The notes under the pieces: model-generated
Told to the model about the DNA's origin: nothing
Databases searched by the model: none
Seen by the model: only the letters and a program-made list of their open reading frames with translations
From: a virus
Strand: one strand, 5' to 3'
IMG/VR virus record: IMGVR_UViG_3300009788_000118
Location: 1 to 54,120 of that record
Length of the DNA stretch: 54,120 nt
Translations under genes and position numbers: made by a program
Shown here: positions 1 through 54,120 of the stretch, piece by piece
Position numbering within the stretch: position 1 is the first letter of the stretch
Layout: each line of letters opens with the position of its first letter

Positions 1-71
1 AGATTATAACGCAACTCAACAACCTCTCTATTGATGTGAGTGAAAGGCGTTCCTAGGTATTCTATGTCCAT
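1..71 (-). CDS. DUF1937/DUF4406-like nucleoside 2-deoxyribosyltransferase-related protein, partial
   Basis: The reading frame starts at an ATG at 71 and runs off the left edge, so only the first 23 residues are visible. A purine-rich AGGGAGGG ribosome site precedes the start, which follows the stop of the 72-290 gene with no gap. The visible N-terminus (YLGTPFTH, then EVVELRYN) resembles the opening of DUF1937/DUF4406 proteins, which usually begin YLASPYSHP and are related to nucleoside 2-deoxyribosyltransferases. If so it would act in nucleotide metabolism or base modification. The call rests on about 20 residues and is tentative. Confidence 0.45.
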   Translation of the reverse strand, partial: MDIEYLGTPFTHINREVVELRYN

Positions 72-290
72 TCAACCCTCCCTTTTTATAAATATCTTTT
101 TTATTTCCGATAAATTTATTTCTTTAAATATTTTCATTCTCCAATAAGATCCTACAGTTACGATATCCTCAAACCTTTGCCCACGGAGATGTCTTATTTC
201 TTGAATATGCCTATGATTTCTTGAGTCAAGTTTTTTACTTCTAAGATAGTCTCGATAATGTTTTTGTGTTTCTGCTATAACTCCGATCAT
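72..290 (-). CDS. hypothetical protein, 72 aa
   Basis: A short basic protein of no recognised family, with several Arg/His/Lys residues around an SRNHRHIQEIRHLRG segment. The start overlaps the polymerase stop in an ATGA arrangement, and the stop abuts the next start at 71. It therefore lies in the middle of a translationally coupled minus-strand operon and is very likely expressed. Its function is unknown; nucleic-acid contact is only a guess from the charge. Confidence 0.7.
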   Translation of the reverse strand: MIGVIAETQKHYRDYLRSKKLDSRNHRHIQEIRHLRGQRFEDIVTVGSYWRMKIFKEINLSEIKKIFIKREG

Positions 291-2641
291 ATATCAATTA
301 CCTCCATTTCATCCCAATTCGGCCCTACTGATATCTCAACTGGAAGTGTATGAGTCTCGTCCCAGATTTTAAAAGGTATATCATAGGCCTCTTTTAATGC
401 GTGAGCAGCATTCATCACTTCAGGTTCTGGAACAGATAAAACTAGACCATCATGTAACTCCAAGAATACTGTGTAATGTTTATCAATCTCTTTCATCGCC
501 TTTTTGTTGATATCAGATGACGTACTCTGTGGAAGAAAGGCGTATCCTTTTCTATAGGTATCATCATCTTTTCTTCCAATAAAAACTTCTCGACGACCAA
601 AGGGATTATATAACATCCGACTTTTATTGATCTCTCGTTGAACATAAGTATGAAAGATAGCATGTACGCCTGGATAGGTTGCATGATATGTTGCGATATG
701 TGATTTTGCATCTGAGAAAGGGATGTTTGCCATACGAGCAAATTTCCATGGGCCAATTCCATAATTTCCGCCAAAGATGAGCGACTTAGCAATGGTGTAA
801 AGAGGATCATCTTTTGTCAATTCGATACCAAATACATTGAGTCCATTTTGGATATGAATCGAAACACCAGAATCAAAAAGAGCTATCATAGCGTTATCTT
901 GTGACCACCATCCACAAAGACGAGCTTCGGCTTGGGATTGATCTGCTCCAAGGAGAACTTGTTTTGGGCTCATGTTAGGTTCAGCGATGAAGAATCTTCT
1001 TTGGAGGCCAGTTTTTACATTTTGAAGATTCATCCCACCTTTACCAAATGCTTTTCGAGACTTAAATCGTCCAGTTTCTGCTCTGGGGGAATATTCTGTT
1101 AGAATACGACCATCGACAACATTTTCATCACTAAACAACCCAAGCTCTTTTCTAGCTGATCGAATATCAATGATCCATTTAGGTACATCTGTTTGATATT
1201 TATATGCCAACTTCTCTAAAGTTTTCTTTGCAGTAGCTTCTCCTTTGTATCTATCCATGCTCATACGATCATAAAGAAGAAAGCTTACTTGTTTAGGAGA
1301 ATTGATGTTTATTTTATCCATATTCTCCTTCAGTCGTTTTGATCCACCTGGAGCAAGAAGATGGTCGACATCTATCTCATATCCAGTTTCGTCTGTGATG
1401 TTTTGGGAATAGTCTCTGAGAAGCTGTTGACGTTCTTTGCGGACATCGGCTAGAAGTGGAACATCAACCGGAACTCCACGCATATTCATTTTAAAGATGA
1501 CTGGAATAATCTCTGCATAAAGATCAATATAGACATCCATCATCTTTTCTTCAATGAGCTCTTTACGAAGTTCGTCTATCGCCCAGTGAGGTGCGATACA
1601 ATCAAAACAGTTATATGTCCAATGATTCTTTTCACCTCCTGGCCTTAAGGAAGATCCTTTTTCTTCCTTTTCATCCTTTTTATAGAATTCAAGGTTTGTG
1701 TAGATGCTTGTGATATCATCGAGTTTGTGAGGCATTTCACTGTAGAGGCAGTGATGCATAAGCATTGGGTCCCATGTAGGCATTTTGAGATGGAGGCCAT
1801 GTTCAGCTAGAATCCTCCAGTCAAATAATACATTCTGATTTGCCATGTCCAACTCAGGAAGAACTTGAGACATTCTGCGCCATATAAATGCTTCTTGCTC
1901 AAGGCTCCAGTAGTTTGATCTATCTCCATTATAGAGTGGGATAGAGATAGCCTCGCGACGATTCCATGCGATTCCAATAGCTGATAACACATTCTGAGGG
2001 GTTTCGACATCAATAGTGTAGTATTCTGATGGATTGGTCTCTAAAAAGTCTAGAATCTCCATCACCTTGTCGAAATCAGGTTTAATGATAAAATCCCATG
2101 TTGGAAACTCAAACTCAAAATTTTTGTCTGCAATAGTTTTGATCTTAATAAGATCAGCGACAATGAGAATCCATACTTTGTAGTTATAATGAAGATTTGA
2201 CGGGTGTAATGTTGGAATGACAATGCAGTCATGTTTGATAGCGTTTTTAGGCTGTAGAGGCGATCCTCTAAAATGCGTGATGGACTTCTTATCCGTAAGT
2301 GCACGAAGTGCATAAGCCCCCATAGGAACAAGAATTTTGGGATCTGGAAGTGCATTGATTCTTGCGATGAGATCACTCTCCCAATACTTAATTTCTTCAT
2401 ATGACATCCTTTCAATCTTATCTCCAGGAGCACGGACCTCTGAGAGATTTTCAAGACGAACCTCTTCTCGGATAATGGCTGCAAGATTGAATAATTTATC
2501 TAAATATTGACCTGCTGATCCGACAAAGGGCTTCATTTCAAAAAGCTCATTTTTTGCAGGAGCTTCGCCAATAAAGACGAGTTCTGCATCTGCAGGTCCT
2601 GCAGCAGGAACTTTTACTTTACCTTCTAAGAATTGGTTCAT
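287..2641 (-). CDS. polA-like: uracil-DNA glycosylase-like / family A DNA polymerase fusion
   Basis: This is the phage replicative polymerase, with three domains in one 784-residue chain. Residues 1-165 are UDG-superfamily (family 4/5 type): a GEAPAKNE motif near 25, FVGSAGQYLD near 39, and HPS at 146-148. Residues 205-380 are a DnaQ-type proofreading domain with all three motifs: DVE at 211, NVLFD at 270 and YNCFD at 343. Residues 385-784 are a PolA palm and fingers, with motif A GADQSQAEARL (D567), motif B K619 followed by NYG, and motif C HD at 730-731. The Glu that often follows HD in motif C is Gly here, while both metal-binding aspartates are kept. The gene overlaps its neighbours by ATGA on both sides. 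Glycosylase activity is inferred only. Confidence 0.93.
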   Translation of the reverse strand: MNQFLEGKVKVPAAGPADAELVFIGEAPAKNELFEMKPFVGSAGQYLDKLFNLAAIIREEVRLENLSEVRAPGDKIERMSYEEIKYWESDLIARINALPDPKILVPMGAYALRALTDKKSITHFRGSPLQPKNAIKHDCIVIPTLHPSNLHYNYKVWILIVADLIKIKTIADKNFEFEFPTWDFIIKPDFDKVMEILDFLETNPSEYYTIDVETPQNVLSAIGIAWNRREAISIPLYNGDRSNYWSLEQEAFIWRRMSQVLPELDMANQNVLFDWRILAEHGLHLKMPTWDPMLMHHCLYSEMPHKLDDITSIYTNLEFYKKDEKEEKGSSLRPGGEKNHWTYNCFDCIAPHWAIDELRKELIEEKMMDVYIDLYAEIIPVIFKMNMRGVPVDVPLLADVRKERQQLLRDYSQNITDETGYEIDVDHLLAPGGSKRLKENMDKININSPKQVSFLLYDRMSMDRYKGEATAKKTLEKLAYKYQTDVPKWIIDIRSARKELGLFSDENVVDGRILTEYSPRAETGRFKSRKAFGKGGMNLQNVKTGLQRRFFIAEPNMSPKQVLLGADQSQAEARLCGWWSQDNAMIALFDSGVSIHIQNGLNVFGIELTKDDPLYTIAKSLIFGGNYGIGPWKFARMANIPFSDAKSHIATYHATYPGVHAIFHTYVQREINKSRMLYNPFGRREVFIGRKDDDTYRKGYAFLPQSTSSDINKKAMKEIDKHYTVFLELHDGLVLSVPEPEVMNAAHALKEAYDIPFKIWDETHTLPVEISVGPNWDEMEVIDI

Positions 2642-2832
2642 TCCTTAATTTCCTTTTCTAATCGGTTGATTAAACTAGATTTCCATTTATTGAGATTACC
2701 AAGAATTATGTTTAGATGCGTAGTATCTTCTAGATTATCAGGAGTATATGTATCTAATATTCCTCTTATATCAGATACTTTCGTTTTAAGTGATGCAAGT
2801 CTGAAAATTTTTGATAGTTTATTCGGCTCCAT
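2638..2832 (-). CDS. small hypothetical protein, 64 aa
   Basis: A longer in-frame extension upstream exists, but the ATG at 2832 (MEPNKLSK) lies inside the end of the preceding HTH gene with a 14-bp overlap, which fits the coupling seen throughout this operon. The stop overlaps the polymerase start as ATGA. The protein is charged and probably alpha-helical (KLSKIFRLASLKTKV, then LNKWKSSLINRLEKEIKE). No family is recognised. Its position directly before the polymerase suggests an accessory role, which is inference. Confidence 0.6.
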   Translation of the reverse strand: MEPNKLSKIFRLASLKTKVSDIRGILDTYTPDNLEDTTHLNIILGNLNKWKSSLINRLEKEIKE

Positions 2833-3046
2833 CTGTTTTAAGTCCCTCCCAGACTTTCTTATCAATAGAACCAATCTCATTTTTAAGGTTTCCAGCAAGC
2901 CATTTATCGATTTCCTCTTTGCTGAATCTCCAAGATCGTCCAATACGAATAGACGGAATTACTCCATCAGCGGCATATCGCTGAATGGTGACCTCATGAA
3001 GTCTTAGATATGCTGCTAGTTCCTTTGTCGTCATTATTTCTGGCAT
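2819..3046 (-). CDS. excisionase/MerR-type helix-turn-helix protein
   Basis: A 75-residue DNA-binding protein of the excisionase-family HTH_17 type. The pattern TTKELAAYLRLHEVTIQRYAADG, then IPSIRIGRSWRFSKEEIDKWL, is the classic winged helix-turn-helix with the wing residues RIGRSWRF. The ATG at 3046 is chosen over one seven codons upstream because TGGAGGA lies at proper spacing before it. Members of this family act as excisionases, plasmid regulators or phage regulators. No integrase is visible, so a regulatory or replication-accessory role between exonuclease and polymerase is as likely as excision. Confidence 0.85.
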   Translation of the reverse strand: MPEIMTTKELAAYLRLHEVTIQRYAADGVIPSIRIGRSWRFSKEEIDKWLAGNLKNEIGSIDKKVWEGLKTDGAE

Positions 3047-3073
3047 TGTTTTTCCTCCATTCTTCAAGAATTT

Positions 3074-3604
3074 TCATAAAAGGCTCATCGCATAACAACA
3101 ATATCGAATTTGATAATAACAGTCATCGAGAGCGGTATGAGCAATATTATCTGGACTTCGTGGATTTTCTTCTTTCCATTTATCGAGATCCATTCTTGAA
3201 AGACTGATAAGTGTTCTAATATCTCTCATGATTCGATAAGATGTATTAAATCTTGAAAAAAGTTTTTTAAAATGATTCATTATAATAACTCCATCGAACA
3301 TTGCATGAGACCAAATGCTTTCCGCTGACATTAGAAATTGATCAAGATTCATCCATGCCTCAGCAGACTTAACTAAAGGATCTCCAAAAATGAATTTTCT
3401 TGCTTCCTCTGATTGATTCATCCACCATTGAATGGTTGATGCATCAACTCCAAATCCACTTGTCATTTCAGTTGATAGATCGATATTAATTGAAAGATCT
3501 TTGCTCGTCCTTCCCGTAAAATCGAAGTAGACTGCTCCGATTTGAATGACAGCTGCGTTATTTGATGTGCTCATTGTTTCCAGATCAAGCATTACGTTTT
3601 TCAC
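3074..3604 (-). CDS. DexA/Rv2179c-like 3'-5' exonuclease
   Basis: A 176-residue DEDD-superfamily exonuclease. The opening VMLDLETMSTSNNAAVIQIGAVYFD matches the DexA/Rv2179c-like branch, with D and E of DLET as the first metal ligands. HAMFDG provides the middle Asp, and HTALDDCYYQ gives the final H-x4-D. Family members degrade 3' ends of RNA or single-stranded DNA. T4 DexA belongs to this group. The start overlaps the stop of the ParB-methyltransferase gene by ATGA, so the two are translated together. Confidence 0.85.
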   Translation of the reverse strand: MKNVMLDLETMSTSNNAAVIQIGAVYFDFTGRTSKDLSINIDLSTEMTSGFGVDASTIQWWMNQSEEARKFIFGDPLVKSAEAWMNLDQFLMSAESIWSHAMFDGVIIMNHFKKLFSRFNTSYRIMRDIRTLISLSRMDLDKWKEENPRSPDNIAHTALDDCYYQIRYCCYAMSLL

Positions 3605-5013
3605 TCTTCGCTCTCCTCTCCTTCTTCACCATCCTCTGCCATTAATCCCGAAATCCTTGCAAGCCCTTTTTCATACGCCTCTTTATTGTTATCAATAGCA
3701 ATTGATCTCCTGCCCGACAATGTTGCAGCAACTGTGGTAACGAATGAGCCGGCACAGGGATCAAGTACAATTTGATTAGGTTGAGTGGATACTTTGATCA
3801 AGCGCTCGATCAACTCAATCGGCTTTTCTTGGGTGTGATATCTCTCAGTAGTAAGTGGGCGGTTGATGTTGAATACATTTGACGTGGGTTCATTAAGCGG
3901 ACGAACTCGTTCTCTGGAGCAGAAAAGAATTGTTTCATATCGTGGCATAAACTTATTCTCGAAATCTGTGAATCCTCCACCTTCCTTGACCCAGATTAAG
4001 GGAATCTCTTCGACATGAAACTTCCACGTAAGAGTCTCAACATGCGCTTGAATTTTGGCTAGAAGATTATCATAGTGGAGACTGAGATTAGGAAAATTAA
4101 CAGCCATGATCTCACACATTTCGATAGATTTTTGGAACCCTGAAAGAAGATCGATATAAAAATCTTTATACTGCATCCCAATAAACATATATAAATGAGC
4201 ATCCTCTTTCATAACTCGATGAAGTTCTGGGAGAAGGTTCATGGTGAGTTTGATTGCAGACTCTTCAGTATCGTCTTTATAGGATGTTTTCTCTCCACGA
4301 GGACCGCGAGAGGATGCAATACGATGAACATCTATTCCCCAAGGAGGATCAAATATAACAAGATCAATTGTGTCATTGTCGATTCTCTTTGAGACGATGT
4401 CTATAGCATCTCCATGATATAAAAGATAAGGAATCGAGACCATTTGATCTTTCTCTGCTTCTCGCCTAGCAAGCTCAGTTAAAATAGCAGTCTCGTTTAC
4501 TTTATCTAAAACTTTTAATGCTTGGCGACGTGATGCCATATCTTTCAATCCTGGCAGAATTTCCATAGCATGTACAAGAGCCGTATCTTGAGAAATTGTA
4601 GCTGCAGATACATTCAAAAGCTCTGCAGATTTCTCAACACCCCATCCCTCAGATTTATGACCCTTTACGGCCTCACCATGAATTTTCTGATATAAGTTAT
4701 GGATTTCGGTACGAAGCTTTGCTTTTTCATCCCATGTGAGTTCTTTGTGGATGTTTTCCTCAAGCTCATAAAGTTTTTTCTCCATTCCGGTAAGATCTTC
4801 CTTGAATTTGCATTCAATAATACCAAGGTTGAGATCTATATGACATGATAGCCTACGAAATCCTGCGACAAGAGTCATATCTTTCTTATTTACGAGAATA
4901 GGATGAATTAATCCTCGTTTATCAATGCTCTCCTTGAGTTGTTCGTAGTCATCTCCTAATTCCATCCGAGCTCGAGAAGTAATTATGACTTCTTCAACCT
5001 TGATTTTTGGCAT
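3601..5013 (-). CDS. ParB-like nuclease domain / beta-class DNA methyltransferase fusion
   Basis: The 470-residue protein joins two domains. Residues 1-110 resemble ParB/Spo0J: the GLIHPILVNKK stretch near 34 and the box GFRRL at 51-55. Residues about 195-450 are an SAM-dependent amino-methyltransferase with FDPPWG (motif IV, 222-225) before DPCAGSFVTTVAA (motif I, near 430), the beta-class order typical of N6-adenine or N4-cytosine enzymes. The tail is acidic (EDGEEGEESEE). It probably methylates phage DNA at a site it selects itself, for protection from restriction or for regulation. No cognate restriction enzyme is nearby. The target sequence cannot be read from the protein. Confidence 0.88.
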   Translation of the reverse strand: MPKIKVEEVIITSRARMELGDDYEQLKESIDKRGLIHPILVNKKDMTLVAGFRRLSCHIDLNLGIIECKFKEDLTGMEKKLYELEENIHKELTWDEKAKLRTEIHNLYQKIHGEAVKGHKSEGWGVEKSAELLNVSAATISQDTALVHAMEILPGLKDMASRRQALKVLDKVNETAILTELARREAEKDQMVSIPYLLYHGDAIDIVSKRIDNDTIDLVIFDPPWGIDVHRIASSRGPRGEKTSYKDDTEESAIKLTMNLLPELHRVMKEDAHLYMFIGMQYKDFYIDLLSGFQKSIEMCEIMAVNFPNLSLHYDNLLAKIQAHVETLTWKFHVEEIPLIWVKEGGGFTDFENKFMPRYETILFCSRERVRPLNEPTSNVFNINRPLTTERYHTQEKPIELIERLIKVSTQPNQIVLDPCAGSFVTTVAATLSGRRSIAIDNNKEAYEKGLARISGLMAEDGEEGEESEE

Positions 5014-5280
5014 CTAATCCTCCTTAATTTTTAATGCGTTTCGAACAGCATTTAAAACATATTCATCCATATGAAAAACCATTTCAATAGCGTCATACCA
5101 ATCTGTTCCTCTAACTGAATCCATTAAGATAACTAAATCTTTAGGAATCGGTCGAGTGTTATGTTCGACTTTTGAGAGATAGGATATAGAACATCCAATA
5201 CGATCTGCAACGTTTTGGAGGGTCCATCCTTGACCGATTCGTGCAAGACGAACTCGATTGCCATCGCTTAAGATTATCAT
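5014..5280 (-). CDS. XRE-family helix-turn-helix regulator
   Basis: An 88-residue Cro/CI-type DNA-binding protein. The helix-turn-helix reads RLARIGQGWTLQNVADRIG, then SISYLSKVEHNTRPIPKDL, where SYLSKVE is the recognition-helix signature. It has no C-terminal protease or oligomerisation domain, so it is a simple DNA-binding unit. It lies in the replication operon directly before the ParB-methyltransferase and is coupled by overlap to the gene upstream. It is a candidate ligand for the palindromic elements described elsewhere in this window, with no direct evidence. Confidence 0.87.
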   Translation of the reverse strand: MIILSDGNRVRLARIGQGWTLQNVADRIGCSISYLSKVEHNTRPIPKDLVILMDSVRGTDWYDAIEMVFHMDEYVLNAVRNALKIKED

Positions 5281-5447
5281 TTTAGATCCTTGTGAGGTAT
5301 TTCTTTAAATCCCTTTTTTAGTTTTTTATATCCTTTTAGAGTTGTGATGTATGTATCTGGTATTAACTTATCTTTCTTTCCTATTATCTTCATTGCTGTC
5401 TTGATGTTTACTATAGGATCACTTTCTTGCTCTTTCCAATCGGTCAT
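5277..5447 (-). CDS. small lysine-rich hypothetical protein, 56 aa
   Basis: This frame begins with MTDWKEQE, has a GGGA ribosome site at good spacing, and ends in a TGA overlapping the XRE start. It is strongly basic (KKDKLIP, then LKGYKKLKKGFKEIPHKDLK). The spacing and coupling support a real gene; no family is recognised. Confidence 0.6.
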   Translation of the reverse strand: MTDWKEQESDPIVNIKTAMKIIGKKDKLIPDTYITTLKGYKKLKKGFKEIPHKDLK

Positions 5448-5448
5448 T

Positions 5449-5577
5449 TTAATCCCTTATTATTCTTGCATAAACCTCAACAAATATTTCTTTTGTCCAA
5501 TTATTGATAGGCCATTTATGCATCGGAGAGCTTGTATCTAGATACTCAAGTTGCCATAAAAACCATTCATAAAACAT
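5449..5577 (-). CDS. small hypothetical protein, 42 aa
   Basis: An aromatic-rich short protein (MFYEWFLWQLEYLD at the start). Its ATG overlaps the stop of the downstream-reading exonuclease gene, and GGAG lies upstream. The stop is one base before the next start. It fills the gap between two confident genes without leaving any untranslated space, which is the main support. Confidence 0.55.
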   Translation of the reverse strand: MFYEWFLWQLEYLDTSSPMHKWPINNWTKEIFVEVYARIIRD

Positions 5578-6140
5578 TATTTTAGCTCCGCCTTTAAAAG
5601 AAGATACAAATCCCTTGTTGCGATAATATCTGAGATCGCTTTATGAGCCTCTATTTCAATCTCGTAATGTTTACATACAGTCTCTAACTGATAATTCGGA
5701 AGTCGAAGACCTTTGGCTACCATCTCTGCAACAAGATTTTGGGCATCAATCGATGGCCAGAAAAACCAGCTTCCGAAATAGTTATCATTTTCCTTGAGGA
5801 AGGCTGCTCGAAGAAAATTGATATCAAAAGGGGTATTATAACCAGCCAGAACTAGTTTGTCATCTCGATCATATTTATTAACAAATCTTTTGAGAAACCA
5901 TCTTAATCTGTTTAAGGATTCCCTAGGTGGAGGAAACTTCATAATCTCTTCTATTGTGAGGTTATTTTTCTCAAGGGCATCTCCTGCGACTTTAGCATTT
6001 TCATATGGTCGAAATTTTAGATCGATCTGATCTACAATTTGATCATTCATTTCGACAACCCCTCCAAGGGTTAGTAGTGCATGTTCTTTCGGGTCAATTC
6101 CTGATGTTTCAACATCGAACCAAAAAATTTTGCCTTTCAT
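5577..6140 (-). CDS. DnaQ-like DEDDh 3'-5' exonuclease
   Basis: A 187-residue exonuclease of the DnaQ/RNase T fold. WFDVETSGIDPKEHALLTLGGVVE carries the D-x-E motif, NTPFDINFL the second motif, and HKAISDIIATRDLYLL the H-x4-D motif. The ATG at 6140 is chosen over an upstream in-frame ATG because TTGGAGGA lies just before it. It is the third DEDD nuclease domain in 6 kb, after the polymerase proofreader and the DexA-like protein. A role in DNA repair, RNA turnover or end-processing is possible. Confidence 0.87.
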   Translation of the reverse strand: MKGKIFWFDVETSGIDPKEHALLTLGGVVEMNDQIVDQIDLKFRPYENAKVAGDALEKNNLTIEEIMKFPPPRESLNRLRWFLKRFVNKYDRDDKLVLAGYNTPFDINFLRAAFLKENDNYFGSWFFWPSIDAQNLVAEMVAKGLRLPNYQLETVCKHYEIEIEAHKAISDIIATRDLYLLLKAELK

Positions 6141-6352
6141 GTTGTCCTCCAATGTTTCCATAAACCATAAGCATGATTACCTGTAAACCATAAACTCACT
6201 AAAAACATTCCCCATTGACTTGATGTATATGTTGCATAAATCCAAAAAGGTTGACCACAGATGCCTATAAGGAACCCAAAACGGTATCTTTTAGTGGCTA
6301 GAGACCAGATGGATATACATGAAAAAAGAACTATTGCGATTTGAGTAATCAT
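6137..6352 (-). CDS. small membrane protein, PnuC/PQ-loop-like fragment
   Basis: A 71-residue protein with two predicted membrane helices (ITQIAIVLFSCISIWSLA, and an aromatic stretch ending MFLVSLWFT). The GFLIGICGQPFWIYATY segment resembles the conserved core of nicotinamide-riboside (PnuC) or semiSWEET-type transporters, but the chain is far shorter than a full transporter. It might work as an oligomer or be a minimal phage membrane protein. It overlaps the exonuclease start by ATGA. Confidence 0.7.
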   Translation of the reverse strand: MITQIAIVLFSCISIWSLATKRYRFGFLIGICGQPFWIYATYTSSQWGMFLVSLWFTGNHAYGLWKHWRTT

Positions 6353-6372
6353 CTATGTTCCTTTCATAAGTG

Positions 6373-6514
6373 TGCTGCGAGGCAGGATTTAAACCTGCAC
6401 CACATCACTGTGGCTCGGGATTTTCTCCCAAGGTGTCTCCAATGGCAATCTGGCCGCAACGTCTTCCCTGCACTCCAGTGTATCCGTCGTTTGCCATTTC
6501 CACCACTCGCAGCA
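6373..6514 (-). ncRNA. tRNA-like element with extended D-arm
   Basis: On the minus strand a 7- to 9-bp closing stem joins TGCTGCGAG (6514-6506) to CTCGCAGCA (6381-6373). Just inside it lies a T-arm, GCAGG-TTTAAAT-CCTGC (6398-6382), directly beside the 3' acceptor strand as in a tRNA. Next come a long variable-arm-like hairpin CCACAGTGATGTGG (6113 bp region 6113 aside, exactly 6113+287=6400 to 6413), an anticodon-like hairpin TTGGG/CCCGA, and a D-stem GGTG/CACC. The normal D-loop is replaced by about 65 nt closed by ATGGCAA/TTGCCAT. The expected U33 is missing in the anticodon-like loop, and no CCA is encoded. It is a tRNA-like RNA or a degenerate leucine/serine-type tRNA; amino-acid identity cannot be assigned. 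Confidence 0.5.
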
Positions 6515-6521
6515 TAAATAT

Positions 6522-6752
6522 TTATTTTCTGCTTCTTAGATATCTTTTTACAGTGAAATATAGTTTATCTTGTACAGTGTAATGCTCAAGCATGTTAGCA
6601 CGTATAAAAATGCATTGCCATCCATGTATAGGTACTTGAACTTGCAGCGCTTGCCAGGGACCTTTGCCTGGACGATAAGCGATGTCTTTTGAATCGAGAT
6701 ACTCCTTGAAGTCATTAAGTTTAGATTTATGTAACAAATTTCGATGAGCCAT
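6522..6752 (-). CDS. conserved-looking hypothetical protein, 76 aa
   Basis: The frame MAHRNLLHKSKLNDFKEYL to YLRSRK follows the preceding gene's stop by four bases. It is preferred over an overlapping frame (6548-6760) that reads as a Ser/Thr/Ile shadow. It looks like a compact alpha/beta protein (KGPWQALQVQVPIHGWQCIFIR). The ribosome site is weak, so it may depend on coupling with the gene upstream. Function unknown. Confidence 0.65.
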   Translation of the reverse strand: MAHRNLLHKSKLNDFKEYLDSKDIAYRPGKGPWQALQVQVPIHGWQCIFIRANMLEHYTVQDKLYFTVKRYLRSRK

Positions 6753-6756
6753 TGTT

Positions 6757-6948
6757 TCAATCTTCTATGAATTTCAGGCTGTCATGACCCACTTCGATGA
6801 CTTCTCCGTCTTCCTTTTCTACAGATGCAGCTATCATTGATCCGCCTTCATCGGCGACTGTACCGATGTGCAAAACTGTTACGGTTTCAATAGGTGCACC
6901 GACTTTTTTATAATCTTTGTATAAATGTGCTTTTCTATCTATTGTCAT
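6757..6948 (-). CDS. small beta-rich hypothetical protein, 63 aa
   Basis: The start at 6948 (MTIDRKAHLYKDY) has TGAGGAGA at ideal spacing; the longer in-frame extension lacks any ribosome site and overlaps another gene. The middle, TVTVLHIGTVADEGGSMIAASVEKEDGEVIEVGHDSL, looks like an SH3-like small beta barrel. No family is recognised. Confidence 0.65.
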   Translation of the reverse strand: MTIDRKAHLYKDYKKVGAPIETVTVLHIGTVADEGGSMIAASVEKEDGEVIEVGHDSLKFIED

Positions 6949-6958
6949 GTCTATCTCC

Positions 6959-7123
6959 TCACATCTCAAAAATAGTTTCTTCCTTATCTTTTGCTCCTTG
7001 TGTATAGCCCATTGTATAAATCTCCCGAAAAAGATCTTTACCAATGATAACCTCTTCTCGTAAGATTCTGAAAACTTTGTCCATCTCTTCTTCCGTTTTT
7101 GGATAAATAAAACTATTGTTCAT
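6959..7123 (-). CDS. small acidic helical hypothetical protein, 54 aa
   Basis: The frame MNNSFIYPKTEEEMDKVFRI to EETIFEM is Glu-rich and helical. It ends with TGA inside the ribosome site of the next gene. Its start codon directly abuts a copy of the 30-bp dispersed element (7122-7151), which takes the place of an ordinary ribosome-binding leader. Expression may therefore be controlled through that element. Confidence 0.5.
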   Translation of the reverse strand: MNNSFIYPKTEEEMDKVFRILREEVIIGKDLFREIYTMGYTQGAKDKEETIFEM

Positions 7124-7151
7124 ATTTTTACCCCGCTAAAATTATAAAGAT
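7122..7151 (+). repeat. 30-bp dispersed semi-palindromic element, copy 1
   Basis: This copy reads ATATTTTTAC, a variable core, then TAAAATTATAAAGAT. It matches the consensus GTATTTTTA...TTAAAAATACGGAGAT in most positions over exactly 30 bp. It lies immediately upstream of the minus-strand gene that starts at 7123. Confidence 0.65.
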
Positions 7152-7160
7152 TAATCACCT

Positions 7161-7322
7161 TCATAGCTTTCCTATTTGTTTATTAAGCTCAATCATTATT
7201 GAAATTATTCTTTTGTCAATCTCCATACAAACAGAATAAACATCTCGGACATCATTACCACTATCACCACGCTCAGCAGCTTCTTCGGCGATTAGTATAA
7301 CTATTTTATCTATTCTATTCAT
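7161..7322 (-). CDS. small hypothetical protein, 53 aa
   Basis: The frame begins MNRIDKIVILIAEEAAERGD and has GGAGATG at good spacing. It is helical and amphipathic, without a membrane segment or known motif. It lies between two copies of clear small genes and leaves only short gaps. Function unknown. Confidence 0.55.
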   Translation of the reverse strand: MNRIDKIVILIAEEAAERGDSGNDVRDVYSVCMEIDKRIISIMIELNKQIGKL

Positions 7323-7334
7323 TCGACATCTCCA

Positions 7335-7580
7335 TCAAAAAGGCTTGCCACAGGTTTTACAACAAGATTCTTTAACTCCGATTCTTTTAACTCCTGCACC
7401 AAGATTTTCCACTTTGGGAATCAATCCGGCGTCTGCCATGCTTGCGATTAACCATTGGGCTCCAGGATTAAAACTAACAACTTCGGGTGGAAAGGAGATG
7501 GGATCAATTAGATTTGTAGCTCTTCCAAGCTGCTCTCTCATCCTTTCTGCCCACCTTGGATTTATCCTCATTCTAGCCAT
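7335..7580 (-). CDS. hypothetical protein with C-terminal Cys motif, 81 aa
   Basis: Begins MARMRINPRWAERMREQLGRA with AAGGAGATTTA upstream. The C-terminus ESCCKTCGKPF carries three cysteines and could bind a metal, perhaps as a homodimeric half-ribbon. The fold is not recognised. Confidence 0.65.
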   Translation of the reverse strand: MARMRINPRWAERMREQLGRATNLIDPISFPPEVVSFNPGAQWLIASMADAGLIPKVENLGAGVKRIGVKESCCKTCGKPF

Positions 7581-7584
7581 TAAA

Positions 7585-7790
7585 TCTCCTTAATGTGAGA
7601 AGCTCTATCTTAACACGGACTTCCACCGCTCATGTTGAAAGATCTTTGGACATTTCTGATCCTTCTCAAGTGATGAGCTCCTCACAAATAAGTGGCAGAA
7701 AAGCGAGCCAAGGGATACTCTCCTACCGAGCCAAATTGCCCGCGCTTGTATCCAGGGATAGCGTTGCCTGCTCGCTAATCTTACCACTCG
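7585..7790 (-). ncRNA. structured, gene-free GC-rich segment
   Basis: About 200 bp here contain no credible gene; a 73-codon frame (7605-7826) overlaps the DUF669-like gene and has no ribosome site. Complementary blocks are visible on the minus strand: AGCGAGC with GCTCGCT about 60 bases apart (near 7695-7775), with GGATAC/GTATCC nested inside. The base composition is visibly more GC-rich than the flanks. It may be a leader or small RNA. It does not fold as a normal tRNA. Confidence 0.3.
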
Positions 7791-7791
7791 A

Positions 7792-8190
7792 TTAATCTTC
7801 GCTTCCCTCGCCTTCTTCAGACTCATTCACCGAAAAATAATTGATGATGTTATTTCGATCCCGACCATCATATTTTCGGACCTCATTCTCGACAATGATC
7901 TGAAGACCGAAGACATCTTCCATTTCGAATCCATCCTCATCCCAATCGACGCCAATCTTTTCCAGCATATCCTTGAGGTTCCAGAGGGCCTGCTCTTGTA
8001 AGGATGTGTTCCAAGAGACCATCTTGTCCTCAAATTCTCCTTCCAGAATTTTACCGATCCATAGAATATATGGCCCGTTCTCAGATTTCTTGGTCTTGCT
8101 GGACTCCTGGATTTCTACGATGTACTTGTCATCAGGATATATCTCAAATCCTGATTCTACTTCATCCAACTTTACATTGATTCTTGGCAT
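7792..8190 (-). CDS. DUF669-like recombination-associated protein
   Basis: A 132-residue protein resembling the DUF669 family: a YIVEIQESSKTKKSENGPYILWIGKILEGEF stretch (beta sheet with Lys), then ALWNLKDMLEKIGV, and an acidic tail NESEEGEGSED like those of single-stranded-DNA-binding proteins. In phages DUF669 proteins usually sit beside Sak4-type ATPases and PD-(D/E)XK nucleases; both are found 1.5-3 kb away in the same operon. A ssDNA-binding or annealing-partner role is likely. AGGAGGA precedes the start. Confidence 0.7.
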   Translation of the reverse strand: MPRINVKLDEVESGFEIYPDDKYIVEIQESSKTKKSENGPYILWIGKILEGEFEDKMVSWNTSLQEQALWNLKDMLEKIGVDWDEDGFEMEDVFGLQIIVENEVRKYDGRDRNNIINYFSVNESEEGEGSED

Positions 8191-8217
8191 AACATTTTCC
8201 TCCTGCGTTATGGATTA

Positions 8218-8234
8218 AGGGTTAATAAGATCTA
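8218..8234 (-). repeat. shared 5' leader element, copy 1
   Basis: AGGGTTAATAAGATCTA (plus-strand reading) lies between genes just before the ribosome site of the 7792-8190 gene. A 16/17 match occurs at 12275-12291 in the same position before another minus-strand gene. Possibly a leader or processing signal. Confidence 0.4.
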
Positions 8235-8259
8235 ATTTCACCTCCTTTCTTATACCTCC

Positions 8260-8685
8260 TTAATAAACTAGATGTATAAAAGTTAATCCGTTTTGAGGAT
8301 AAGCTCCAAGTGGAATCAAAAAGCGAGTATTTGATATCATCTGTTCTCGCTGAAGGTTTGAAACTTGATAAATTCCTAACTGCTCATCTTCTATTTGCCT
8401 ATATCGATAGATGTTCTGACTGTGAGCATAAAAAATATGGCATTCAAAAGACTTCATATCATTATTGGTGCCATTCATGATACCCTTATAGATCCATGTT
8501 ATCTGAGTAATCCCTGTTTCTTCTTTGCATTCTCGTTTCATGGCATCTAAAGGAGGTTCTCCTTTTTCTATATGACCACCGATACCATTGAGAAGCCCTC
8601 TCATCCATCTTGGGCGTAACTTTTTTACGAGTAAAATCTCTCCTGCATCTTTGTTAAAAGCAAATCCTACTACGTATCTCTCCAT
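8260..8685 (-). CDS. Nudix hydrolase
   Basis: A 141-residue Nudix protein. The Nudix box is complete: G37, E43, R51-E52, E55-E56, G58 in GGHIEKGEPPLDAMKREC, then KEETGI. Such enzymes hydrolyse nucleoside diphosphates linked to another group, for example 8-oxo-dGTP, NAD, ADP-ribose or RNA caps; the substrate cannot be deduced. The IGGHIEKGE variant resembles MutT-type NTP sanitisers. It sits among nucleotide and recombination genes. Confidence 0.9.
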   Translation of the reverse strand: MERYVVGFAFNKDAGEILLVKKLRPRWMRGLLNGIGGHIEKGEPPLDAMKRECKEETGITQITWIYKGIMNGTNNDMKSFECHIFYAHSQNIYRYRQIEDEQLGIYQVSNLQREQMISNTRFLIPLGAYPQNGLTFIHLVY

Positions 8686-8837
8686 GAATTACCTCTCAAC
8701 TGTTTCATAAAACTTATAATCGTTAACTTTTTTATCCCAAGGCGTTCAATAACAACATCTATATTTAAATGCTCAACCTCAAGAAGATAAATGATACGAC
8801 TTTTCTGATAGTCTGTTAATGGGATTCCTTTTGGCAT
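8670..8837 (-). CDS. small HTH-like protein, 55 aa
   Basis: The frame MPKGIPLTDYQKSRIIYLLE, then a segment ending ERLGIKKLTIISFMKQLRG, looks like a homeodomain-like helix-turn-helix of the kind found in small phage regulators. It overlaps the Nudix start by 16 bp. An AGGAG site lies slightly far upstream. Recognition is weak. Confidence 0.5.
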   Translation of the reverse strand: MPKGIPLTDYQKSRIIYLLEVEHLNIDVVIERLGIKKLTIISFMKQLRGNSWRDT

Positions 8838-8965
8838 TTGTTATCTACTCCTATAAGGCAGTCGCAAGTATGTACAAACTCAAGATTATCCTCATCCCAA
8901 TAAACTGCGCTTCCACAATCTGGACAGAATCCAGTTAACTCTTTATTAAACTCAACATTTGGCAT
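8816..8965 (-). CDS. small zinc-ribbon protein, 49 aa
   Basis: The frame contains CPDCGSAVYW and later HTCDC, giving a C-x2-C and a C-x-C pair as in a small zinc ribbon. The start overlaps the stop of the upstream gene as TAATG, so translation is coupled. Likely a nucleic-acid or protein adaptor; function unknown. Confidence 0.6.
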   Translation of the reverse strand: MPNVEFNKELTGFCPDCGSAVYWDEDNLEFVHTCDCLIGVDNKCQKESH

Positions 8966-9204
8966 TATTTGATATCCTCCAAATAATTAGGCTCCATGAG
9001 AGTCTCTTCAGTAATGTCACATTTTCGATACCCCATATAACGATAAAGAGGTATATCCCAAGGGCCACGAACTTTTATATAAATGTTTGTAACATCTCCT
9101 AAATCAACCTCACAGTAGGGTGCGCCCTTTTCAACTTCTATTATGTTACCATCAAGTTTCTTTGGACCTCCCTCCAGCTTCACTTTCTCGAAGATCTTTT
9201 TCAT
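8965..9204 (-). CDS. hypothetical protein, 79 aa
   Basis: The ATG at 9204 (MKKIFEKVKLEGG) is chosen because AAAAAGGAGGA precedes it; the longer extension would overlap the DUF4326 gene by 150 bp. Beta-rich with acidic C-terminus. No family recognised. It begins inside the 3' end of the DUF4326 gene. Confidence 0.65.
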   Translation of the reverse strand: MKKIFEKVKLEGGPKKLDGNIIEVEKGAPYCEVDLGDVTNIYIKVRGPWDIPLYRYMGYRKCDITEETLMEPNYLEDIK

Positions 9205-9517
9205 TGTCTTCCTCCTTTTTGAGAAGCTCAACGTATATATCCCCATGACAATCTCCCGGTTTGCAATTTCCAGGGCATCCCAATCTCTTTCCTTTGAGTG
9301 CATAAAGGTTTTCTAGAATCCATTTTCGTCTCTTGGGTTGGATATGAGCATAAGCAACTCCTGCAAGCCAGTTACGACATTTGGTTATGACTGTTTCTCT
9401 TGATCCGTCACGACCAATAATAAATGGATTACCGTAATGTGTGTTACTTCCTCTTATACGACCGATGTAAATGTCGTATGCTCCATCTCCTGTACATACA
9501 ACCTTAGTTTGGCTCAT
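9152..9517 (-). CDS. DUF4326 domain protein
   Basis: A 121-residue protein of the DUF4326 family, recognised from HYGNPFIIGRDGSRETVI, a middle helix ending ENLYALKGKRLGC, then CKPGDCHGDIYVELL. The conserved Cys-Cys-His pattern suggests a metal site. The biochemical role of this phage-enriched family is not established to my knowledge; nucleotide handling has been guessed from context. Its start overlaps the preceding gene's TGA. Confidence 0.85.
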   Translation of the reverse strand: MSQTKVVCTGDGAYDIYIGRIRGSNTHYGNPFIIGRDGSRETVITKCRNWLAGVAYAHIQPKRRKWILENLYALKGKRLGCPGNCKPGDCHGDIYVELLKKEEDNEKDLRESEAGGRSKET

Positions 9518-9669
9518 TTTTCCTCTCTTTCAAGACATTCCTGAAAAAGAGCATGAACTGCTTTATCACCAATAAAATCTCTCCAGGGTTCTCCATATCT
9601 ATCGCAACAAAGAATGTCATCTTTTACATAAAATCTATATTTGCCATTTTCTAAAATAATCTCTTCCAT
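9514..9669 (-). CDS. small hypothetical protein, 51 aa
   Basis: The frame MEEIILENGKYRFYVKDDIL, ending in FQECLEREEK, stops in an ATGA overlap with the DUF4326 start and begins six bases after the Sak4-like gene. It is acidic and beta-rich. A real gene by context; function unknown. Confidence 0.6.
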   Translation of the reverse strand: MEEIILENGKYRFYVKDDILCCDRYGEPWRDFIGDKAVHALFQECLEREEK

Positions 9670-9674
9670 TAAAG

Positions 9675-10469
9675 CTACTCCTCGTTTAAGATCTTTGAAA
9701 GATTCGGCTCAACTAATTCATCGAGTTTGTAAGATGTCCTTGCACAATACTTCTTTCCCATTGTGCGGAAGTGATAATCAATACCCGCTGGAATAACTCC
9801 CTTTTTAATCCTGTTTTGTTTTTGCATAAAATAAACCTCATTAAAATATCCAGCAAGCTTTTCTCGCATTTGGCCATCGATCATTGGCCAGTATCCCTTG
9901 GTGATCTCGACTTCTGTAATGGGATCTTTCTCAGTATACTCTTTTTCATGGACACAGCATACAAAATGCTTTCCTTTTGGCCAGTATCCAGCGGCAGCTC
10001 CAAAAATCTCCTCAAGATTTGAAAGGTATGATCCCCATGAGGGCCAGTTCATATCTTCCATCTTTTTGTCATCCTTAATCTTACCAAACTTTCCCTTGGC
10101 TCGGTGGTAGATTAAAAGGCGTTTCATGTGTTCGACAGTCCTGCTGAGGGAATCTAAACATGTCGTTTTAAAATCTTTAAAGATTCCATCATTATCAATG
10201 GCTGAGTTAAGCATATTAACGATTTCAATGTAACCCTTCGGCTGCTCTTTAGGTCCTTTATCCGGATTAAGGGCACGATATTCAAAAGTATCTTCCACCA
10301 TTTTGGATTTAACGGGAACGATTACGACATCACCTTTTTTGATAAGGTGTTGGATATTATGCATTTGATCTGCTTTTCCATCAACATCAATTAATCCAAC
10401 TGGTGGAGGTGCTGTGCATGCAGCGGTTGTTTTTCCTGATCCTGGTACGCCTATTAGTAGTGTGATCAT
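9675..10469 (-). CDS. Sak4-like RecA-fold ATPase
   Basis: A 264-residue P-loop ATPase. Walker A is GVPGSGKTT at 7-15. VGLIDVDGKAD follows the first strand, and an aspartate-bearing strand (TTCLDSLSRTVEHM) fits Walker B. HFVCCVHEKEYTEKD and the KGYWPMIDGQMREKLAGYF pattern match the AAA_24/Sak4 group of phage recombinases, which assist single-strand annealing. It overlaps the RecB-like nuclease gene by ATGA and shares the operon with the DUF669-like protein, forming a recombination cassette. Confidence 0.85.
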   Translation of the reverse strand: MITLLIGVPGSGKTTAACTAPPPVGLIDVDGKADQMHNIQHLIKKGDVVIVPVKSKMVEDTFEYRALNPDKGPKEQPKGYIEIVNMLNSAIDNDGIFKDFKTTCLDSLSRTVEHMKRLLIYHRAKGKFGKIKDDKKMEDMNWPSWGSYLSNLEEIFGAAAGYWPKGKHFVCCVHEKEYTEKDPITEVEITKGYWPMIDGQMREKLAGYFNEVYFMQKQNRIKKGVIPAGIDYHFRTMGKKYCARTSYKLDELVEPNLSKILNEE

Positions 10470-11440
10470 TGCGTCTCCTCCAAAGCTTTTTGTCGCTTCT
10501 CAGCACGTTTTTTCTCTTCCTCTTCTCTTGAAAGATACGGCCTATAGTTCGTTTTTATCAATGTCTCCCGGATTGATTCACTTGCATTACGTAGCGGGAG
10601 ATACTCACATCCGCCATATTTGAGACATATCTCTGAGTTAGCTTGGGGAAAGTGATTAGTTTCGATAGCCCATTGAATTTGTTTGATCCACATGAGCAAG
10701 TCTTGGTAGGATGCATCAACTTCTCGATTCGTTTTAATCGCAAGTTGTTGTTCAAATCGGAAATTTTTTGCATGAATATAAACCACGTTCATTAAAAGCA
10801 TCGGCTTTTGAGATCCGTAAATTTCGAAAAGTTTGAGATGTTTTGCAATCCAGAGATACCATAAAACCTGATATGACGATCTCAGCTGCTTGAAGTAAAA
10901 ATCTCCAAGACGCGATGCCGTTTTATCTTCATCAATAGCAATGCCCTGATTATCGGCAAGCTTCACGACACCATCAATACGACCTTCAAAAAAGATTCCA
11001 GGAGCAATCTCTTCTTTGAAGACAATTTCTGGTTGGATAAATATCTCAGCATCGTCGACATACGTTTTACAATATTCAGATAAAATTTCTAATGCTCTTG
11101 GAATTGATCTCAGAGGATCGTTTTCTCGCACGAGCTCAAGTACTCGTTCCTCTTCTGCCCATGTTTTCATAAAAGCATCTTCAGCGAGTTCGGCAGGCGA
11201 CAATGCACCAAGAGTTTCTTGGATACCCTCTGGCGAATTTTTCATAGCTGAGGCTTCTTTGATTAATCCCGCTAATGCAGTCTCGGGGTTTCTAAATGCT
11301 GCAAGACCTGCAGCCATACATGATCCTAAAGCCAATGGCTTTGCTTTCTTAATCGGGACGATTCTTTGGATATACCGGCGGTAGAACTTCATGGGACAAT
11401 TTATGTATGTATCAATCTTAGTATGTGAAAATCTATCCAT
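10466..11440 (-). CDS. RecB/Cas4-like PD-(D/E)XK nuclease
   Basis: A 324-residue nuclease. FSHTKIDTYINCPMKFYRRYI is the typical helix-one motif with the first Cys. FFEGRIDGVVKL carries the active-site Asp, IAIDEDKTAS the D/E-x-K, and SSYQVLWYLW the QxxxY-type motif IV. C-terminal cysteines (ICLKYGGCEYLP) with the N-terminal one could hold an iron-sulfur cluster, as in Cas4/AddB nucleases. The start at 11440 has AAAGGAGA upstream. It probably resects DNA ends for the Sak4-like annealing system. Confidence 0.88.
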   Translation of the reverse strand: MDRFSHTKIDTYINCPMKFYRRYIQRIVPIKKAKPLALGSCMAAGLAAFRNPETALAGLIKEASAMKNSPEGIQETLGALSPAELAEDAFMKTWAEEERVLELVRENDPLRSIPRALEILSEYCKTYVDDAEIFIQPEIVFKEEIAPGIFFEGRIDGVVKLADNQGIAIDEDKTASRLGDFYFKQLRSSYQVLWYLWIAKHLKLFEIYGSQKPMLLMNVVYIHAKNFRFEQQLAIKTNREVDASYQDLLMWIKQIQWAIETNHFPQANSEICLKYGGCEYLPLRNASESIRETLIKTNYRPYLSREEEEKKRAEKRQKALEETQ

Positions 11441-11466
11441 GTTTTCTCCTTTATGGCTTTTTAAAT

Positions 11467-11658
11467 TCATTCATCTTTCAGCAATTCATCAAGGATTTTT
11501 GTCGCAATGTCGTCATCTAAGCCTTTAAGAGAATCCATAATGACCTCATCCTTCTTCGGCTTTGATTTTTTGCGGGACGTAAATCCAGTCTTTCGACGAG
11601 ATCTAATCTCAGTCAGTTGATCAAGCAGCTCCTTTTCAGATAGATTTTTTATATCCAT
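11467..11658 (-). CDS. small basic/acidic hypothetical protein, 63 aa
   Basis: Begins MDIKNLSEKELLDQLTEIRS; a very basic middle (RRKTGFTSRKKSKPKKDE) is followed by an acidic helix. Its ATG overlaps the stop of the RHH-like gene. May be a recombination accessory protein; no family recognised. Confidence 0.65.
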   Translation of the reverse strand: MDIKNLSEKELLDQLTEIRSRRKTGFTSRKKSKPKKDEVIMDSLKGLDDDIATKILDELLKDE

Positions 11659-11831
11659 TAACTTTCTTGCTCCTTCTTTTGGCTTCCGGCTTGCTTTTGG
11701 AGATCTTGTTTAATCATAGCCCTTAGTGCGATAAAACAGTAATCTAGCATTGTGATATCCTTCATTGCCGATGCTGCTTTCCATGCCCTGTGTAGGTCTC
11801 CTGGTATATTGCGAAGTGTGTAATCGCTCAT
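11658..11831 (-). CDS. ribbon-helix-helix-like small protein, 57 aa
   Basis: The frame MSDYTLRNIPGDLHRAWKAA, then a segment with DYCFIALRAMIKQDL, has the strand-helix-helix layout of Arc/CopG-type regulators, with YTLRNIP as the DNA-contacting strand. The stop overlaps the next start. It is the first gene after a strong terminator, so it may have its own promoter. Possibly a transcription regulator of the recombination operon. Confidence 0.6.
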   Translation of the reverse strand: MSDYTLRNIPGDLHRAWKAASAMKDITMLDYCFIALRAMIKQDLQKQAGSQKKEQES

Positions 11832-11844
11832 AAATAAACTCCTT

Positions 11845-11883
11845 AAAAAGGCACGCTGCGTTTTCTTTATCAGCGTGCCTTTT
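11845..11883 (-). terminator. bidirectional rho-independent terminator
   Basis: AAAGGCACGCTG (from 11846) and CAGCGTGCCTTT (to 11882) form a perfect stem of about 12 bp with a 12-base loop, and A/T runs on both sides give U-tracts in either direction. It lies just downstream of the 11921-12247 gene and would stop leftward transcription from it. Confidence 0.85.
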
Positions 11884-11920
11884 GTTGCAAAATCGAACTA
11901 CACGTTCATGATAAACCGGC

Positions 11921-12247
11921 CTACTTTCTATCTCCGCCAGTAGGTTTTGATGTGCCGCCAGCGGCTGTATCGACGACGCCGTATTTTGCGACCAGGGCAT
12001 CAATTTTAGTCTGCAATTCTGGGTTGGTTTTCGCCATCTTTTGGAGCTTGTTGATAGGCGAAATATCCCGTGTTTGAGATGCCCGGAATTCGTTCATAAA
12101 ATCGGAGGCCACTTGTCGATTAAGTTTGCTGAGAGCAGTTGCCTCGGTGAGGCCTTTTACTGCTTCGGCGACGTTGTCATACTGCGGAACTTCAATTTCA
12201 CCAATAATTTTTCCATCCGTTTTAACGCTTTTTTTGATCGTTTTCAT
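11921..12247 (-). CDS. hypothetical protein, paralogue of the 25237-25560 product
   Basis: The 108-residue protein shares a pattern with the plus-strand protein at 25237: a basic N-terminus, VPQYD (VPAYS there), LNRQ, a D-x2-N-x2-R helix, then TNPELQTKIDALVAKYGV (KNPELAKEVEVLAKKYGF there). The two are clearly related though diverged. A strong ribosome site (AAGGAGGATCAA) and a terminator right behind it suggest a highly expressed single gene. Function unknown; a structural, nucleoid or regulatory protein is possible. Confidence 0.75.
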   Translation of the reverse strand: MKTIKKSVKTDGKIIGEIEVPQYDNVAEAVKGLTEATALSKLNRQVASDFMNEFRASQTRDISPINKLQKMAKTNPELQTKIDALVAKYGVVDTAAGGTSKPTGGDRK

Positions 12248-12274
12248 AAAACTTGATCCTCCTTAAGGGGTAAT

Positions 12275-12291
12275 AGGGTTAATAAAATCTA
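12275..12291 (-). repeat. shared 5' leader element, copy 2
   Basis: AGGGTTAATAAAATCTA lies just before the ribosome site of the 11921-12247 gene and matches 8218-8234 at 16 of 17 positions. Confidence 0.4.
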
Positions 12292-12293
12292 CT

Positions 12294-12458
12294 CTAGCCA
12301 GGATGTTCACCTCCTTTCATTTTTTCGATCGTTTGTTCGAGATACTCAATTCTACGCTCTAAGGGTTTATGCTTACCAACGACTGATATGATGCTAGTCA
12401 AAAAAATAATAGCGATGGTTATCCAAATCAAAAACTCGAACTTTGTTATATCATTCAC
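12294..12458 (-). CDS. single-pass membrane protein with coiled-coil tail, 54 aa
   Basis: The GTG at 12458 (VNDITKFEFL) follows AAGGAGGGGG at ideal spacing; the longer ATG-started frame runs through the 30-bp element and is less likely. A membrane helix FLIWITIAIIFLTSIISVV is followed by an ERRIEYLEQTIEKMK coiled coil. It is the first gene after the leftward promoter at 12535-12563. Confidence 0.65.
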   Translation of the reverse strand: MNDITKFEFLIWITIAIIFLTSIISVVGKHKPLERRIEYLEQTIEKMKGGEHPG

Positions 12459-12484
12459 ATAATGCTCCCCCTCCTTCCATCTTT

Positions 12485-12514
12485 GTAATTTCAGAGTGTT
12501 AAAAATACGGAGAT
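12485..12514 (+). repeat. 30-bp dispersed semi-palindromic element, copy 2
   Basis: Reads GTAATTTCA, a 6-bp core, then TTAAAAATACGGAGAT. It begins about 14 bp downstream of the predicted start of the leftward transcript from 12535-12563 and upstream of the 12458 gene start, the position expected for an operator or a 5'-UTR control site. Confidence 0.75.
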
Positions 12515-12534
12515 ACTGAAACATTTTCTACTGC

Positions 12535-12563
12535 ATGGTAACACACTTAAAAATGTTTGTCAA
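12535..12563 (-). promoter_or_regulatory. leftward sigma-70 promoter
   Basis: On the minus strand TTGACA (12563-12558) and TACCAT (12540-12535) are separated by exactly 17 bp. Transcription would start near 12528 and read the membrane protein, the 11921 gene and stop at the 11845 terminator. An AGTTATCCC motif sits about 30 bp upstream (12595-12603). Confidence 0.75.
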
Positions 12564-12613
12564 GTTATTTTTTCGGATATTGGCAGTTATCCCAGATGGG
12601 CCTGCATAGAGGC

Positions 12614-12796
12614 TTACTTCATATCATCTGTAGTTCTCGGGAAGGTTATTTTTCGGCTTTCAAGTTCGTATGCAAGTTCGGCAACCCGATCTGCCATTTT
12701 TCGGATGAGTTTGCCTTCAGGACCAGCATCTGCGGTCCAATCGAATTTGACTTCGAGGGCATCTCGCTTCCATTTTTTAATTGTTGAATCTTTCAT
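12614..12796 (-). CDS. small hypothetical protein, 60 aa
   Basis: Begins MKDSTIKKWKRDALEVKFDW; highly charged and helical (GKLIRKMADRVAELAYELES). An AGAGGAGATC ribosome site, which is itself tandemly duplicated, lies upstream. Function unknown. Confidence 0.65.
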   Translation of the reverse strand: MKDSTIKKWKRDALEVKFDWTADAGPEGKLIRKMADRVAELAYELESRKITFPRTTDDMK

Positions 12797-12908
12797 AGGT
12801 TTTGATCTCCTCTGTAATGATTGTGATCTCCTCTATAATGACTGTGGTAACAAAAATCAGATATGGTATAATGATAATAAATTGAGATAAAATAGACAGA
12901 TCTTCCAT
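12777..12908 (-). CDS. small membrane protein, 43 aa
   Basis: The frame begins MEDLSILSQF and has a strong AGGAGGTGA site. It contains a hydrophobic segment (IIIIPYLIFVTTVII) and then two near-identical repeats IIEEIT/IITEEI. The repeats come from a 21-bp tandem duplication (12803-12823 and 12824-12844) that carries the ribosome site of the next gene. It overlaps that gene by 20 bp. Confidence 0.55.
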   Translation of the reverse strand: MEDLSILSQFIIIIPYLIFVTTVIIEEITIITEEIKTYERFNN

Positions 12909-12918
12909 TTGTCACCTC

Positions 12919-13095
12919 CTAAACTTCAAACTCATGAATAAGGTTTCTCTTACGTTTGCATTTGAAACAATACATCCATTTCTTATGACCGATTTCTCGT
13001 AGCCTAGATGCTGGACGATATACAAATGTGTTCCAATCACAGAAGGGACATACGTATTTCTCAGCATGCATTCCACTTATATGCAGACGTTTCAT
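12919..13095 (-). CDS. zinc-ribbon protein, 58 aa
   Basis: The ATG at 13095 (MKRLHISGMHAEKY) overlaps the radical SAM stop as ATGA. CPFCDW and, 25 residues on, CFKCKRKRNL form a C-x2-C/C-x2-C zinc ribbon with a basic flank. Coupling to the radical SAM gene suggests a shared function. Confidence 0.75.
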   Translation of the reverse strand: MKRLHISGMHAEKYVCPFCDWNTFVYRPASRLREIGHKKWMYCFKCKRKRNLIHEFEV

Positions 13096-13817
13096 TTTAC
13101 GATGTTTGGAACCTGTATACAATATTTTCGAAGGTTTTTATTTCCTATACAAGAACGACAAGATCTTAACTGATAAGGATAAACATCTGGAAAGAAATTC
13201 ATGTAATACATCTCCACCTTTTTGGTTATCCAGCTAAAAACTGTATCTTCTTTGGCTATTGGATGAAGATGTCCCATTGTTCTCATAGGAGAGCAGTAAC
13301 TGATTTGATCACCGCAGATAGTAAATCCAGGACAATCGCAATCGACATGGAAATCCCATGGTACAATTTGGCTCGCTGGAAGAAATCTTCGGTTTCTGTG
13401 ATCTACGACCTTAACCTGTGATGGAAAATGTTTCAATGCAAACTCAATGTTTTCTTCATTTCCAAAATAACGTGAGATACGGAAGAAGTCGATGTGATCT
13501 GCTACCATCTCGATGAAGTTTAGATTCTCTTCTTTCATCAACAAGGCGTTCGTGGTCATTATGATCTCGCTCTTTGGAAATGTACTCACAAGAAGGAAAG
13601 TACCTTCAACGATGTTTTTCCACATCAAAGGTTCGCCTCCAATAAGAGCGATCCTTTCGGGTTTGTATTTAGAATATGTGGTAGTATCACAAAAGAGATC
13701 AAGGTCTTCCATCGAAAGATGATATGGATCTTTTTCATGATATTTCATCCACGGTCTAACGCTGCAATGGGCGCATGCACCATTACATTGACTCGTTACG
13801 AGCAACTTAATTCTCAT
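13092..13817 (-). CDS. radical SAM protein with C-terminal cysteine clusters
   Basis: A 241-residue radical SAM enzyme. CNGACAHC at 11-18 is the cluster-binding C-x3-C-x2-C. GGEPLMW is the GGEP motif for SAM binding. Seven or more C-terminal cysteines (CDCPGFTICGDQISYC, and CRSCIGNKNLRKYC) look like a SPASM or twitch auxiliary-cluster region. Family members modify peptides, proteins or small molecules by radical chemistry. It overlaps the DNA ligase stop by 11 bp and the zinc-ribbon start by ATGA. The substrate is unknown; placement in a replication arm is unusual. Confidence 0.88.
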   Translation of the reverse strand: MRIKLLVTSQCNGACAHCSVRPWMKYHEKDPYHLSMEDLDLFCDTTTYSKYKPERIALIGGEPLMWKNIVEGTFLLVSTFPKSEIIMTTNALLMKEENLNFIEMVADHIDFFRISRYFGNEENIEFALKHFPSQVKVVDHRNRRFLPASQIVPWDFHVDCDCPGFTICGDQISYCSPMRTMGHLHPIAKEDTVFSWITKKVEMYYMNFFPDVYPYQLRSCRSCIGNKNLRKYCIQVPNIVK

Positions 13818-14730
13818 TATCCACCTCCTCTTTTTCTAGATAATCATCTTTATGAATTACTTCAATGACTACGGGAGAATATGGAACGTCTCTCCCGATG
13901 GTTAAATATTGATACTTAACAACTGCTACATGTTCTCCATTCGTGATAACGTTTCTATAGTTCCACATCTCTTGACGGCCTAGCTTTGTAAGAACTGGAC
14001 CTGATCCCACCTGGAAACGCTGACCATTCTTCTCACAAATAAATGCCCCTAATGTTCCTTTAGGATGACCATCTTTTGAAATTTCCTCATTGACTCCGAC
14101 GATGCGATAAGCGTCTTGATTTCTCGGTTTAAACTTCATGAGAGATGAAACTCTTTTACGTTGATAAGATGCTTGAGGATGACGAAGAATAATTCCTTCG
14201 TAACCTTCGGCCATGCAATCTGCAAGATATCGAGCAACATCATTCGAATCTTTGAGTAAGACATGATCGACATGTTTAATCGAATCTTTAAATGCTTGTG
14301 ATAAGATCTTTAAATGAAACGTCCTATCAATTTGAACATTTTCATTTATGATGTCGAAAATATGATACTCCATTTTCTCATATTCCGGATGTCGATTCAC
14401 CGTGCGCCTGCCGATGCTTGAGATTGAATTGCTTGGCCCACTGAATGGAACTCCATGGATGTAGAGTTCACCATCAAGCTCGACAGTGTCTCCTGTAAAG
14501 ATATCTCGTCTCATATGATCTGCAAGTTGCTTGTTGATATGGGGAACTGAGATAACTTCAGCTGCAGAAGACGATAACAACTCACATTGAATTCCTCCAG
14601 GCCATCGTTTAAGGATCGCTCGATTTCTTAATCCTTCCACTTTTGGTTGAGCAATGAATGGTTTTGGCCAATGCTCGAGACGTCGAACATCAAGTGGTAA
14701 TGCCAACATGACATCTTTACGTTTTGCCAT
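13807..14730 (-). CDS. ATP-dependent DNA ligase
   Basis: A 307-residue nucleotidyltransferase-type ligase, adenylation plus OB domain. The adenylation lysine is K30 in QPKVEGLRNR, where motif I has Glu instead of the usual Asp (K-x-D-G). Motif III is YHIFDII, ELDGEL provides the conserved Glu, motif IV is EGYEGIILR and motif V LMKFKP. The C-terminus has an OB-like segment (GTLGAFICEKNGQRFQVGSG). It seals nicks during replication and recombination. The ATG at 14730 follows CAAGGAGAAG. Confidence 0.92.
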   Translation of the reverse strand: MAKRKDVMLALPLDVRRLEHWPKPFIAQPKVEGLRNRAILKRWPGGIQCELLSSSAAEVISVPHINKQLADHMRRDIFTGDTVELDGELYIHGVPFSGPSNSISSIGRRTVNRHPEYEKMEYHIFDIINENVQIDRTFHLKILSQAFKDSIKHVDHVLLKDSNDVARYLADCMAEGYEGIILRHPQASYQRKRVSSLMKFKPRNQDAYRIVGVNEEISKDGHPKGTLGAFICEKNGQRFQVGSGPVLTKLGRQEMWNYRNVITNGEHVAVVKYQYLTIGRDVPYSPVVIEVIHKDDYLEKEEVDNEN

Positions 14731-14765
14731 TTTGCTTCTCCTTGTTTGGTGGATCTTCAATAGAT

Positions 14766-14984
14766 TTAAGCTTCTTCATCCTCTTCGACTTCAATCTCAC
14801 TTTTGAGGGACATCTTTTTTAATGAAGAGTAGTATAAATCCACTACTTGAGGATTTGCGTCACCAACGACTTTATCCCAAGCATTAACTGCATCAGTGTG
14901 TCTATCACGAGCAGCTGTAAGCTTATCCTTTGCCGCATTGTACTCACGTGCAACCCTTCTAAGGTCATCTAATGTAGCCGACAT
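14766..14984 (-). CDS. coiled-coil hypothetical protein with acidic tail, 72 aa
   Basis: Starts MSATLDDLRRVAREYNAAKDKL after AGGAGGAACAA. Predicted almost wholly helical, ending EIEVEEDEEA. The acidic tail is like those of phage ssDNA-binding or accessory proteins, but there is no fold evidence. Confidence 0.65.
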   Translation of the reverse strand: MSATLDDLRRVAREYNAAKDKLTAARDRHTDAVNAWDKVVGDANPQVVDLYYSSLKKMSLKSEIEVEEDEEA

Positions 14985-14994
14985 GTTGTTCCTC

Positions 14995-15288
14995 CTATGA
15001 ATAGTATGGATTCCAACCCGCCTTGCGGAGTTGAGTGTATCGAGAGGTTATACCATTAACGCTACGACCATGACGTTTGGCAATGATTCCGATTAATTCA
15101 ATCCACTCTCGTTTGAATGCTTCATTTTCACCAGTCGACCAAGAGGCTCCTCTGTTGAATGCCTGGTCATCAGCCTCTTTTCTGATCTCTCTTCTCAGAG
15201 ATACTTCCATTTCACGTGATTGGTTGACTATACATCTCTTTACAATCTTTTCAATACTGTCTTCTAGTCCTCTGATTTCGACTTCCAT
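14995..15288 (-). CDS. hypothetical protein with a SANT/HTH-like C-terminus, 97 aa
   Basis: The ATG at 15288 (MEVEIRGLEDSIEKI) follows AAAGGAGAA. The second half, WIELIGIIAKRHGRSVNGITSRY, resembles the helix-turn-helix of small Myb/SANT-like proteins in which a RHGRS-type loop precedes the recognition helix. Probably a DNA-binding accessory protein. Confidence 0.6.
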   Translation of the reverse strand: MEVEIRGLEDSIEKIVKRCIVNQSREMEVSLRREIRKEADDQAFNRGASWSTGENEAFKREWIELIGIIAKRHGRSVNGITSRYTQLRKAGWNPYYS

Positions 15289-15319
15289 ATTTTCTCCTTT
15301 ATGATGTTTAAAATCTCGG

Positions 15320-15598
15320 TTAGGTATCAAAATATCCAAGTCCTTTTAGCATTATATCTACAATCTCCTTAAGAACTGAATCCTGTTTTACGAGATTCAT
15401 CTTTGGAGTTGCTTCACTATTTGCTACTGTTCTTAATATTCCTGGATTGCCCTTAACCCAATATCTACAGAAATAACTATCTCCTTTTACAGAATCGCCT
15501 GTAACAAATCCTCGTTCTGCATCTTTGTGATTAACATCACCTTTTGCGTGATCGGGAACGTAGACGATTTGATCTCCAATTTTAAAATCGTTTGGCAT
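15320..15598 (-). CDS. hypothetical SH3/KOW-like protein, 92 aa
   Basis: The start at 15598 (MPNDFKIGDQIVYVPDHAKG) has GAAAGGAGGTGA upstream. The opening IGDQIVYVPDHA and the RGFVTG segment are typical of small barrels found in phage and bacterial proteins that control access to a partner. No known motif beyond that. Confidence 0.65.
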   Translation of the reverse strand: MPNDFKIGDQIVYVPDHAKGDVNHKDAERGFVTGDSVKGDSYFCRYWVKGNPGILRTVANSEATPKMNLVKQDSVLKEIVDIMLKGLGYFDT

Positions 15599-15628
15599 TA
15601 TATCACCTCCTTTCAAATGAATTCATTC

Positions 15629-15659
15629 GAAGAGGAGAACGATTTATGCTCTCCTCTTC
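15629..15659 (-). promoter_or_regulatory. intergenic RNA hairpin
   Basis: GAAGAGGAGA (15629-15638) and TCTCCTCTTC (15650-15659) form a perfect 10-bp stem with an 11-base loop, just upstream of the 15598 gene's ribosome site. No U-tract follows. It may be an RNase III site or 5' stabiliser rather than a terminator. Confidence 0.55.
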
Positions 15660-15671
15660 TGATGAAGCCAC

Positions 15672-15986
15672 TTATGCCGCCCTGCGTTGATTTACTTTCC
15701 TGCTCTTTGCCGCGATCTTGTTATTTCGCCTCCGGCGTGCAACTATCTTCTCCTTTGCGCGTCCCATGGACGGATGATATGTTGACCACTTAGATCCCAC
15801 CCGTTTGAGGCGTTGAGGACGTGGGTCTGTATCAGCATATTTCGCTTTTTTGAGGTGGTCTAATCGGGTTGTCAATCGCTTCGCTTTTCGTGTGATTCGA
15901 AATAATGCAATAGGTTTTGATCTTTTTTTATCGAACATTTCTTCAAGATCCTTGATCTCTTTCTTGATCCTTTGTTCTTCCTTCAT
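15672..15986 (-). CDS. highly basic hypothetical protein, 104 aa
   Basis: The ATG at 15986 has GAGGTGC upstream. It is very rich in Arg/Lys (SKPIALFRITRKAKRLTTRL, RRRRNNKIAAKSRKVNQRR), so it surely binds nucleic acid or other acidic partners. It could be a nucleoid-like or anti-host protein. No family recognised. Confidence 0.65.
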   Translation of the reverse strand: MKEEQRIKKEIKDLEEMFDKKRSKPIALFRITRKAKRLTTRLDHLKKAKYADTDPRPQRLKRVGSKWSTYHPSMGRAKEKIVARRRRNNKIAAKSRKVNQRRAA

Positions 15987-16161
15987 TTTGCACCTCCTCA
16001 TGTAGGTTGAAAGGACATCCTTTTTGGCAGAACAGGTCTGGACAATCTTTAGGTTCGCTTAAGGGATGTCTGGTTACGCCAAAAGTGGCTCGGTGTTTGA
16101 TGCACTCGTTTAAGTATTTATCAGATACGGTAGGATCGTGAATGGTTGAGTCAGAATTCAT
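15943..16161 (-). CDS. cysteine-containing hypothetical protein, 72 aa
   Basis: Starts MNSDSTIHDPTVSDKYLNEC after GGAGATAGG. The middle PKDCPDLFCQKGCPFNL has C-x4-C-x3-C and could bind a metal. The last 15 codons overlap the basic protein's start. Function unknown. Confidence 0.55.
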   Translation of the reverse strand: MNSDSTIHDPTVSDKYLNECIKHRATFGVTRHPLSEPKDCPDLFCQKGCPFNLHEEVQNEGRTKDQERDQGS

Positions 16162-16220
16162 TTGCCTATCTCCGATGGGTTACGGGATTAAATGTCTCTT
16201 AGCAAAATCGTTCAAAGACT

Positions 16221-16367
16221 TTAATACTTCAGGCTCAAGATAAACCTGTCAGTTGCATGTGTTTCTCTATGATCATTAGCATGAAGCCATATTCCAAAAC
16301 CATCGAATATGGCATAGACGCCATCTCCTAAATATGTCGTGGGTCTTTTATTTTCTTTTTCTACCAT
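16221..16367 (-). CDS. small hypothetical protein, 48 aa
   Basis: The frame MVEKENKRPTTYLGDGVYAI, then FDGFGIWLHANDHRETHATD, has GAGGTGATTTG before it. It resembles short phage proteins starting TYLGDGVYA seen in many genomes. A 30-bp element sits just upstream (16389-16418). Confidence 0.65.
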   Translation of the reverse strand: MVEKENKRPTTYLGDGVYAIFDGFGIWLHANDHRETHATDRFILSLKY

Positions 16368-16388
16368 CAAATCACCTCACTTATCTTT

Positions 16389-16418
16389 GAATTTTTACAC
16401 CGTTAAAATTACGGAGAT
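16389..16418 (+). repeat. 30-bp dispersed semi-palindromic element, copy 3
   Basis: Reads GAATTTTTACACCG, then TTAAAATTACGGAGAT. It overlaps the last codons of the 16409-16747 gene and lies 22 bp upstream of the 16367 start. Confidence 0.75.
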
Positions 16419-16747
16419 TCAACTCTTATCGGTGTTTCGGAAATCCTATGAACTTTGATCGTTTTTGAATATCCCTCCCAGCCCCTGATTTTTATCCATT
16501 CATCCATTATCGTCTTTGATCCCCAACAAGCGTGGGGAGCTTGATTATAGAAGAATCTAACGATATCGTCCAGTCGAGGCAGGTTAAAGTCATCTGCCTT
16601 CATCACAGCTATTTTTAGATCATTGCAAATTACAGCGGTGAGGAATGATCCGACTGGACGTCCTACACGGATGTACTGCTCAATTCCTTCACGAATATGA
16701 TATGGGACTGTGTCCAAATTTAACACAAGCTCTATAGTTGTGCTCAT
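16409..16747 (-). CDS. conserved-looking phage hypothetical protein, 112 aa
   Basis: The pattern GIEQYIRVGRPVGSFLTAVI, CNDLKIAVMKADD, then RFFYNQAPHACWGS recalls a small family common in phage early arms, whose function I do not know. Its start overlaps the stop of the next gene by ATGA. Confidence 0.7.
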   Translation of the reverse strand: MSTTIELVLNLDTVPYHIREGIEQYIRVGRPVGSFLTAVICNDLKIAVMKADDFNLPRLDDIVRFFYNQAPHACWGSKTIMDEWIKIRGWEGYSKTIKVHRISETPIRVESP

Positions 16748-17154
16748 TTTTTTCTCTCCTCATCTTTCAAAAGTTCACAACTATCTTTGTTTGAGCATCC
16801 TTCACAAGCTTCAGGATTTGCAGTGTGGGCATGAAAACCCGCCGATACAGCTCCCTTTGCGAGAGCATCAAAAAATATGATGTCTATACCAAGGCCTTTA
16901 AGAGAAGCCTTCTCACTGATCTCCTTAGCAGCAAGACCTAGATGCTTAACAAATATCGATCCCATATTGAGCCCTGCTGCGCTAGACGCTAAAAACTCGA
17001 CTGCTGGAAAAACGGCTCTTATGAATTTTACATGTTTATAAGCCGTATTTATCAATAAAAGACTCTCTTGTTCATCCTCCGATAGTTCAGGAGCATCTGA
17101 TTTATTGATGAAATCTTCAATTGATTTAAAAAATTCCTCTCTATCTTTTGACAT
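16744..17154 (-). CDS. hypothetical protein, 136 aa
   Basis: Helical, with a hydrophobic middle (FPAVEFLASSAAGLNMGSIF) too weak for a definite membrane helix and a C-terminal CEGCSNKDSCELL cysteine group. CGGAGGTGA precedes the start. No family recognised. Confidence 0.65.
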   Translation of the reverse strand: MSKDREEFFKSIEDFINKSDAPELSEDEQESLLLINTAYKHVKFIRAVFPAVEFLASSAAGLNMGSIFVKHLGLAAKEISEKASLKGLGIDIIFFDALAKGAVSAGFHAHTANPEACEGCSNKDSCELLKDEERKK

Positions 17155-17174
17155 TTATATCACCTCCGAATGAT

Positions 17175-17477
17175 TTATTCCTCTGAAAATCTCCAGATTG
17201 GAACTGAAACGAATCCAGAATGAACACCTTTACCTGTATTCTTAAACAAACCTGATGCCATACAAAGTATGGCGACTTCCTCATTCTCGCTCCAATCTTT
17301 TATAAAAAACTCTCCTTCTTCAAGATGTTTATCCGGCAGGTTAGTTGTTAGAGTAGCAAAAGGCGAGTCATCACTATCTATGAAAAGCTGGATGGCAACT
17401 CTTTTATTCGGGTACTCCCCAATCTTGAACTTCAGTAATTCATAGATTGGGGAGTCGATCTTTGCGTCAAGAGTCAT
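17175..17477 (-). CDS. hypothetical protein, 100 aa
   Basis: A beta-rich protein starting MTLDAKIDSPIYELLKFKIG. The ribosome site is weak, but it starts one base after the preceding gene's stop and is therefore probably coupled. Function unknown. Confidence 0.6.
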   Translation of the reverse strand: MTLDAKIDSPIYELLKFKIGEYPNKRVAIQLFIDSDDSPFATLTTNLPDKHLEEGEFFIKDWSENEEVAILCMASGLFKNTGKGVHSGFVSVPIWRFSEE

Positions 17478-17478
17478 G

Positions 17479-17739
17479 TTAGTTTAAGAAGTTGCCTTTT
17501 GACATGACGCCTTTTGTGTGGTGATGAACGACGTAGTTGCCATCTTGGAAGAGCTCGACTGAGTAGAATTGACATTGGCCACATGGACAGATCACATCGT
17601 TCCATATCCCACGGACTTGCTTGGCTGTAAGTGTTATATCACCTTCTGTGATTCCCTCAACTTCTCTGAACTTTTCTTTGAGAGTCTCGGCAGCAATGAA
17701 CTCGCCTCTATCTTTATGTTCTTTTCCCACATGTTTCAT
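17479..17739 (-). CDS. hypothetical protein with Cys/His cluster, 86 aa
   Basis: Contains CPCGQCQF and, about 20 residues later, VVHHHTKG, so a zinc site is likely. GGGAGGAAGT precedes the ATG. Family not recognised. Confidence 0.65.
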   Translation of the reverse strand: MKHVGKEHKDRGEFIAAETLKEKFREVEGITEGDITLTAKQVRGIWNDVICPCGQCQFYSVELFQDGNYVVHHHTKGVMSKGNFLN

Positions 17740-17769
17740 ACTTCCCTCCTGATTGATTAGATGTTTTGA

Positions 17770-17985
17770 CTAAAGGACACATTCGTTTGAATTCTTAAGG
17801 GCTTCATTGTTTTTGTATCTCTGTGCTATTGATACTAGCGCAGATGTAAGATCATAAAGATAAATCCTACATCGATTTAAGTAATAAAGATGCAGAACTA
17901 CTACTATTATCTGAAAGACTATCAATCCAATAACAATTTTCAGGAGATAAGGAAGTATGAATTTAATAATTTCTGCGTCTGACAT
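17770..17985 (-). CDS. small membrane protein, 71 aa
   Basis: One long hydrophobic segment (ILPYLLKIVIGLIVFQIIVV) follows a short N-terminus; the C-terminal half is soluble and helical. GGAGGTGATAT precedes the start. The topology is like phage inner-membrane accessory proteins. Confidence 0.65.
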   Translation of the reverse strand: MSDAEIIKFILPYLLKIVIGLIVFQIIVVVLHLYYLNRCRIYLYDLTSALVSIAQRYKNNEALKNSNECVL

Positions 17986-18008
17986 CTATATCACCTCCTC
18001 CGTTTCTG

Positions 18009-18197
18009 TTATTCGATTACTTCTATTGTGACCTTAAATTTCTTGGCAAATTTGCCACCAGCTCGGGAATATGCTTGCTGCACATAGATCTTTCCCAAGA
18101 CTGCTATTTCGGTAGGCGCATGTTGTTCTTGATACTTATCGCCTCCTCCGCCTTGTGCCTCTTTTAATAAGATGAACTCACGAGTTATCTTTTCCAC
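18009..18197 (-). CDS. small hypothetical protein, 62 aa
   Basis: A GTG at 18197 (VEKITREFILLKEAQ) sits just after AAGGAGGAC, which is better than the ATG 13 codons upstream. The GGGGDKY stretch and ending KFKVTIEVIE look like a small beta protein. It begins inside the preceding gene. Confidence 0.55.
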   Translation of the reverse strand: MEKITREFILLKEAQGGGGDKYQEQHAPTEIAVLGKIYVQQAYSRAGGKFAKKFKVTIEVIE

Positions 18198-18420
18198 CTT
18201 TGTCCTCCTTGACGTTAAGATTGTTTTCTTCGGCATACTTAGCGACTTCCTCAGGAGTGTATATCTTACACCTTCGGGTCGTACAAAGCTGCCTTGGGGT
18301 GTACCATCCTGGACCTCTACGATAAAGGTATCGATGTGCCTTCATTGTATCATGTTCCGGTTCGATTTGTTTGGTTAAATCCAGTTCTTTTCCATTGACA
18401 CTCACTCGTTCGACTGGCAC
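18178..18420 (-). CDS. hypothetical protein, 80 aa
   Basis: GTG start after TTAGGAGGTGC. Middle GPGWYTPRQLCTTRRCKIYTPEEVAKYAE may form a small DNA-binding motif. Ends inside the next gene's ribosome site. Function unknown. Confidence 0.6.
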   Translation of the reverse strand: MPVERVSVNGKELDLTKQIEPEHDTMKAHRYLYRRGPGWYTPRQLCTTRRCKIYTPEEVAKYAEENNLNVKEDKGGKDNS

Positions 18421-18430
18421 GATGCACCTC

Positions 18431-18703
18431 CTAAGTGGATTTTGCTGCGGTTGCTGGTTCTTTGGATAAGTTCATTTGAAACATTGAGATCGTTTCAACC
18501 TCTTCCGGACTCACTGGCATTTGATAAATCATGGCAATTACTTTGAGCGCACTAGGTTGAACTTCTGGTGCAATGTTTGCGGCCATGAAATTGAGAACAG
18601 TCATCCAGTCATCTTTTGTGTTAGGCTCGCAGTTGTTAAGCATTTGCTTCTTTGCTTCTTGAAGAAGCATCTTCGGACTTACTAAGTTTCTCTTATCCAC
18701 CAT
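18431..18703 (-). CDS. hypothetical helical protein, 90 aa
   Basis: The ATG at 18703 (MVDKRNLVSPKMLLQEAKKQ) has AAAGGAGGTGA upstream, better than one three codons earlier. Wholly helical composition. No family recognised. Confidence 0.65.
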   Translation of the reverse strand: MVDKRNLVSPKMLLQEAKKQMLNNCEPNTKDDWMTVLNFMAANIAPEVQPSALKVIAMIYQMPVSPEEVETISMFQMNLSKEPATAAKST

Positions 18704-18992
18704 CTGTATCACCTCCTTTTTTAAGATTATAATATGTTTTATGTTCTTTAGCTACAGCCTCTCCGAGATACGATTCGTCGATGTTTTTAGCATCAAACAA
18801 CCATCGAGGCATATCAAGCTCGTAGATATCAATAAGTTCAATCTGACTTAAAGGTAGCCAGACTTTCCTACTGCCAAATAGGCATAATGCTGCACCTGAA
18901 TGTTTTTTAGTAGGAAGAGTTCGTTTGATGGCTCCATCAAAGTGGACAGGGATTATTGTATTTCCATCTTCATCAAAACTTATGCGAGTCAT
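18693..18992 (-). CDS. hypothetical protein, 99 aa
   Basis: The ATG at 18992 (MTRISFDEDGNTIIPVHFDG) overlaps the stop of the membrane-peptide gene as ATGA; longer in-frame starts lack a ribosome site. The centre (KVWLPLSQIELIDIYELDMPRWL) resembles short phage proteins that recognise a partner through a Trp-rich strand. Function unknown. Confidence 0.6.
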   Translation of the reverse strand: MTRISFDEDGNTIIPVHFDGAIKRTLPTKKHSGAALCLFGSRKVWLPLSQIELIDIYELDMPRWLFDAKNIDESYLGEAVAKEHKTYYNLKKGGDTDGG

Positions 18993-19120
18993 TGAGGAAA
19001 CATTTTTGATGCTTGCCATATGATGACAAGCCATATGGCAAGCGTGAAAACAACAGCAAGAATGATGCTAACGATAAAAGCCCCATCGCTTCTTTTTGCT
19101 CTAAGATTGTATCTTTTCAT
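18989..19120 (-). CDS. single-pass membrane peptide, 43 aa
   Basis: The frame starts MKRYNLRAKRSDGAF, with a membrane helix IVSIILAVVFTLAIWLVII. GAGGAGGTTATT precedes the start and the stop overlaps the next start. Positively charged N-terminus, so N-in topology. Confidence 0.6.
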   Translation of the reverse strand: MKRYNLRAKRSDGAFIVSIILAVVFTLAIWLVIIWQASKMFPQ

Positions 19121-19131
19121 AATAACCTCCT

Positions 19132-19422
19132 CTATGTTGGCTCATTTCTTTGTTTCTCTCTCATAACCATTCCATCCTCAGCCCACTCAGCCCAAGGCTC
19201 AGTTAGGGACGATGTCTTTTTTACTGCTGGAAGTCCTTCAATCCTGTGCCAACAATGGCCCCAACGTTGATCTCCCCAACAGTTACATTTCCATCCTGAT
19301 TTAGTTTTTCGGATCGTGTACTCCTCTTTGAGATGGCCTTTGTCTATGATACAGACACCAGCCATCTCGAAAAGCTCGAACAGGTACTCGATTCCTTTGT
19401 GTTTAATCTTCTTTTGTTTCAT
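19132..19422 (-). CDS. SWIM-type zinc-finger protein, 96 aa
   Basis: WKCNCWGDQRWGHCWHR gives the C-x-C...C-x-H pattern of the SWIM zinc finger, usually a nucleic-acid or protein-binding module. The rest is charged. It overlaps the small membrane peptide gene at 19403. Confidence 0.75.
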   Translation of the reverse strand: MKQKKIKHKGIEYLFELFEMAGVCIIDKGHLKEEYTIRKTKSGWKCNCWGDQRWGHCWHRIEGLPAVKKTSSLTEPWAEWAEDGMVMREKQRNEPT

Positions 19423-19501
19423 TGTCTACCCAGATTCTGAGTTTTATCATGATAGATATTGCAACGATGAGAAAAGCCGTGCCTATGATAAAGTTCCACA
19501 T
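19403..19501 (-). CDS. single-pass membrane peptide, 32 aa
   Basis: MWNFIIGTAFLIVAISIMIK then a short charged tail. AAGGAGGATTAAA precedes the start. It overlaps the SWIM gene start by 20 bp. One of four membrane peptides of similar build in the left arm. Confidence 0.5.
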   Translation of the reverse strand: MWNFIIGTAFLIVAISIMIKLRIWVDNETKED

Positions 19502-19502
19502 T

Positions 19503-19913
19503 TTAATCCTCCTTCAAGGAGCTTAATGTTCCTTTTTCGGCCATTTCTTTAATCATCTTTTCAAGCCTTCCATCCTTAGCCATCTCAAGATAGTCTGCAT
19601 CTGAGAGTTGATCAATCTTATCTTTCTTCTTAGGAAATTTGATACGCGTCACCGGAGTAAGTTCGATTTCGATCTCATTTTTAGTCTTTATGAGTTCCTT
19701 GAGATCTAACGTATGTTCTTCTGCTTCGATGAGCAGCTTTTTCTTCCTGGCAGCGATCTGCCGTATTCGATGTGTTATATCTTTGAGATCTTGCTGAGGA
19801 TCTTTTCCACGATAGAATTTTGCTTTACGAGGAATTGTTAATCCAAATCTCTTTGCAGCTTCTTCCATAATAGATTTATGTTCTCGATACTCTTCTAAAG
19901 TTTCCTCTGACAT
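19503..19913 (-). CDS. coiled-coil hypothetical protein, 136 aa
   Basis: The ATG at 19913 (MSEETLEEYREHKSIMEEA) has AAAAGGAGGTAA upstream. Long charged helices (IRQIAARKKKLLIEAEEHTL) suggest a coiled coil. A strong hairpin precedes the ribosome site. Function unknown. Confidence 0.65.
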   Translation of the reverse strand: MSEETLEEYREHKSIMEEAAKRFGLTIPRKAKFYRGKDPQQDLKDITHRIRQIAARKKKLLIEAEEHTLDLKELIKTKNEIEIELTPVTRIKFPKKKDKIDQLSDADYLEMAKDGRLEKMIKEMAEKGTLSSLKED

Positions 19914-19924
19914 TTGGATTACCT

Positions 19925-20125
19925 CCTTTTGAGCCGAGGAGAGGATGACAGGACACATCTCGGTATCTCTGTCTGTCCTTCTCCTCAGCTGGATATGCCA
20001 CAAGCACGGCCTTGTAACTTATGATAGCTGAGATACGGTATAATCTACGGCAACATAGTCCGACCCGTCTCAACCAGCCCTCGGATCTCTTCCTACATGC
20101 TTGAGTCATAAGATTTCTGCTTGTA
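19925..20125 (-). ncRNA. structured gene-free segment with leader hairpin
   Basis: About 200 bp without a supported gene; longer frames there lack ribosome sites. On the minus strand AGCTGAGGAGA and TCTCCTCGGCT make an 11-bp stem ending just before the 19913 gene's ribosome site, with GGACA/TGTCC inside. A second imperfect hairpin (GAGACGG...CCGTATCTC) lies near 20025-20070. Possible leader RNA or small RNA. Confidence 0.35.
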
Positions 20126-20132
20126 GCACGAT

Positions 20133-20339
20133 TTATGAAAGTTCTTTTATTGATCTTTCCACTTGTTGCATTGCCCAATCAAGATTCTCGACTTTCATCT
20201 TGTCAACTACCTCATCTATAGGTAGCTCAAGGTTCTTGTGAGAATACATGCACTTAAAGATTAGCTGGTTTCTATCTGGCAACTGAGCAAGGCCATCTTT
20301 TAATGTTTGTCTTGCAAAATCCTCTAATTGTTTGTTCAT
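20133..20339 (-). CDS. conserved-looking phage hypothetical protein, 68 aa
   Basis: MNKQLEDFARQTLKDGLAQL, then MYSHKNLELPIDEVVDKM and DWAMQQVERSIKEL, is a pattern I recall from many siphophage early regions, of unknown function. AGGAGCATAAAT precedes the start. Confidence 0.75.
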   Translation of the reverse strand: MNKQLEDFARQTLKDGLAQLPDRNQLIFKCMYSHKNLELPIDEVVDKMKVENLDWAMQQVERSIKELS

Positions 20340-20351
20340 AATTTATGCTCC

Positions 20352-20567
20352 TTAACTGGATGTTATAGGAATCGATCCTGGCCTTCGAATATCATCATGC
20401 TCTCTAATAGCTTTACCTTCATAAGATCCCTCGATCTCGACCATTGAGTACATGCTTGAGATCATACTATCCCGCTTTCTGATGGCATTTTCTTCTAAAT
20501 AAAAAGTGCCGGCATCTTCTCTTTTTCTGAGACGGAAAGATGAGTAACTTTGAGCATTATTTATCAC
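20352..20567 (-). CDS. hypothetical protein, 71 aa, start uncertain
   Basis: A frame from a GTG at 20567 encodes AQSYSSFRLRKREDAGTFYL and later MVEIEGSYEGKAIREHDDIR. The GTG is part of the GGAGGTG site, so it has no room for its own ribosome site, while an ATG 10 bases on lies in another frame and gives only 20 codons. The true start may be lower down, or a frame change may occur. Confidence 0.45.
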   Translation of the reverse strand: MINNAQSYSSFRLRKREDAGTFYLEENAIRKRDSMISSMYSMVEIEGSYEGKAIREHDDIRRPGSIPITSS

Positions 20568-20616
20568 CTCCTTTCACGAATCTTTTATCCATCGCGATGC
20601 TTACTTGATTCTCCAT
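20557..20616 (-). CDS. very small ORF, 19 aa
   Basis: MENQVSIAMDKRFVKGGDK preceded by a strong GAAAGGAGGAAA site and ending in TAATG. It may be a leader peptide that couples translation to the next frame. Confidence 0.35.
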   Translation of the reverse strand: MENQVSIAMDKRFVKGGDK

Positions 20617-20646
20617 TTGTTTCCTCCTTTCATCTAAACAGGCTCG

Positions 20647-20673
20647 GAGGTTGAGATTTCCTCTCAACCTCCT
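20647..20673 (-). promoter_or_regulatory. intergenic RNA hairpin
   Basis: GGAGGTTGAGA and TCTCAACCTCC form a perfect 11-bp stem with a 5-base loop. It lies between the 20681 gene and the small ORF at 20616. No T-run follows, so processing or stability is likelier than termination. Confidence 0.6.
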
Positions 20674-20680
20674 GGTCTGA

Positions 20681-21034
20681 TTAGATTAAGTTGCTCCACT
20701 TTGCTATGCCATGCCACTGATCAACTGGTATGGTATCACAAATTTCGTTTGCTATGCCATTTAGTTCATCCTGAAGCTCGTTCCACTTTTCATAACTCAT
20801 CCCGCTAGGGAGATAGAAAGGAGCCATTATTGGCATGCAGTGATGAATATCCATCGTACTGATCTGGAAGGCTACCATTCTCCAGACGTAATCGATAATG
20901 CCTGTTCCTCTAGGTCGCCTCTTGTGAAGCCGTCCATGTCTATCTGTGATTTCTGAAATCATCGCTTTCGCTAATGCAGACAAACCTTTAGCTTTATCTG
21001 TTAGCATCGGCATTGGAAGTCCTAATGTTTCCAC
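20681..21034 (-). CDS. hypothetical protein, 117 aa
   Basis: GTG start after AAGGAGGTGTTT. Segments RHGRLHKRRPRGTGIIDYVW and DIHHCMPIMAPFYLPSGMSY look conserved-like and contain many His residues. No family recognised. Confidence 0.65.
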   Translation of the reverse strand: METLGLPMPMLTDKAKGLSALAKAMISEITDRHGRLHKRRPRGTGIIDYVWRMVAFQISTMDIHHCMPIMAPFYLPSGMSYEKWNELQDELNGIANEICDTIPVDQWHGIAKWSNLI

Positions 21035-21048
21035 TTTTAAACACCTCC

Positions 21049-21261
21049 TTATGGTAGTTTTCCTTTGAAACCATGACGTCCCATGTGAATTCTTACAGAG
21101 ATCGTTTCGTTATCTTTCATGAAGAGACCGAGATTATTTATGTGTTGCTCTATAGCAAGGATCGCTTTATGTTTCTTTTCTTCGATCTCTTTAGACGTCA
21201 CATCTAGTTTAATGTTCGGTAATGTGATTATCACCTTAGCCGGAACTTTAAATCTTAGCAT
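21049..21261 (-). CDS. small hypothetical protein, 70 aa
   Basis: The ATG at 21261 (MLRFKVPAKVIITLPNIKLD) is placed nine bases after AAAGGAG, better than an ATG three codons before. A beta-alpha-beta composition. Function unknown. Confidence 0.6.
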   Translation of the reverse strand: MLRFKVPAKVIITLPNIKLDVTSKEIEEKKHKAILAIEQHINNLGLFMKDNETISVRIHMGRHGFKGKLP

Positions 21262-21275
21262 ATTTTTCATCTCCT

Positions 21276-21356
21276 TTATCCTTGAGTGCTCATCCAAAAA
21301 GCCATTGCAATAATAATCAAACAAAGAATTGCAAGATCCCACATTCTGTTTTTCAT
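21276..21356 (-). CDS. single-pass membrane peptide, 26 aa
   Basis: The frame begins MKNRMWDLAILCLIIIAMAF and ends WMSTQG; it has GGAGATAAC before it and an ATGA overlap with the preceding cysteine-cluster gene. Short but well placed. Confidence 0.5.
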   Translation of the reverse strand: MKNRMWDLAILCLIIIAMAFWMSTQG

Positions 21357-21706
21357 GTTATCTCCGGATTAATACGATCGTCGATGTCATCTTCATCCTT
21401 GTCACCCCCTCTCTTTTTGACATCCTGTCTCCAGGAGTTAAGATTTGTAATGCATCCCATATCATGAGCTAGTCGGACTCCATAGTCAGCATGTTCTTGA
21501 CATCGATACATCTCTCCGTTCCAGAATAGAGATGGACAGCTTTTATCATCGTTATACAAGTCATCCAAAATCTTGATGCCGTACCTTCTTCTAGCCACCT
21601 CACATGGTCCTGCCATGCAGCAATAGCCACATCCTACACATGATGGAAACTTCATTTCTTTTATTAGCTCCTTAAATGTTGGTTCCAGTTTATTCTTACA
21701 CACCAA
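21353..21706 (-). CDS. YkgJ-type cysteine-cluster protein, 117 aa
   Basis: SCVGCGYCCMAGPCEVARRR has the CxxCxxCC-type cluster of YkgJ-like zinc/iron-chelating proteins, with further Cys in KSCPSLFWNGEMYRCQEHAD. The start is a TTG (or the GTG next to it) after AAGGAGGTGATG, since no ATG fits the frame. Metal binding is likely; role unknown. Confidence 0.75.
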   Translation of the reverse strand: MVCKNKLEPTFKELIKEMKFPSCVGCGYCCMAGPCEVARRRYGIKILDDLYNDDKSCPSLFWNGEMYRCQEHADYGVRLAHDMGCITNLNSWRQDVKKRGGDKDEDDIDDRINPEIT

Positions 21707-21739
21707 TTCATCACCTCCTTCTCTGGCTAGTTACCCAAT

Positions 21740-21786
21740 CCTGCCGATTAAGGAACCTGCCTTTTGGAACCATTTTAATCGGCAGG
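21740..21786 (-). promoter_or_regulatory. long intergenic RNA hairpin
   Basis: CCTGCCGATTAA and TTAATCGGCAGG form a perfect 12-bp stem with a 23-base loop between the 21857 and 21706 genes. No U-tract on the minus strand. Could be a terminator-like or RNase III-processed element. Confidence 0.6.
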
Positions 21787-21856
21787 CTTTGGTATCTAGG
21801 TATTCATATTATCACCTTCTTTCATTAAAGGTGAGTAAGAGAGACATTGTGAATCT

Positions 21857-22228
21857 TTACCATGTCTCCGGTGTTGGATGATCTATGAGGTATTTTTCAA
21901 TTTGATCTTCTTCTCCAAAGATCCCGAGAGTAACTTCCGTGTTGTCATCAGCAATACCAATATACTCCTTCTTTTCAAAATTCATAATTATGTCAGTTTT
22001 GATGATGAGTTCGGTTAACTTTCTGTTGATCAACTTATCTTGTTCCATTTTACCCCTTCCTTCGTTATCATAGAATTTTATGATCTTTCGAGTCAGTTCC
22101 ATGTCCGCGCTGATGCGTTTATCCAGCTCCCAGCATCGGTCGCACATTCTTGTACCAATCATGAGAGTCGGCTCGTTGCACCATTTGCATGGCACGGTTA
22201 GATCTTTGTCTTTTACATATCTAAGCAT
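21857..22228 (-). CDS. zinc-ribbon hypothetical protein, 123 aa
   Basis: CKWCNEPT and MCDRCWELD are two C-x2-C knuckles at the N-terminus, followed by a charged helical body and an EVTLGIFGEEDQIEKYL segment. The GGGAGGGATGA ribosome site before it is part of a 17-bp tandem duplication (22226-22259). Confidence 0.65.
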   Translation of the reverse strand: MLRYVKDKDLTVPCKWCNEPTLMIGTRMCDRCWELDKRISADMELTRKIIKFYDNEGRGKMEQDKLINRKLTELIIKTDIIMNFEKKEYIGIADDNTEVTLGIFGEEDQIEKYLIDHPTPETW

Positions 22229-22249
22229 TTTCTCATCCCTCCCATTTTC

Positions 22250-22456
22250 TCATCCCTCCCATCCTATTTTCTTTGATATCTCTGGATTGAATCCACCGAG
22301 TTTGTTAAATCTCTCCTTGAAGTAATCAGAAAGAGGGAGATCAGATCTGAAGTAGATGTGTCCACTAGGAGCAAACCTCCATAGGCTTGCCATCTCTTCC
22401 TGAGATAGTTTGTCAATATTCTTTTTATGTTGTTCTATCCTTTCATCGGTTATCAT
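22250..22456 (-). CDS. conserved-looking phage hypothetical protein, 68 aa
   Basis: The ATG at 22456 (MITDERIEQHKKNIDKLSQE) is preceded by GAGGTGATGAA. The pattern EEMASLWRFAPSGHIYFRSD, then FKERFNKLGGFNPEISKKIG, is familiar from several phage early regions; function not known to me. Confidence 0.7.
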   Translation of the reverse strand: MITDERIEQHKKNIDKLSQEEMASLWRFAPSGHIYFRSDLPLSDYFKERFNKLGGFNPEISKKIGWEG

Positions 22457-22499
22457 TTTCATCACCTCTTTTTTTTTCATGATATTAGTAAGATGATGG

Positions 22500-22824
22500 A
22501 AATAGATGATCTATCACTTCAGATCAAATTTCTCCATCACCCGTAAATATCAGGAAGTGTAATTGTTATCCGTTGAAAGAGATTGGCTAGCGGGGTGTCA
22601 TCCGTTTGCTGGCATACTTAGCTTAGAATCAAAGCGTCATCCACTTTGTAGTCCTGCTCGGTCGTGGCAGTCCTCTGCCGTTTGATCGGCGATACCAAGT
22701 GCATCGGTCTCAAGGAGGCTCTGCTCACACGTCCTGGTGCGTAGGATGGTCGGAGGGAAGGCATTCTCGCTACTAGCAGGGGACTGAGTATCTCCACACC
22801 CAGCCTTACGTTGGCAATGTTCCC
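22500..22824 (-). ncRNA. GC-rich structured segment without a supported gene
   Basis: This stretch is clearly more GC-rich than the flanking genes. Frames through it (for example 22637-22873) have no ribosome site and odd composition. Hairpins such as GGCAG/CTGCC around AGGA (near 22664-22677) are visible. A 14-bp tandem repeat (ATGTTCCCTCACAC twice) lies at its right edge near 22817-22845. It may encode a structured RNA. Confidence 0.3.
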
Positions 22825-23084
22825 TCACACATGTTCCCTCACACATGTTGACGCTTTGATCTTTGGGTCGCATTCACAGCCCAGAAGATCCCCTCTCAGG
22901 TCTTTCTCTGCTCGATTGTCAAGGTACATGTCACTTACGATCAAAAGACCTCTAAGGCTATGCGGTGCCGTGTATACAGGCTTTGCAGTCCTCAGAGTTA
23001 GATCAAGAAGAGCAGATGATCCAGTCACGTCTCGCCCGGAACTCCGCTCTTTTTGAAGTAACTCTAAAGTATATTTTTGTTTCA
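22825..23084 (-). CDS. possible hypothetical protein, 86 aa
   Basis: A frame MKQKYTLELLQKERSSGRDV, ending ASTCVREHV, starts six bases after the zinc-ribbon gene. It has only a weak AAAGA ribosome site and the second half lies in the GC-rich segment, so it is doubtful. It may instead be transcribed leader. Confidence 0.3.
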
Positions 23085-23090
23085 TGATCT

Positions 23091-23222
23091 TTACTTGATG
23101 CGTATGGCGTCTTTTAGGTTGAAAAATAGGCGGCACTTTTTACAAGTTCTAAAGCCCGCCTGCAGAGACCGTCTCCAATGTTTTCTACCTGCTTTACATT
23201 TTGGGCAACCAAATTTCATCAT
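23091..23222 (-). CDS. small zinc-ribbon protein, 43 aa
   Basis: MMKFGCPKCKAGRKHWRRSL then FRTCKKCRLFFNL has two C-x2-C pairs and a basic body. GAGGTTGGG precedes the start, and a near-consensus leftward promoter lies 34 bp upstream. It is the first gene of the left arm, so possibly an early regulator. Confidence 0.65.
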   Translation of the reverse strand: MMKFGCPKCKAGRKHWRRSLQAGFRTCKKCRLFFNLKDAIRIK

Positions 23223-23255
23223 CCCAACCTCAACCTATCTTCATTTTCAACCTCC

Positions 23256-23284
23256 ATTCTACTACAAAAAAGCCAGGTTGTCAA
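23256..23284 (-). promoter_or_regulatory. main leftward sigma-70 promoter
   Basis: On the minus strand TTGACA (23284-23279) and TAGAAT (23261-23256) are separated by 17 bp. It reads into the zinc-ribbon gene and the whole left arm. An inverted repeat of 15 bp starts 13 bp upstream of the -35 box, suggesting regulator control. Confidence 0.85.
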
Positions 23285-23895
23285 GTCTTTTTTTGGGCCG
23301 TAAGTGCCTGAAATAACTCAAGAAAGTCATATACCTGTAAGTTTCACTGTAAACCGAGAAACTTAGTAATTTCAGACACTTACGCGCCCTAAAACATGCG
23401 ATCCCATGCCTTATCCTGTTCAACGGCTGATGCTAGTCACTTGATTGGTCAAAGGGATGGGCTGAGTGATACATTCAAGCAAAGGGATAGGCTAGGAAGC
23501 CTTCCAGTGAGTGCAGGAACTCTGAATTATCCTCTAGCTTAACGCTGGAGGTATCGTGTATCGTATCTTGATCCATCGTTCCTACTCCGCTGCTCTGAGT
23601 TATCCCGGCGACTCCCCGTAACCCCTTGATTTTTCTCGGTTTACCTTGAGTTATCCCTCACCTAGTTTAACCCAATTTAACAACACAAAAAACCCAACAA
23701 TTCCGGTCTCTTACCAGTTATCCCAATTTCCCAGTTATCCCTCTGGTAGTCACTTTCAAAAGCGGTAAAAATACGAACATGACCCATCTCTCACTTGCTC
23801 CTCCCTCCGATTCGGGTTGGGTGCATTGACTTATGGAAAAATAAATAAAAAAATATACAAGCTACCTTTACTTCTCTTTCCTTACCACCTCCTCC

Positions 23896-23925
23896 GTAAT
23901 TTCACCCCGTTAAAAATACGGAGAT
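23896..23925 (+). repeat. 30-bp dispersed semi-palindromic element, copy 4
   Basis: Reads GTAATTTCACCCCG, then TTAAAAATACGGAGAT. It is near-identical to copy 2 and sits in the middle of the repeat region. Confidence 0.75.
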
Positions 23926-24228
23926 GAGATATAGACATGTTGACCCTTTCCAATTTGTGTAAAACGACCTCCGGACAGATAACTGGGAAATTAGGGAAAC
24001 TTGTAAGTGTTTGAAATTGTTGGAGAAAACGTGTTGTTTAATTGAGTTAAATATAGTGAGGGATAACTGGGGGATAACCTAGTTATTTCAACGACTTAGG
24101 AGGGGCCAGACCTTTACTCTGGGATAACTCTATCTAATTAGATGGATCAAATTAGTGTAACCGACTGAAATAACTAGGTTTTTAGCTCTACCCGTAACCC
24201 TCCGATTTTCTTGGAGAAATTGAGTTCC

Positions 24229-24258
24229 GTATTTTTACCGCGTTAAAGTTATGAAGAT
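24229..24258 (+). repeat. 30-bp dispersed semi-palindromic element, copy 5
   Basis: Reads GTATTTTTACCGCG, then TTAAAGTTATGAAGAT. It closes the repeat region on the right, about 100 bp upstream of the first sigma-54 promoter. Confidence 0.7.
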
Positions 24259-24358
24259 GGGTTGAAAGTCATGAATTTGAATAGATTTGAATAGATTTGG
24301 TTGTGGGTGTTTTATTAAAAGACCTCGAAAGCGAATGAATAAATCTCACGGATTAGTT

Positions 24359-24374
24359 TGGCACAGTTCTTGCA
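24359..24374 (+). promoter_or_regulatory. sigma-54 (RpoN) promoter 1
   Basis: TGGCAC-AGTTC-TTGCA matches the sigma-54 consensus (TGGCAC, 5 bp, TTGC) exactly, with GG and GC 10 bp apart. A transcript would begin near 24385 and run through the two palindrome arrays. No well-supported gene follows directly; a 32-codon frame at 24402 lacks a suitable ribosome site, so the product could be a small RNA or a leader. Confidence 0.7.
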
Positions 24375-24474
24375 AGGGAGGATTCGGCTCGATCACGACA
24401 ATGGATGATCTCACCTATCACCGACAATGGATGATCCGACAATACTCCCGACACTTATGCCGGCTGCAGGCATC

Positions 24475-24559
24475 TTGTGAAAACCTTCACAAAGGCATGT
24501 GAAAATTTTCACGATCGCTTGTGAATCTTTTCACTTGATCCTTGTGAAAGGATTCACAT
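24475..24559. repeat. array A: four palindromes GTGAA-N4-TTCAC at 22-bp spacing
   Basis: Four 14-bp palindromes (GTGAAAACCTTCAC, GTGAAAATTTTCAC, GTGAATCTTTTCAC, GTGAAAGGATTCAC) start at 24477, 24499, 24521 and 24544. The spacing of 22, 22 and 23 bp is about two helical turns, so bound dimers would all lie on one face of the DNA. This is a typical operator or enhancer array for a dimeric regulator. Confidence 0.85.
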
Positions 24560-24561
24560 TG

Positions 24562-24717
24562 TGTCAAAATATTGACAGCCACATTGTGATATCCTACTTT
24601 GTGGTATGTCAAAATATTGACGGAACCAGGACACATCAGGTATTTAAGACCTTTTTTGTCCTAGTTAGATGTGTCAAAAAATTGACGCTCGCTTGCCAGA
24701 TCGTCAAAATATTGGCA
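24562..24717. repeat. array B: four palindromes TGTCAAAATATTGACA
   Basis: Copies start at 24562 (perfect), 24607, 24672 and 24702, with at most two differences each. The pattern is TGT-N10-ACA, the same form as the upstream activator site of NifA-type sigma-54 activators. The array lies 185-340 bp upstream of sigma-54 promoter 2. The activator itself is not encoded in this window. Confidence 0.8.
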
Positions 24718-24723
24718 CTGTGA

Positions 24724-24784
24724 AATAAAGCCACAGTTCGCTATAAGTTGCTGATTTTACAGCATATTTTACTGTGGCTTTATT
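24724..24784. repeat. perfect 14-bp inverted repeat with nested hairpin
   Basis: AATAAAGCCACAGT (24724-24737) and ACTGTGGCTTTATT (24771-24784) are exact inverted copies, with TGCTG/CAGCA (24749-24764) nested inside. It could form an RNA hairpin ending a transcript from promoter 1 or be a protein site. Confidence 0.65.
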
Positions 24785-24900
24785 GCCAGAATCGTGGTCT
24801 TTTTACCACAAATTTCCAGTGCAATTTTCTCGTTGCCATTTTTCTGGGGGCTAACTTGCTGATATCACTCATAAAAATAGTTCAGTTCCTCGCCCCTTTT

Positions 24901-24916
24901 TGGCACAAAAGTTGCA
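24901..24916 (+). promoter_or_regulatory. sigma-54 (RpoN) promoter 2
   Basis: TGGCAC-AAAAG-TTGCA matches the -24/-12 consensus exactly. The start would be an A near 24927, followed 20 bp later by the GGGAGGAAC ribosome site of the zinc-ribbon gene at 24947. The palindrome arrays lie upstream as candidate enhancer sites. Confidence 0.8.
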
Positions 24917-24946
24917 CCTTAAAAGTAGTAAAAAGGGAGGAACCAA

Positions 24947-25111
24947 ATGAAAAAAGCAAGTCGAAAAATAGGAACACCAAAACAGAGGGTAGTTTTTCAG
25001 TGCAATTTCTGTCAACACATTTGGAAAAGGATGATCTCACCTAAAACTTTTGAGGTTGTCTGCCCTAAGTGCAAGGAAATTGACACTGAAATTATTGGGA
25101 TCACAGAGTAA
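24947..25111 (+). CDS. small zinc-ribbon protein, 54 aa
   Basis: MKKASRKIGTPKQRVVFQCN then FCQHIW, and 20 residues later VCPKCKEI, form a zinc ribbon with the CNFC and CPKC knuckles. AAAAGGGAGGAACC precedes the start. It is the first gene of the sigma-54 mini-operon. Possibly a regulator or RNA/DNA-binding protein. Confidence 0.75.
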   Translation: MKKASRKIGTPKQRVVFQCNFCQHIWKRMISPKTFEVVCPKCKEIDTEIIGITE

Positions 25112-25124
25112 GGAGGCTAACGCA

Positions 25125-25229
25125 GTGGAACTCAATTCAACTCAGTTTAACTCATTTTTGTCGGTCCTGGGTAGCTTGAACCCAGTTAGCCTTGGCTTGA
25201 CTGACTATTCCACAAATGAAGGGAGGTGA
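25125..25229 (+). CDS. very small ORF, 34 aa
   Basis: A GTG start (VELNSTQFNSFLSVLGSLNP) follows AAGGAGGCTAAC, and the TGA lies inside the ribosome site of the next gene, so coupling is likely. The DNA holds three AACTCAATT-like repeats also seen in nearby non-coding regions. Could be a leader peptide. Confidence 0.45.
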   Translation: MELNSTQFNSFLSVLGSLNPVSLGLTDYSTNEGR

Positions 25230-25236
25230 ACACACT

Positions 25237-25560
25237 ATGACAAAGTTAAGCGCAAAACTCGTTAAAGAAACTAAAACTCACAGAACTCTGAGTGTTCCTG
25301 CTTATTCAGACGGAGTCCTGGTCGGTTGGGGTCAAGTTGAAGTATTCCAGACCACTCCGGCAGGGTTAGAGGCAGCCCGCAAGGCTTTAACAAAAGGTAA
25401 CGTAGTTGACCTTAATCGGCAGACTATTACCGATGTTAAGAACGCTATAAGGACCGGAAGGTCATTATGGGCAGCTTTAAAGAAGGAGAGCGCAAAGAAC
25501 CCTGAATTAGCTAAAGAGGTCGAAGTCTTGGCTAAAAAGTACGGGTTTAACGTGAAGTAG
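25237..25560 (+). CDS. hypothetical protein, paralogue of the 11921-12247 product
   Basis: The ATG at 25237 (MTKLSAKLVKETKTHRTLSV) has GGGAGGTGA at good spacing; the longer frame has none. Shared blocks with the left-arm paralogue are VPAYS, LNRQTITDVKNAIR and KNPELAKEVEVLAKKYGF. It is the last gene of the sigma-54 mini-operon and is followed by a terminator. Both paralogues are thus single, strongly expressed units under different promoters. Confidence 0.75.
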   Translation: MTKLSAKLVKETKTHRTLSVPAYSDGVLVGWGQVEVFQTTPAGLEAARKALTKGNVVDLNRQTITDVKNAIRTGRSLWAALKKESAKNPELAKEVEVLAKKYGFNVK

Positions 25561-25616
25561 TATACTTACTCCGAAGGGAACACTAACAAGCTAGTGTAAC
25601 CCAACCACTCTTAACC

Positions 25617-25655
25617 TAGGGCGGTCTGACTAATTAGAGGCCGCCCTTTCTTATT
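25617..25655 (+). terminator. rho-independent terminator
   Basis: GGGCGG (25619-25624) pairs with CCGCCC (25641-25646), extended by TCT/AGA with a small bulge, then TTTCTTATTT. It ends the sigma-54 mini-operon before the late promoter. Confidence 0.8.
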
Positions 25656-25926
25656 TAGCACACCTCGAACCGAATTAAACTCAATTTAACTGAATAAAAT
25701 GCATTTTTACACAATTTAAAATTTCTGGGGAGGCATCTCGAACCGAGCATCGATTTTCAACTAGATAGCAAAGACTACAAAGGTGTGTGAGAGGGGATGG
25801 AGGAGAGTGGCAAACGCATGGAGGCGAACGCCTCTAATCCGTATAAAGTCCTTGACAAAGGGCGAGGGGTATGGTATTCTAGGATCAGATGGATATGAAT
25901 AGCGGAGACTATAAAGGTGGGTAGAG
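25656..25926 (+). promoter_or_regulatory. late-arm leader with sigma-70 promoter and direct repeats
   Basis: A near-consensus promoter, TTGACA (25852-25857), 17 bp, TATTCT (25875-25880), drives the terminase operon. Upstream lie a 28-bp direct repeat (ATAGCAAAGACTACAAAGGTG at 25765 with one differing extension, second copy at 25899 beginning ATAGCGGAGACTATAAAGG), CTCGAACCGA twice (25664, 25737), and the palindrome GAGGCGAACGCCTC (25821-25834). Its position right before the small terminase fits a packaging (pac/cos) or operator site. No gene is seen in it. Confidence 0.7.
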
Positions 25927-26112
25927 ATGAGCGACAACTTGAGAGATTTGGTTAAAAACTTGCAGAGGGAAGAAGATGTTAAAAAGGCTGAAGCCGAGGC
26001 ATATGGACATAATTCGGAGACTGTTGGTGTCCGAGACTCCAGGGGAAATCTGCCTAGAGTTAGGCATGTCCGAGTCCTATTTAAGCGTGCTGCAGATCGA
26101 TCCGCTTTTTAA
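25927..26112 (+). CDS. short ORF overlapping the small terminase start
   Basis: A frame MSDNLRDLVKNLQREEDVKK has a fair GGTGGGTAGAG ribosome site. Its helical N-terminus would fit ahead of the terminase helix-turn-helix, but the two are in different frames (+1). It is either a leader, the true N-terminus joined by a frame change, or a sequencing artefact. Confidence 0.3.
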   Translation: MSDNLRDLVKNLQREEDVKKAEAEAYGHNSETVGVRDSRGNLPRVRHVRVLFKRAADRSAF

Positions 26113-26575
26113 AGAGAAGTTGGGGGAAATGCAGTTTGAGCTTGATGAGCGGTTTCTAGAAGATCGTGCTAATGCGATGCAAATTCTAGAAGCGGGAGCA
26201 GTGAAATCCGCGAGGGTGGTGGTTCAAGCTGCAACCGAGGGAAGGGTTGGAAATGTTGATCCTGAAACGGGAGGTATCGATTACGAAACTGTTTCTGTAG
26301 CGAATCAGATTAAGTCGGCATGGGATGTACTCGATCACACCGGCAATAAGGCTCCAGAAAAGAGGTTAGTCGGGCATTTTGACGCCGCTGAGCTTGTGAA
26401 GGAGGCGTATGTTAGAAAGTATCCTAAAGAGGACAATGGAGGAAATGGTGATAAGCCTTCTTCAGGGAAGCCTCCAGAGACTTCACATGCATCCTCCGCT
26501 TTCGATAACTTGAATGAATCTTCCCCAAAGCCCGTGGATGAGGAAGTAAAATTTTTGGTGGAACAAAATCCATGA
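25976..26575 (+). CDS. terS-like: terminase small subunit
   Basis: Residues 8-50 (PRHMDIIRRLLVSETPGEIC, then LGMSESYLSVLQIDPLFKE) form the helix-turn-helix typical of small terminase DNA-recognition domains that bind the packaging site. A central helical region is for oligomerisation, and the Gly/Ser/Pro-rich C-terminus is flexible. It overlaps the large terminase by ATGA. The start has GAGGGAAGA close upstream. Confidence 0.8.
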   Translation: MLKRLKPRHMDIIRRLLVSETPGEICLELGMSESYLSVLQIDPLFKEKLGEMQFELDERFLEDRANAMQILEAGAVKSARVVVQAATEGRVGNVDPETGGIDYETVSVANQIKSAWDVLDHTGNKAPEKRLVGHFDAAELVKEAYVRKYPKEDNGGNGDKPSSGKPPETSHASSAFDNLNESSPKPVDEEVKFLVEQNP

Positions 26576-28062
26576 AAGACGCCGCCGATCTCAGTATAGA
26601 GGCAATGCAATTTTATGAAGGACACCCTGTAGATTTCTGTCAGGATCTTATTGAAGGTGTAGATTTCGACGACTGGCAAATTGAAGCATTTGATAACCTC
26701 GTTAATCATCATTTCGTAGCTATTGCAGCGGGATCAGGTGTAGGAAAAACTGTTTGGATCGCACTAGCTCTCTGCTGGTTCCTGGCCACAAAGCCATTTT
26801 CTAAAGTTCCATGTACGGCACCGAGCCAGCATCAACTTAACGACCTTCTTTGGGGAGAAGCACATAAGTGGATATCTCGCTCAGAGTTTTTATCGGGGAT
26901 GCTCGAATGGACACAAACGAAGATTGCGGTTAAGCGATATGCCCCTCAGTGGTATGCTGTCGCTCGAACTGCTCGAGTATCTCCACAGGGTCAAGTTGCA
27001 GAAGGTCTGCAAGGGTTTCATGCTGAAGAGAATCTGCTTTATATCATCGATGAGGCTTCAGGTGTCCCGGATGAAATCTTCCCAGCCGTTGAAGGAGCAT
27101 TAACAGGGAAGAAGGCGTATGCCATCTTAACAGCGAATCCTACAAGATTGGCCGGATATTTTTATTCAATATTTAATGATCTTAAAATGCGTGGGTTGTA
27201 TAAAACAATGCACGTATCCTGTTTAGACTCAAAGTTCGTTGACGATCGTTACATTAAAATGATGGAGGCAAGGTATGGAAGAAACCATCCGATCTGGCAA
27301 ATTAAGGTTGCTGGTGATTTTCCTACTGCGGATATTAACCTCTTATTTCCTCCTGCGGATGTGGAAGTCTTTAAGAATCATGATCCGATTGATCTTCGTG
27401 GCCTGCGCCTTCCGACTGAGCTTGGGTTGGATGTTGGCCGGACGACTAATAAATCTCTGCTGTGTGCACGTAAAGGTCCGGTTATTTTAGGATTTGAGGA
27501 GAAGAATCTTACGGGAGGTATTGCGGATACGATAGATGTTTTTGATTGGGCGTGTGATCTTATTAACGTCTATAATCCCAGTCTTGTGAAGGTTGACTGT
27601 ATCGGAATTGGTGCAGGAGTATATGACCTACTTGTAAGAATTTTTCCGAAGCTCATTAAGCCTGTCATCGGAAATGCGATGCCAGAGGAATCGAAGAAGG
27701 CGAGATATGCTAATCTGAGAGCACAGGGATATTGGGAACTGCGGGATATTATTAAATCATTATATTGTAAAGACATTCCCGACGACTTGATCAATCAGCT
27801 TAACGCGATTATGTACAAAATTCGAATGGGAAAGATTCTGATTCAAGCAAAAGATGAAATGGAAGAGTCTCCTGATTATGCAGATGCTCTAATGTATGCT
27901 TATATAGATGGAGATCTCTGTATTGATAAGGGAAACATTCTTCATTTTCCTATTAGTCTTGGAGTTATGAATGCAACTCTCGAAAAAACAAGTAGTTGGG
28001 ATAAGATAGGAAAAGATCGAGACGTACCTATATCAAACAAATGGGATATATTACATGCCTAG
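26572..28062 (+). CDS. terL-like: terminase large subunit
   Basis: The 496-residue packaging motor. Walker A is GSGVGKT at 54-60, Walker B is LLYIIDEAS with acid residues at 160-161, and ILTANPTR is the coupling motif. The nuclease half has LGLDVGR (D287), VKVDCIGIGAGVYD and a C-terminal DYADALMYAYID, matching the RNase H-like active site. It cuts and translocates DNA into proheads. It overlaps TerS and the portal gene. Confidence 0.95.
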   Translation: MKDAADLSIEAMQFYEGHPVDFCQDLIEGVDFDDWQIEAFDNLVNHHFVAIAAGSGVGKTVWIALALCWFLATKPFSKVPCTAPSQHQLNDLLWGEAHKWISRSEFLSGMLEWTQTKIAVKRYAPQWYAVARTARVSPQGQVAEGLQGFHAEENLLYIIDEASGVPDEIFPAVEGALTGKKAYAILTANPTRLAGYFYSIFNDLKMRGLYKTMHVSCLDSKFVDDRYIKMMEARYGRNHPIWQIKVAGDFPTADINLLFPPADVEVFKNHDPIDLRGLRLPTELGLDVGRTTNKSLLCARKGPVILGFEEKNLTGGIADTIDVFDWACDLINVYNPSLVKVDCIGIGAGVYDLLVRIFPKLIKPVIGNAMPEESKKARYANLRAQGYWELRDIIKSLYCKDIPDDLINQLNAIMYKIRMGKILIQAKDEMEESPDYADALMYAYIDGDLCIDKGNILHFPISLGVMNATLEKTSSWDKIGKDRDVPISNKWDILHA

Positions 28063-29269
28063 AGTAAGGTCAGATTTCCTCGAAATAGGAAAAACGGGGC
28101 TTAATTGGTCTGCAGGATACATCTATGATGAATTTTTATCAGCTCTTCGGGGGAAACGAGGGGTAAGAACTTACAGAGAGATGAAGGATAATGATGCAAT
28201 TGTTGGTTCAGTGTTGTTTGCAATAACTCAAATCCTTCGTGAAGCTAAATGGGATGTCCAAGTTCCAGATGGTGGAAAAGAGGAAGATGCCGAGTTCCTC
28301 CGTAGTAATATGACTGGTATGACCCACTCCTGGATGGACTTTTATACAGAGACTCTCTCGATGTTACCTTATGGATGGTCCTGGTTCGAGCAGGTTTATT
28401 ATCGGAGACCTGATAATAAAATCGGATGGAAGAAAATGGCCCCTCGAAAGCAGATATCTATGGAAAAATGGGAGATGAGTCCTGTGGGAGAGACGTTGGG
28501 TATGTGGCAGAGGCCTCCTCCAGATTATCAACTTTATTATCTTCCTATTGAAAAATCTTTGCATTTCCGTACCGAGCCGAACGGAAATAATCCTGAGGGT
28601 AGATCAATTATGAGGTCCGCATTCCGTCCCTGGTTCTTTAAGAAGAACATCGAAGAAATTGAAGGGATTGGAATTGAACGAGATCTCACTGGCCTCCCTG
28701 TTCTTAAGCTTCCAGAGGGTTTGAATCCTAATAGCGATGATACTAATATTCAGGTTCAGATCACAGCTGCAAAAAGATTGATATCTAACGTTCGTCGAGA
28801 TGAACAAGATGGAATTATTCTTCCATTTGGGTGGGAATTTGATCTTCTTGCATCGAAAGGAACTCGTCAGTTTGATACATCAACAATCGTCAATCGATTT
28901 AATAAAGAGATAGCAGTCACAGTTCTAGCTCAGTTTGTCATGCTTGGAATGGAGCGAACAGGGAGTTATGCACTTGCTAAAGAACAGACGGATATGTTTT
29001 ATCAATGTCTTGAGGGATGGATTGATGTTTTCATGACCACCGTTAATCGACATGCTGTCTCAAAATTGTTTCTTTTGAATGGTGTTATAGATAGACCGTT
29101 GCCGTATGTTGTACATACCCCGATAAGAAGGTTTAATTTGAAAGATCTTGCGGATTATGTGGCAAAACTTGGTGGCGATAAGGTTAATGCTTTGGATATT
29201 GATGCTGATGTCAAAAGCTTTTTAGCGAGATATGCTAGGCTCAAAGAATATAGCGAAGTTAGGAAATAG
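28055..29269 (+). CDS. portal protein, DUF935-like
   Basis: The 404-residue protein fits the Mu gp29/DUF935-like portal group: MKDNDAIVGSVLFAITQILR, then MDFYTETLSMLPYGWSWFEQ and WKKMAPRKQISMEKWEM. It forms the dodecameric DNA gate and sits directly after the large terminase as usual. It overlaps TerL by 8 bp. Confidence 0.85.
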   Translation: MPRVRSDFLEIGKTGLNWSAGYIYDEFLSALRGKRGVRTYREMKDNDAIVGSVLFAITQILREAKWDVQVPDGGKEEDAEFLRSNMTGMTHSWMDFYTETLSMLPYGWSWFEQVYYRRPDNKIGWKKMAPRKQISMEKWEMSPVGETLGMWQRPPPDYQLYYLPIEKSLHFRTEPNGNNPEGRSIMRSAFRPWFFKKNIEEIEGIGIERDLTGLPVLKLPEGLNPNSDDTNIQVQITAAKRLISNVRRDEQDGIILPFGWEFDLLASKGTRQFDTSTIVNRFNKEIAVTVLAQFVMLGMERTGSYALAKEQTDMFYQCLEGWIDVFMTTVNRHAVSKLFLLNGVIDRPLPYVVHTPIRRFNLKDLADYVAKLGGDKVNALDIDADVKSFLARYARLKEYSEVRK

Positions 29270-29332
29270 GTTATAAGAGGAGGTGAAATTGAGAATATAG
29301 TAGAAGTAAAATCTATTAAAAGGAGCCCAAAT

Positions 29333-29584
29333 ATGGATACAAAAGAGATTAAAGAGTTGGCTGATTTAATCGTCAACGAACTAAAAAAGGGAGGTAACAA
29401 CGACATGCCAAATGACTATAGCAGAACAAATATCGATGACTTCTTGACAGTTCGTGGATTTGGAGGATATGGTTACGGTGGAGGCGGAGGAGGTTATGGT
29501 GGTGGCGGTTATGGTGGCCACGGTGGAATCCTTCGTGAAGATGCTCATGCCGACGGAACTGGTCATGTTATGAAAATAGCATGA
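29333..29584 (+). CDS. glycine/tyrosine-rich small protein, 83 aa
   Basis: The start has AAAAGGAGCCCAAAT upstream; a second possible start (MPNDYSRTNI) at 29405 also has GGGAGG. The middle is a Gly-Tyr run (FGGYGYGGGGGGYGGGGYGG) like those in flexible spacers or adhesive proteins. It may be a minor virion protein. Function unknown. Confidence 0.6.
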   Translation: MDTKEIKELADLIVNELKKGGNNDMPNDYSRTNIDDFLTVRGFGGYGYGGGGGGYGGGGYGGHGGILREDAHADGTGHVMKIA

Positions 29585-29599
29585 CCATATTCGTAAAGT

Positions 29600-29629
29600 G
29601 TATTTTTACTGTGTTAAAAATACGAAGAT
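29600..29629 (+). repeat. 30-bp dispersed semi-palindromic element, copy 6
   Basis: The best dyad of the set: GTATTTTTA, 6 bp, TAAAAATAC, then GAAGAT. It stands 13 bp upstream of the first glycosyltransferase gene of cassette 1. Confidence 0.8.
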
Positions 29630-29642
29630 ACAAGGAGATATA

Positions 29643-30467
29643 ATGAGCAAAGTATCCATCATAATACCAGCACGACATGAGCCGTATCTTCAAAAGACGA
29701 TCGATGTTATTTTGGAGGCAGCTGAAGGAGATATCGAAATTATAGCAATTCTTGATGGATATTGGCCAGATGTACCTATAAAAGATGATCCTCATGTCAA
29801 GCAGATTCACTTCTCGGAGTCAAAGGGTATGCGAGCGTCAATCAATGCAGGCGCAAGAATCGCACAAGGAAAATATCTATTGAAATGTGACGCTCATTGT
29901 TTATTTGATGAAGGTTTTGATAAAAAACTTAAGACGGATTGTCAACCTAACTGGACGGTTGTGCCTATAAGATACTCTCTTTGTGTTAGAATTTTAGATG
30001 GTAAATTGACAGATTGGTCACGAAAGATACATAAAAAGTACGAGTTTGAATATATTGCTTCTGATGACTTAAAAGGTAGAAAATGGCCTGAGTATGCTAA
30101 ACGAGTAGAAGGTCAGAAGATTGTAGATTTGATGACGTCCCAAGGTTCATGTTGGTTTATGCATCGAGATAGGTTTTGGGCATTGGGTGGAGAAGATGAA
30201 GTAAACTATGGACAAATGGGTCGAGAAGCTCAAGAAATTTGCCTAAAGACGTGGTTATCTGGAGGACGTTTTATTCTCACTCGAAATACATGGTATGCTC
30301 ATTGGAGCAAAGCAAGAGGAAATCCTAGATTTTTAAGCAGAGAAGAGAAACAAAAATCTGTTGATTTTGCCAAAGATTTTTGGTTAAATGATAGATGGTC
30401 TCTAGCTACTAAAAAACTGAGTTGGTTGATAGAAAAGTTTGCTCCGGTGCCGACATGGAACCTCTAG
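29643..30467 (+). CDS. GT27-like (polypeptide GalNAc-transferase-like) glycosyltransferase
   Basis: The 274-residue GT-A enzyme begins SIIIPARHEPYLQKTIDVIL (the nucleotide-sugar strand). LLKCDAHCLFDEGF has D-x-H-C (D83, H85) as in polypeptide GalNAc-transferases (GT27), where DxH replaces DxD. CWFMHRDRFWALGGEDEVNY and GQMGREAQEICLKTWLSGGR match the GT27 WGGEN-type motif with C-x-W-x-SGG, and AHW follows. Such enzymes put GalNAc on Ser/Thr of proteins. The ATG at 29643 has AAGGAGATATA upstream. It is a paralogue of the 32238 gene; the Ser-Pro repeat proteins downstream are candidate acceptors. Confidence 0.8.
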   Translation: MSKVSIIIPARHEPYLQKTIDVILEAAEGDIEIIAILDGYWPDVPIKDDPHVKQIHFSESKGMRASINAGARIAQGKYLLKCDAHCLFDEGFDKKLKTDCQPNWTVVPIRYSLCVRILDGKLTDWSRKIHKKYEFEYIASDDLKGRKWPEYAKRVEGQKIVDLMTSQGSCWFMHRDRFWALGGEDEVNYGQMGREAQEICLKTWLSGGRFILTRNTWYAHWSKARGNPRFLSREEKQKSVDFAKDFWLNDRWSLATKKLSWLIEKFAPVPTWNL

Positions 30468-31102
30468 AATATATAAAGAAGAAGTATGAGTTAGGTAGAT
30501 ATGGTGAATCAGTTCCTATAATTTTGTCTAAGGTTTTTAGAATTGGCATGTATGAACTTTTTAATGATCTTGGATATAAAATTGGATGTGAAGTAGGTGT
30601 TAGAGAAGGAAGAAATGCTGGAGAAATGATTCAAAAGATTCCAGGTTTGATGTTGTATTTGGTTGATCCATACAAAAATCATTCTTCTGCTCGAAGAAAG
30701 TATAGTGAGAAGCATTATGATAGAACGCAACGGAGAGCTCACCAAAGGTTAGATAAATTAAATGTGAAGTTTTTTGAGATGTTTAGTGAGCAAGCAGTAG
30801 AATTTGTAGAGGACAATTCGCTTGATTTTGTTTATATAGATGCAGATCATGATTATGATTTTGCAATGCAGGACATCATTATTTGGTCAAGAAAGGTTCG
30901 AAGTGGCGGGATTGTAAGTGGTCATGATTATTATCTTTCAAGGAGGCATGGACATCGAGGAGTAACCCATGCTGTTATTGATTATTCTAAGATGCTTTAT
31001 ATTTCCCCTTGGTTTTTGACTAGTTCTAGAGAAGAAGCTAAGGAAAGAAATGAGTATGGGCTTATTGATACTCTTCCTTCTTGGTTTTGGGTAAAGCCAT
31101 GA
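30455..31102 (+). CDS. class I SAM-dependent methyltransferase
   Basis: A 215-residue protein with the Methyltransf_24 layout: YKIGCEVGVREGRNAGEMIQ is the SAM-binding glycine-rich region (E-x-G-x-x-x-G), LYLVDPYKNH motif II, and LDFVYIDADHDYDFAMQDI motif III/IV. GGIVSGHDYYL follows. The ATG at 30455 overlaps the preceding gene by 13 bp. It probably methylates a sugar or other small substrate added by the cassette. Confidence 0.85.
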   Translation: MEPLEYIKKKYELGRYGESVPIILSKVFRIGMYELFNDLGYKIGCEVGVREGRNAGEMIQKIPGLMLYLVDPYKNHSSARRKYSEKHYDRTQRRAHQRLDKLNVKFFEMFSEQAVEFVEDNSLDFVYIDADHDYDFAMQDIIIWSRKVRSGGIVSGHDYYLSRRHGHRGVTHAVIDYSKMLYISPWFLTSSREEAKERNEYGLIDTLPSWFWVKP

Positions 31103-31950
31103 ATCCGATAACATGTGAAATAGATCCGAGCAATCGGTGTCAGAATAATTGTAGTTTTTGTATGTATAAAGACTACCGCAGTTTTAATTCTGTGGATATG
31201 TCTTTAGATATGTATTTGGAGCTCATTGGGGATTTGAAAGATATTGGTGTGAAATCGATTACTTTCACAGGCGGTGGTGAACCATTAATGAATCCGAATT
31301 TTAATGAGATGGCAGAAGAAGCTTATAAACTTGGATTCGAGTTGGGGCTTATTACTAATGGGATATCCTTGAATGATCTTAGCAATTTTGATGTCTTCAA
31401 ATTTATCAGAATCAGTTTGGATGCAGCCACAAGAGAAACCTACAGAGCTTTAAAGGGTAATGATGATTTTGATAGGGTGGTTGAGAATATAAGATGTATG
31501 CCTTTGTGTTATGATGTCGATGTTGGCATTAGCTTTGTGGTATGTGAATTAAATAGTCATGAGGTAGATAAAATACAGATATTAGCTGAAGAATTACCTG
31601 TTGAGTATCTCCAACTTAAGCCGATATATGGAACTAATCTTCCTAAAATCGATGCTTTTAATTCCACAATAATAACAGACAGGCACAAAATTTCTAATCA
31701 CCTTCCTTGCTATATAGCTGGTCTTGTGGGTGTTGCTACTGCTGATGGTAAAGTATGGTACTGCTGTCAGAAGCGTGGAGTAGAGGATTTTTGCTTAGGG
31801 AATTTAGATCAACACTCTTTTGCAGAGATTTGGCAAGATAGATGGGCATTCCATGAGAAAACGAGATCTTGTAAAACTTGTCGATATCAAAATTATGTAG
31901 AGGAGTTATATAATCCAACAAAAGTGGTGAGACATAGATGGTTTCTTTAA
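31099..31950 (+). CDS. radical SAM-SPASM protein
   Basis: The 283-residue enzyme has C14-x3-C18-x2-C21 (RCQNNCSFC), FTGGGEPLMNPNF (GGEP), and a C-terminal SPASM region WYCCQKRGVEDFCLGNL, then CKTCRYQNYV for two extra Fe-S clusters. SPASM enzymes typically modify peptides/proteins or aminoglycan sugars. The start overlaps the methyltransferase stop by ATGA. The substrate is unknown; in this position, modification of virion proteins or surface sugars is suggested. Confidence 0.88.
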   Translation: MNPITCEIDPSNRCQNNCSFCMYKDYRSFNSVDMSLDMYLELIGDLKDIGVKSITFTGGGEPLMNPNFNEMAEEAYKLGFELGLITNGISLNDLSNFDVFKFIRISLDAATRETYRALKGNDDFDRVVENIRCMPLCYDVDVGISFVVCELNSHEVDKIQILAEELPVEYLQLKPIYGTNLPKIDAFNSTIITDRHKISNHLPCYIAGLVGVATADGKVWYCCQKRGVEDFCLGNLDQHSFAEIWQDRWAFHEKTRSCKTCRYQNYVEELYNPTKVVRHRWFL

Positions 31951-31964
31951 AAAGGAGGAGAATC

Positions 31965-32237
31965 ATGATTAAGCAAAGTAACAGGTCTCCACAGATTGGG
32001 CAGTCGGAGGGTTTGGTCGGAGATATGAACTTTGGCTCGGCTATGAATGCAGTTTTAAATGGTGAGAGAGTGAGGCGATTAGATTGGGAAAACGAAGATG
32101 TTTTTCTTGCGATGAGAGATGAGCAACTTATGATTTTTAAACCGGAAGATAATATGCTCCATCCATTAACAGTTTCCGCGGGAGATATGGCAGGGACAGA
32201 TTGGATTGTGATAAAGAGGATGGAAGTGGTTCATTAG
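31965..32237 (+). CDS. DUF2829 protein, Tad2-like (anti-Thoeris)
   Basis: A 90-residue protein whose core MNFGSAMNAVLNGERVRRLD, W, then LHPLTVSAGDMAGTDWIVI, is the DUF2829 signature (an FGEAL...G..V.R..W opening and a DLLA.DWVI ending). DUF2829 is the family of Tad2, a phage protein that captures the Thoeris signalling molecule 1''-3' gcADPR. AAAAGGAGGAGAA precedes the ATG at 31965. It sits alone among the glycan genes. Functional identity rests on family membership. Confidence 0.82.
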   Translation: MIKQSNRSPQIGQSEGLVGDMNFGSAMNAVLNGERVRRLDWENEDVFLAMRDEQLMIFKPEDNMLHPLTVSAGDMAGTDWIVIKRMEVVH

Positions 32238-33977
32238 ATGACTGATCTCTCAATACTCATACCTGCTCGTAATGAGATGTTTCTTTCAAGAACTATTGAA
32301 AATATTCTTGAAAACATCGAAGGTGACACAGAGATTATTGCTGTGTGTGATGGCAACTGGCCAGATCCTACAGTTGAAGACCATCCAAGAGTGAATTTGA
32401 TTTATCACAGTGAGCCTATAGGTCAGCGAGCAGCAACAAATGAAGCAGCACGTTTATCTCAAGCAGAGTTTGTGATGAAGGCAGATGCACATTGTGCTTT
32501 TGATAAAGGTTTTGATGTTAAACTTATGGCGGATTGTAAGTATGATTGGACGGTTGTTCCACGAATGCATAATCTTCATGCTTTTAATTGGAAATGTGAA
32601 TTATGTGGTAATGAAACGTATCAAGGGCCTGAGCCAAAAAAATGTGAGAAATGTGGAAAATGTTGTATAGATACTATGTTTGAGAGAAAGATAATATGGC
32701 AGCGACGCGAAAATCGTAAATCAGATTACATGTGGTTTAATAAAGATTTAAAATTCTCTTATTTCGATAGAAGTCATTTAAAAGAATATGGTAATGACAT
32801 TTCTGCTCTTAAACATAAATATGCTCACTCTCGTCGAGATTGGGCAAAAGGAAAGATTACAGATCAGATGTGTGCGATTGGTGCATGTTGGATGATGCAT
32901 CGAAAACGATATTGGGAGTTAGATGGAGTTGACGAGGCTCATGGCTCTTGGGGTCAAATGGGTGTCGAAATTGCTATGAAAAGTTGGCTATCCGGTGGCA
33001 GGCAGGTTGTGAATAAGAATACTTGGTTTGCCCATATGTTTAGAACACAGGGCGGAGATTTTGGCTTTCCATATCCCCTAAGAGGAAAAGAAGTACAAAA
33101 TGCAAGAAAGTATTCTCAGAAGCTTTGGAAAGGAAATCTGTGGCCGAAGGCAATACGACCTTTATCATGGTTAATAGATCATTTTAGTCCTTTACCTGGA
33201 TGGGATGAGGAGTTGAAAAAGATGGATGAAGTTAAGAAACCTCAAATAAAAACCAAAAAAAGAGGGCTTACAAGAGGATTAGTTTATTATACTGATAATC
33301 GTTGTGAGGAACGAATCTTAGGTATAGTTCGGAGACAACTTACAAAAATATGCAAGGGTTATGAGATTATATCGGTGTCTCAATATCCAATAGACTGGGG
33401 AAGAAATATTGTGATGCCTTTTATACATAGCCCTCTGAGTATGTTCAAGCAGATGTTACGAGGTCTTCAAGAGAGTACAGCTGATATTGTGTTCTTTGCA
33501 GAAAATGATGTTTTATATCATTCATCTCATTTTGATTTTACTCCAACAGAGGAGAAAACTTTTTACTATGATCGGAATCGATGGGCAGTAGATACTGAAA
33601 CAGGAAAAACTGTCTTTTATCGATCTAATTGTGTTTCTTTGATGGTAGCTTTCAGAGAAGTTTTATTAAAGCATTATACTAAAAAGGTCGAGATTACAGA
33701 AAAAGATGGATTCAGAGGTCGTTTAGGATTCTCACCTCCGAAGGGATTAGAAGGTCCAGATAGGGTTGGTATTGCTCGATCTTATATGGCTGAGTTTCCT
33801 AGTGTAGATATCAGACATAATAATACTATGACGCGAAAACGCATGGAAAAGTCTATGTTTAGAAATGAACGATCATGCAAAGATTGGGCAGAATCCGATG
33901 GTGTTGTTGGATGGGGAAAAACAAAAGGACGATTTGATGAATTCTTGCGAGAAGTTGAGAGGGATAAGAAAGAGTAA
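32238..33977 (+). CDS. double glycosyltransferase: GT27-like domain with zinc knuckle insert, plus C-terminal GT domain
   Basis: The 579-residue protein starts SILIPARNEMFLSRTIENIL and has DAHC at 83-86, exactly as in the 29643 product, and a matching acceptor-side motif GQMGVEIAMKSWLSGGRQVV with AHMFR. A Cys-rich insert at 120-143 (CELC, then CEKCGKCC) is absent in the paralogue and probably binds zinc. From residue 340 a second domain begins (RGLVYYTDNRCEERILGIVR), with VFFAENDVLYH as a possible D-x-D-like site. Together the two domains could transfer two sugars. The gene joins the preceding one without a gap. Confidence 0.8.
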   Translation: MTDLSILIPARNEMFLSRTIENILENIEGDTEIIAVCDGNWPDPTVEDHPRVNLIYHSEPIGQRAATNEAARLSQAEFVMKADAHCAFDKGFDVKLMADCKYDWTVVPRMHNLHAFNWKCELCGNETYQGPEPKKCEKCGKCCIDTMFERKIIWQRRENRKSDYMWFNKDLKFSYFDRSHLKEYGNDISALKHKYAHSRRDWAKGKITDQMCAIGACWMMHRKRYWELDGVDEAHGSWGQMGVEIAMKSWLSGGRQVVNKNTWFAHMFRTQGGDFGFPYPLRGKEVQNARKYSQKLWKGNLWPKAIRPLSWLIDHFSPLPGWDEELKKMDEVKKPQIKTKKRGLTRGLVYYTDNRCEERILGIVRRQLTKICKGYEIISVSQYPIDWGRNIVMPFIHSPLSMFKQMLRGLQESTADIVFFAENDVLYHSSHFDFTPTEEKTFYYDRNRWAVDTETGKTVFYRSNCVSLMVAFREVLLKHYTKKVEITEKDGFRGRLGFSPPKGLEGPDRVGIARSYMAEFPSVDIRHNNTMTRKRMEKSMFRNERSCKDWAESDGVVGWGKTKGRFDEFLREVERDKKE

Positions 33978-34384
33978 TGGCTGAATTTCTAATACAAGCA
34001 AAAGGTCATTGGATGGATGCTATATCACAGTCAATCAAGGATACATGGGATGTGAAAATGCAGGCAAGGTTCGCCAGGAGAAACTTAAAGGGTAGTCCTA
34101 TCGTAGTTAGACCGGATGGTTGGAAGTGGGGAAAAAGTGAAAGATTGCCTGAATATATTGTAGTCAAAGTTCCAAGTATGACTGTTGCAGATGCAGAAGA
34201 ATATATTCTGCCTGAATATGGAACATTTCTAGGACCAAATGCTACAACCGTAGAAAAAAAAGTAAAGAGGAGAAAATACCAATTTGCAGTAAGCCAGGTT
34301 GATACACTAATTTCTTTGAGTCAGAATACTACAACTACAAGTAAGAATACTTTTATCAGCTTGACTGTTGATAGGACTAAATAG
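33977..34384 (+). CDS. hypothetical phage protein, 135 aa
   Basis: A mixed alpha/beta protein, starting MAEFLIQAKGHWMDAISQSI, with a Ser/Thr-rich C-terminus. It lies between the glycosyltransferase and the first fibre gene, overlapping the former by one base. It may be a virion protein. Family not recognised. Confidence 0.65.
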   Translation: MAEFLIQAKGHWMDAISQSIKDTWDVKMQARFARRNLKGSPIVVRPDGWKWGKSERLPEYIVVKVPSMTVADAEEYILPEYGTFLGPNATTVEKKVKRRKYQFAVSQVDTLISLSQNTTTTSKNTFISLTVDRTK

Positions 34385-36280
34385 ATGGCAGAAATAAAAA
34401 AGACGATAGAAGAAGATGGTAATGGAGATTATACTTCTCTTGAAGCCTGTATGAATGCTAATGAACAAGATCTTACAGATGCAGGAGGGGATTATTTTCT
34501 TGCTGAAATAAATGGTACAGAGTTAGGTGGAGCCTGGAATTCTCCTGATACTTCTCCTGTAGACATAGATGGATGGACTACCTCAGCAACAAGTTACATA
34601 TCAGTTTACACAACCTCTACAGCTATACATCCTGGTAACTGGTCAACAGGAAACAACGAATATAGATTAGTAGTGGGACATGGTGAGTGCATAACCATAA
34701 TCGAGCAGTATGTTAGAATCGATGGAATTCAGATGAGTTTTCAGGTTAATTACGACTCTAGCCATTATGCTATCCATGTTAGCCCTGATAGTAGTGATAC
34801 TGACCACCGAATATCTAATTGTATCCTAAAAGAAGTTGGAAGTTATACTGGAGAACATGGTATTCTATTTGCTTGGCTTCCTGCGCAAACCAATATGACT
34901 GCCAAAGTGTGGAACTGTGTTATGTATGATTTTGACGGAACCGGTCAGTCTGCGGTTCATATTAATAGTGAGGGAGATTGGACTGTTGATATATATAATT
35001 GCACTATTGATAATTGCGGGGCATACGGCATTGAAAATGCAGGAGGTCAGGCAGATTGTAGAGTTTATAATACAGGAGCAATCAACTGTGGTACTGCTGG
35101 ATTTTTAAATCTTGACGTAGATACAACAAACAGCACCACAGCACCTACATTTGTTGATATAGATGCAGAGGATTATCATCTTGCGGCTAGTGACGTTACT
35201 TGGACAGGTCAAGGGACTGATACTCCGAGTGGATATCAATCAAGTCTAGATATCGATGGAGAGACTAGAACAAGTACATGGGATATAGGGGCGGATGAGA
35301 ATTTGTTGGTAGCATCTCCCTCTTTATCACCAAGTATATCACCGTCTGCATCAGAATCTCCCAGCATTTCACTTTCTCCATCACCTTCGGTGTCTTCATC
35401 CGCAAGTTTAAGTCCTAGTGTGTCTCGAAGCGAATCTGCGAGTATTTCTCCATCGATATCGTCTTCATTATCACCTTCAGCTAGTTTATCACCTAGCATT
35501 AGTCCGAGCATTAGTCCTTCAATATCACTTTCTATATCTTCATCATTAAGTCCATCAGCATCGATAAGTCCTTCAATTAGTCCTAGTGAATCGGCTTCTA
35601 TATCACCATCAATTAGTCCATCTGTGTCTCCGTCAGCTTCTATTAGTCCATCTATATCTCCATCTGAATCTTTAAGCATTTCACCATCAATCAGTCCTAG
35701 TATTTCTCCATCTGCTAGTGTTTCTCCTAGTGTTAGTCCATCTATATCATTATCTATATCATTATCTATATCTCCATCTATATCTCCTTCAATATCACCA
35801 TCTGCTTCTGAATCGCCAAGTATATCATCCTCGATCTCTCCTAGTGTGTCACCATCTGCATCTATCTCTCCTTCAGCATCTGTATCCTCATCCATTAGTC
35901 TTAGTGAATCACCCTCAATTTCACCAAGTATAAGTCCTTCTGTTAGTCCAAGTGCAAGTATTTCACCATCGGCATCAATATCAGCATCTATTTCTCCAAG
36001 TCCAAGTTGTCCAGCAGGTTGTGCTGCATGTGAAGATTGTATAGAAGTAACATTTGCTGGTCTTTCAGGTACTTGTGAAGTTGGTTGTGTTGATTATAAT
36101 ACTACTTATACACTTAGTCAGGTTGCTGATACTTGTGTGTGGCAATATACTTCTGGTAATCTTGTTGTTTCTGTAACATGTTCTGCTTCGTATTGGTGGC
36201 TTAAGGTTGTAAATGATGGAACAGAGTGTGCAGTTTGGAAATATCCAACTGCAGATAGATCAGACTGTCCACGTTATTAA
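34385..36280 (+). CDS. beta-helix domain protein with long Ser-Pro repeat and Cys-rich C-terminus
   Basis: The 631-residue protein starts with a right-handed beta-helix-like half (EDGNGDYTSLEACMNANEQD and later repeated hydrophobic/Asn turns such as RISNCIL, VWNCVMYDFD, IYNCTID), as in phage tailspikes and pectate lyases. Residues about 309-541 are a Ser-Pro repeat with units SPSISPSAS, about half of them Ser. The last 90 residues contain about ten cysteines (CPAGCAACEDC). Probably a tail fibre or head decoration with an extended stalk, and a candidate glycoprotein acceptor for the cassette just upstream. Confidence 0.75.
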   Translation: MAEIKKTIEEDGNGDYTSLEACMNANEQDLTDAGGDYFLAEINGTELGGAWNSPDTSPVDIDGWTTSATSYISVYTTSTAIHPGNWSTGNNEYRLVVGHGECITIIEQYVRIDGIQMSFQVNYDSSHYAIHVSPDSSDTDHRISNCILKEVGSYTGEHGILFAWLPAQTNMTAKVWNCVMYDFDGTGQSAVHINSEGDWTVDIYNCTIDNCGAYGIENAGGQADCRVYNTGAINCGTAGFLNLDVDTTNSTTAPTFVDIDAEDYHLAASDVTWTGQGTDTPSGYQSSLDIDGETRTSTWDIGADENLLVASPSLSPSISPSASESPSISLSPSPSVSSSASLSPSVSRSESASISPSISSSLSPSASLSPSISPSISPSISLSISSSLSPSASISPSISPSESASISPSISPSVSPSASISPSISPSESLSISPSISPSISPSASVSPSVSPSISLSISLSISPSISPSISPSASESPSISSSISPSVSPSASISPSASVSSSISLSESPSISPSISPSVSPSASISPSASISASISPSPSCPAGCAACEDCIEVTFAGLSGTCEVGCVDYNTTYTLSQVADTCVWQYTSGNLVVSVTCSASYWWLKVVNDGTECAVWKYPTADRSDCPRY

Positions 36281-36293
36281 AAAGGTAAAATAA

Positions 36294-37703
36294 ATGGCAA
36301 CTCCTGTAATAGATAGTGTTGGTGCTTTAGTACATGGCCAGTCCTGTATTATTACCAGCACAGGCACTAATTTTGGTACTAAATCAGTTGCTGCTCCTAC
36401 TATGTGGGACGACGGTTCTGGAGTATCAGAAGGAGATCCACCAAGTTCAAAGGGATGGACAGGTAACTATCCAAGTGGTCTAACTGGTGGGAATGCACAA
36501 TATAATTTGCAATATCGTCCAGTTAATTATAGAAGCATAGCTGGTCCACATGGTATTACCAATTATTATTTAGCAGGATGTGGCTTAGGTTATGGTATTG
36601 CCGGAGCTGATACAGCTAATGTAATGGTATGGAAGTCATTAAGTATCTCAAAACCGCAGAAAGTTTTTATTAGTTTTTATCAGAGATTTGATCCGAGTTG
36701 GGTGTTTGGGGATGATAATAATATAAAGGAAGTGCTTTGGTCAGTAGGTACTCCTTATGGTCCCAGTTATTGGTATGTTACCTTTAATCCAGTCTTTAGC
36801 AGCCCTACCAATTTAGGAGAATGGAGAACTACCTGTGAATGGGGAAATGTGGCAACAAGCCCTTGGTTAGGCTGGGTAAAAGTCGAGATAGAGTTTCTCT
36901 TTGATAGTAGTGGTGGCAAGGCAGATATTTGGGATAATGGCGTACAGAAGACGTTTGCTACTTGCAATACAGATTCATGGAGTGGAACAGATCGTCATCT
37001 TTCAGTTGGAGGTTTTCAGCGTCCTCATTCTGATTGGGGTGGTGAACCTTATACTGATAATTTTCGTTATCAAGCAGATATTTATATAGATACAGCATGG
37101 TCAAGAGTAGTCATTGGTGATAATCAAACTTATGCAAATTGCACAAAAAGGGAAATACAAATTCCTACAGCATGGGCTACTGATGAAATAACAGTAACAG
37201 TTAATCAAGGTATTTTTTCTGCTGAGGATGATATATATGTATTCGTTATTGATTCGAATGGAGACCCGAATGTTACTGGTTATGGTCCATTAAGCTTTGG
37301 AGGTTCTGTAAGTCCATCGCCATCATCTTCAATATCACCGTCATCTTCAATATCACTATCACCGTCATCTTCATTATCTTTATCTCCGAGTTCTTCAGTA
37401 TCGCCTTCATCATCACCAAGTCCCTCAGGAGGTACGATTTCACCAAGTCCTTCATCTTCAATCTCTCCAAGTTTGAGTCCATCAGCAAGTATATCGCCTT
37501 CAGTGAGTCCAAGTCCTGAATGTCTTGGTGGGGGACAAGGTGATGAATTTAACGACGAATCTATCGATGTTTTATGGACACAAGATTCAGGAGTTGGAGG
37601 TTCCTTTGCGGAGACTGCTGGAGGTGATTTGGAAGTAACTTCTGGTAGTGGTAATATTTGGGGTTCTACATTTACTCCGACTTGGATTTATCAATGTGTA
37701 TGA
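36294..37703 (+). CDS. fibre-like protein with Ser-Pro segment and interrupted lectin-like domain (part 1)
   Basis: The 469-residue product starts TPVIDSVGALVHGQSCIITS (an IPT/TIG-like opening), followed by a large beta-sandwich like those of carbohydrate-binding proteins (WVKVEIEFLFDSSGGKADIW). A Ser-Pro stretch covers about residues 337-410. It then enters a DUF1349/concanavalin-like domain (DEFNDESIDVLWTQDSG) but stops at a TGA at 37701-37703. The same frame continues on the other side for 566 codons and carries the rest of that domain, so this is an in-frame stop in a longer protein (36294-39401). Confidence 0.7.
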   Translation: MATPVIDSVGALVHGQSCIITSTGTNFGTKSVAAPTMWDDGSGVSEGDPPSSKGWTGNYPSGLTGGNAQYNLQYRPVNYRSIAGPHGITNYYLAGCGLGYGIAGADTANVMVWKSLSISKPQKVFISFYQRFDPSWVFGDDNNIKEVLWSVGTPYGPSYWYVTFNPVFSSPTNLGEWRTTCEWGNVATSPWLGWVKVEIEFLFDSSGGKADIWDNGVQKTFATCNTDSWSGTDRHLSVGGFQRPHSDWGGEPYTDNFRYQADIYIDTAWSRVVIGDNQTYANCTKREIQIPTAWATDEITVTVNQGIFSAEDDIYVFVIDSNGDPNVTGYGPLSFGGSVSPSPSSSISPSSSISLSPSSSLSLSPSSSVSPSSSPSPSGGTISPSPSSSISPSLSPSASISPSVSPSPECLGGGQGDEFNDESIDVLWTQDSGVGGSFAETAGGDLEVTSGSGNIWGSTFTPTWIYQCV

Positions 37704-39401
37704 GGAGATTTTGATGTTTATATAAAAGTAACTGCTGCAGATATTAATATTTTTGCTGAGGCTGCTGGAATAATTTTTCAAGAGTTTGATCAACCAACTA
37801 ATTATAATATCTTTGTTTCTTTGGAATATTTTGGAGGTCTGATATATCAAAGACGAGATACTATTAATAATAGTAGTGATACAACAGATATTGGTGGTGC
37901 TGCAAGTCCATGTTGGCTTAGATTACGCAGGATAGGTCAGTATTTTTCAGCATATTATGCTACTGTTGAACCCACTCAATTAAATGATTGGATATTAATT
38001 AATGCTCCTATAGACTTAGTTACTTCTGCAAGGGGTTTTTTAGGTCATGGTGCTATTCATCCGGAGAGTGGTTCTCAGTTTGTATCTACTGTTGATTATT
38101 TTAGAGCTCCAGCTCCTGCATGGATATGGGATAGTGGTGTTTGCAATGAGGGGACAGTAGTAACAAATACGTGTTCTTCAGCTAGTATCAGTCCATCAAT
38201 ATCACCAAGTATATCTCCAAGTGCGAGTCTGTCTGCTAGTTTGAGTCCATCTATATCTCCATCTATATCTCCATCTGAGTCTCCTTCGATTTCTTCGTCT
38301 CCATCTCCAAGTTTAAGTCCATCTGCTTCTTTGTCTCCATCGTTGTCACTTAGCATATCTGCTTCGGTATCTCCTTCGATAAGTCCATCTGCATCGATTT
38401 CGCCTTCTATCTCACCATCTCCATCGGAGTCAGGAAGTCCAAGTTTATCTCCCAGTATCTCACCATCAGTATCACCTAGTGCTAGTTTATCATCTTCAAT
38501 CAGTCCAAGTGAGTCAGCATCTGTATCACCTAGCGTAAGTCCTTCAATCTCTCCAAGTTTGAGTGCTTCTATTAGTTCATCAGCTTCATTGTCTCCATCT
38601 ATATCTCTATCAATATCTCCATCAGTTAGTCTTTCGATTTCACCGTCTGTATCTCCAAGCATTAGCCCAAGTATTAGTCCCTCAGTTTCTCCGTCAGCGT
38701 CTATATCTCTTAGTTTGAGTCCATCAATTTCGCCAAGTATATCTCCGAGTGCTAGTATATCTCCGAGTTTATCTCCGTCTATATCTCCTTCAGTTAGTCC
38801 ATCAGCGTCGTTATCTCCGAGCATATCTCCAAGTATTTCTCCGAGTATAAGTCCAAGTGAATCTCCCAGTTTATCTCCATCAGTATCTCCATCTGCATCA
38901 ATTAGTCCATCTGAGAGTTTGTCGATATCTGCGAGTATATCACTTTCACTTTCACCTTCGATATCTCCTAGTGAGTCTCCAAGTATATCTGCAAGTGTAT
39001 CACCGAGTGAGTCTCCATCCATATCTCCAAGTGCAAGTTTGTCTCCAAGTTTATCTCCATCACTTAGTCCATCAATTTCACTGAGTTTGTCTCCATCACT
39101 TTCACCATCTGAGTCTCCGTCTATATCTTTTAGTCCTTCTCCATCACTTAGTCCATCAATCTCATTGTCATTAAGTCCATCGATTAGTCTGAGTATATCT
39201 CCAAGTCTAAGCCCTTCGGCTAGTGTTAGTCCTTCGCTTTCTCCAAGCATAAGTCCTAGTATTAGCCTAAGTGTTTCGCCTTCGATATCTCCATCACCCT
39301 CAGTATTTATTACTGAAAGGATGTTTGTTGCATTTTCAAGTACGAAACCTGATGTATCTTTTGAAGGCAGAAAACCAGATATCACTTTTACAGGAGATTA
39401 A
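37704..39401 (+). CDS. fibre-like protein, in-frame continuation (part 2): lectin-like remainder and 1.1-kb Ser-Pro repeat
   Basis: The frame directly behind the TGA reads GDFDVYIKVTAADINIFAEA, the second half of the DUF1349-like domain, then about 380 residues of Ser-Pro repeat (38174-39305), and a C-terminus KPDVSFEGRKPDITFTGD typical of phage fibre ends. No ATG with a ribosome site lies near; the earliest start would be a TTG at 37821, which would break the domain. Expression by readthrough, by a hidden start, or loss of function are all possible. Confidence 0.6.
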   Translation, partial: GDFDVYIKVTAADINIFAEAAGIIFQEFDQPTNYNIFVSLEYFGGLIYQRRDTINNSSDTTDIGGAASPCWLRLRRIGQYFSAYYATVEPTQLNDWILINAPIDLVTSARGFLGHGAIHPESGSQFVSTVDYFRAPAPAWIWDSGVCNEGTVVTNTCSSASISPSISPSISPSASLSASLSPSISPSISPSESPSISSSPSPSLSPSASLSPSLSLSISASVSPSISPSASISPSISPSPSESGSPSLSPSISPSVSPSASLSSSISPSESASVSPSVSPSISPSLSASISSSASLSPSISLSISPSVSLSISPSVSPSISPSISPSVSPSASISLSLSPSISPSISPSASISPSLSPSISPSVSPSASLSPSISPSISPSISPSESPSLSPSVSPSASISPSESLSISASISLSLSPSISPSESPSISASVSPSESPSISPSASLSPSLSPSLSPSISLSLSPSLSPSESPSISFSPSPSLSPSISLSLSPSISLSISPSLSPSASVSPSLSPSISPSISLSVSPSISPSPSVFITERMFVAFSSTKPDVSFEGRKPDITFTGD

Positions 39402-39406
39402 ATAAA

Positions 39407-39754
39407 ATGCCAGCAACACTGTCAGTACATGCAATAGAAGAATCAACTTATATAATTACATTAGCTTTTACTGATGAAGATGGTGATCCTGTAGTTCCTA
39501 CTATGATTACATGGACTTTATCTAATACTACAGGTACGGTTGTAAATTCACGATTAGACGTTGCTATTGCAGTTCCTGCTGCTTCAGTTGATGTTTTACT
39601 TCAAGGTGATGACTTGCAGATACTCAGTGGAGAAGTAAATCAAGGAGTAAGAACTTTTACAGTAGAAGCAACATATCTTTCGCTTCTTGGTGCTGATCTT
39701 CCACTGAATGCAAGTGTGCGATTTATTGTGGATAATCTTTTGATGATAACATAA
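39407..39754 (+). CDS. hypothetical virion protein, Ig-like, 115 aa
   Basis: The pattern LSVHAIEESTYIITLAFTDE, then DGDPVVPTMITWTLSN, resembles a short immunoglobulin-like or BACON-type beta sandwich. It begins six bases after the fibre gene. Probably a virion accessory. Confidence 0.65.
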   Translation: MPATLSVHAIEESTYIITLAFTDEDGDPVVPTMITWTLSNTTGTVVNSRLDVAIAVPAASVDVLLQGDDLQILSGEVNQGVRTFTVEATYLSLLGADLPLNASVRFIVDNLLMIT

Positions 39755-39790
39755 AGACAACCCTGGGCCGATGCGTGTTTCCTCCTGGGC

Positions 39791-39834
39791 AGTATTCGTG
39801 AGGGGATGTAACCGGCACATTCCCTTGCGATACT
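39791..39834 (+). promoter_or_regulatory. long RNA hairpin in a 121-bp intergenic gap
   Basis: AGTATTCG through to CGATACT folds into one hairpin of stacked stems (AGTAT/TACT, AGGG/CCCT, ATGT/ACAT) around AACCGGC. The gap is GC-rich compared with its flanks and carries no gene. No U-tract follows, so it is not a simple terminator. Confidence 0.5.
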
Positions 39835-39875
39835 GTTTTCTGAGGATGAGGCTCTTTAAATGAGGAGGTAAGATT

Positions 39876-40190
39876 ATGGCTGCTCCAGTGGTAACAAAAA
39901 GTATAGGTGTTCAAAACATCTTTAGTGATTGGTTGTTTGTGAAGGGATATTTCAATTGGTCTCTTTGGGGGACATGGGTTGGAACAGTAACATTGCAGAG
40001 AACTTTTGATGGTGGGAGTACACAACTTGATGTTACTACATCGGCTGCAAACACGGAGTCTATAAAACATGAACCTGAAGGTGCATACTACCGTTTCGGC
40101 ATTAAGACTGGTGATTATACCAGTGGAACTTTACAGGGAAGGATAGGGGCTGATCCAAGTTTTGTTCCAAAGAAACAAAGTATGACTTAA
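39876..40190 (+). CDS. small virion beta protein, 104 aa
   Basis: GYFNWSLWGTWVGTVTLQRT then FDGGSTQLDV and GAYYRFGIKTGDYTSGTLQG are a pattern common in phage structural proteins of a beta-sandwich type. GAGGAGGTAAG precedes the start. Likely a decoration or fibre-associated protein. Confidence 0.7.
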   Translation: MAAPVVTKSIGVQNIFSDWLFVKGYFNWSLWGTWVGTVTLQRTFDGGSTQLDVTTSAANTESIKHEPEGAYYRFGIKTGDYTSGTLQGRIGADPSFVPKKQSMT

Positions 40191-40211
40191 AAGTTCAAAG
40201 AGAGGTATGTT

Positions 40212-40670
40212 ATGAAGAAATTTTATTTTATAATATCTTTTCTTTTCTTCATTTATTTTCCTGTTAATGCGGCAATGGTTGACGATTTTCCAAAAGACAT
40301 AGGATCATTACTAATTACTGCTAAATATTTTGATGCCGATAATGAAATCGCTTGGCTGATTAGTCCTGCGACTGAAGATCGACTAACAGTAGGAATAGGT
40401 TATCATGCAGAGAAAGTAGCTGAAATGGAGACTCCATATGGAAAGCAGTATAGTATTCAAATGGAAGTAGATGCTCCAATTCTTTACTATTGGATAGATC
40501 GAAACAGTGATAATATGTTAATGATCGAACTTGAAGGAAAGTATTATTATGATGCTCGGGAAGTTGTTTATGATGAAGCGGGTGATGGCCTAAATGGAAA
40601 TGAGAAACCTTGGGAGATGTATCCAGTTTCATCTGAACCGTTAGATAAAACTAATTTTTCTCATGTCTGA
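40212..40670 (+). CDS. exported protein with signal peptide, 152 aa
   Basis: The N-terminus MKKFYFIISFLFFIYFPVNA is a clear Sec signal peptide with a cleavage site after VNA. The mature part is acidic and beta-rich. A secreted or periplasmic protein inside a virion operon is unusual; it may be a host-envelope modifier (moron-like). It overlaps the protease gene by 8 bp. Confidence 0.75.
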   Translation: MKKFYFIISFLFFIYFPVNAAMVDDFPKDIGSLLITAKYFDADNEIAWLISPATEDRLTVGIGYHAEKVAEMETPYGKQYSIQMEVDAPILYYWIDRNSDNMLMIELEGKYYYDAREVVYDEAGDGLNGNEKPWEMYPVSSEPLDKTNFSHV

Positions 40671-41259
40671 ACCAACTGGAGATGAACTACACATAGAGGG
40701 GTTTATAGATATGCCTTGGACAGTTGCAGATGTCGAAAGACATAATAAGAATTTATCAGATAAACAAAAGCGACAGTGGGTACATGTTGCTAATGATGCA
40801 TTGCAAAGATGTCTTGATGCAGGTGGAAAAGAATGTGAAGCGAGTGCGATCAAACAAGCTAATGCATCCGTCACTCAAAAAGATGGTGTCACAATGAAGT
40901 TTTTGAAAAGCCGCGAAGAAAAACAAATCCTTTATGGGATCATTTTTGAACCTGATTTTGTTGATGCCCATGATGAATTTGTAGAAAAAGATGACATTGA
41001 GGAAGCTGCTCATGGATATATGATCCGATTGCAAAACGAAAAAGGATCAATGATTAAATTAAGTCATCAAATTGAAATTGATAAAGAAGCAGATATCGTT
41101 GAATGTTATGTCGCCCCTGTAGATTTTGAAATGGGTGATGAAAAAGTTAAAAAAGGTTCGTGGGTTGTTGCAATAAAGATTTGGAATAAGGATCTTTGGG
41201 ATGCGACAAAGGATGAAATCTCTGGTCTGTCAGCTGGAGGGTGGAAAACATTCACGTAG
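40663..41259 (+). CDS. XkdF-type prohead protease with ChaB-like N-terminus
   Basis: Residues 18-70 (WTVADVERHNKNLSDKQKRQ, then WVHVANDALQRC and ASAIKQANASV) match the ChaB-like segment often fused to phage proteases. Residues 75-198 match the XkdF putative serine protease (GIIFEPDFVDAHDEFVEKDD, HGYMIRLQ, SHQIEIDKEADIVECYVAPV, WVVAIKIWNKDLWD). The usual linker after the protease (VSLV..PAN..FLL) is found in the gene beyond the HNH insertion instead, so the protease has been separated from its normal C-terminus. Confidence 0.85.
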   Translation: MSEPTGDELHIEGFIDMPWTVADVERHNKNLSDKQKRQWVHVANDALQRCLDAGGKECEASAIKQANASVTQKDGVTMKFLKSREEKQILYGIIFEPDFVDAHDEFVEKDDIEEAAHGYMIRLQNEKGSMIKLSHQIEIDKEADIVECYVAPVDFEMGDEKVKKGSWVVAIKIWNKDLWDATKDEISGLSAGGWKTFT

Positions 41260-41269
41260 TCTATGAAGT

Positions 41270-41299
41270 GTAAATTTACACCGTTAAAAATACAGAGAT
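41270..41299 (+). repeat. 30-bp dispersed semi-palindromic element, copy 7
   Basis: Reads GTAAATTTACACCG, then TTAAAAATACAGAGAT. It lies directly before the HNH endonuclease start at 41306, inside the inserted segment. Confidence 0.75.
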
Positions 41300-41305
41300 G
41301 AGTTT

Positions 41306-41698
41306 ATGGAGCAGTGGAAGAAAGTTAAGGATTATCCAGATTATGAAGTTTCTGATCAAGGTAGAGTAAGATCTTATAAAAGATCTGGACCACCGCAGAT
41401 TCTTCAAAATGTTTGTAGTAATTATTGTCAGGTTTCGCTTTATAATGAACACGGTGTAAGGAACTTTTTAGTTCATTTACTTGTAATTAAAGCTTTTATA
41501 GGCCCACGTCCTGATGGTTGCGAAGCAGATCATGAAAACGGTAAGCATCGAGATAACAAACTATCTAATCTTCGATGGTTAGAAGTTTGTGCTAATAGAA
41601 AGCATAGGTTTAAACCTAAAATGATCGAGAAAGCTAGATCACAAAAGATATGGGATGATTTAGTAAAAAGATTTCAAAAGGAGGAATGCCATGCCTAA
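41306..41698 (+). CDS. NUMOD4-HNH homing endonuclease
   Basis: The 130-residue protein starts EQWKKVKDYPDYEVSDQGRV (NUMOD4 DNA-binding motif) and has GCEADHENGKHRDNKLSNLR with WLEVCANRKH, the HNH active site of the H-N-H type with ADH...DNKLSNLRW. It is a mobile endonuclease placed between the protease and scaffold genes, where it splits a normally joined region. It carries its own upstream element and overlaps the next gene by 8 bp. Confidence 0.92.
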   Translation: MEQWKKVKDYPDYEVSDQGRVRSYKRSGPPQILQNVCSNYCQVSLYNEHGVRNFLVHLLVIKAFIGPRPDGCEADHENGKHRDNKLSNLRWLEVCANRKHRFKPKMIEKARSQKIWDDLVKRFQKEECHA

Positions 41699-42899
41699 AA
41701 AGATCAAACCTAGTATAGAGGAAATTTCTTTAGCATTTCAGCCAGCCAATCTAAAGAAGTTTCTTTTGAGAAAGGATCAAAAAAGTCTATTGAAGTATAA
41801 AGGAGTTGAAACGATTGCGTGGGATGTTAATAAAGATACATTTGAATCATATCGAGATATGTATTTCAAGGAAATGAATATAAAAAATGATCATACTTCA
41901 ATATTTAAGAATGCATCTCGAGCTATGAAAGAATGGATCGCTGATAAGAGTCTACTCGGTGATCCAGAGGGTAGTAGCTGGAGTGATGTCAATAACCTGC
42001 CTGTGGTAAACCCGCATACAGGTAAACTTAACAAGGAGGCTTTAGAAGCTGTATTCAATGGTAGTGATGTAACAGAGGCCATGAAAAATGCAGCCAAGAA
42101 CCTTCTTGAAAAAGGGTTCTCGAAGCAAGACTCGATGCTTCAGAAAGTGTTATCCAAATTCTTTAAGAAAGGAGATTCAAGTATGGATAAAGCGAAGATG
42201 ATCGAACTTTTGATCACAGATGAAAGATATCCATTTGGCAAAGACGATCAACCAACCTTGGAGCAGTTAGAAGTGAAAACGCTTCAGTTAATGGTTGATA
42301 TGAAAAAAGATGGAATCGATGAGGCAGCAATCCGAGAGAAGCTCACGAAGGAGCTCACGAAAAGCCTTACCAAGGATTTGACAAAGATGTTGACTGAAAA
42401 GATCACTAAGGATCTTAAACTCTCAAGTGATGACAAGGTCAAACTCCTTAACGATGAAATTGCAACCTTTAAAACTACCATCGAGAAGTTGACGAAAGAG
42501 ATCAACGACACAAAGGCTATGGCGATGGCTGAAGCTGATGTGAGAAAGACGATGGAGTTTACCCAATTCATCAAGGACAATAACGTTCCTGGTGATATCG
42601 AAAAATTGACGAAGACGATGCTGGGCCTCTCAAAGGGCGATCCAGAGATCTTCAAAACCTACAAAGAAAGTCTTCAAGCTGCGGGTGCAGCGTTAACAGC
42701 TGCTGGTGTTTTCTCCGAAGTTGGTGGTGTTGGAGATGGAGAAAGTAGCGATTCTGCATATTTGCAACTGCAATCATTGAAGGTTGAAGCCATGAAAAAG
42801 GATAGCAACCTCACCGAGCTTAAAGCTTGGAAGGCTGTTATTAAAGGAAACTCCAAGCTCTATCAGGAGTACATGGCTGAAAAGAAGGAGGTCAAGTAA
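41691..42899 (+). CDS. scaffold-like coiled-coil protein with protease-linker N-terminus
   Basis: The 402-residue protein begins IKPSIEEISLAFQPANLKKF with LLRKD, the linker that normally follows an XkdF-type protease. The rest is charged and helical, with heptad-like KLTKELTKSLTKDLTKMLTE and a long coiled coil at 225-290, as in capsid scaffolds. It lies directly upstream of decoration and capsid genes. AAAGGAGGAATGCC precedes the start. Confidence 0.75.
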   Translation: MPKKIKPSIEEISLAFQPANLKKFLLRKDQKSLLKYKGVETIAWDVNKDTFESYRDMYFKEMNIKNDHTSIFKNASRAMKEWIADKSLLGDPEGSSWSDVNNLPVVNPHTGKLNKEALEAVFNGSDVTEAMKNAAKNLLEKGFSKQDSMLQKVLSKFFKKGDSSMDKAKMIELLITDERYPFGKDDQPTLEQLEVKTLQLMVDMKKDGIDEAAIREKLTKELTKSLTKDLTKMLTEKITKDLKLSSDDKVKLLNDEIATFKTTIEKLTKEINDTKAMAMAEADVRKTMEFTQFIKDNNVPGDIEKLTKTMLGLSKGDPEIFKTYKESLQAAGAALTAAGVFSEVGGVGDGESSDSAYLQLQSLKVEAMKKDSNLTELKAWKAVIKGNSKLYQEYMAEKKEVK

Positions 42900-42901
42900 T
42901 T

Positions 42902-43273
42902 ATGGCCGTCGAACTAGAGATTTTTGATATTGGCGTATTGAAGGCCGATGCTGATCGTAGCGGGAAACAGTTTTATTTCATGAAGATGTCTTCCACTGAT
43001 TTCACATTCAGTCTCTGTGGAGCTGGTGAGGTTCCTTTAGGCATTCTTCAGAATAAGCCTGCTGCTGCAGGACGAGCTGGCCAAATTCGTCGAGTTGGAC
43101 TCTCCAAGTTAGTTCTTGGAGGCACTGTGGCTGCAGGAGGTTTGATTAAGTCCGATGCAGCTGGCGCAGGAGTTGCTGCTGATACGAATAACGACAACTA
43201 CGGTGCCATGTGTCTCGAAGGTGGGGACTCCGGAGATACCGTCACGGTTTTGATGGAATTCGGCGAAGTTTAA
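42902..43273 (+). CDS. capsid decoration protein, DUF2190-like
   Basis: A 123-residue beta-rich protein with GEVPLGILQNKPAAAGRAGQ, then LGGTVAAGGLIKSDAAGAGV and TVTVLMEFGEV. This is the layout of the small decoration protein found between scaffold and major capsid protein in many phages. Expected to stabilise the head. Confidence 0.8.
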   Translation: MAVELEIFDIGVLKADADRSGKQFYFMKMSSTDFTFSLCGAGEVPLGILQNKPAAAGRAGQIRRVGLSKLVLGGTVAAGGLIKSDAAGAGVAADTNNDNYGAMCLEGGDSGDTVTVLMEFGEV

Positions 43274-43335
43274 ATCTTAATCTTTAACGCATTAAACTTT
43301 ACTTTGATTAATCTTTTAAATGAAAGGAGCATCTA

Positions 43336-44346
43336 ATGCCAGAACCTACTGGTCAAGATCTTCATATTGACGTGCTCTTGAGTAATATGAGCATTGCTTA
43401 TATGAATGAGCCTAGCTCCTATATCGCGGAAAAAGCTTTTCCGGTTGTATATAGTAATAAGCAGTCGAATAAATATGCTGTTTATAACAAATACGACTGG
43501 TTTCGTGATGAGGCACAAAAGCGGGCTCCATTAACCGAAAGTGCAGGCGGCGGATATGCCCTAGAAACACCTGGAACCTTTTACTGTGACGAATATGCCT
43601 ACCATAAGGATTACTCTGACGATGACTCGGACAATGCAGATGACGTCTTTAATCTTGACGATGACTCGACCGAATACTGCGTTGAAAAACTGAGATTAAG
43701 TCGGGAACGTCGATGGGCAACGGCATACTTCGGTGCAAGTATCTGGGGTACCGATCTCGCGGGTCAAACTGATACCCCTGGCTCTAATGAATTCAAGTGC
43801 TGGGATCTCGCCGCATCAACACCAATTGACGATGTTGACGCTGCCAAGGCAATTGTCCGTACAGCAACCGGCCTTTTGCCTAATACACTAATCGTTGCAG
43901 AGAAGGTTCATATGGCACTTAAGAACAATGCAAGTGTCTTGGATCGATTCAAGTATACCCAAGCAGGTATCATCACCGAGCAGCTTCTGGCTCGGGTGTT
44001 CGAGATAAAGAACTATCTCGTCGGAAGAGCAATTTATGCCGCTTCTCCTGAGGGTTCAGAATCCTTGAGTTACATTTTAACTCAATATGATGCACTGCTG
44101 GTATATGCCGCTCCCACACCGTCCAGACGTCGGCCATCCGGAGGATATACATTCCGTTGGAGACGGCCTCGTTATGGTGGTAATACGGGCGAACGACTTG
44201 AAACCACGATTCGTAAGTGGTACATGAAAAACCTCCGTGGAACACGAGTCGAAGGAAGTATGTATGAGGATATCAAGTTGGTAGCCTCGGACTGCGGTGT
44301 GTATTTTGATGATGCCATCGCCGATGGACGGACCATAATTTCATAG
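43336..44346 (+). CDS. major capsid protein
   Basis: A 336-residue protein in the standard position. SYIAEKAFPVVYSNKQSNKY, then AVYNKYDWFRDEAQKRAP and LLPNTLIVAEKVHMALKNN, fit the HK97-fold capsid family of long-tailed phages. It builds the icosahedral head. AAAGGAGCATCTA precedes the start. Its N-terminus (EPTGQDLHID) resembles that of the protease (EPTGDELHIE). Confidence 0.88.
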   Translation: MPEPTGQDLHIDVLLSNMSIAYMNEPSSYIAEKAFPVVYSNKQSNKYAVYNKYDWFRDEAQKRAPLTESAGGGYALETPGTFYCDEYAYHKDYSDDDSDNADDVFNLDDDSTEYCVEKLRLSRERRWATAYFGASIWGTDLAGQTDTPGSNEFKCWDLAASTPIDDVDAAKAIVRTATGLLPNTLIVAEKVHMALKNNASVLDRFKYTQAGIITEQLLARVFEIKNYLVGRAIYAASPEGSESLSYILTQYDALLVYAAPTPSRRRPSGGYTFRWRRPRYGGNTGERLETTIRKWYMKNLRGTRVEGSMYEDIKLVASDCGVYFDDAIADGRTIIS

Positions 44347-44363
44347 TCCTATAACATTTATTC

Positions 44364-44393
44364 ATGTGGGAGGAGCCTACACTCCTCTCACAT
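44364..44393 (+). promoter_or_regulatory. hairpin after the capsid gene
   Basis: ATGTGGGAGGAG and CTCCTCTCACAT pair over 11 of 12 positions around a 6-base loop. No U-tract follows. It may protect the capsid mRNA 3' end or partly reduce downstream transcription. Confidence 0.55.
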
Positions 44394-44408
44394 CTTAGGA
44401 GATAAATT

Positions 44409-44813
44409 ATGACATGGTCATATGACGAAGCAGCTTTAGATCAGGCACTGAATCGTATCCGACTTGAGATTGGCGATACAAATACAGATCGTCAACTTTT
44501 GAAGGATGAAGAGATCACTGAGATCACTACTGAGGAATCAGTGTTTAATCTAAGGGTAGCTAAATGTTGTCGTTTGATATGTGCTCTGTTTGCAGGTAAG
44601 CCCGAGAGATTTCGTCTTGAGGATTTCTCTGAGAGCCAAAAAGAGATTTATAATCGTTTTGAAGCGATGGCTAAAAGATACGAAGGTCTTAGCGGAGGAG
44701 CTCCTTGGACAGGAGCTATTGAAGAGAGCTTTAAGGATGCTACTGTATTGGATACAACGTTGGTATCTCCATCTTTTAAAAAAGGAATGCATGATAACAA
44801 ACAAACACAATGA
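44409..44813 (+). CDS. head-tail connector (adaptor) protein
   Basis: A helical 134-residue protein (LDQALNRIRLEIGDTNTDRQ, then LKDEEITEITTEESVFNLRV) of the gp6/adaptor type that binds under the portal. Position right after the major capsid gene agrees. Overlaps the next gene by ATGA. Confidence 0.8.
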   Translation: MTWSYDEAALDQALNRIRLEIGDTNTDRQLLKDEEITEITTEESVFNLRVAKCCRLICALFAGKPERFRLEDFSESQKEIYNRFEAMAKRYEGLSGGAPWTGAIEESFKDATVLDTTLVSPSFKKGMHDNKQTQ

Positions 44814-45112
44814 CTGAGATTGATCAATTTTTAAAACATACTGTTAGCATTAACACAGTGACGTTTTCTGAGGGATCAAGGTCTATCACAACGGTTGATG
44901 ATATTCCTGCATTCATCACTCAAAGGAGACGTTTGGGTAGATCTGTGGCTGGAGATAGCGAAGAATCACATACAGTTGTATATCTAAAAGCAACTCAAAC
45001 GATTACTCGTGAAGATGAAATCATATTTGATGGTGAGACGCGGCCTGTTAAGGATATTCATACACCAAGAAATCTTGCGGGAGTCATGTATAAAAGAGTA
45101 TTCTTGTCATGA
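44810..45112 (+). CDS. head closure (stopper) protein
   Basis: A 100-residue beta barrel-like protein (FLKHTVSINTVTFSEGSRSI, IPAFITQRRR, then EIIFDGETRPVKDIHTPRNL) in the position of the head-tail stopper. Closes the portal channel after packaging. Overlaps both neighbours by ATGA. Confidence 0.75.
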   Translation: MTEIDQFLKHTVSINTVTFSEGSRSITTVDDIPAFITQRRRLGRSVAGDSEESHTVVYLKATQTITREDEIIFDGETRPVKDIHTPRNLAGVMYKRVFLS

Positions 45113-45591
45113 AAATGCGACTTGAAACAGATCTATCCCTTTTTAACAACGGAATGATTCAAGTAAAGTCCGCTGTTGTTGTAGGAAGTAAGGCAGGTAT
45201 GCAACAAGCAATGGAGGAGTTTCGAGAAGACGCTTTTACAATTCCTCCAACGGTACCATATAAAGACGGAGCCTTAAAAGAGGCTCATGAAATAAGAGTC
45301 GAAAGTGTTCTAGGTGGTGTTAGAGGAATGCTTGAAGTCGTAGAAGTTAGACAGGCAGCCTCTCTTCATGAAGGGATTTCTCGACATGGAACTCCTTACA
45401 AAAAATGGACGACGCCTGGATCAGGTTCCCATTGGCTTTCTTCAAAGTTGTTAATGTTTAAAGATGAATATGTGCGAAAAGTTGCAGCAGGGATTCGTCA
45501 GGCTTTTCGTATAATCAAAGTTCGTGGTCATTTTCGACATTTCGGAACTACTTGGGTACAACCACATCTTAGAAAGATAAGAATTAGATGA
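45109..45591 (+). CDS. tail completion / HK97 gp10-like protein
   Basis: A 160-residue protein with GSKAGMQQAMEEFREDAFTI, HEGISRHGTPYKKWTTPGSG and a basic C-terminus, similar to minor capsid/tail completion proteins at this place in siphophages. Overlaps both neighbours. Confidence 0.7.
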   Translation: MKMRLETDLSLFNNGMIQVKSAVVVGSKAGMQQAMEEFREDAFTIPPTVPYKDGALKEAHEIRVESVLGGVRGMLEVVEVRQAASLHEGISRHGTPYKKWTTPGSGSHWLSSKLLMFKDEYVRKVAAGIRQAFRIIKVRGHFRHFGTTWVQPHLRKIRIR

Positions 45592-45974
45592 GCTTAATAG
45601 TTAATCTTGCAAAATTTATTGATACAAATACATCCTTAACGATGGATATAGATCTTTTTGTAGGAGCAGATGTTTTAGACGCTCCTGCGGAATCTGTAGT
45701 CATTAGGGAGATTCCAGGATCAACGGAAAACTTCTCTACGATGGAATCAAGAGCGATCCAAGTAGCAGTAAAGAGTTTATCCTATGTTGAAGCGGAGACT
45801 CTGGCATGGACTGTTTATAACCTCTTAAAAAATAAGTCGGGATTTAATGATGTCGACCTCGCGGGAGAAAATATCTTCTATTGTGAAGTCATTGGAAGCC
45901 CAGTTCCTATGGATAGGGATGAGCGAGGCAGTTTTATTTTTACATCAAATTTTTTGATCAAAAGGGCATTATGA
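45588..45974 (+). CDS. tail terminator-like minor protein
   Basis: A 128-residue protein (SLIVNLAKFIDTNTSLTMDI, then VKSLSYVEAETLAWTVYNLL and an IFTSNFLIKRAL end) of the tail-terminator or minor-capsid type. It is the last virion gene before cassette 2; the tail tube protein follows only 7.5 kb later. Overlaps the next gene by ATGA. Confidence 0.75.
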   Translation: MSLIVNLAKFIDTNTSLTMDIDLFVGADVLDAPAESVVIREIPGSTENFSTMESRAIQVAVKSLSYVEAETLAWTVYNLLKNKSGFNDVDLAGENIFYCEVIGSPVPMDRDERGSFIFTSNFLIKRAL

Positions 45975-46426
45975 ATCATAAATCTGTTTTTGTATCTAAG
46001 TCTGCAAAGCCGGAACTTTTAGCTCCAAGATATTATGCTAAAGATAAAACTAAAACTAAAGCTAAAGGTAATGTTATTAAAGCTGATCTTGTCAAGTTCA
46101 AAAAAGCTACAGTCTTTTGGATGGGCAAACCGTTGCCTAAATCATTGTTAGGTTTTGGAGAACATCTTGGGTTAGATATTCTGAAACTGGATGGTGATAT
46201 AACATTACTTATTAATGCCCAAGCTCTTGTGATACACGAAGTCGATACTTATAGATTTAATGGAGTCATTGCTGCAATTAATCTTGCAGTGAATTATGAT
46301 GTTCCTGTTTTTTGGATTGACAAAAATGTTGCACCTCGTCAATGGATGTTCTCTTTTAAAAAAGTTTTCGTGGGGGATCTTTATGCAGGATTCTTCTGGA
46401 AAGAGGTTATGCAATGGATCGTGTAG
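45971..46426 (+). CDS. hypothetical protein, 151 aa
   Basis: A basic N-terminal third (KDKTKTKAKGNVIKADLVKF) is followed by a Rossmann-like segment (FNGVIAAINLAVNYDVPVFW). No motif is recognised. It opens cassette 2 and overlaps the next glycosyltransferase by 13 bp, so it is probably linked to it. Confidence 0.6.
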   Translation: MNHKSVFVSKSAKPELLAPRYYAKDKTKTKAKGNVIKADLVKFKKATVFWMGKPLPKSLLGFGEHLGLDILKLDGDITLLINAQALVIHEVDTYRFNGVIAAINLAVNYDVPVFWIDKNVAPRQWMFSFKKVFVGDLYAGFFWKEVMQWIV

Positions 46427-48090
46427 CAATAGCATTTAACAACAAATTAGGTAATTTTATTTACATGACGTCTGCGGTAAAGATTCTTCGGCAGTGGGGA
46501 TATAAGGAGATAGATCTAATAACAGATCAATCATTCTTAAGCAGTCCTGCTGAGGAACTTACCGCAGATGTTTTCGACAATGTAGTGACGGAATATGATG
46601 AAGAAGCTTATGATCGTATTTTCCGAGCTGAGTGGTCTGTTCCGATGAATGCTCAGAATCGACTTTTTGGGGGATTTGATCAAGCTACGTCTCGAAATGT
46701 TGATTGGAATGGAAGAGGTATACATGAAGTACAGGTCTATCTTAATATGATCGGAGCTTCTTGGGAGGATTTTGATGGGTATATACTTTATCCAAAAGAG
46801 GTGGCAGTATTAAATCCTTTAAAGTCAAAATTTATTGCTTTAGCAAATTGCTCTGGCTCAGATCAAGCAAATCTTAAAGGATGGCCCAAATTTCCTGAGC
46901 TTTCAGAGGTTTTAAGTGGGTTAGGATATAATATAATACTTGTGGGAGCTGGCGATGAACTTAAAGGATGTAAAGGTCATAACTTCGTGGGGAGTTATTC
47001 AATCAAAGAAACCGCAGATATTATTCGACAATGTGATCTCTTGATTGCTTCATCAACAGGTCTTGCTATTGTAGCTGATGCAGTTGGAACTCCAGTGATA
47101 CAGTTAGATGGTCCAATTCCATCGACAAAGACGCATCCTCTTCTTGTTGATTATTCAATCGTTCGAAGTTATATTTCATGTGCTCCATGTTTTCAATCTC
47201 TTCTTTTTACTTCATGTAAAGATCCAATTTGCATGAAGAACATACAAGTGGATAAGGTGATTAATGCGACGACAAAGATGTTATCATCTCCTCCAGTAAA
47301 AGGACATTTCTTTGGGTCTTATCAGTCTCCAAAAAGTGATGTACCTGATTGTGATGATAGGGTCGCATATTTAATTGCATGCTTTAACCGTTACCATGTT
47401 TTATATGAGTTTTTGGCTAATCTCGAACATAGCAGTCCTCAAAAAGGTGAGATTTTCTTTCTTAATGATGCCAGTTCCGATCCAAGAATTGAGACTGCAT
47501 TAAAATCATTTCATCTTGACGACATCAAGATACACTATCTCGAAACAGATTACAAAGAAAAACTTGCACTTTTGAGGAGGTATAAGAAAATGCCTTCGGC
47601 ACATGCCTACAATCGACTTTTTAGAGAAGCTTTTAAAATGCATGAAAAAGATCCTTTTGATTTTATAATGATTCTTGATCCAGACTCTATTATGCACGAT
47701 CGATGGATTCAAAAGATGATTGTGACATATCGAGAGGCTAAAAAACTTCACCCAAATATCGGGCTTTTTTCTGGATTCAATAATGAAAATCATCCGATAT
47801 ATGATAATGAAGAAACAAAAGAGATTTATCGAGGCACATATAGCGACTATCGCTTGCGAAACGGAGTAAATCTTCAGTTCATGTTCGAGCCGAGTTTCTT
47901 TCCGGAACATGGATTTTACGATCTTGAAACTGAACATGCAACTCTTTCGTCTGATCTTCCAAAGAATGAGATGCTCACAAAGAAGGGATTTAAGAGTATG
48001 ATTCTTGTACCGTCTATGCTTCAGCAAATTGGAGCTTACGACTCAGCTCTTCCAAGAAGGAGGAGTAATGAAGTTGCAAAGGATTTCTGA
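46414..48090 (+). CDS. GT9-like / GT2 double glycosyltransferase
   Basis: The first 290 residues look like a heptosyltransferase-family (GT9) enzyme: NNKLGNFIYMTSAVKILRQW at the start and IRQCDLLIASSTGLAIVADA, then GTPVIQLDGP, in the donor domain. From residue 310 a GT2 domain follows (AYLIACFNRYHVLYEFLANL, with IMILDPDSIMHDRW holding DPDS). It would build a short glycan, perhaps with heptose-like sugars. Overlaps its neighbours. Confidence 0.82.
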   Translation: MDRVAIAFNNKLGNFIYMTSAVKILRQWGYKEIDLITDQSFLSSPAEELTADVFDNVVTEYDEEAYDRIFRAEWSVPMNAQNRLFGGFDQATSRNVDWNGRGIHEVQVYLNMIGASWEDFDGYILYPKEVAVLNPLKSKFIALANCSGSDQANLKGWPKFPELSEVLSGLGYNIILVGAGDELKGCKGHNFVGSYSIKETADIIRQCDLLIASSTGLAIVADAVGTPVIQLDGPIPSTKTHPLLVDYSIVRSYISCAPCFQSLLFTSCKDPICMKNIQVDKVINATTKMLSSPPVKGHFFGSYQSPKSDVPDCDDRVAYLIACFNRYHVLYEFLANLEHSSPQKGEIFFLNDASSDPRIETALKSFHLDDIKIHYLETDYKEKLALLRRYKKMPSAHAYNRLFREAFKMHEKDPFDFIMILDPDSIMHDRWIQKMIVTYREAKKLHPNIGLFSGFNNENHPIYDNEETKEIYRGTYSDYRLRNGVNLQFMFEPSFFPEHGFYDLETEHATLSSDLPKNEMLTKKGFKSMILVPSMLQQIGAYDSALPRRRSNEVAKDF

Positions 48091-48809
48091 TGAATGGTCC
48101 GGCTGATATTCCGTATATCGAATTGATTAAAAGATTCAAAGCTAAAACCATCTTTTTTCACGAGCTCAAAGGTCGTGGAAGGAGATTGGCTATTCGACAT
48201 GACGTAGATCACGACATCGATAAAGCAATATCAATGGCTAGATTTGAAAGTCTTCATGAAATTTCATCGACTTATTTTCTATTACCAACAGCTAGATACT
48301 TTGATTACACAAATGCTTTTTTAGCCAAATGTAAGACTCTTACAGATCTTAGACACCGCATTGGTTTTCATAATAATGCTGTCACAATGTGGTATAAATC
48401 ATCTAAACCTATTTTAAACATCGTCAAAAAGCCGATTAGGTTTTTAAGGCAGGCTGGATTTAAAATTGATTTCTCTTCGTCTCATGGATCATTTGAAGGA
48501 CGAAAATTGGGATTTCGTAACTTCGATGTTTGGAGCGAAAGTCATGATCGTTCTACGTTGGGAAATCCTCAGATCTCTTTAAGAGATGTAGGCTTAAAAA
48601 ATGAAGTTTATTTTATGCCATTTACTTTTTATCTATCTGAGTCTGGAGCTAAATGGCGTGGTGGCATGTTAAATGGTCACAAATCTTGGTTTGAACAGGA
48701 TTTTCCTTTTTTGAATCAAGAAAAGGTTTATAAACAAGTGGATAAGTTTGCCAAGTTTGAGAGGGCTTCAGCTCAGTTATTAGTTCATCCTAAATGGTGG
48801 CCGGTATGA
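48090..48809 (+). CDS. polysaccharide deacetylase-like (CE4) protein
   Basis: AIRHDVDHDIDKAISMARFE resembles the D-x-D metal motif of NodB/CE4 deacetylases, with RIGFHNNAVT and FSSSHGSF as later motifs. It may remove acetyl groups from N-acetyl sugars. Start directly follows the GT gene. Confidence 0.75.
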   Translation: MNGPADIPYIELIKRFKAKTIFFHELKGRGRRLAIRHDVDHDIDKAISMARFESLHEISSTYFLLPTARYFDYTNAFLAKCKTLTDLRHRIGFHNNAVTMWYKSSKPILNIVKKPIRFLRQAGFKIDFSSSHGSFEGRKLGFRNFDVWSESHDRSTLGNPQISLRDVGLKNEVYFMPFTFYLSESGAKWRGGMLNGHKSWFEQDFPFLNQEKVYKQVDKFAKFERASAQLLVHPKWWPV

Positions 48810-49654
48810 TAAAATTTTTAGTCGTGAGATGTACTACATATGATCTTGCTGGAGTAGCAATGATTACAGGAGCAGTTAATGGTTTCCAAGAACTTGGAGC
48901 TGAGATTGATCTTCGGATACTAGTTGCTGATAAAGATTATACTTGGCATGCCTCTTATATTACATATGTCGATCCCCGTGAACGAAAAGAAGCCTTTAAG
49001 TGGGCAGATGTAATTCTCGACATCGGTGGAGTTTGTAAAGGATTTGGTAGTCGCTTATCTTCGTATATTCAGACCGCTAAAAATATGAAGATACCTTATG
49101 TTTACATGAGTCAGAGTTTTATTGATCCAGATCCGAGAGCTCTTGAAGTTGATGCAATCATTGCAAGAGGGCCTCGATCTGCAGAAGCAGTTGAGAAAGC
49201 ATCAGGAAAAAAGGTGTCTGTTGGTGCAGATTTAGGATTTCTTGTAAATCCAAGGAAGATACGTCAAACTAATTATTCTAGAGGTTTTACGACATATCAA
49301 AATCGAGATTTGAGTGGTATGCGAAAGCAGGTTGATTGGGAATCTATACAAGTTATATGGAAAAAGGATAAAGGACATCAAGTATTCGAACCTCGATTAG
49401 GTCTTGATGAATATATCTCTTCAGTTGAACATACGTTTGGTTTTATATCAACCCTTAAAGAGGTGCACACTGCACGTTATCATGCAGGTGTTGCTGCGAT
49501 TTTAGCAGGGATAGATTTACAAGTTTATCCCTTTGAAGGTAATAAATCCAAATATACAGATTTGTTATCATTTCGATCGCTATCTCCAAATCAACTCAAG
49601 CTTTCAGCTTTATCATCTTGTATAATAGCATTAGAGGTTGCTAATGGAAGTTAA
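48806..49654 (+). CDS. polysaccharide pyruvyl transferase-like protein
   Basis: A 282-residue protein with two Rossmann-like halves: VLDIGGVCKGFGSR-like (ADVILDIGGVCKGFGSRLSS), MKIPYVYMSQSF, DAIIARGPRSAEAVEKASGK, then HTFGFISTLKEVHTARYHAG. This matches the pyruvyltransferase family (CsaB/WcaK group), with its ARE/R motif. It would add a ketal-linked pyruvate. The start at 48806 overlaps the preceding gene by ATGA. Confidence 0.78.
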   Translation: MIKFLVVRCTTYDLAGVAMITGAVNGFQELGAEIDLRILVADKDYTWHASYITYVDPRERKEAFKWADVILDIGGVCKGFGSRLSSYIQTAKNMKIPYVYMSQSFIDPDPRALEVDAIIARGPRSAEAVEKASGKKVSVGADLGFLVNPRKIRQTNYSRGFTTYQNRDLSGMRKQVDWESIQVIWKKDKGHQVFEPRLGLDEYISSVEHTFGFISTLKEVHTARYHAGVAAILAGIDLQVYPFEGNKSKYTDLLSFRSLSPNQLKLSALSSCIIALEVANGS

Positions 49655-50087
49655 TGTAGCATTACAAAGAAGGCATAGTTGTAGATCTTTTAGATCTGAA
49701 AAGGTGCCAAAGTCTTTGATAAAACGCTTAACAGTTGCCTTTAGTCAGGCACCTTATGCAAGTGGAGGTCCACGAAGGAGATTATATATTGTAGATAAAC
49801 CCGAATCTTTAATGGAGCTTCAAGTTGCATGTTGTCATCAATCTCATGTAGGGTCTTGTACAGCAGCGTTTATTATATGTGGTGAAGATACGAATGTATC
49901 CTTAAGATCTGGACACTCAAAATATGTTTTTGATTGTGTAGCATCTGCTATGTGTATTGATTTAATGGCTACATCCTATGATTTAGGTATATGTTGGATA
50001 GGTAATTTTCATCCTGAAAAGGTCGCAAAGTTTATTAAATATGATCTAAAGCCTGTAATCATTTTGGTCGTGGGGAATCCTGAATGA
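49644..50087 (+). CDS. nitroreductase-family flavoprotein
   Basis: The first residues VALQRRHSCRSFRSEKVPKS, then FSQAPYASGGPRRRLYIVDK and SYDLGICWIGNF, are typical of FMN-dependent nitroreductases, but the chain is short at 148 residues. It may act as a sugar-nucleotide or amino-sugar oxidoreductase, or in cofactor recycling. It begins within the last codons of the preceding gene. Confidence 0.8.
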   Translation: MEVNVALQRRHSCRSFRSEKVPKSLIKRLTVAFSQAPYASGGPRRRLYIVDKPESLMELQVACCHQSHVGSCTAAFIICGEDTNVSLRSGHSKYVFDCVASAMCIDLMATSYDLGICWIGNFHPEKVAKFIKYDLKPVIILVVGNPE

Positions 50088-50791
50088 AGATCGTTTGTGT
50101 GATGTGCATTCATCAAAGGAAACAAGTTACAGAATTTGTTTTGGGTTATCTCCAAAAGCAAACGATACCGATTGAGATTTTGCTTATAGGTGATTCTGAA
50201 ACAGAATTCAATATCGCACGTGATACAGGTTGTTTATACCTTCATCATGAAAATAAACCTTTAGGTAAAAAATGGCAGTATGGGATTTCTTATGCCTGGA
50301 GAGTTCTTAAAGCGGATGTAATTCTGATTTTAGGATCTGATGATTTAATATCTCATGACTGGTGTGATGTTGGTGTGAGGTATATGGAGTTTTATGATTA
50401 TGATCTCGTAGGTACGAACGTTAGATATGTATTGAGAATTAAGAAAGATGAACCTCTTGAAATCATACAGAAAAAATATCCAACAGATCGCTTACTCGGT
50501 GCAGGACGACTTATATCTCGACGAATTTTAGATAAATTAGATGGCATTTTATTTAATCCTGTATCAGTTAAATTAGATAGCACTTCTTCTGAGCGGATTC
50601 AAAAGATTGGAGGTAAGATAGGCTCTTTAGATGAATTAGATTCAAATATCCTACTTCTCAAAGGCGACTGGAATTGTATGAATCCATGGAATCTTACAAA
50701 AGACATCTATCGAATAGGTTCTATAGACAATCCAGATAGCTGGTTAAGCTACAACTTTCCAGATGCTATTCCTGGCTTAGGAAGATTATGA
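50084..50791 (+). CDS. GT2-like glycosyltransferase
   Basis: A 235-residue GT-A enzyme: VCVMCIHQRKQVTEFVLGYL, then ADVILILGSDDLISHDW in which SDD is the D-x-D-type metal motif. Overlaps its neighbours by ATGA. The acceptor is unknown. Confidence 0.82.
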   Translation: MKIVCVMCIHQRKQVTEFVLGYLQKQTIPIEILLIGDSETEFNIARDTGCLYLHHENKPLGKKWQYGISYAWRVLKADVILILGSDDLISHDWCDVGVRYMEFYDYDLVGTNVRYVLRIKKDEPLEIIQKKYPTDRLLGAGRLISRRILDKLDGILFNPVSVKLDSTSSERIQKIGGKIGSLDELDSNILLLKGDWNCMNPWNLTKDIYRIGSIDNPDSWLSYNFPDAIPGLGRL

Positions 50792-51420
50792 TATCTGAAG
50801 AGGAAAAGAAATTATATAAAATCTCAGGTGATAATACATTAGCTGAAAAAGGTTATGCATCATTGGAAGTTTTCTTAAATATTTACGAGGATTTCTTTAA
50901 GGATCTTGATTTAAGGAAGAAAACTATCCTTGAATTTGGCTCTGGCAGATTTGAAATGGCAGAAGTTTTTAAAAAACATGGAGCTGTTTATACAGGAATT
51001 GATAAAAGTCTTGGTGTATACAATGTAGGAGATAGTCGAGGGTTTAGAATGTATCGACAAGATTATAAAAATAATCCTTTAAAAGTTATCGTAGATAGTT
51101 TCGATGGCATATTCTGTAGAGAGTCGGTTAATGCTTTCTGGTATTTAGACGATGACAACCATGTCAATCAAGTTAGAAAATGGTGCAGAACACTCAGGGA
51201 TAATGGATGGGGTTGGATACTTCCATGTAATCATGTACCAACCAGTATTGTGATCTCCGATTGGGACATTTTTAGGGTTTTAGATATTCAAATAAGGGCA
51301 TTCCAAAGCGCAGGGTTTAGGTGTTTACATTTACCAAGGATGCTGGCAGAGAGATATGGTCAGCAGAAGAATGTTATTAACACACCATTATTTATTAAAA
51401 ACTTGGAGGTACCAACATGA
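50788..51420 (+). CDS. SAM-dependent methyltransferase
   Basis: KTILEFGSGRFEMAEVFKKH (motif I, E-x-G-x-G) and AVYTGIDKSLGVYNV (motif II) with GIFCRESVNAFWYL (motif IV-like) indicate a class I methyltransferase of sugar or lipid type. Coupled to the preceding gene. Confidence 0.82.
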   Translation: MISEEEKKLYKISGDNTLAEKGYASLEVFLNIYEDFFKDLDLRKKTILEFGSGRFEMAEVFKKHGAVYTGIDKSLGVYNVGDSRGFRMYRQDYKNNPLKVIVDSFDGIFCRESVNAFWYLDDDNHVNQVRKWCRTLRDNGWGWILPCNHVPTSIVISDWDIFRVLDIQIRAFQSAGFRCLHLPRMLAERYGQQKNVINTPLFIKNLEVPT

Positions 51421-52592
51421 TGCATGAAAAACACAATCAATTGCCGATGTTGCCTATTTATCATGATGTTGAGTCAGGCATAAGTTATCTAACTTTTCAA
51501 GAGGCTGCAATAGCATGCGGAAAACTTACTTTAATAGAAGAGGATAGTGGGTATTGGACTGATAACATCTTGTATAAATCTACAATATTCAAAGAAGTGA
51601 AGGCGATTACTCTCAAGATGACAGATCAAATTGAAGCATTACTTGATAAAAGTCCGGTTATAGATGTTGATCCGTCTACCGCAGAAAAAGCTGTTCTCGC
51701 TTTGAGGGAGGCTCTTATCAGACAATGGGACCCTGAAAAAATCCATGTTATGGCAACAAGTTCTGGATATGATACCAGATTACTTCTAGCGATCATAAAA
51801 CAAGAACAGGAAGCGCGTGGAGAAGATTGGTTTGGAGAAACTTATTTTTATTGTGTGCAGCCTGAAATTCCAGAATGGCGTAAGGTAATGGATTATTTCG
51901 GATGGCCCGAAGTAGTCTTACGTCCGATTGGAGAGTATGCGGAACCTTTAGATTTCTTTGCGCCTACTATGACGTTTGATGCCATAGGCAAAGCTAATGC
52001 TGGAATTAATCGATATCGTAAAGCAATAAGCATTGCGGAACTGCAACTGGAATCATTTATCACTGTCGATGAAAACATTCAGAGAGTATCAGCAACATGG
52101 AGTGATGAGACTTCAGTTTGGATCGGTAAGAAAACCGAAACTACGAGAGAATTTATACATCGTAAATTGTTTGATAATCCGTCTCCATGGTATTCAAAAG
52201 GTACTGAATTTATTTATCCATTTGCGTCTTTTGAGTATGTTAGTCTTCTTTTAAAGCAGCAGCCTCCGCTGTTTGGTAATGCATTTAAATTGGCAAAGTT
52301 AAAAGTTGTTGATCCAATTTTAACAGATTTGGAGAGATTTCCAAACGGAAAGTTCCGATTAGTGAAGGAACTTAAAGAAAAAGGATTTCTCTCCTATAGG
52401 GAATTATCAGCTGAAACTATATCTAAAATGGAGCAGCAATTTAAAGATTCATGGTATTATCAAACTATGAATCCAAAAAATGTTCTTCCTTTTAAGATGG
52501 AAGTTACTTTGGCAATGAATCATGAAGTGAGAGAATACATTAAAGCAGCTATTTGTGAACATTTGATAGAAAGGGGATGTGAAATATCATGA
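51417..52592 (+). CDS. asparagine-synthetase-like ATP-PPase protein
   Basis: The 391-residue protein has VMATSSGYDTRLLLAI, matching the SGG-x-DS PP-loop of the asparagine synthetase B C-terminal domain (SSGYDTR). It lacks an N-terminal glutaminase with catalytic Cys2. Such proteins amidate sugars or peptides in surface-polysaccharide loci. It overlaps its neighbours. Confidence 0.72.
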   Translation: MMHEKHNQLPMLPIYHDVESGISYLTFQEAAIACGKLTLIEEDSGYWTDNILYKSTIFKEVKAITLKMTDQIEALLDKSPVIDVDPSTAEKAVLALREALIRQWDPEKIHVMATSSGYDTRLLLAIIKQEQEARGEDWFGETYFYCVQPEIPEWRKVMDYFGWPEVVLRPIGEYAEPLDFFAPTMTFDAIGKANAGINRYRKAISIAELQLESFITVDENIQRVSATWSDETSVWIGKKTETTREFIHRKLFDNPSPWYSKGTEFIYPFASFEYVSLLLKQQPPLFGNAFKLAKLKVVDPILTDLERFPNGKFRLVKELKEKGFLSYRELSAETISKMEQQFKDSWYYQTMNPKNVLPFKMEVTLAMNHEVREYIKAAICEHLIERGCEIS

Positions 52593-53011
52593 CAAATTCA
52601 GTTATTGATTCATCAGCCTACATCGGAGAAAACGTCACCATCAAAAACTTTTGCGTAATTGATAAAGGTGTAATCATTGGTGATAATGTATATCTTGATA
52701 ACTATGTTAATCTTGGTGCGGGATGTCATATTGAACATAATGTCAAACTGAAGCAGGGAGTAATTCTTGCTAGAGGAACACTTATTTATTCAGGTGCATT
52801 TCTTGGGCCACATGTTGTTACTTTGACTGATCAAAAGATAGGTAGGACAAACACCATAATAGGCCAGAATGCTTTTATTGGTTCAGGTGTAAAAATACTG
52901 CCTGATCTAAGAATTGGAGATAATGTCATCATAGGTGCAATGGCATTAGTTCATAAAGATTGTCTCGAAGCTGGAACCTATGTAGGCGTTCCAGTAAGGA
53001 AGATTAAATGA
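52589..53011 (+). CDS. hexapeptide-repeat acyltransferase
   Basis: A 140-residue left-handed beta helix with many (LIV)-G-x4 units (SAYIGENVTIKNFCVIDKGV, IIGDNVYLDNYVNLGAG, IGDNVIIGAMALVHKD). Family enzymes acetylate amino-sugars such as UDP-4-amino sugars. Coupled to the second acyltransferase. Confidence 0.88.
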   Translation: MTNSVIDSSAYIGENVTIKNFCVIDKGVIIGDNVYLDNYVNLGAGCHIEHNVKLKQGVILARGTLIYSGAFLGPHVVTLTDQKIGRTNTIIGQNAFIGSGVKILPDLRIGDNVIIGAMALVHKDCLEAGTYVGVPVRKIK

Positions 53012-53454
53012 ATATACATCCCACAGCAATAATTGGACCAAACGTTATCATTCCGAGAAACTCAAAAGTCCGAGAGTTTGTTATGATCCGAGGTCATTCT
53101 AAAATCGGACAAGGGGTTGATATCTATCAATTTGCAAACATTGCTCGTGGAACGATTATTGAAGATGACGTATACTTCGGCGCTCGAGCTACTACTACAA
53201 ATACTCGACATATACGTCATGGCCGAAAACACATGAAAACAGGTGTAATGCAAGACCCTGTTCTCATTAAGCGTGGAGCCCGTATTGCAACTGGGGCTCT
53301 TATCCTCCCAGGAGTTATAATCGGTGAGGAATGCTTAATTGGTGCAGGTTCTGTTGTAACGAAATCGACAAAGCCATATAGCATTTACTATGGTAATCCT
53401 GCTCGTTATATCGGACCTGTTTCAAAAGATGAGTGGCTAGTGCCACCTAAATAA
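53008..53454 (+). CDS. WbbJ/WlbB-like hexapeptide acyltransferase
   Basis: A 148-residue left-handed beta-helix acyltransferase: HPTAIIGPNVIIPRNSKVRE, IGQGVDIYQFANIARGTIIE, then RGARIATGALILPGVIIGEE and KSTKPYSIYYGNPARYIG. The typical NPA ending of WlbB/WbbJ is present. It would acetylate a sugar nucleotide. Last gene of cassette 2. Confidence 0.9.
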   Translation: MNIHPTAIIGPNVIIPRNSKVREFVMIRGHSKIGQGVDIYQFANIARGTIIEDDVYFGARATTTNTRHIRHGRKHMKTGVMQDPVLIKRGARIATGALILPGVIIGEECLIGAGSVVTKSTKPYSIYYGNPARYIGPVSKDEWLVPPK

Positions 53455-53477
53455 AAACATTTTAAAGGAGGTACATT

Positions 53478-54011
53478 ATGTCAGATTTAGATCTTGGACC
53501 CTGTAGGGTCTACTATGGAACCGCAGCTGCTGAAGTGGATATAGGTAAAACTCAGGGTGGAGTAAGAGTTACATTCTCTGAGGATGTTGCGGATTTGCTG
53601 TCTGATCAATATGGTACCCAACCTGAGGATCAGGTCATTACTGGAACTGGAGCAGAAATCGTCGTGCCAATGGCTGATTACACGCTTGATAGTCTCGCGA
53701 CAGCTTTAAATCAATCGAAGCTAACTCTTGGTCTTGATAGCGGTATCGCAGGAGAAAGATTAGTTGGAACCAAAAAGGCGACGCCCACAACTGGAAAGAG
53801 TCTGCTTTTAAAGAAGTATGTTGATGGTGCAATTTCTGCAGACACTCAAAACTGGATTCGATTCCCAATTGCTGCTCCTGTAGGTAATGTTGAGATAGCT
53901 TTTGATGGATCAAATCAACGAATAATTGAGGCTACATTTCGAGCCTTTCCTGATGCAAATAGTCGCCTTTACTTCCTCGGTGATGAAACTGCAGCAATCG
54001 GCGGATCGTAG
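53478..54011 (+). CDS. major tail tube protein-like
   Basis: The N-terminus LGPCRVYYGTAAAEVDIGKT, then GGVRVTFSEDVADLLSDQYG and TQPEDQVITGTGAEIVVPMA, is a pattern I know from tail tube proteins of siphophages. A beta-rich 177-residue chain, with a strong AAAGGAGGTACA site. Resumes the virion operon after cassette 2. Confidence 0.82.
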   Translation: MSDLDLGPCRVYYGTAAAEVDIGKTQGGVRVTFSEDVADLLSDQYGTQPEDQVITGTGAEIVVPMADYTLDSLATALNQSKLTLGLDSGIAGERLVGTKKATPTTGKSLLLKKYVDGAISADTQNWIRFPIAAPVGNVEIAFDGSNQRIIEATFRAFPDANSRLYFLGDETAAIGGS

Positions 54012-54021
54012 GAGTAATTAG

Positions 54022-54120
54022 ATGACGAAGAAACAAGTTAATATTGACGATCTCTTGGCGGAAAATGAGCTCACGTTAACGATTGGTGGAAAAGATTATG
54101 TCGTTCGTGATGTTCAAATG
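54022..54120 (+). CDS. hypothetical tail-region protein, partial
   Basis: MTKKQVN, then NELTLTIGGKDYVVRDVQM, runs off the right edge. AGGAGTAATTAG precedes the start. The TIGGKDYVVRDV segment and position behind the tail tube suggest a tail assembly chaperone-like or other tail protein. Confidence 0.6.
   Translation, partial: MTKKQVNIDDLLAENELTLTIGGKDYVVRDVQM

Follow-up and report, generated by a model that had tools for sequence, protein, structure and literature searches.

Two candidate σ54 promoters flank FleQ-like palindromes in a phage control region

Positions 24359 to 24946 of the window, by which we mean the whole 54,120-bp IMG/VR virus record that was analyzed, probably form an enhancer-dependent phage control module, in which host σ54 polymerase would be switched on by a host FleQ-type activator and the second of two σ54-type sites, P2, would drive a two-gene operon. 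From left to right, the region contains P1, four GTGAA-N4-TTCAC palindromes, three GTCAA-N4-TTGAC boxes with a fourth, degenerate one behind them, an inverted repeat resembling a terminator, two sites matching the integration host factor (IHF) consensus, P2, a ribosome site, and the genes (Table 1). The first IHF site sits within the loop of the inverted repeat.

Results

A sequence-only reading had reported two perfect TGGCAC-N5-TTGCA sites on the plus strand of the gene-free region, with no further perfect copy in the window. Both sites are exact, and when we scanned both strands for TGGCACN5TTGCW, P1 and P2 were the sole matches, as that reading had it. Shuffled versions of the window (n = 100) contained a mean of 0.03 matches, and none contained two. 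Each site carries the -24/-12 pattern of σ54 promoters, including the invariant GG and GC. The σ54 matrix scan that had been proposed as a check was run on the window with a matrix that approximates those of the literature; P1 was the best hit, and the next after P2 scored 14.2 bits (at 43162), so the spread of similar scores through coding DNA that was to count against the sites was not seen. With two mismatches allowed there were 16 matches against 10.4 expected, placing degenerate copies near background. The two sites are co-oriented. To their left, the minus-strand arm (last start codon at about 23576) encodes a ParB-methylase and a DNA polymerase of 784 aa; to their right, the plus-strand arm encodes the terminase, portal, and major head protein. 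P1 and P2 match the pattern perfectly, lie between genes in one orientation, and have no equal elsewhere in the window; they stand with enhancer-like palindromes and IHF-like sites in a combination that recurs in unrelated phages. On these grounds they are very probably real σ54 promoters.

Table 1 Features of the control region and its surroundings
Feature	Position	Strand	Remarks
GTTATCCC repeats, seven	23598..24130		in two groups of opposite orientation, between the left and right arms; possible origin or operator
P1, σ54 -24/-12 site TGGCACAGTTCTTGCA	24359..24374	+	predicted +1 about 24385; 19.9 bits
GTGAA-N4-TTCAC palindromes, four	24477..24557 (24477, 24499, 24521, 24544)		spacing 22, 22, 23 bp; the window's only four
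FleQ-like box 1 GTCAAAATATTGAC	24563..24576
FleQ-like box 2 GTCAAAATATTGAC	24608..24621
FleQ-like box 3 GTCAAAAAATTGAC	24673..24686		identical to the FleQ consensus published for P. putida, GTCAaAAAAtTGAC (PMC6120874)
Degenerate fourth box GTCAAAATATTGGC	24703..24716
Perfect 14-bp inverted repeat AATAAAGCCACAGT/ACTGTGGCTTTATT, terminator-like	24724..24784	+	would end the P1 transcript at about 400 nt
Putative IHF site AATCAGCAACTTA	24744..24756	-	consensus WATCARNNNNTTR
Putative IHF site TATCAGCAAGTTA	24852..24864	-	consensus WATCARNNNNTTR
P2, σ54 -24/-12 site TGGCACAAAAGTTGCA	24901..24916	+	predicted +1 about 24927, with the zinc-ribbon ATG 20 nt further on; 18.6 bits
Zinc-ribbon-like protein, 54 aa, CxxC...CxxC	24947..25111	+	first gene after P2; ribosome site GGGAGG at 24935-24940; ATG at 24947
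107-aa protein of unknown family	25237..25560	+	second gene after P2; ribosome site GGGAGGTG
Intrinsic-terminator-like GGGCGGTCT...AGGCCGCCC-TTTCTTATTT	25619..25655	+	closes the mini-operon; read from sequence
σ70-like promoter TTGACA-17-TATTCT	25852..25880	+	upstream of the terminase genes

The earlier statement that P2 is correctly placed before a strong ribosome site and a zinc-ribbon gene agrees with the spacing in Table 1. The 54-aa product of this gene has Pfam zinc-ribbon and zinc-finger matches, all under curated cutoffs. A consensus terminator scan, limited to loops of up to 8 nt, did not list the hairpin after the second gene. The terminase genes have a σ70-like promoter of their own and therefore need not depend on P2; a relative of the phage (L002) has a similar TTGACA-17-TATCCT in the same place. 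Downstream of P1, we found no gene with a ribosome site before the terminator-like inverted repeat, just a 33-aa open reading frame lacking a ribosome site in the first part. At this repeat, the consensus scan listed just a smaller hairpin in its loop. Folding of the P1 RNA compared with shuffles gave a z score of -9.6, a value that DNA palindromes alone would produce; thus, we drew nothing from the fold. A search of Rfam returned no RNA at gathering score, the best matches being weak and below the cutoff.

The sequence-only reading had passed over the palindrome clusters between P1 and P2. The window's seven exact palindromes of both types all fall inside 24477-24686. Its three exact GTCAA-N4-TTGAC boxes are all between P1 and P2, against about 0.06 expected per window. 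FleQ is a σ54 enhancer-binding protein, and the window boxes carry the GTCA(A)-N4-(T)TGAC pattern of FleQ/FlrA targets. The FleQ consensus is given as GTCaNTAAAtTGAC for P. aeruginosa and GTCAaAAAAtTGAC for P. putida in PMC6120874, where a chromatin immunoprecipitation sequencing study found the consensus unreliable genome-wide. Enhancers of this class are usually repeated activator-site palindromes within a few hundred base pairs; repeated palindromes are present here, and the match to FleQ suggests that an activator would bind them. We consider it likely that the GTCAA boxes are activator sites. Arrays of GTGAA-N4-TTCAC similar to that of the window lie near other phage genes in viral contigs that have no σ54 sites beside them. 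Therefore, we do not call the GTGAA palindromes enhancers.

A bend in the interval between enhancer and promoter, by IHF or otherwise, is common though not universal in such systems. By sequence, two sites matching WATCARNNNNTTR, which we take to be the IHF consensus, lie in the 184 bp separating the boxes from P2 (P = 0.0004, shuffles). The GTTATCCC repeats are outside the σ54 module and are a possible origin or operator.

We asked which activator might serve these promoters. A profile search of the window found neither a Sigma54_activat domain (PF00158) nor a Fis-type helix-turn-helix (PF02954). Among phage records, several of them fragments, the counts were 0 of 16 for PF00158 and 0 of 12 for PF02954. 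Since the phage has neither domain, a host enhancer-binding protein would be needed, in accord with the earlier reading. That reading had further suggested nitrogen, stress, or phosphotransfer signals; this part did not hold up, because the boxes match FleQ instead, and flagellar/c-di-GMP control is the better guess. FleQ/FlrA of the host is our best single guess for the activator, and a tentative one.

These observations are consistent with the following mechanism. Host RNA polymerase bearing σ54 would occupy P1 and P2 as inactive closed complexes, and a host FleQ/FlrA-type protein would bind the GTCAA-N4-TTGAC boxes (24563-24716). With the DNA bent by IHF at 24744 and 24852, the activator could loop to P2, 217 to 357 bp away, and the opened promoter would transcribe the zinc-ribbon and 107-aa genes up to the terminator. 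Relative to the P1 start, the boxes are 185 to 325 bp downstream, and they might activate this promoter too, since FleQ reportedly acts from downstream sites; a paper listed in PMC6120874 (Jyot et al. 2002) indicates by its title that FleQ enhancers can be downstream of the RpoN site. P1 might yield an RNA of roughly 400 nt or a leader peptide of 33 aa. Under this scheme, expression would track the motility state and c-di-GMP level of the host.

To see how often the combination recurs, we scanned viral contigs (2.9 million) for σ54 sites with GTCAA-N4-TTGAC no more than 30 bp downstream. There were 22 such stretches, versus 2 for a control palindrome of the same letters, CTGAA-N4-TTCAG, and the reversed pattern was absent from all virus records examined for the combination. 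Three of the composites (L124, L131, and L133) are chance matches in coding DNA, where a single open frame runs for about 735 codons, and a fourth (L130) is probably another. The other 18 are crossed by open frames of at most 116 codons and fall into a few groups. The first, L032/G001 and its relatives, is T5-like by its terminase (49% to Vibrio T5-like phages) and has many σ54 cores and 13 boxes. In the second, L123/G005, several σ54 cores flank two boxes in a divergent region, mostly pointing toward the next gene. The third consists of L129/G011, L141, and L143. Searches for the box only additionally gave L012/G015, L185, and G017. Protein sharing places G001, G017, L143, and L185 in a single loose group, and G005, G011, G015, L141, and the window have at most one weakly similar protein in common. 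We count about six independent lineages with the σ54-plus-box combination, the window included. Outside loci selected for σ54 sites, we counted 12 σ54 cores in 159 kb near boxes (5 of them from one array) versus 10 in 1.75 Mb far from boxes. Of box-bearing viral loci, 7 of 223 had a nearby σ54 site, and viral contigs often carry exact TGTCAAAATATTGAC by itself, mostly without σ54 sites.

The same composite occurred at 44 places in about 85,000 bacterial genomes. All 16 of those in Vibrio are upstream of fliE, with the box downstream of the promoter, and two more bacterial composites are upstream of flgA (Pfam ChapFlgA, ChapFlgA_N). The MS-ring genes of Vibrio are early genes that depend on FlrA and RpoN (PMC3930126). 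The remaining composites precede a pilin gene, an NtrC-family activator, or an oxidoreductase-like gene (Burkholderiales) or lie in coding DNA; since some precede nonflagellar genes, other activators may read the GTCAA box. A strict arrangement with the box upstream at 25- to 55-bp spacing was found in 1 of 369 Gammaproteobacteria.

DNA comparison of the window with known phages gave no useful match. The best matches of the terminase, polymerase, portal, and ParB-methylase were about 22 to 40% identical and scattered, indicating no host, and our searches found no viral relatives of the 107-aa protein or the DNA polymerase. Two records are related by terminase: L001 stops short of the control region, and the L002 control region has no σ54 site. 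No close relative spans the window's control region. In L002, the terminase large subunit (1517-4051) has a big in-frame insertion that looks intein-like (844 aa versus 496 aa). The ParB-methyltransferase and PolA-type polymerase encoded at 287-5013 of the window follow the gene order of Desulfofustis phage LS06-2018-MD01, at about 25% identity. This gives a weak hint of a host; that phage lacks the σ54 and box sites.

Discussion

Accounts of phage gene expression mostly involve σ70 or sigma factors and polymerases encoded by the phage. The remark in the sequence-only reading that RpoN-driven phage genes are rare needs qualifying: σ54 phage promoters are a known class, and there are also two cultured T5-like Vibrio phages with near-perfect σ54 clusters. 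The precedent is Pseudomonas phage YuA (Yuavirus), whose record annotates three high-activity -24/-12 promoters; Ceyssens et al. in 2008 reportedly showed their rpoN dependence. Like the window, YuA is a phage with host σ54-type promoters. However, its sites are inside the structural and lysis region, degenerate, and far from consensus, and they have no GTCAA-N4-TTGAC box, whereas those of the window are perfect and lie in a divergent control region with enhancer-like boxes.

That the YuA promoters lack such boxes lends something to an alternative that we consider unlikely: P1 and P2 are σ54 promoters, the palindromes are origin iterons or else operators bound by a repressor of the phage or its host, and the activator acts through other sites or from solution. 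Palindrome arrays phased at 22 bp look like operators or iterons, and GTGAA arrays occur in other viral contigs with no σ54 site. The phage also encodes an HTH_3 regulator (5014-5280), and the nearby GTTATCCC repeats suggest an origin. This explanation does not fit well with the GTCAA boxes, which accompany σ54 sites in unrelated phages and at flagellar promoters, or with the IHF-like sites, which are placed exactly between the boxes and P2. We prefer the enhancer-dependent module.

The module also resembles the FleQ/FlrA-dependent early flagellar promoters exemplified by Vibrio fliE, which combine a σ54 site with GTCAA-N4-TTGAC and have the box downstream, as for P1. Those promoters drive flagellar genes on the host chromosome, whereas the window has several boxes, farther off, both upstream (of P2) and downstream (of P1). 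In VF16 and vB_ValS_X1, the cultured T5-like Vibrio phages, near-perfect σ54 sites are confined to a control region in or near the pre-early DNA. VF16 has TGGCAYN5TTGC at 4490, 6697, and 6953, within a 7.4-kb terminal repeat, and none in the other 106 kb read; in vB_ValS_X1, all six copies in the 92 kb read fall at 85,870-89,102. Neither has exact GTCAA-N4-TTGAC boxes there, and both are unrelated to the window phage. In T5 itself, σ70 is said to serve all three classes of genes (PMC7472727). Limnohabitans phage DC31 likewise has two divergent near-perfect σ54 sites (20108 and 20304) in a gene-free region, but that region is origin-like, with DnaA-box-like TTATCCACA repeats and 20-bp iterons, and has no GTCAA boxes. 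As far as searches of the open-access literature show, no phage control region that joins σ54 sites to enhancers of the flagellar type and IHF sites appears to have been described before.

If the module works as proposed, the phage program would require a host activator that consumes ATP and senses the state of motility. Infection would then be tied to c-di-GMP or flagellar state in a way that can be tested directly, and the sequence signature could serve to find such phages in metagenomes. A broader and more speculative idea, which we hold to be rather doubtful, is that a number of unrelated phage lineages, among them T5-like phages (in or close to their first-entering DNA), independently built control regions from σ54 sites and FleQ-type boxes and thereby read the host flagellar/c-di-GMP decision at the start of infection, with extreme cases amplified into arrays that titrate host σ54 or the flagellar regulator.

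Titration might even be the whole function: the sites would be decoys for host σ54 polymerase or the flagellar activator that shut off motility or other host genes and drive no phage genes. G017, with five tandem σ54 cores at a 26-bp period, five more at 28 bp, and 11 exact boxes, is too dense for independent promoters, and P1 has no clear gene. For the window, this explanation is improbable, since it has just two sites and P2 is properly spaced from a ribosome site and gene. The lack of a gene after P1 could also mean that the matches are chance or unused relics, but with 0.03 sites expected by chance and with co-orientation, intergenic position, boxes, and IHF sites all in place, this is very improbable.

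The dense arrays just described stand in L308 (IMGVR_UViG_3300042902_000064, 54600-60200), where five tandem copies of TGGCATGATTCTTGC at a 26-bp period lie beside 11 exact GTCAAAAAATTGAC boxes, and there are five tandem copies of TGGCAYGGATCTTGC at a 28-bp period. All 12 σ54 cores of this 91.6-kb record lie inside 3 kb. It is possible that these are titration arrays for σ54 or FleQ.

Follow-up and report, generated by a model that had tools for sequence, protein, structure and literature searches.

A phage gene cassette that couples paired GT27-like glycosyltransferases to serine-proline stalk proteins: a probable protein O-glycosylation system

We have identified, in a 54,120-base virus record (the window, by which we mean the whole stretch of DNA that was analysed), a gene cassette that probably directs phage-encoded protein O-glycosylation, with two GT27-like enzymes as initiators that would decorate the stalks of the array proteins encoded in their neighbourhood. 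A mucin-like system of this kind had been put forward in an earlier sequence-only reading of the window. Our analysis supports that interpretation without showing which sugar is transferred (GalNAc as opposed to GlcNAc or another), that the arrays are the acceptor, or that the products are located on the virion. To our knowledge, mucin-type O-glycosylation counts as a trait of eukaryotes. Our literature searches found no description of such a phage cassette and, as far as the literature searched shows, paired GT27-like initiators genetically tied to a presumed acceptor have not been described in phages. A search of 50,697 phage records gave no match.

The window encodes a terminase, a portal, a head maturation protease and a major head protein. 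A ten-kilobase plus-strand insertion lies between the portal and protease genes, and its content is the run of genes from P1 to array protein B in the following list.

26572-28062, plus strand: terminase large subunit (PHROG terminase, 1e-35), a head gene immediately upstream of the cassette
28055-29269, plus strand: portal (PHROG portal, 2.1e-69), likewise a head gene immediately upstream of the cassette
29643-30467, plus strand: P1, a clade-A GT27-like glycosyltransferase of 274 aa with an ATG start; D83-x-H85 and H220 are invariant in the family
30422-31102, plus strand: Methyltransf_24 methyltransferase (PF13578, 2.5e-12), a candidate sugar-modifying enzyme
31081-31950, plus strand: radical SAM/SPASM enzyme of unknown substrate (PF04055, 7.8e-20; PF13186, 4.7e-7)
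31938-32237, plus strand: Tad2-like (Thoeris anti-defence 2-like) small protein (PF11195, 1.7e-8)
32238-33977, plus strand: P2, 579 aa, a clade-B GT27-like domain with a CxxC...CxxC zinc-ribbon insert, followed by a second GT-A-like domain
about 33210-33974, plus strand: second GT-A-like domain of P2
33977-34384, plus strand: 135-aa protein of unknown function without a Pfam match, between P2 and array protein A
34385-36280, plus strand: array protein A, 631 aa, with a folded N-terminal part, an (S-x) array and a Cys-rich C-terminal domain
35315-36010, plus strand: Ser-Pro array 1, 232 aa, Ser at alternate residues
36294-39401, plus strand: array protein B, a 1035-codon frame interrupted by one in-frame TGA and comprising two stalks and two lectin-like domains (recognized by eye)
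37305-37430 and 37434-37517, plus strand: Ser-Pro array 2, two short blocks of 42 and 28 aa
37701-37703, plus strand: isolated in-frame TGA, in the second lectin-like domain of array protein B
38178-39305, plus strand: Ser-Pro array 3, 376 aa
40663-41259, plus strand: head maturation protease
41691-42899, plus strand: unnamed 402-aa protein
42902-43273, plus strand: member of a PHROG head scaffolding family
43336-44346, plus strand: major head protein

The cassette sits within the head gene block, with terminase and portal upstream and the genes at 40663-44346 downstream. The Tad2-like protein inside it is probably a passenger. The N-terminal part of array protein A had no match in the Pfam search, and no signal peptide was found in this protein. 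Elsewhere in the window, at about position 24000, a change in the sign of the GC skew coincides with a switch in gene direction from minus to plus, delimiting divergent replication and structural arms.

Whether the window encodes two or three Ser-Pro proteins had been left undecided. The count of two stands and that of three does not, since the open reading frames 36294-37703 and 37821-39401 share a single frame (36294-39401). This frame remains open for 565 codons beyond the TGA at 37701-37703, and a relative that is 45% identical (from locus L011) has no interruption at the corresponding site. Readthrough, a nonsense mutation or an assembly error are all possible explanations for the TGA. 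TGA is recoded in some Patescibacteria; recoding in the window was considered and rejected, because TGA is the commonest stop among the 45 window genes checked (21/45) and the TGA at 37701 is isolated.

P1 and P2 are 52% and 42% identical over two segments, and both carry the motifs D83-A-H85-C and GQMG...W-SGG that were listed when they were first described as polypeptide-GalNAc-transferase-like. Across a family of 104 sequences, T19, D83, H85, P108, G168 and H220 are invariant, and D83, H85 and H220 align to the DxH motif and C-terminal histidine of GalNAc-T1, so that both the DxH and the metal-binding histidine are in place. Comparison of the 104-member family profile with all PDB sequences returned GT27 enzymes as the best 14 matches (3.8e-16, positions 3-256); the match spans the whole catalytic domain, as required for full-length GT-A homology, and the full-length match 8uhv is Toxoplasma GalNAc-T3. 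Generic GT2 matches to the profile cover the N-terminal half only, at 1e-9 or weaker. The AF2 model of P1 has a pLDDT of 96.2 and a pTM of 0.93, and all of its 50 best matches among PDB folds are GT27. For P2, GT27 again ranks first in the PDB comparison. Membership of a polysaccharide-only GT2 group, which would have refuted the sequence-only reading, is thus not what the structure and profile comparisons give: they group the enzymes with GT27. A survey of GT-A enzymes found that DxH replaces DxD in GT27 and GT60, both of which are Ser/Thr polypeptide transferases, and that one GT-A clade unites GT27, GT60, GT7 and GT2-CHS (PMC7185993).

These comparisons establish the family of the enzymes, their fold and their conserved catalytic residues. 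Two features count against our main reading. Sequence identity to GT27 is only about 18%, and the ricin-type lectin domain that GT27 enzymes usually have is lacking, P1 being a catalytic domain alone and P2 carrying another GT-A-like domain in its place. Because this lectin domain is absent and GalNAc transfer to peptide has not been shown, we use the name GT27-like rather than GT27. The zinc-ribbon insert of P2 (residues about 120-163), which like the second GT-A-like domain had previously gone unmentioned, sits in the GT27-like domain; it occurs in part of clade B and has weak similarity to ribosomal protein eL37. An FCB group MAG (L239) has a 944-aa open frame in which two domains of the GT27-like family are joined (G041:C145:30716-32407).

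The association of enzymes with arrays was assessed from both sides. Among 50 independent, de-duplicated IMG/VR loci found by the enzyme alone, 39 contain 40 or more residues of (Ser-x) array, compared with none of 120 random loci (p = 9e-29). The random loci were drawn with a random 14-mer; terminase-based sampling was dropped, as it gave only 2 relatives. All 132 arrays share their strand with the enzyme, at a median distance of 524 bp. In the reverse direction, an array-only DNA pattern led to 47 contigs with long complex arrays, and the enzyme is found on 26 of the 31 that are at least 20 kb long (0 of 50 random contigs) and on 5 of the 16 shorter ones. An initial, looser pattern had picked up mainly plain (SP)n runs together with chance matches, in no case with the enzyme in the locus, and was replaced by this stricter one. 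Co-occurrence in other phages had been named in the sequence-only reading as a check and is borne out here; the opposite outcome, Ser-Pro proteins mostly without such enzymes, would have refuted it and is not observed on the contigs of at least 20 kb. These counts also mean that a Ser-rich, acceptor-like gene adjoins glycosyltransferases, as in loci for serine-rich-repeat (SRR) adhesins. The genetic coupling is tight and directly demonstrated; that the arrays supply the peptide acceptor is an inference. Weighing against our main reading are five array contigs that reach 20 kb or more and in which no GT27-like enzyme was detected, and some Patescibacteria MAGs that have the enzymes without arrays within 10 kb. 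Array genes lacking a detected GT27-like enzyme include one beside a sulfotransferase (L214:1342-1929) and one beside a radical-SAM enzyme and an epimerase (L198:10624-13059), neighbours that hint at other routes of decoration.

The layout of the cassette is conserved: an array comes first, followed by the clade-A enzyme, 0-8 small genes, the clade-B enzyme and a further array. Of 65 viral loci, 48 hold a single A enzyme and a single B enzyme; A comes before B in 60 of 62, and in most loci the two share a strand. The trees of clades A and B show a significant, though weak, signal of co-evolution (Mantel r 0.20, 3/2000 permutations), and hence joint inheritance of the pair is no more than loose. 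The 110 open reading frames located between the enzymes include Methyltransf_24 (27, the commonest), Glycos_transf_2 (12), Glyco_tranf_2_2 (10), GT7C (6), GT17 (3), radical SAM (3), sulfotransferase (2), GT29, a sialyltransferase family (2), DegT (2) and epimerase (2) members. The composition of the cassette is thereby documented, and by its domain assignments the intervening set is predicted to be a glycan-building one. The methyltransferase (PF13578) and radical-SAM/SPASM enzyme of the window are genuine, and both types recur in this set, which lends support to the suggestion that they extend the decoration. Across loci the cassette is flanked by genes for terminase, portal, major head protein, head-tail adaptor and tail sheath, in varied phage types.

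The long Ser-Pro repeats of the window are present as originally described, with Ser at alternate residues and boundaries that had been placed correctly to within 1-4 bases. Their Ser codons comprise 241 TCN and 111 AGY, and all six Ser codons are used over the 36,330 array residues of the viral loci. Since TCN and AGY are both used and lie two substitutions apart, Ser is selected at the protein level. DNA slippage as the origin of the arrays was considered and rejected, the Ser codon sets being mixed and tandem repeats few. In the viral array residues, Pro hardly ever occupies neighbouring x positions (0.10 of expectation) and is over-represented at alternate ones (1.35 of expectation), giving SPSx units. 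An array-type peptide is SPSISPSASLSPS. Pro recurs at about every fourth residue of the stalks, and its position relative to each SPSx Ser is either +1/-3 or -1/+3. These are positions at which GalNAc-transferases favour Pro, and the array grammar, as read from sequence, fits those preferences (PMC9950641). Human GalNAc-T2 acts preferentially on Thr (PMC9950641). Thr is rare in most arrays, which use Ser nearly throughout, the exceptions being two loci (L062 and L054) with Ser/Thr-Pro versions; this mismatch with the Thr preference is a further point against our main reading.

We regard it as a serious possibility, though short of an even chance, that the arrays are glycosylated with GlcNAc or some other sugar, in a GT60-like manner or one like that of the GtfA/B enzymes of SRR adhesins. 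This would be a sub-case of stalk glycosylation and does not exclude it. Ser-only arrays are nearer to the bacterial SRR adhesins than to Thr-rich mucins, and donor specificity cannot be read from the present data, leaving GalNAc as an inferred sugar. The DxH motif is itself common to GT27 and GT60 (PMC7185993). Against this, all of the top structure and profile matches are to GT27.

It is unlikely, in our assessment, that the enzymes instead make a polysaccharide or alter a host surface glycan, with P2 as a tandem polymerase resembling K4 chondroitin polymerase (K4CP) and the arrays as unglycosylated stalks of receptor-binding proteins in a shared host-interaction island. In K4CP-type polymerases, alternating sugars are transferred by a pair of GT-A domains whose metal motifs are DxD/DxE. 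K4CP does align with P2 over both of its tandem GT-A domains, which also counts against our main reading, and nucleotide-sugar epimerases and aminotransferases are encoded nearby; moreover, GT2-CHS, GT7 and GT27 belong to one GT-A clade (PMC7185993). However, P1 and the N-terminal domain of P2 have DxH, which ties them to two polypeptide-transferase families (PMC7185993), and their best matches are to GT27 across the full catalytic domain. The second domain of P2 has the motif EHD/END, and no credible sequence match to it was found in the PDB or Pfam; there is no evidence of polymerisation. The arrays are coupled to the enzymes as adjacent genes on a single strand, and a polysaccharide pathway offers no explanation for protein-level selection of Ser at alternate residues with all six codons in use. 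Glycosylation of modified phage DNA bases, with the methyltransferase acting on DNA, can be set aside as highly improbable: phage DNA glucosylation is known and a PHROG matched by the methyltransferase bears the name 'DNA methyltransferase', but the domain matched in this enzyme is Pfam Methyltransf_24 rather than a DNA methylase domain, the structural matches are to peptide-acting enzymes, and the array coupling would have no explanation.

Returning to O-glycosylation of the stalks, export signals are missing from the array proteins. A hydrophobic N-terminus is present in only 1 of the 96 viral array open reading frames with a complete 5' end, none of which has a C-terminal anchor, and in 1 of 26 from MAGs; the signal-sequence export of SRR-like loci is therefore not matched. 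Because signal peptides are lacking and the genes lie among head genes, the array proteins are most likely virion fibres. It is simplest to read these proteins as virion fibres that are produced in the cytoplasm, and we infer both this virion location and the role of the fibres. In the scheme we propose, P1 and P2 would act as paralogous, soluble DxH-type GT-A enzymes that put sugar on many Ser of the (Ser-x)n stalks. The second domain of P2, the methyltransferase and the radical-SAM enzyme would then extend or cap the glycans, as other glycosyl-, sulfo- and methyltransferases may do in relatives. The resulting stiff stalks would space folded lectin/adhesin domains, and the fibres may serve in attachment or shielding. 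The absence of biochemistry weighs against this reading.

The cassette shares elements with several known systems. With the eukaryotic GT27 mucin-type system it has in common the GT-A fold, DxH and C-terminal His, the top profile and structure matches, a Ser/Pro-rich tandem acceptor region, and several initiating paralogues followed by extension enzymes. It differs in that the phage enzymes are soluble, are encoded by phages and Patescibacteria, have neither ricin lectin domain nor membrane anchor, lie in one operon with their presumed acceptor, face Ser instead of Thr, and use an unknown donor. In the Gram-positive SRR adhesins (GspB, Fap1, PsrP) an alternating-Ser stalk is glycosylated in the cytoplasm by adjacently encoded enzymes, with GT-B initiators (GtfA/GtfB), lectin-like binding domains and accessory Sec export. 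The long alternating-Ser stalk, the glycosyltransferase genes beside it and the lectin-like domains recur here, whereas the phage initiators are GT27-like GT-A enzymes, an export signal is missing, and the surrounding genes are phage head genes. In mycobacteriophages (Che8 and relatives), virion proteins are modified by glycosyltransferases that the phage itself encodes, with an effect on immune recognition (Freeman et al. 2023, cited in PMC11256854), the target being the major capsid protein (PMC11256854). Our cassette likewise encodes phage glycosyltransferases, which are presumed to act on virion proteins; Ser-Pro stalk arrays and paired GT27-like initiators are not described in the text consulted (PMC11256854).

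One scan, which covered 84,980 genomes of bacteria and archaea, yielded 53 loci, mostly in Patescibacteria MAGs. In the tree, these cellular loci are intermixed with phage sequences, with at least 18 label changes forced by well-supported branches. Our data suggest, and do not show, that many cassette phages infect Patescibacteria. Prevalence in this group is low (4 of 287 genomes, the centre genome included), and a widespread cellular function there, which we considered, is not supported at this frequency. On a Woesebacteria chromosome (CP066693.1; locus L269) the cassette lies amid cellular genes, its array protein has no export signal, and no cluster of phage head or packaging genes that would mark a prophage is evident nearby. 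In this locus and two others (L279 and L258), Ser-x array genes accompany a GT27-like cassette on Patescibacteria contigs that are 455-917 kb long; the surroundings of L269 and L279 look cellular (adjoining TatC, for example), and the array proteins of all three are without signal peptides.

With somewhat better than even confidence, we propose that the enzymes represent a prokaryotic-viral branch of DxH polypeptide O-glycosyltransferases that is sister to GT27 and GT60. They would be the paired initiators of a self-contained mucin-like assembly line, with GT7-, GT17- and GT29-like extension and methyl and sulfate caps, that coats phage fibre stalks in the cytoplasm and has been exchanged with the ultra-small Patescibacteria. 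If this is true, relatives of mucin-type chemistry exist in uncultured phages and candidate-phyla bacteria, which would bear on the origin of GT27 and GT60 and define a sugar-coated virion fibre.
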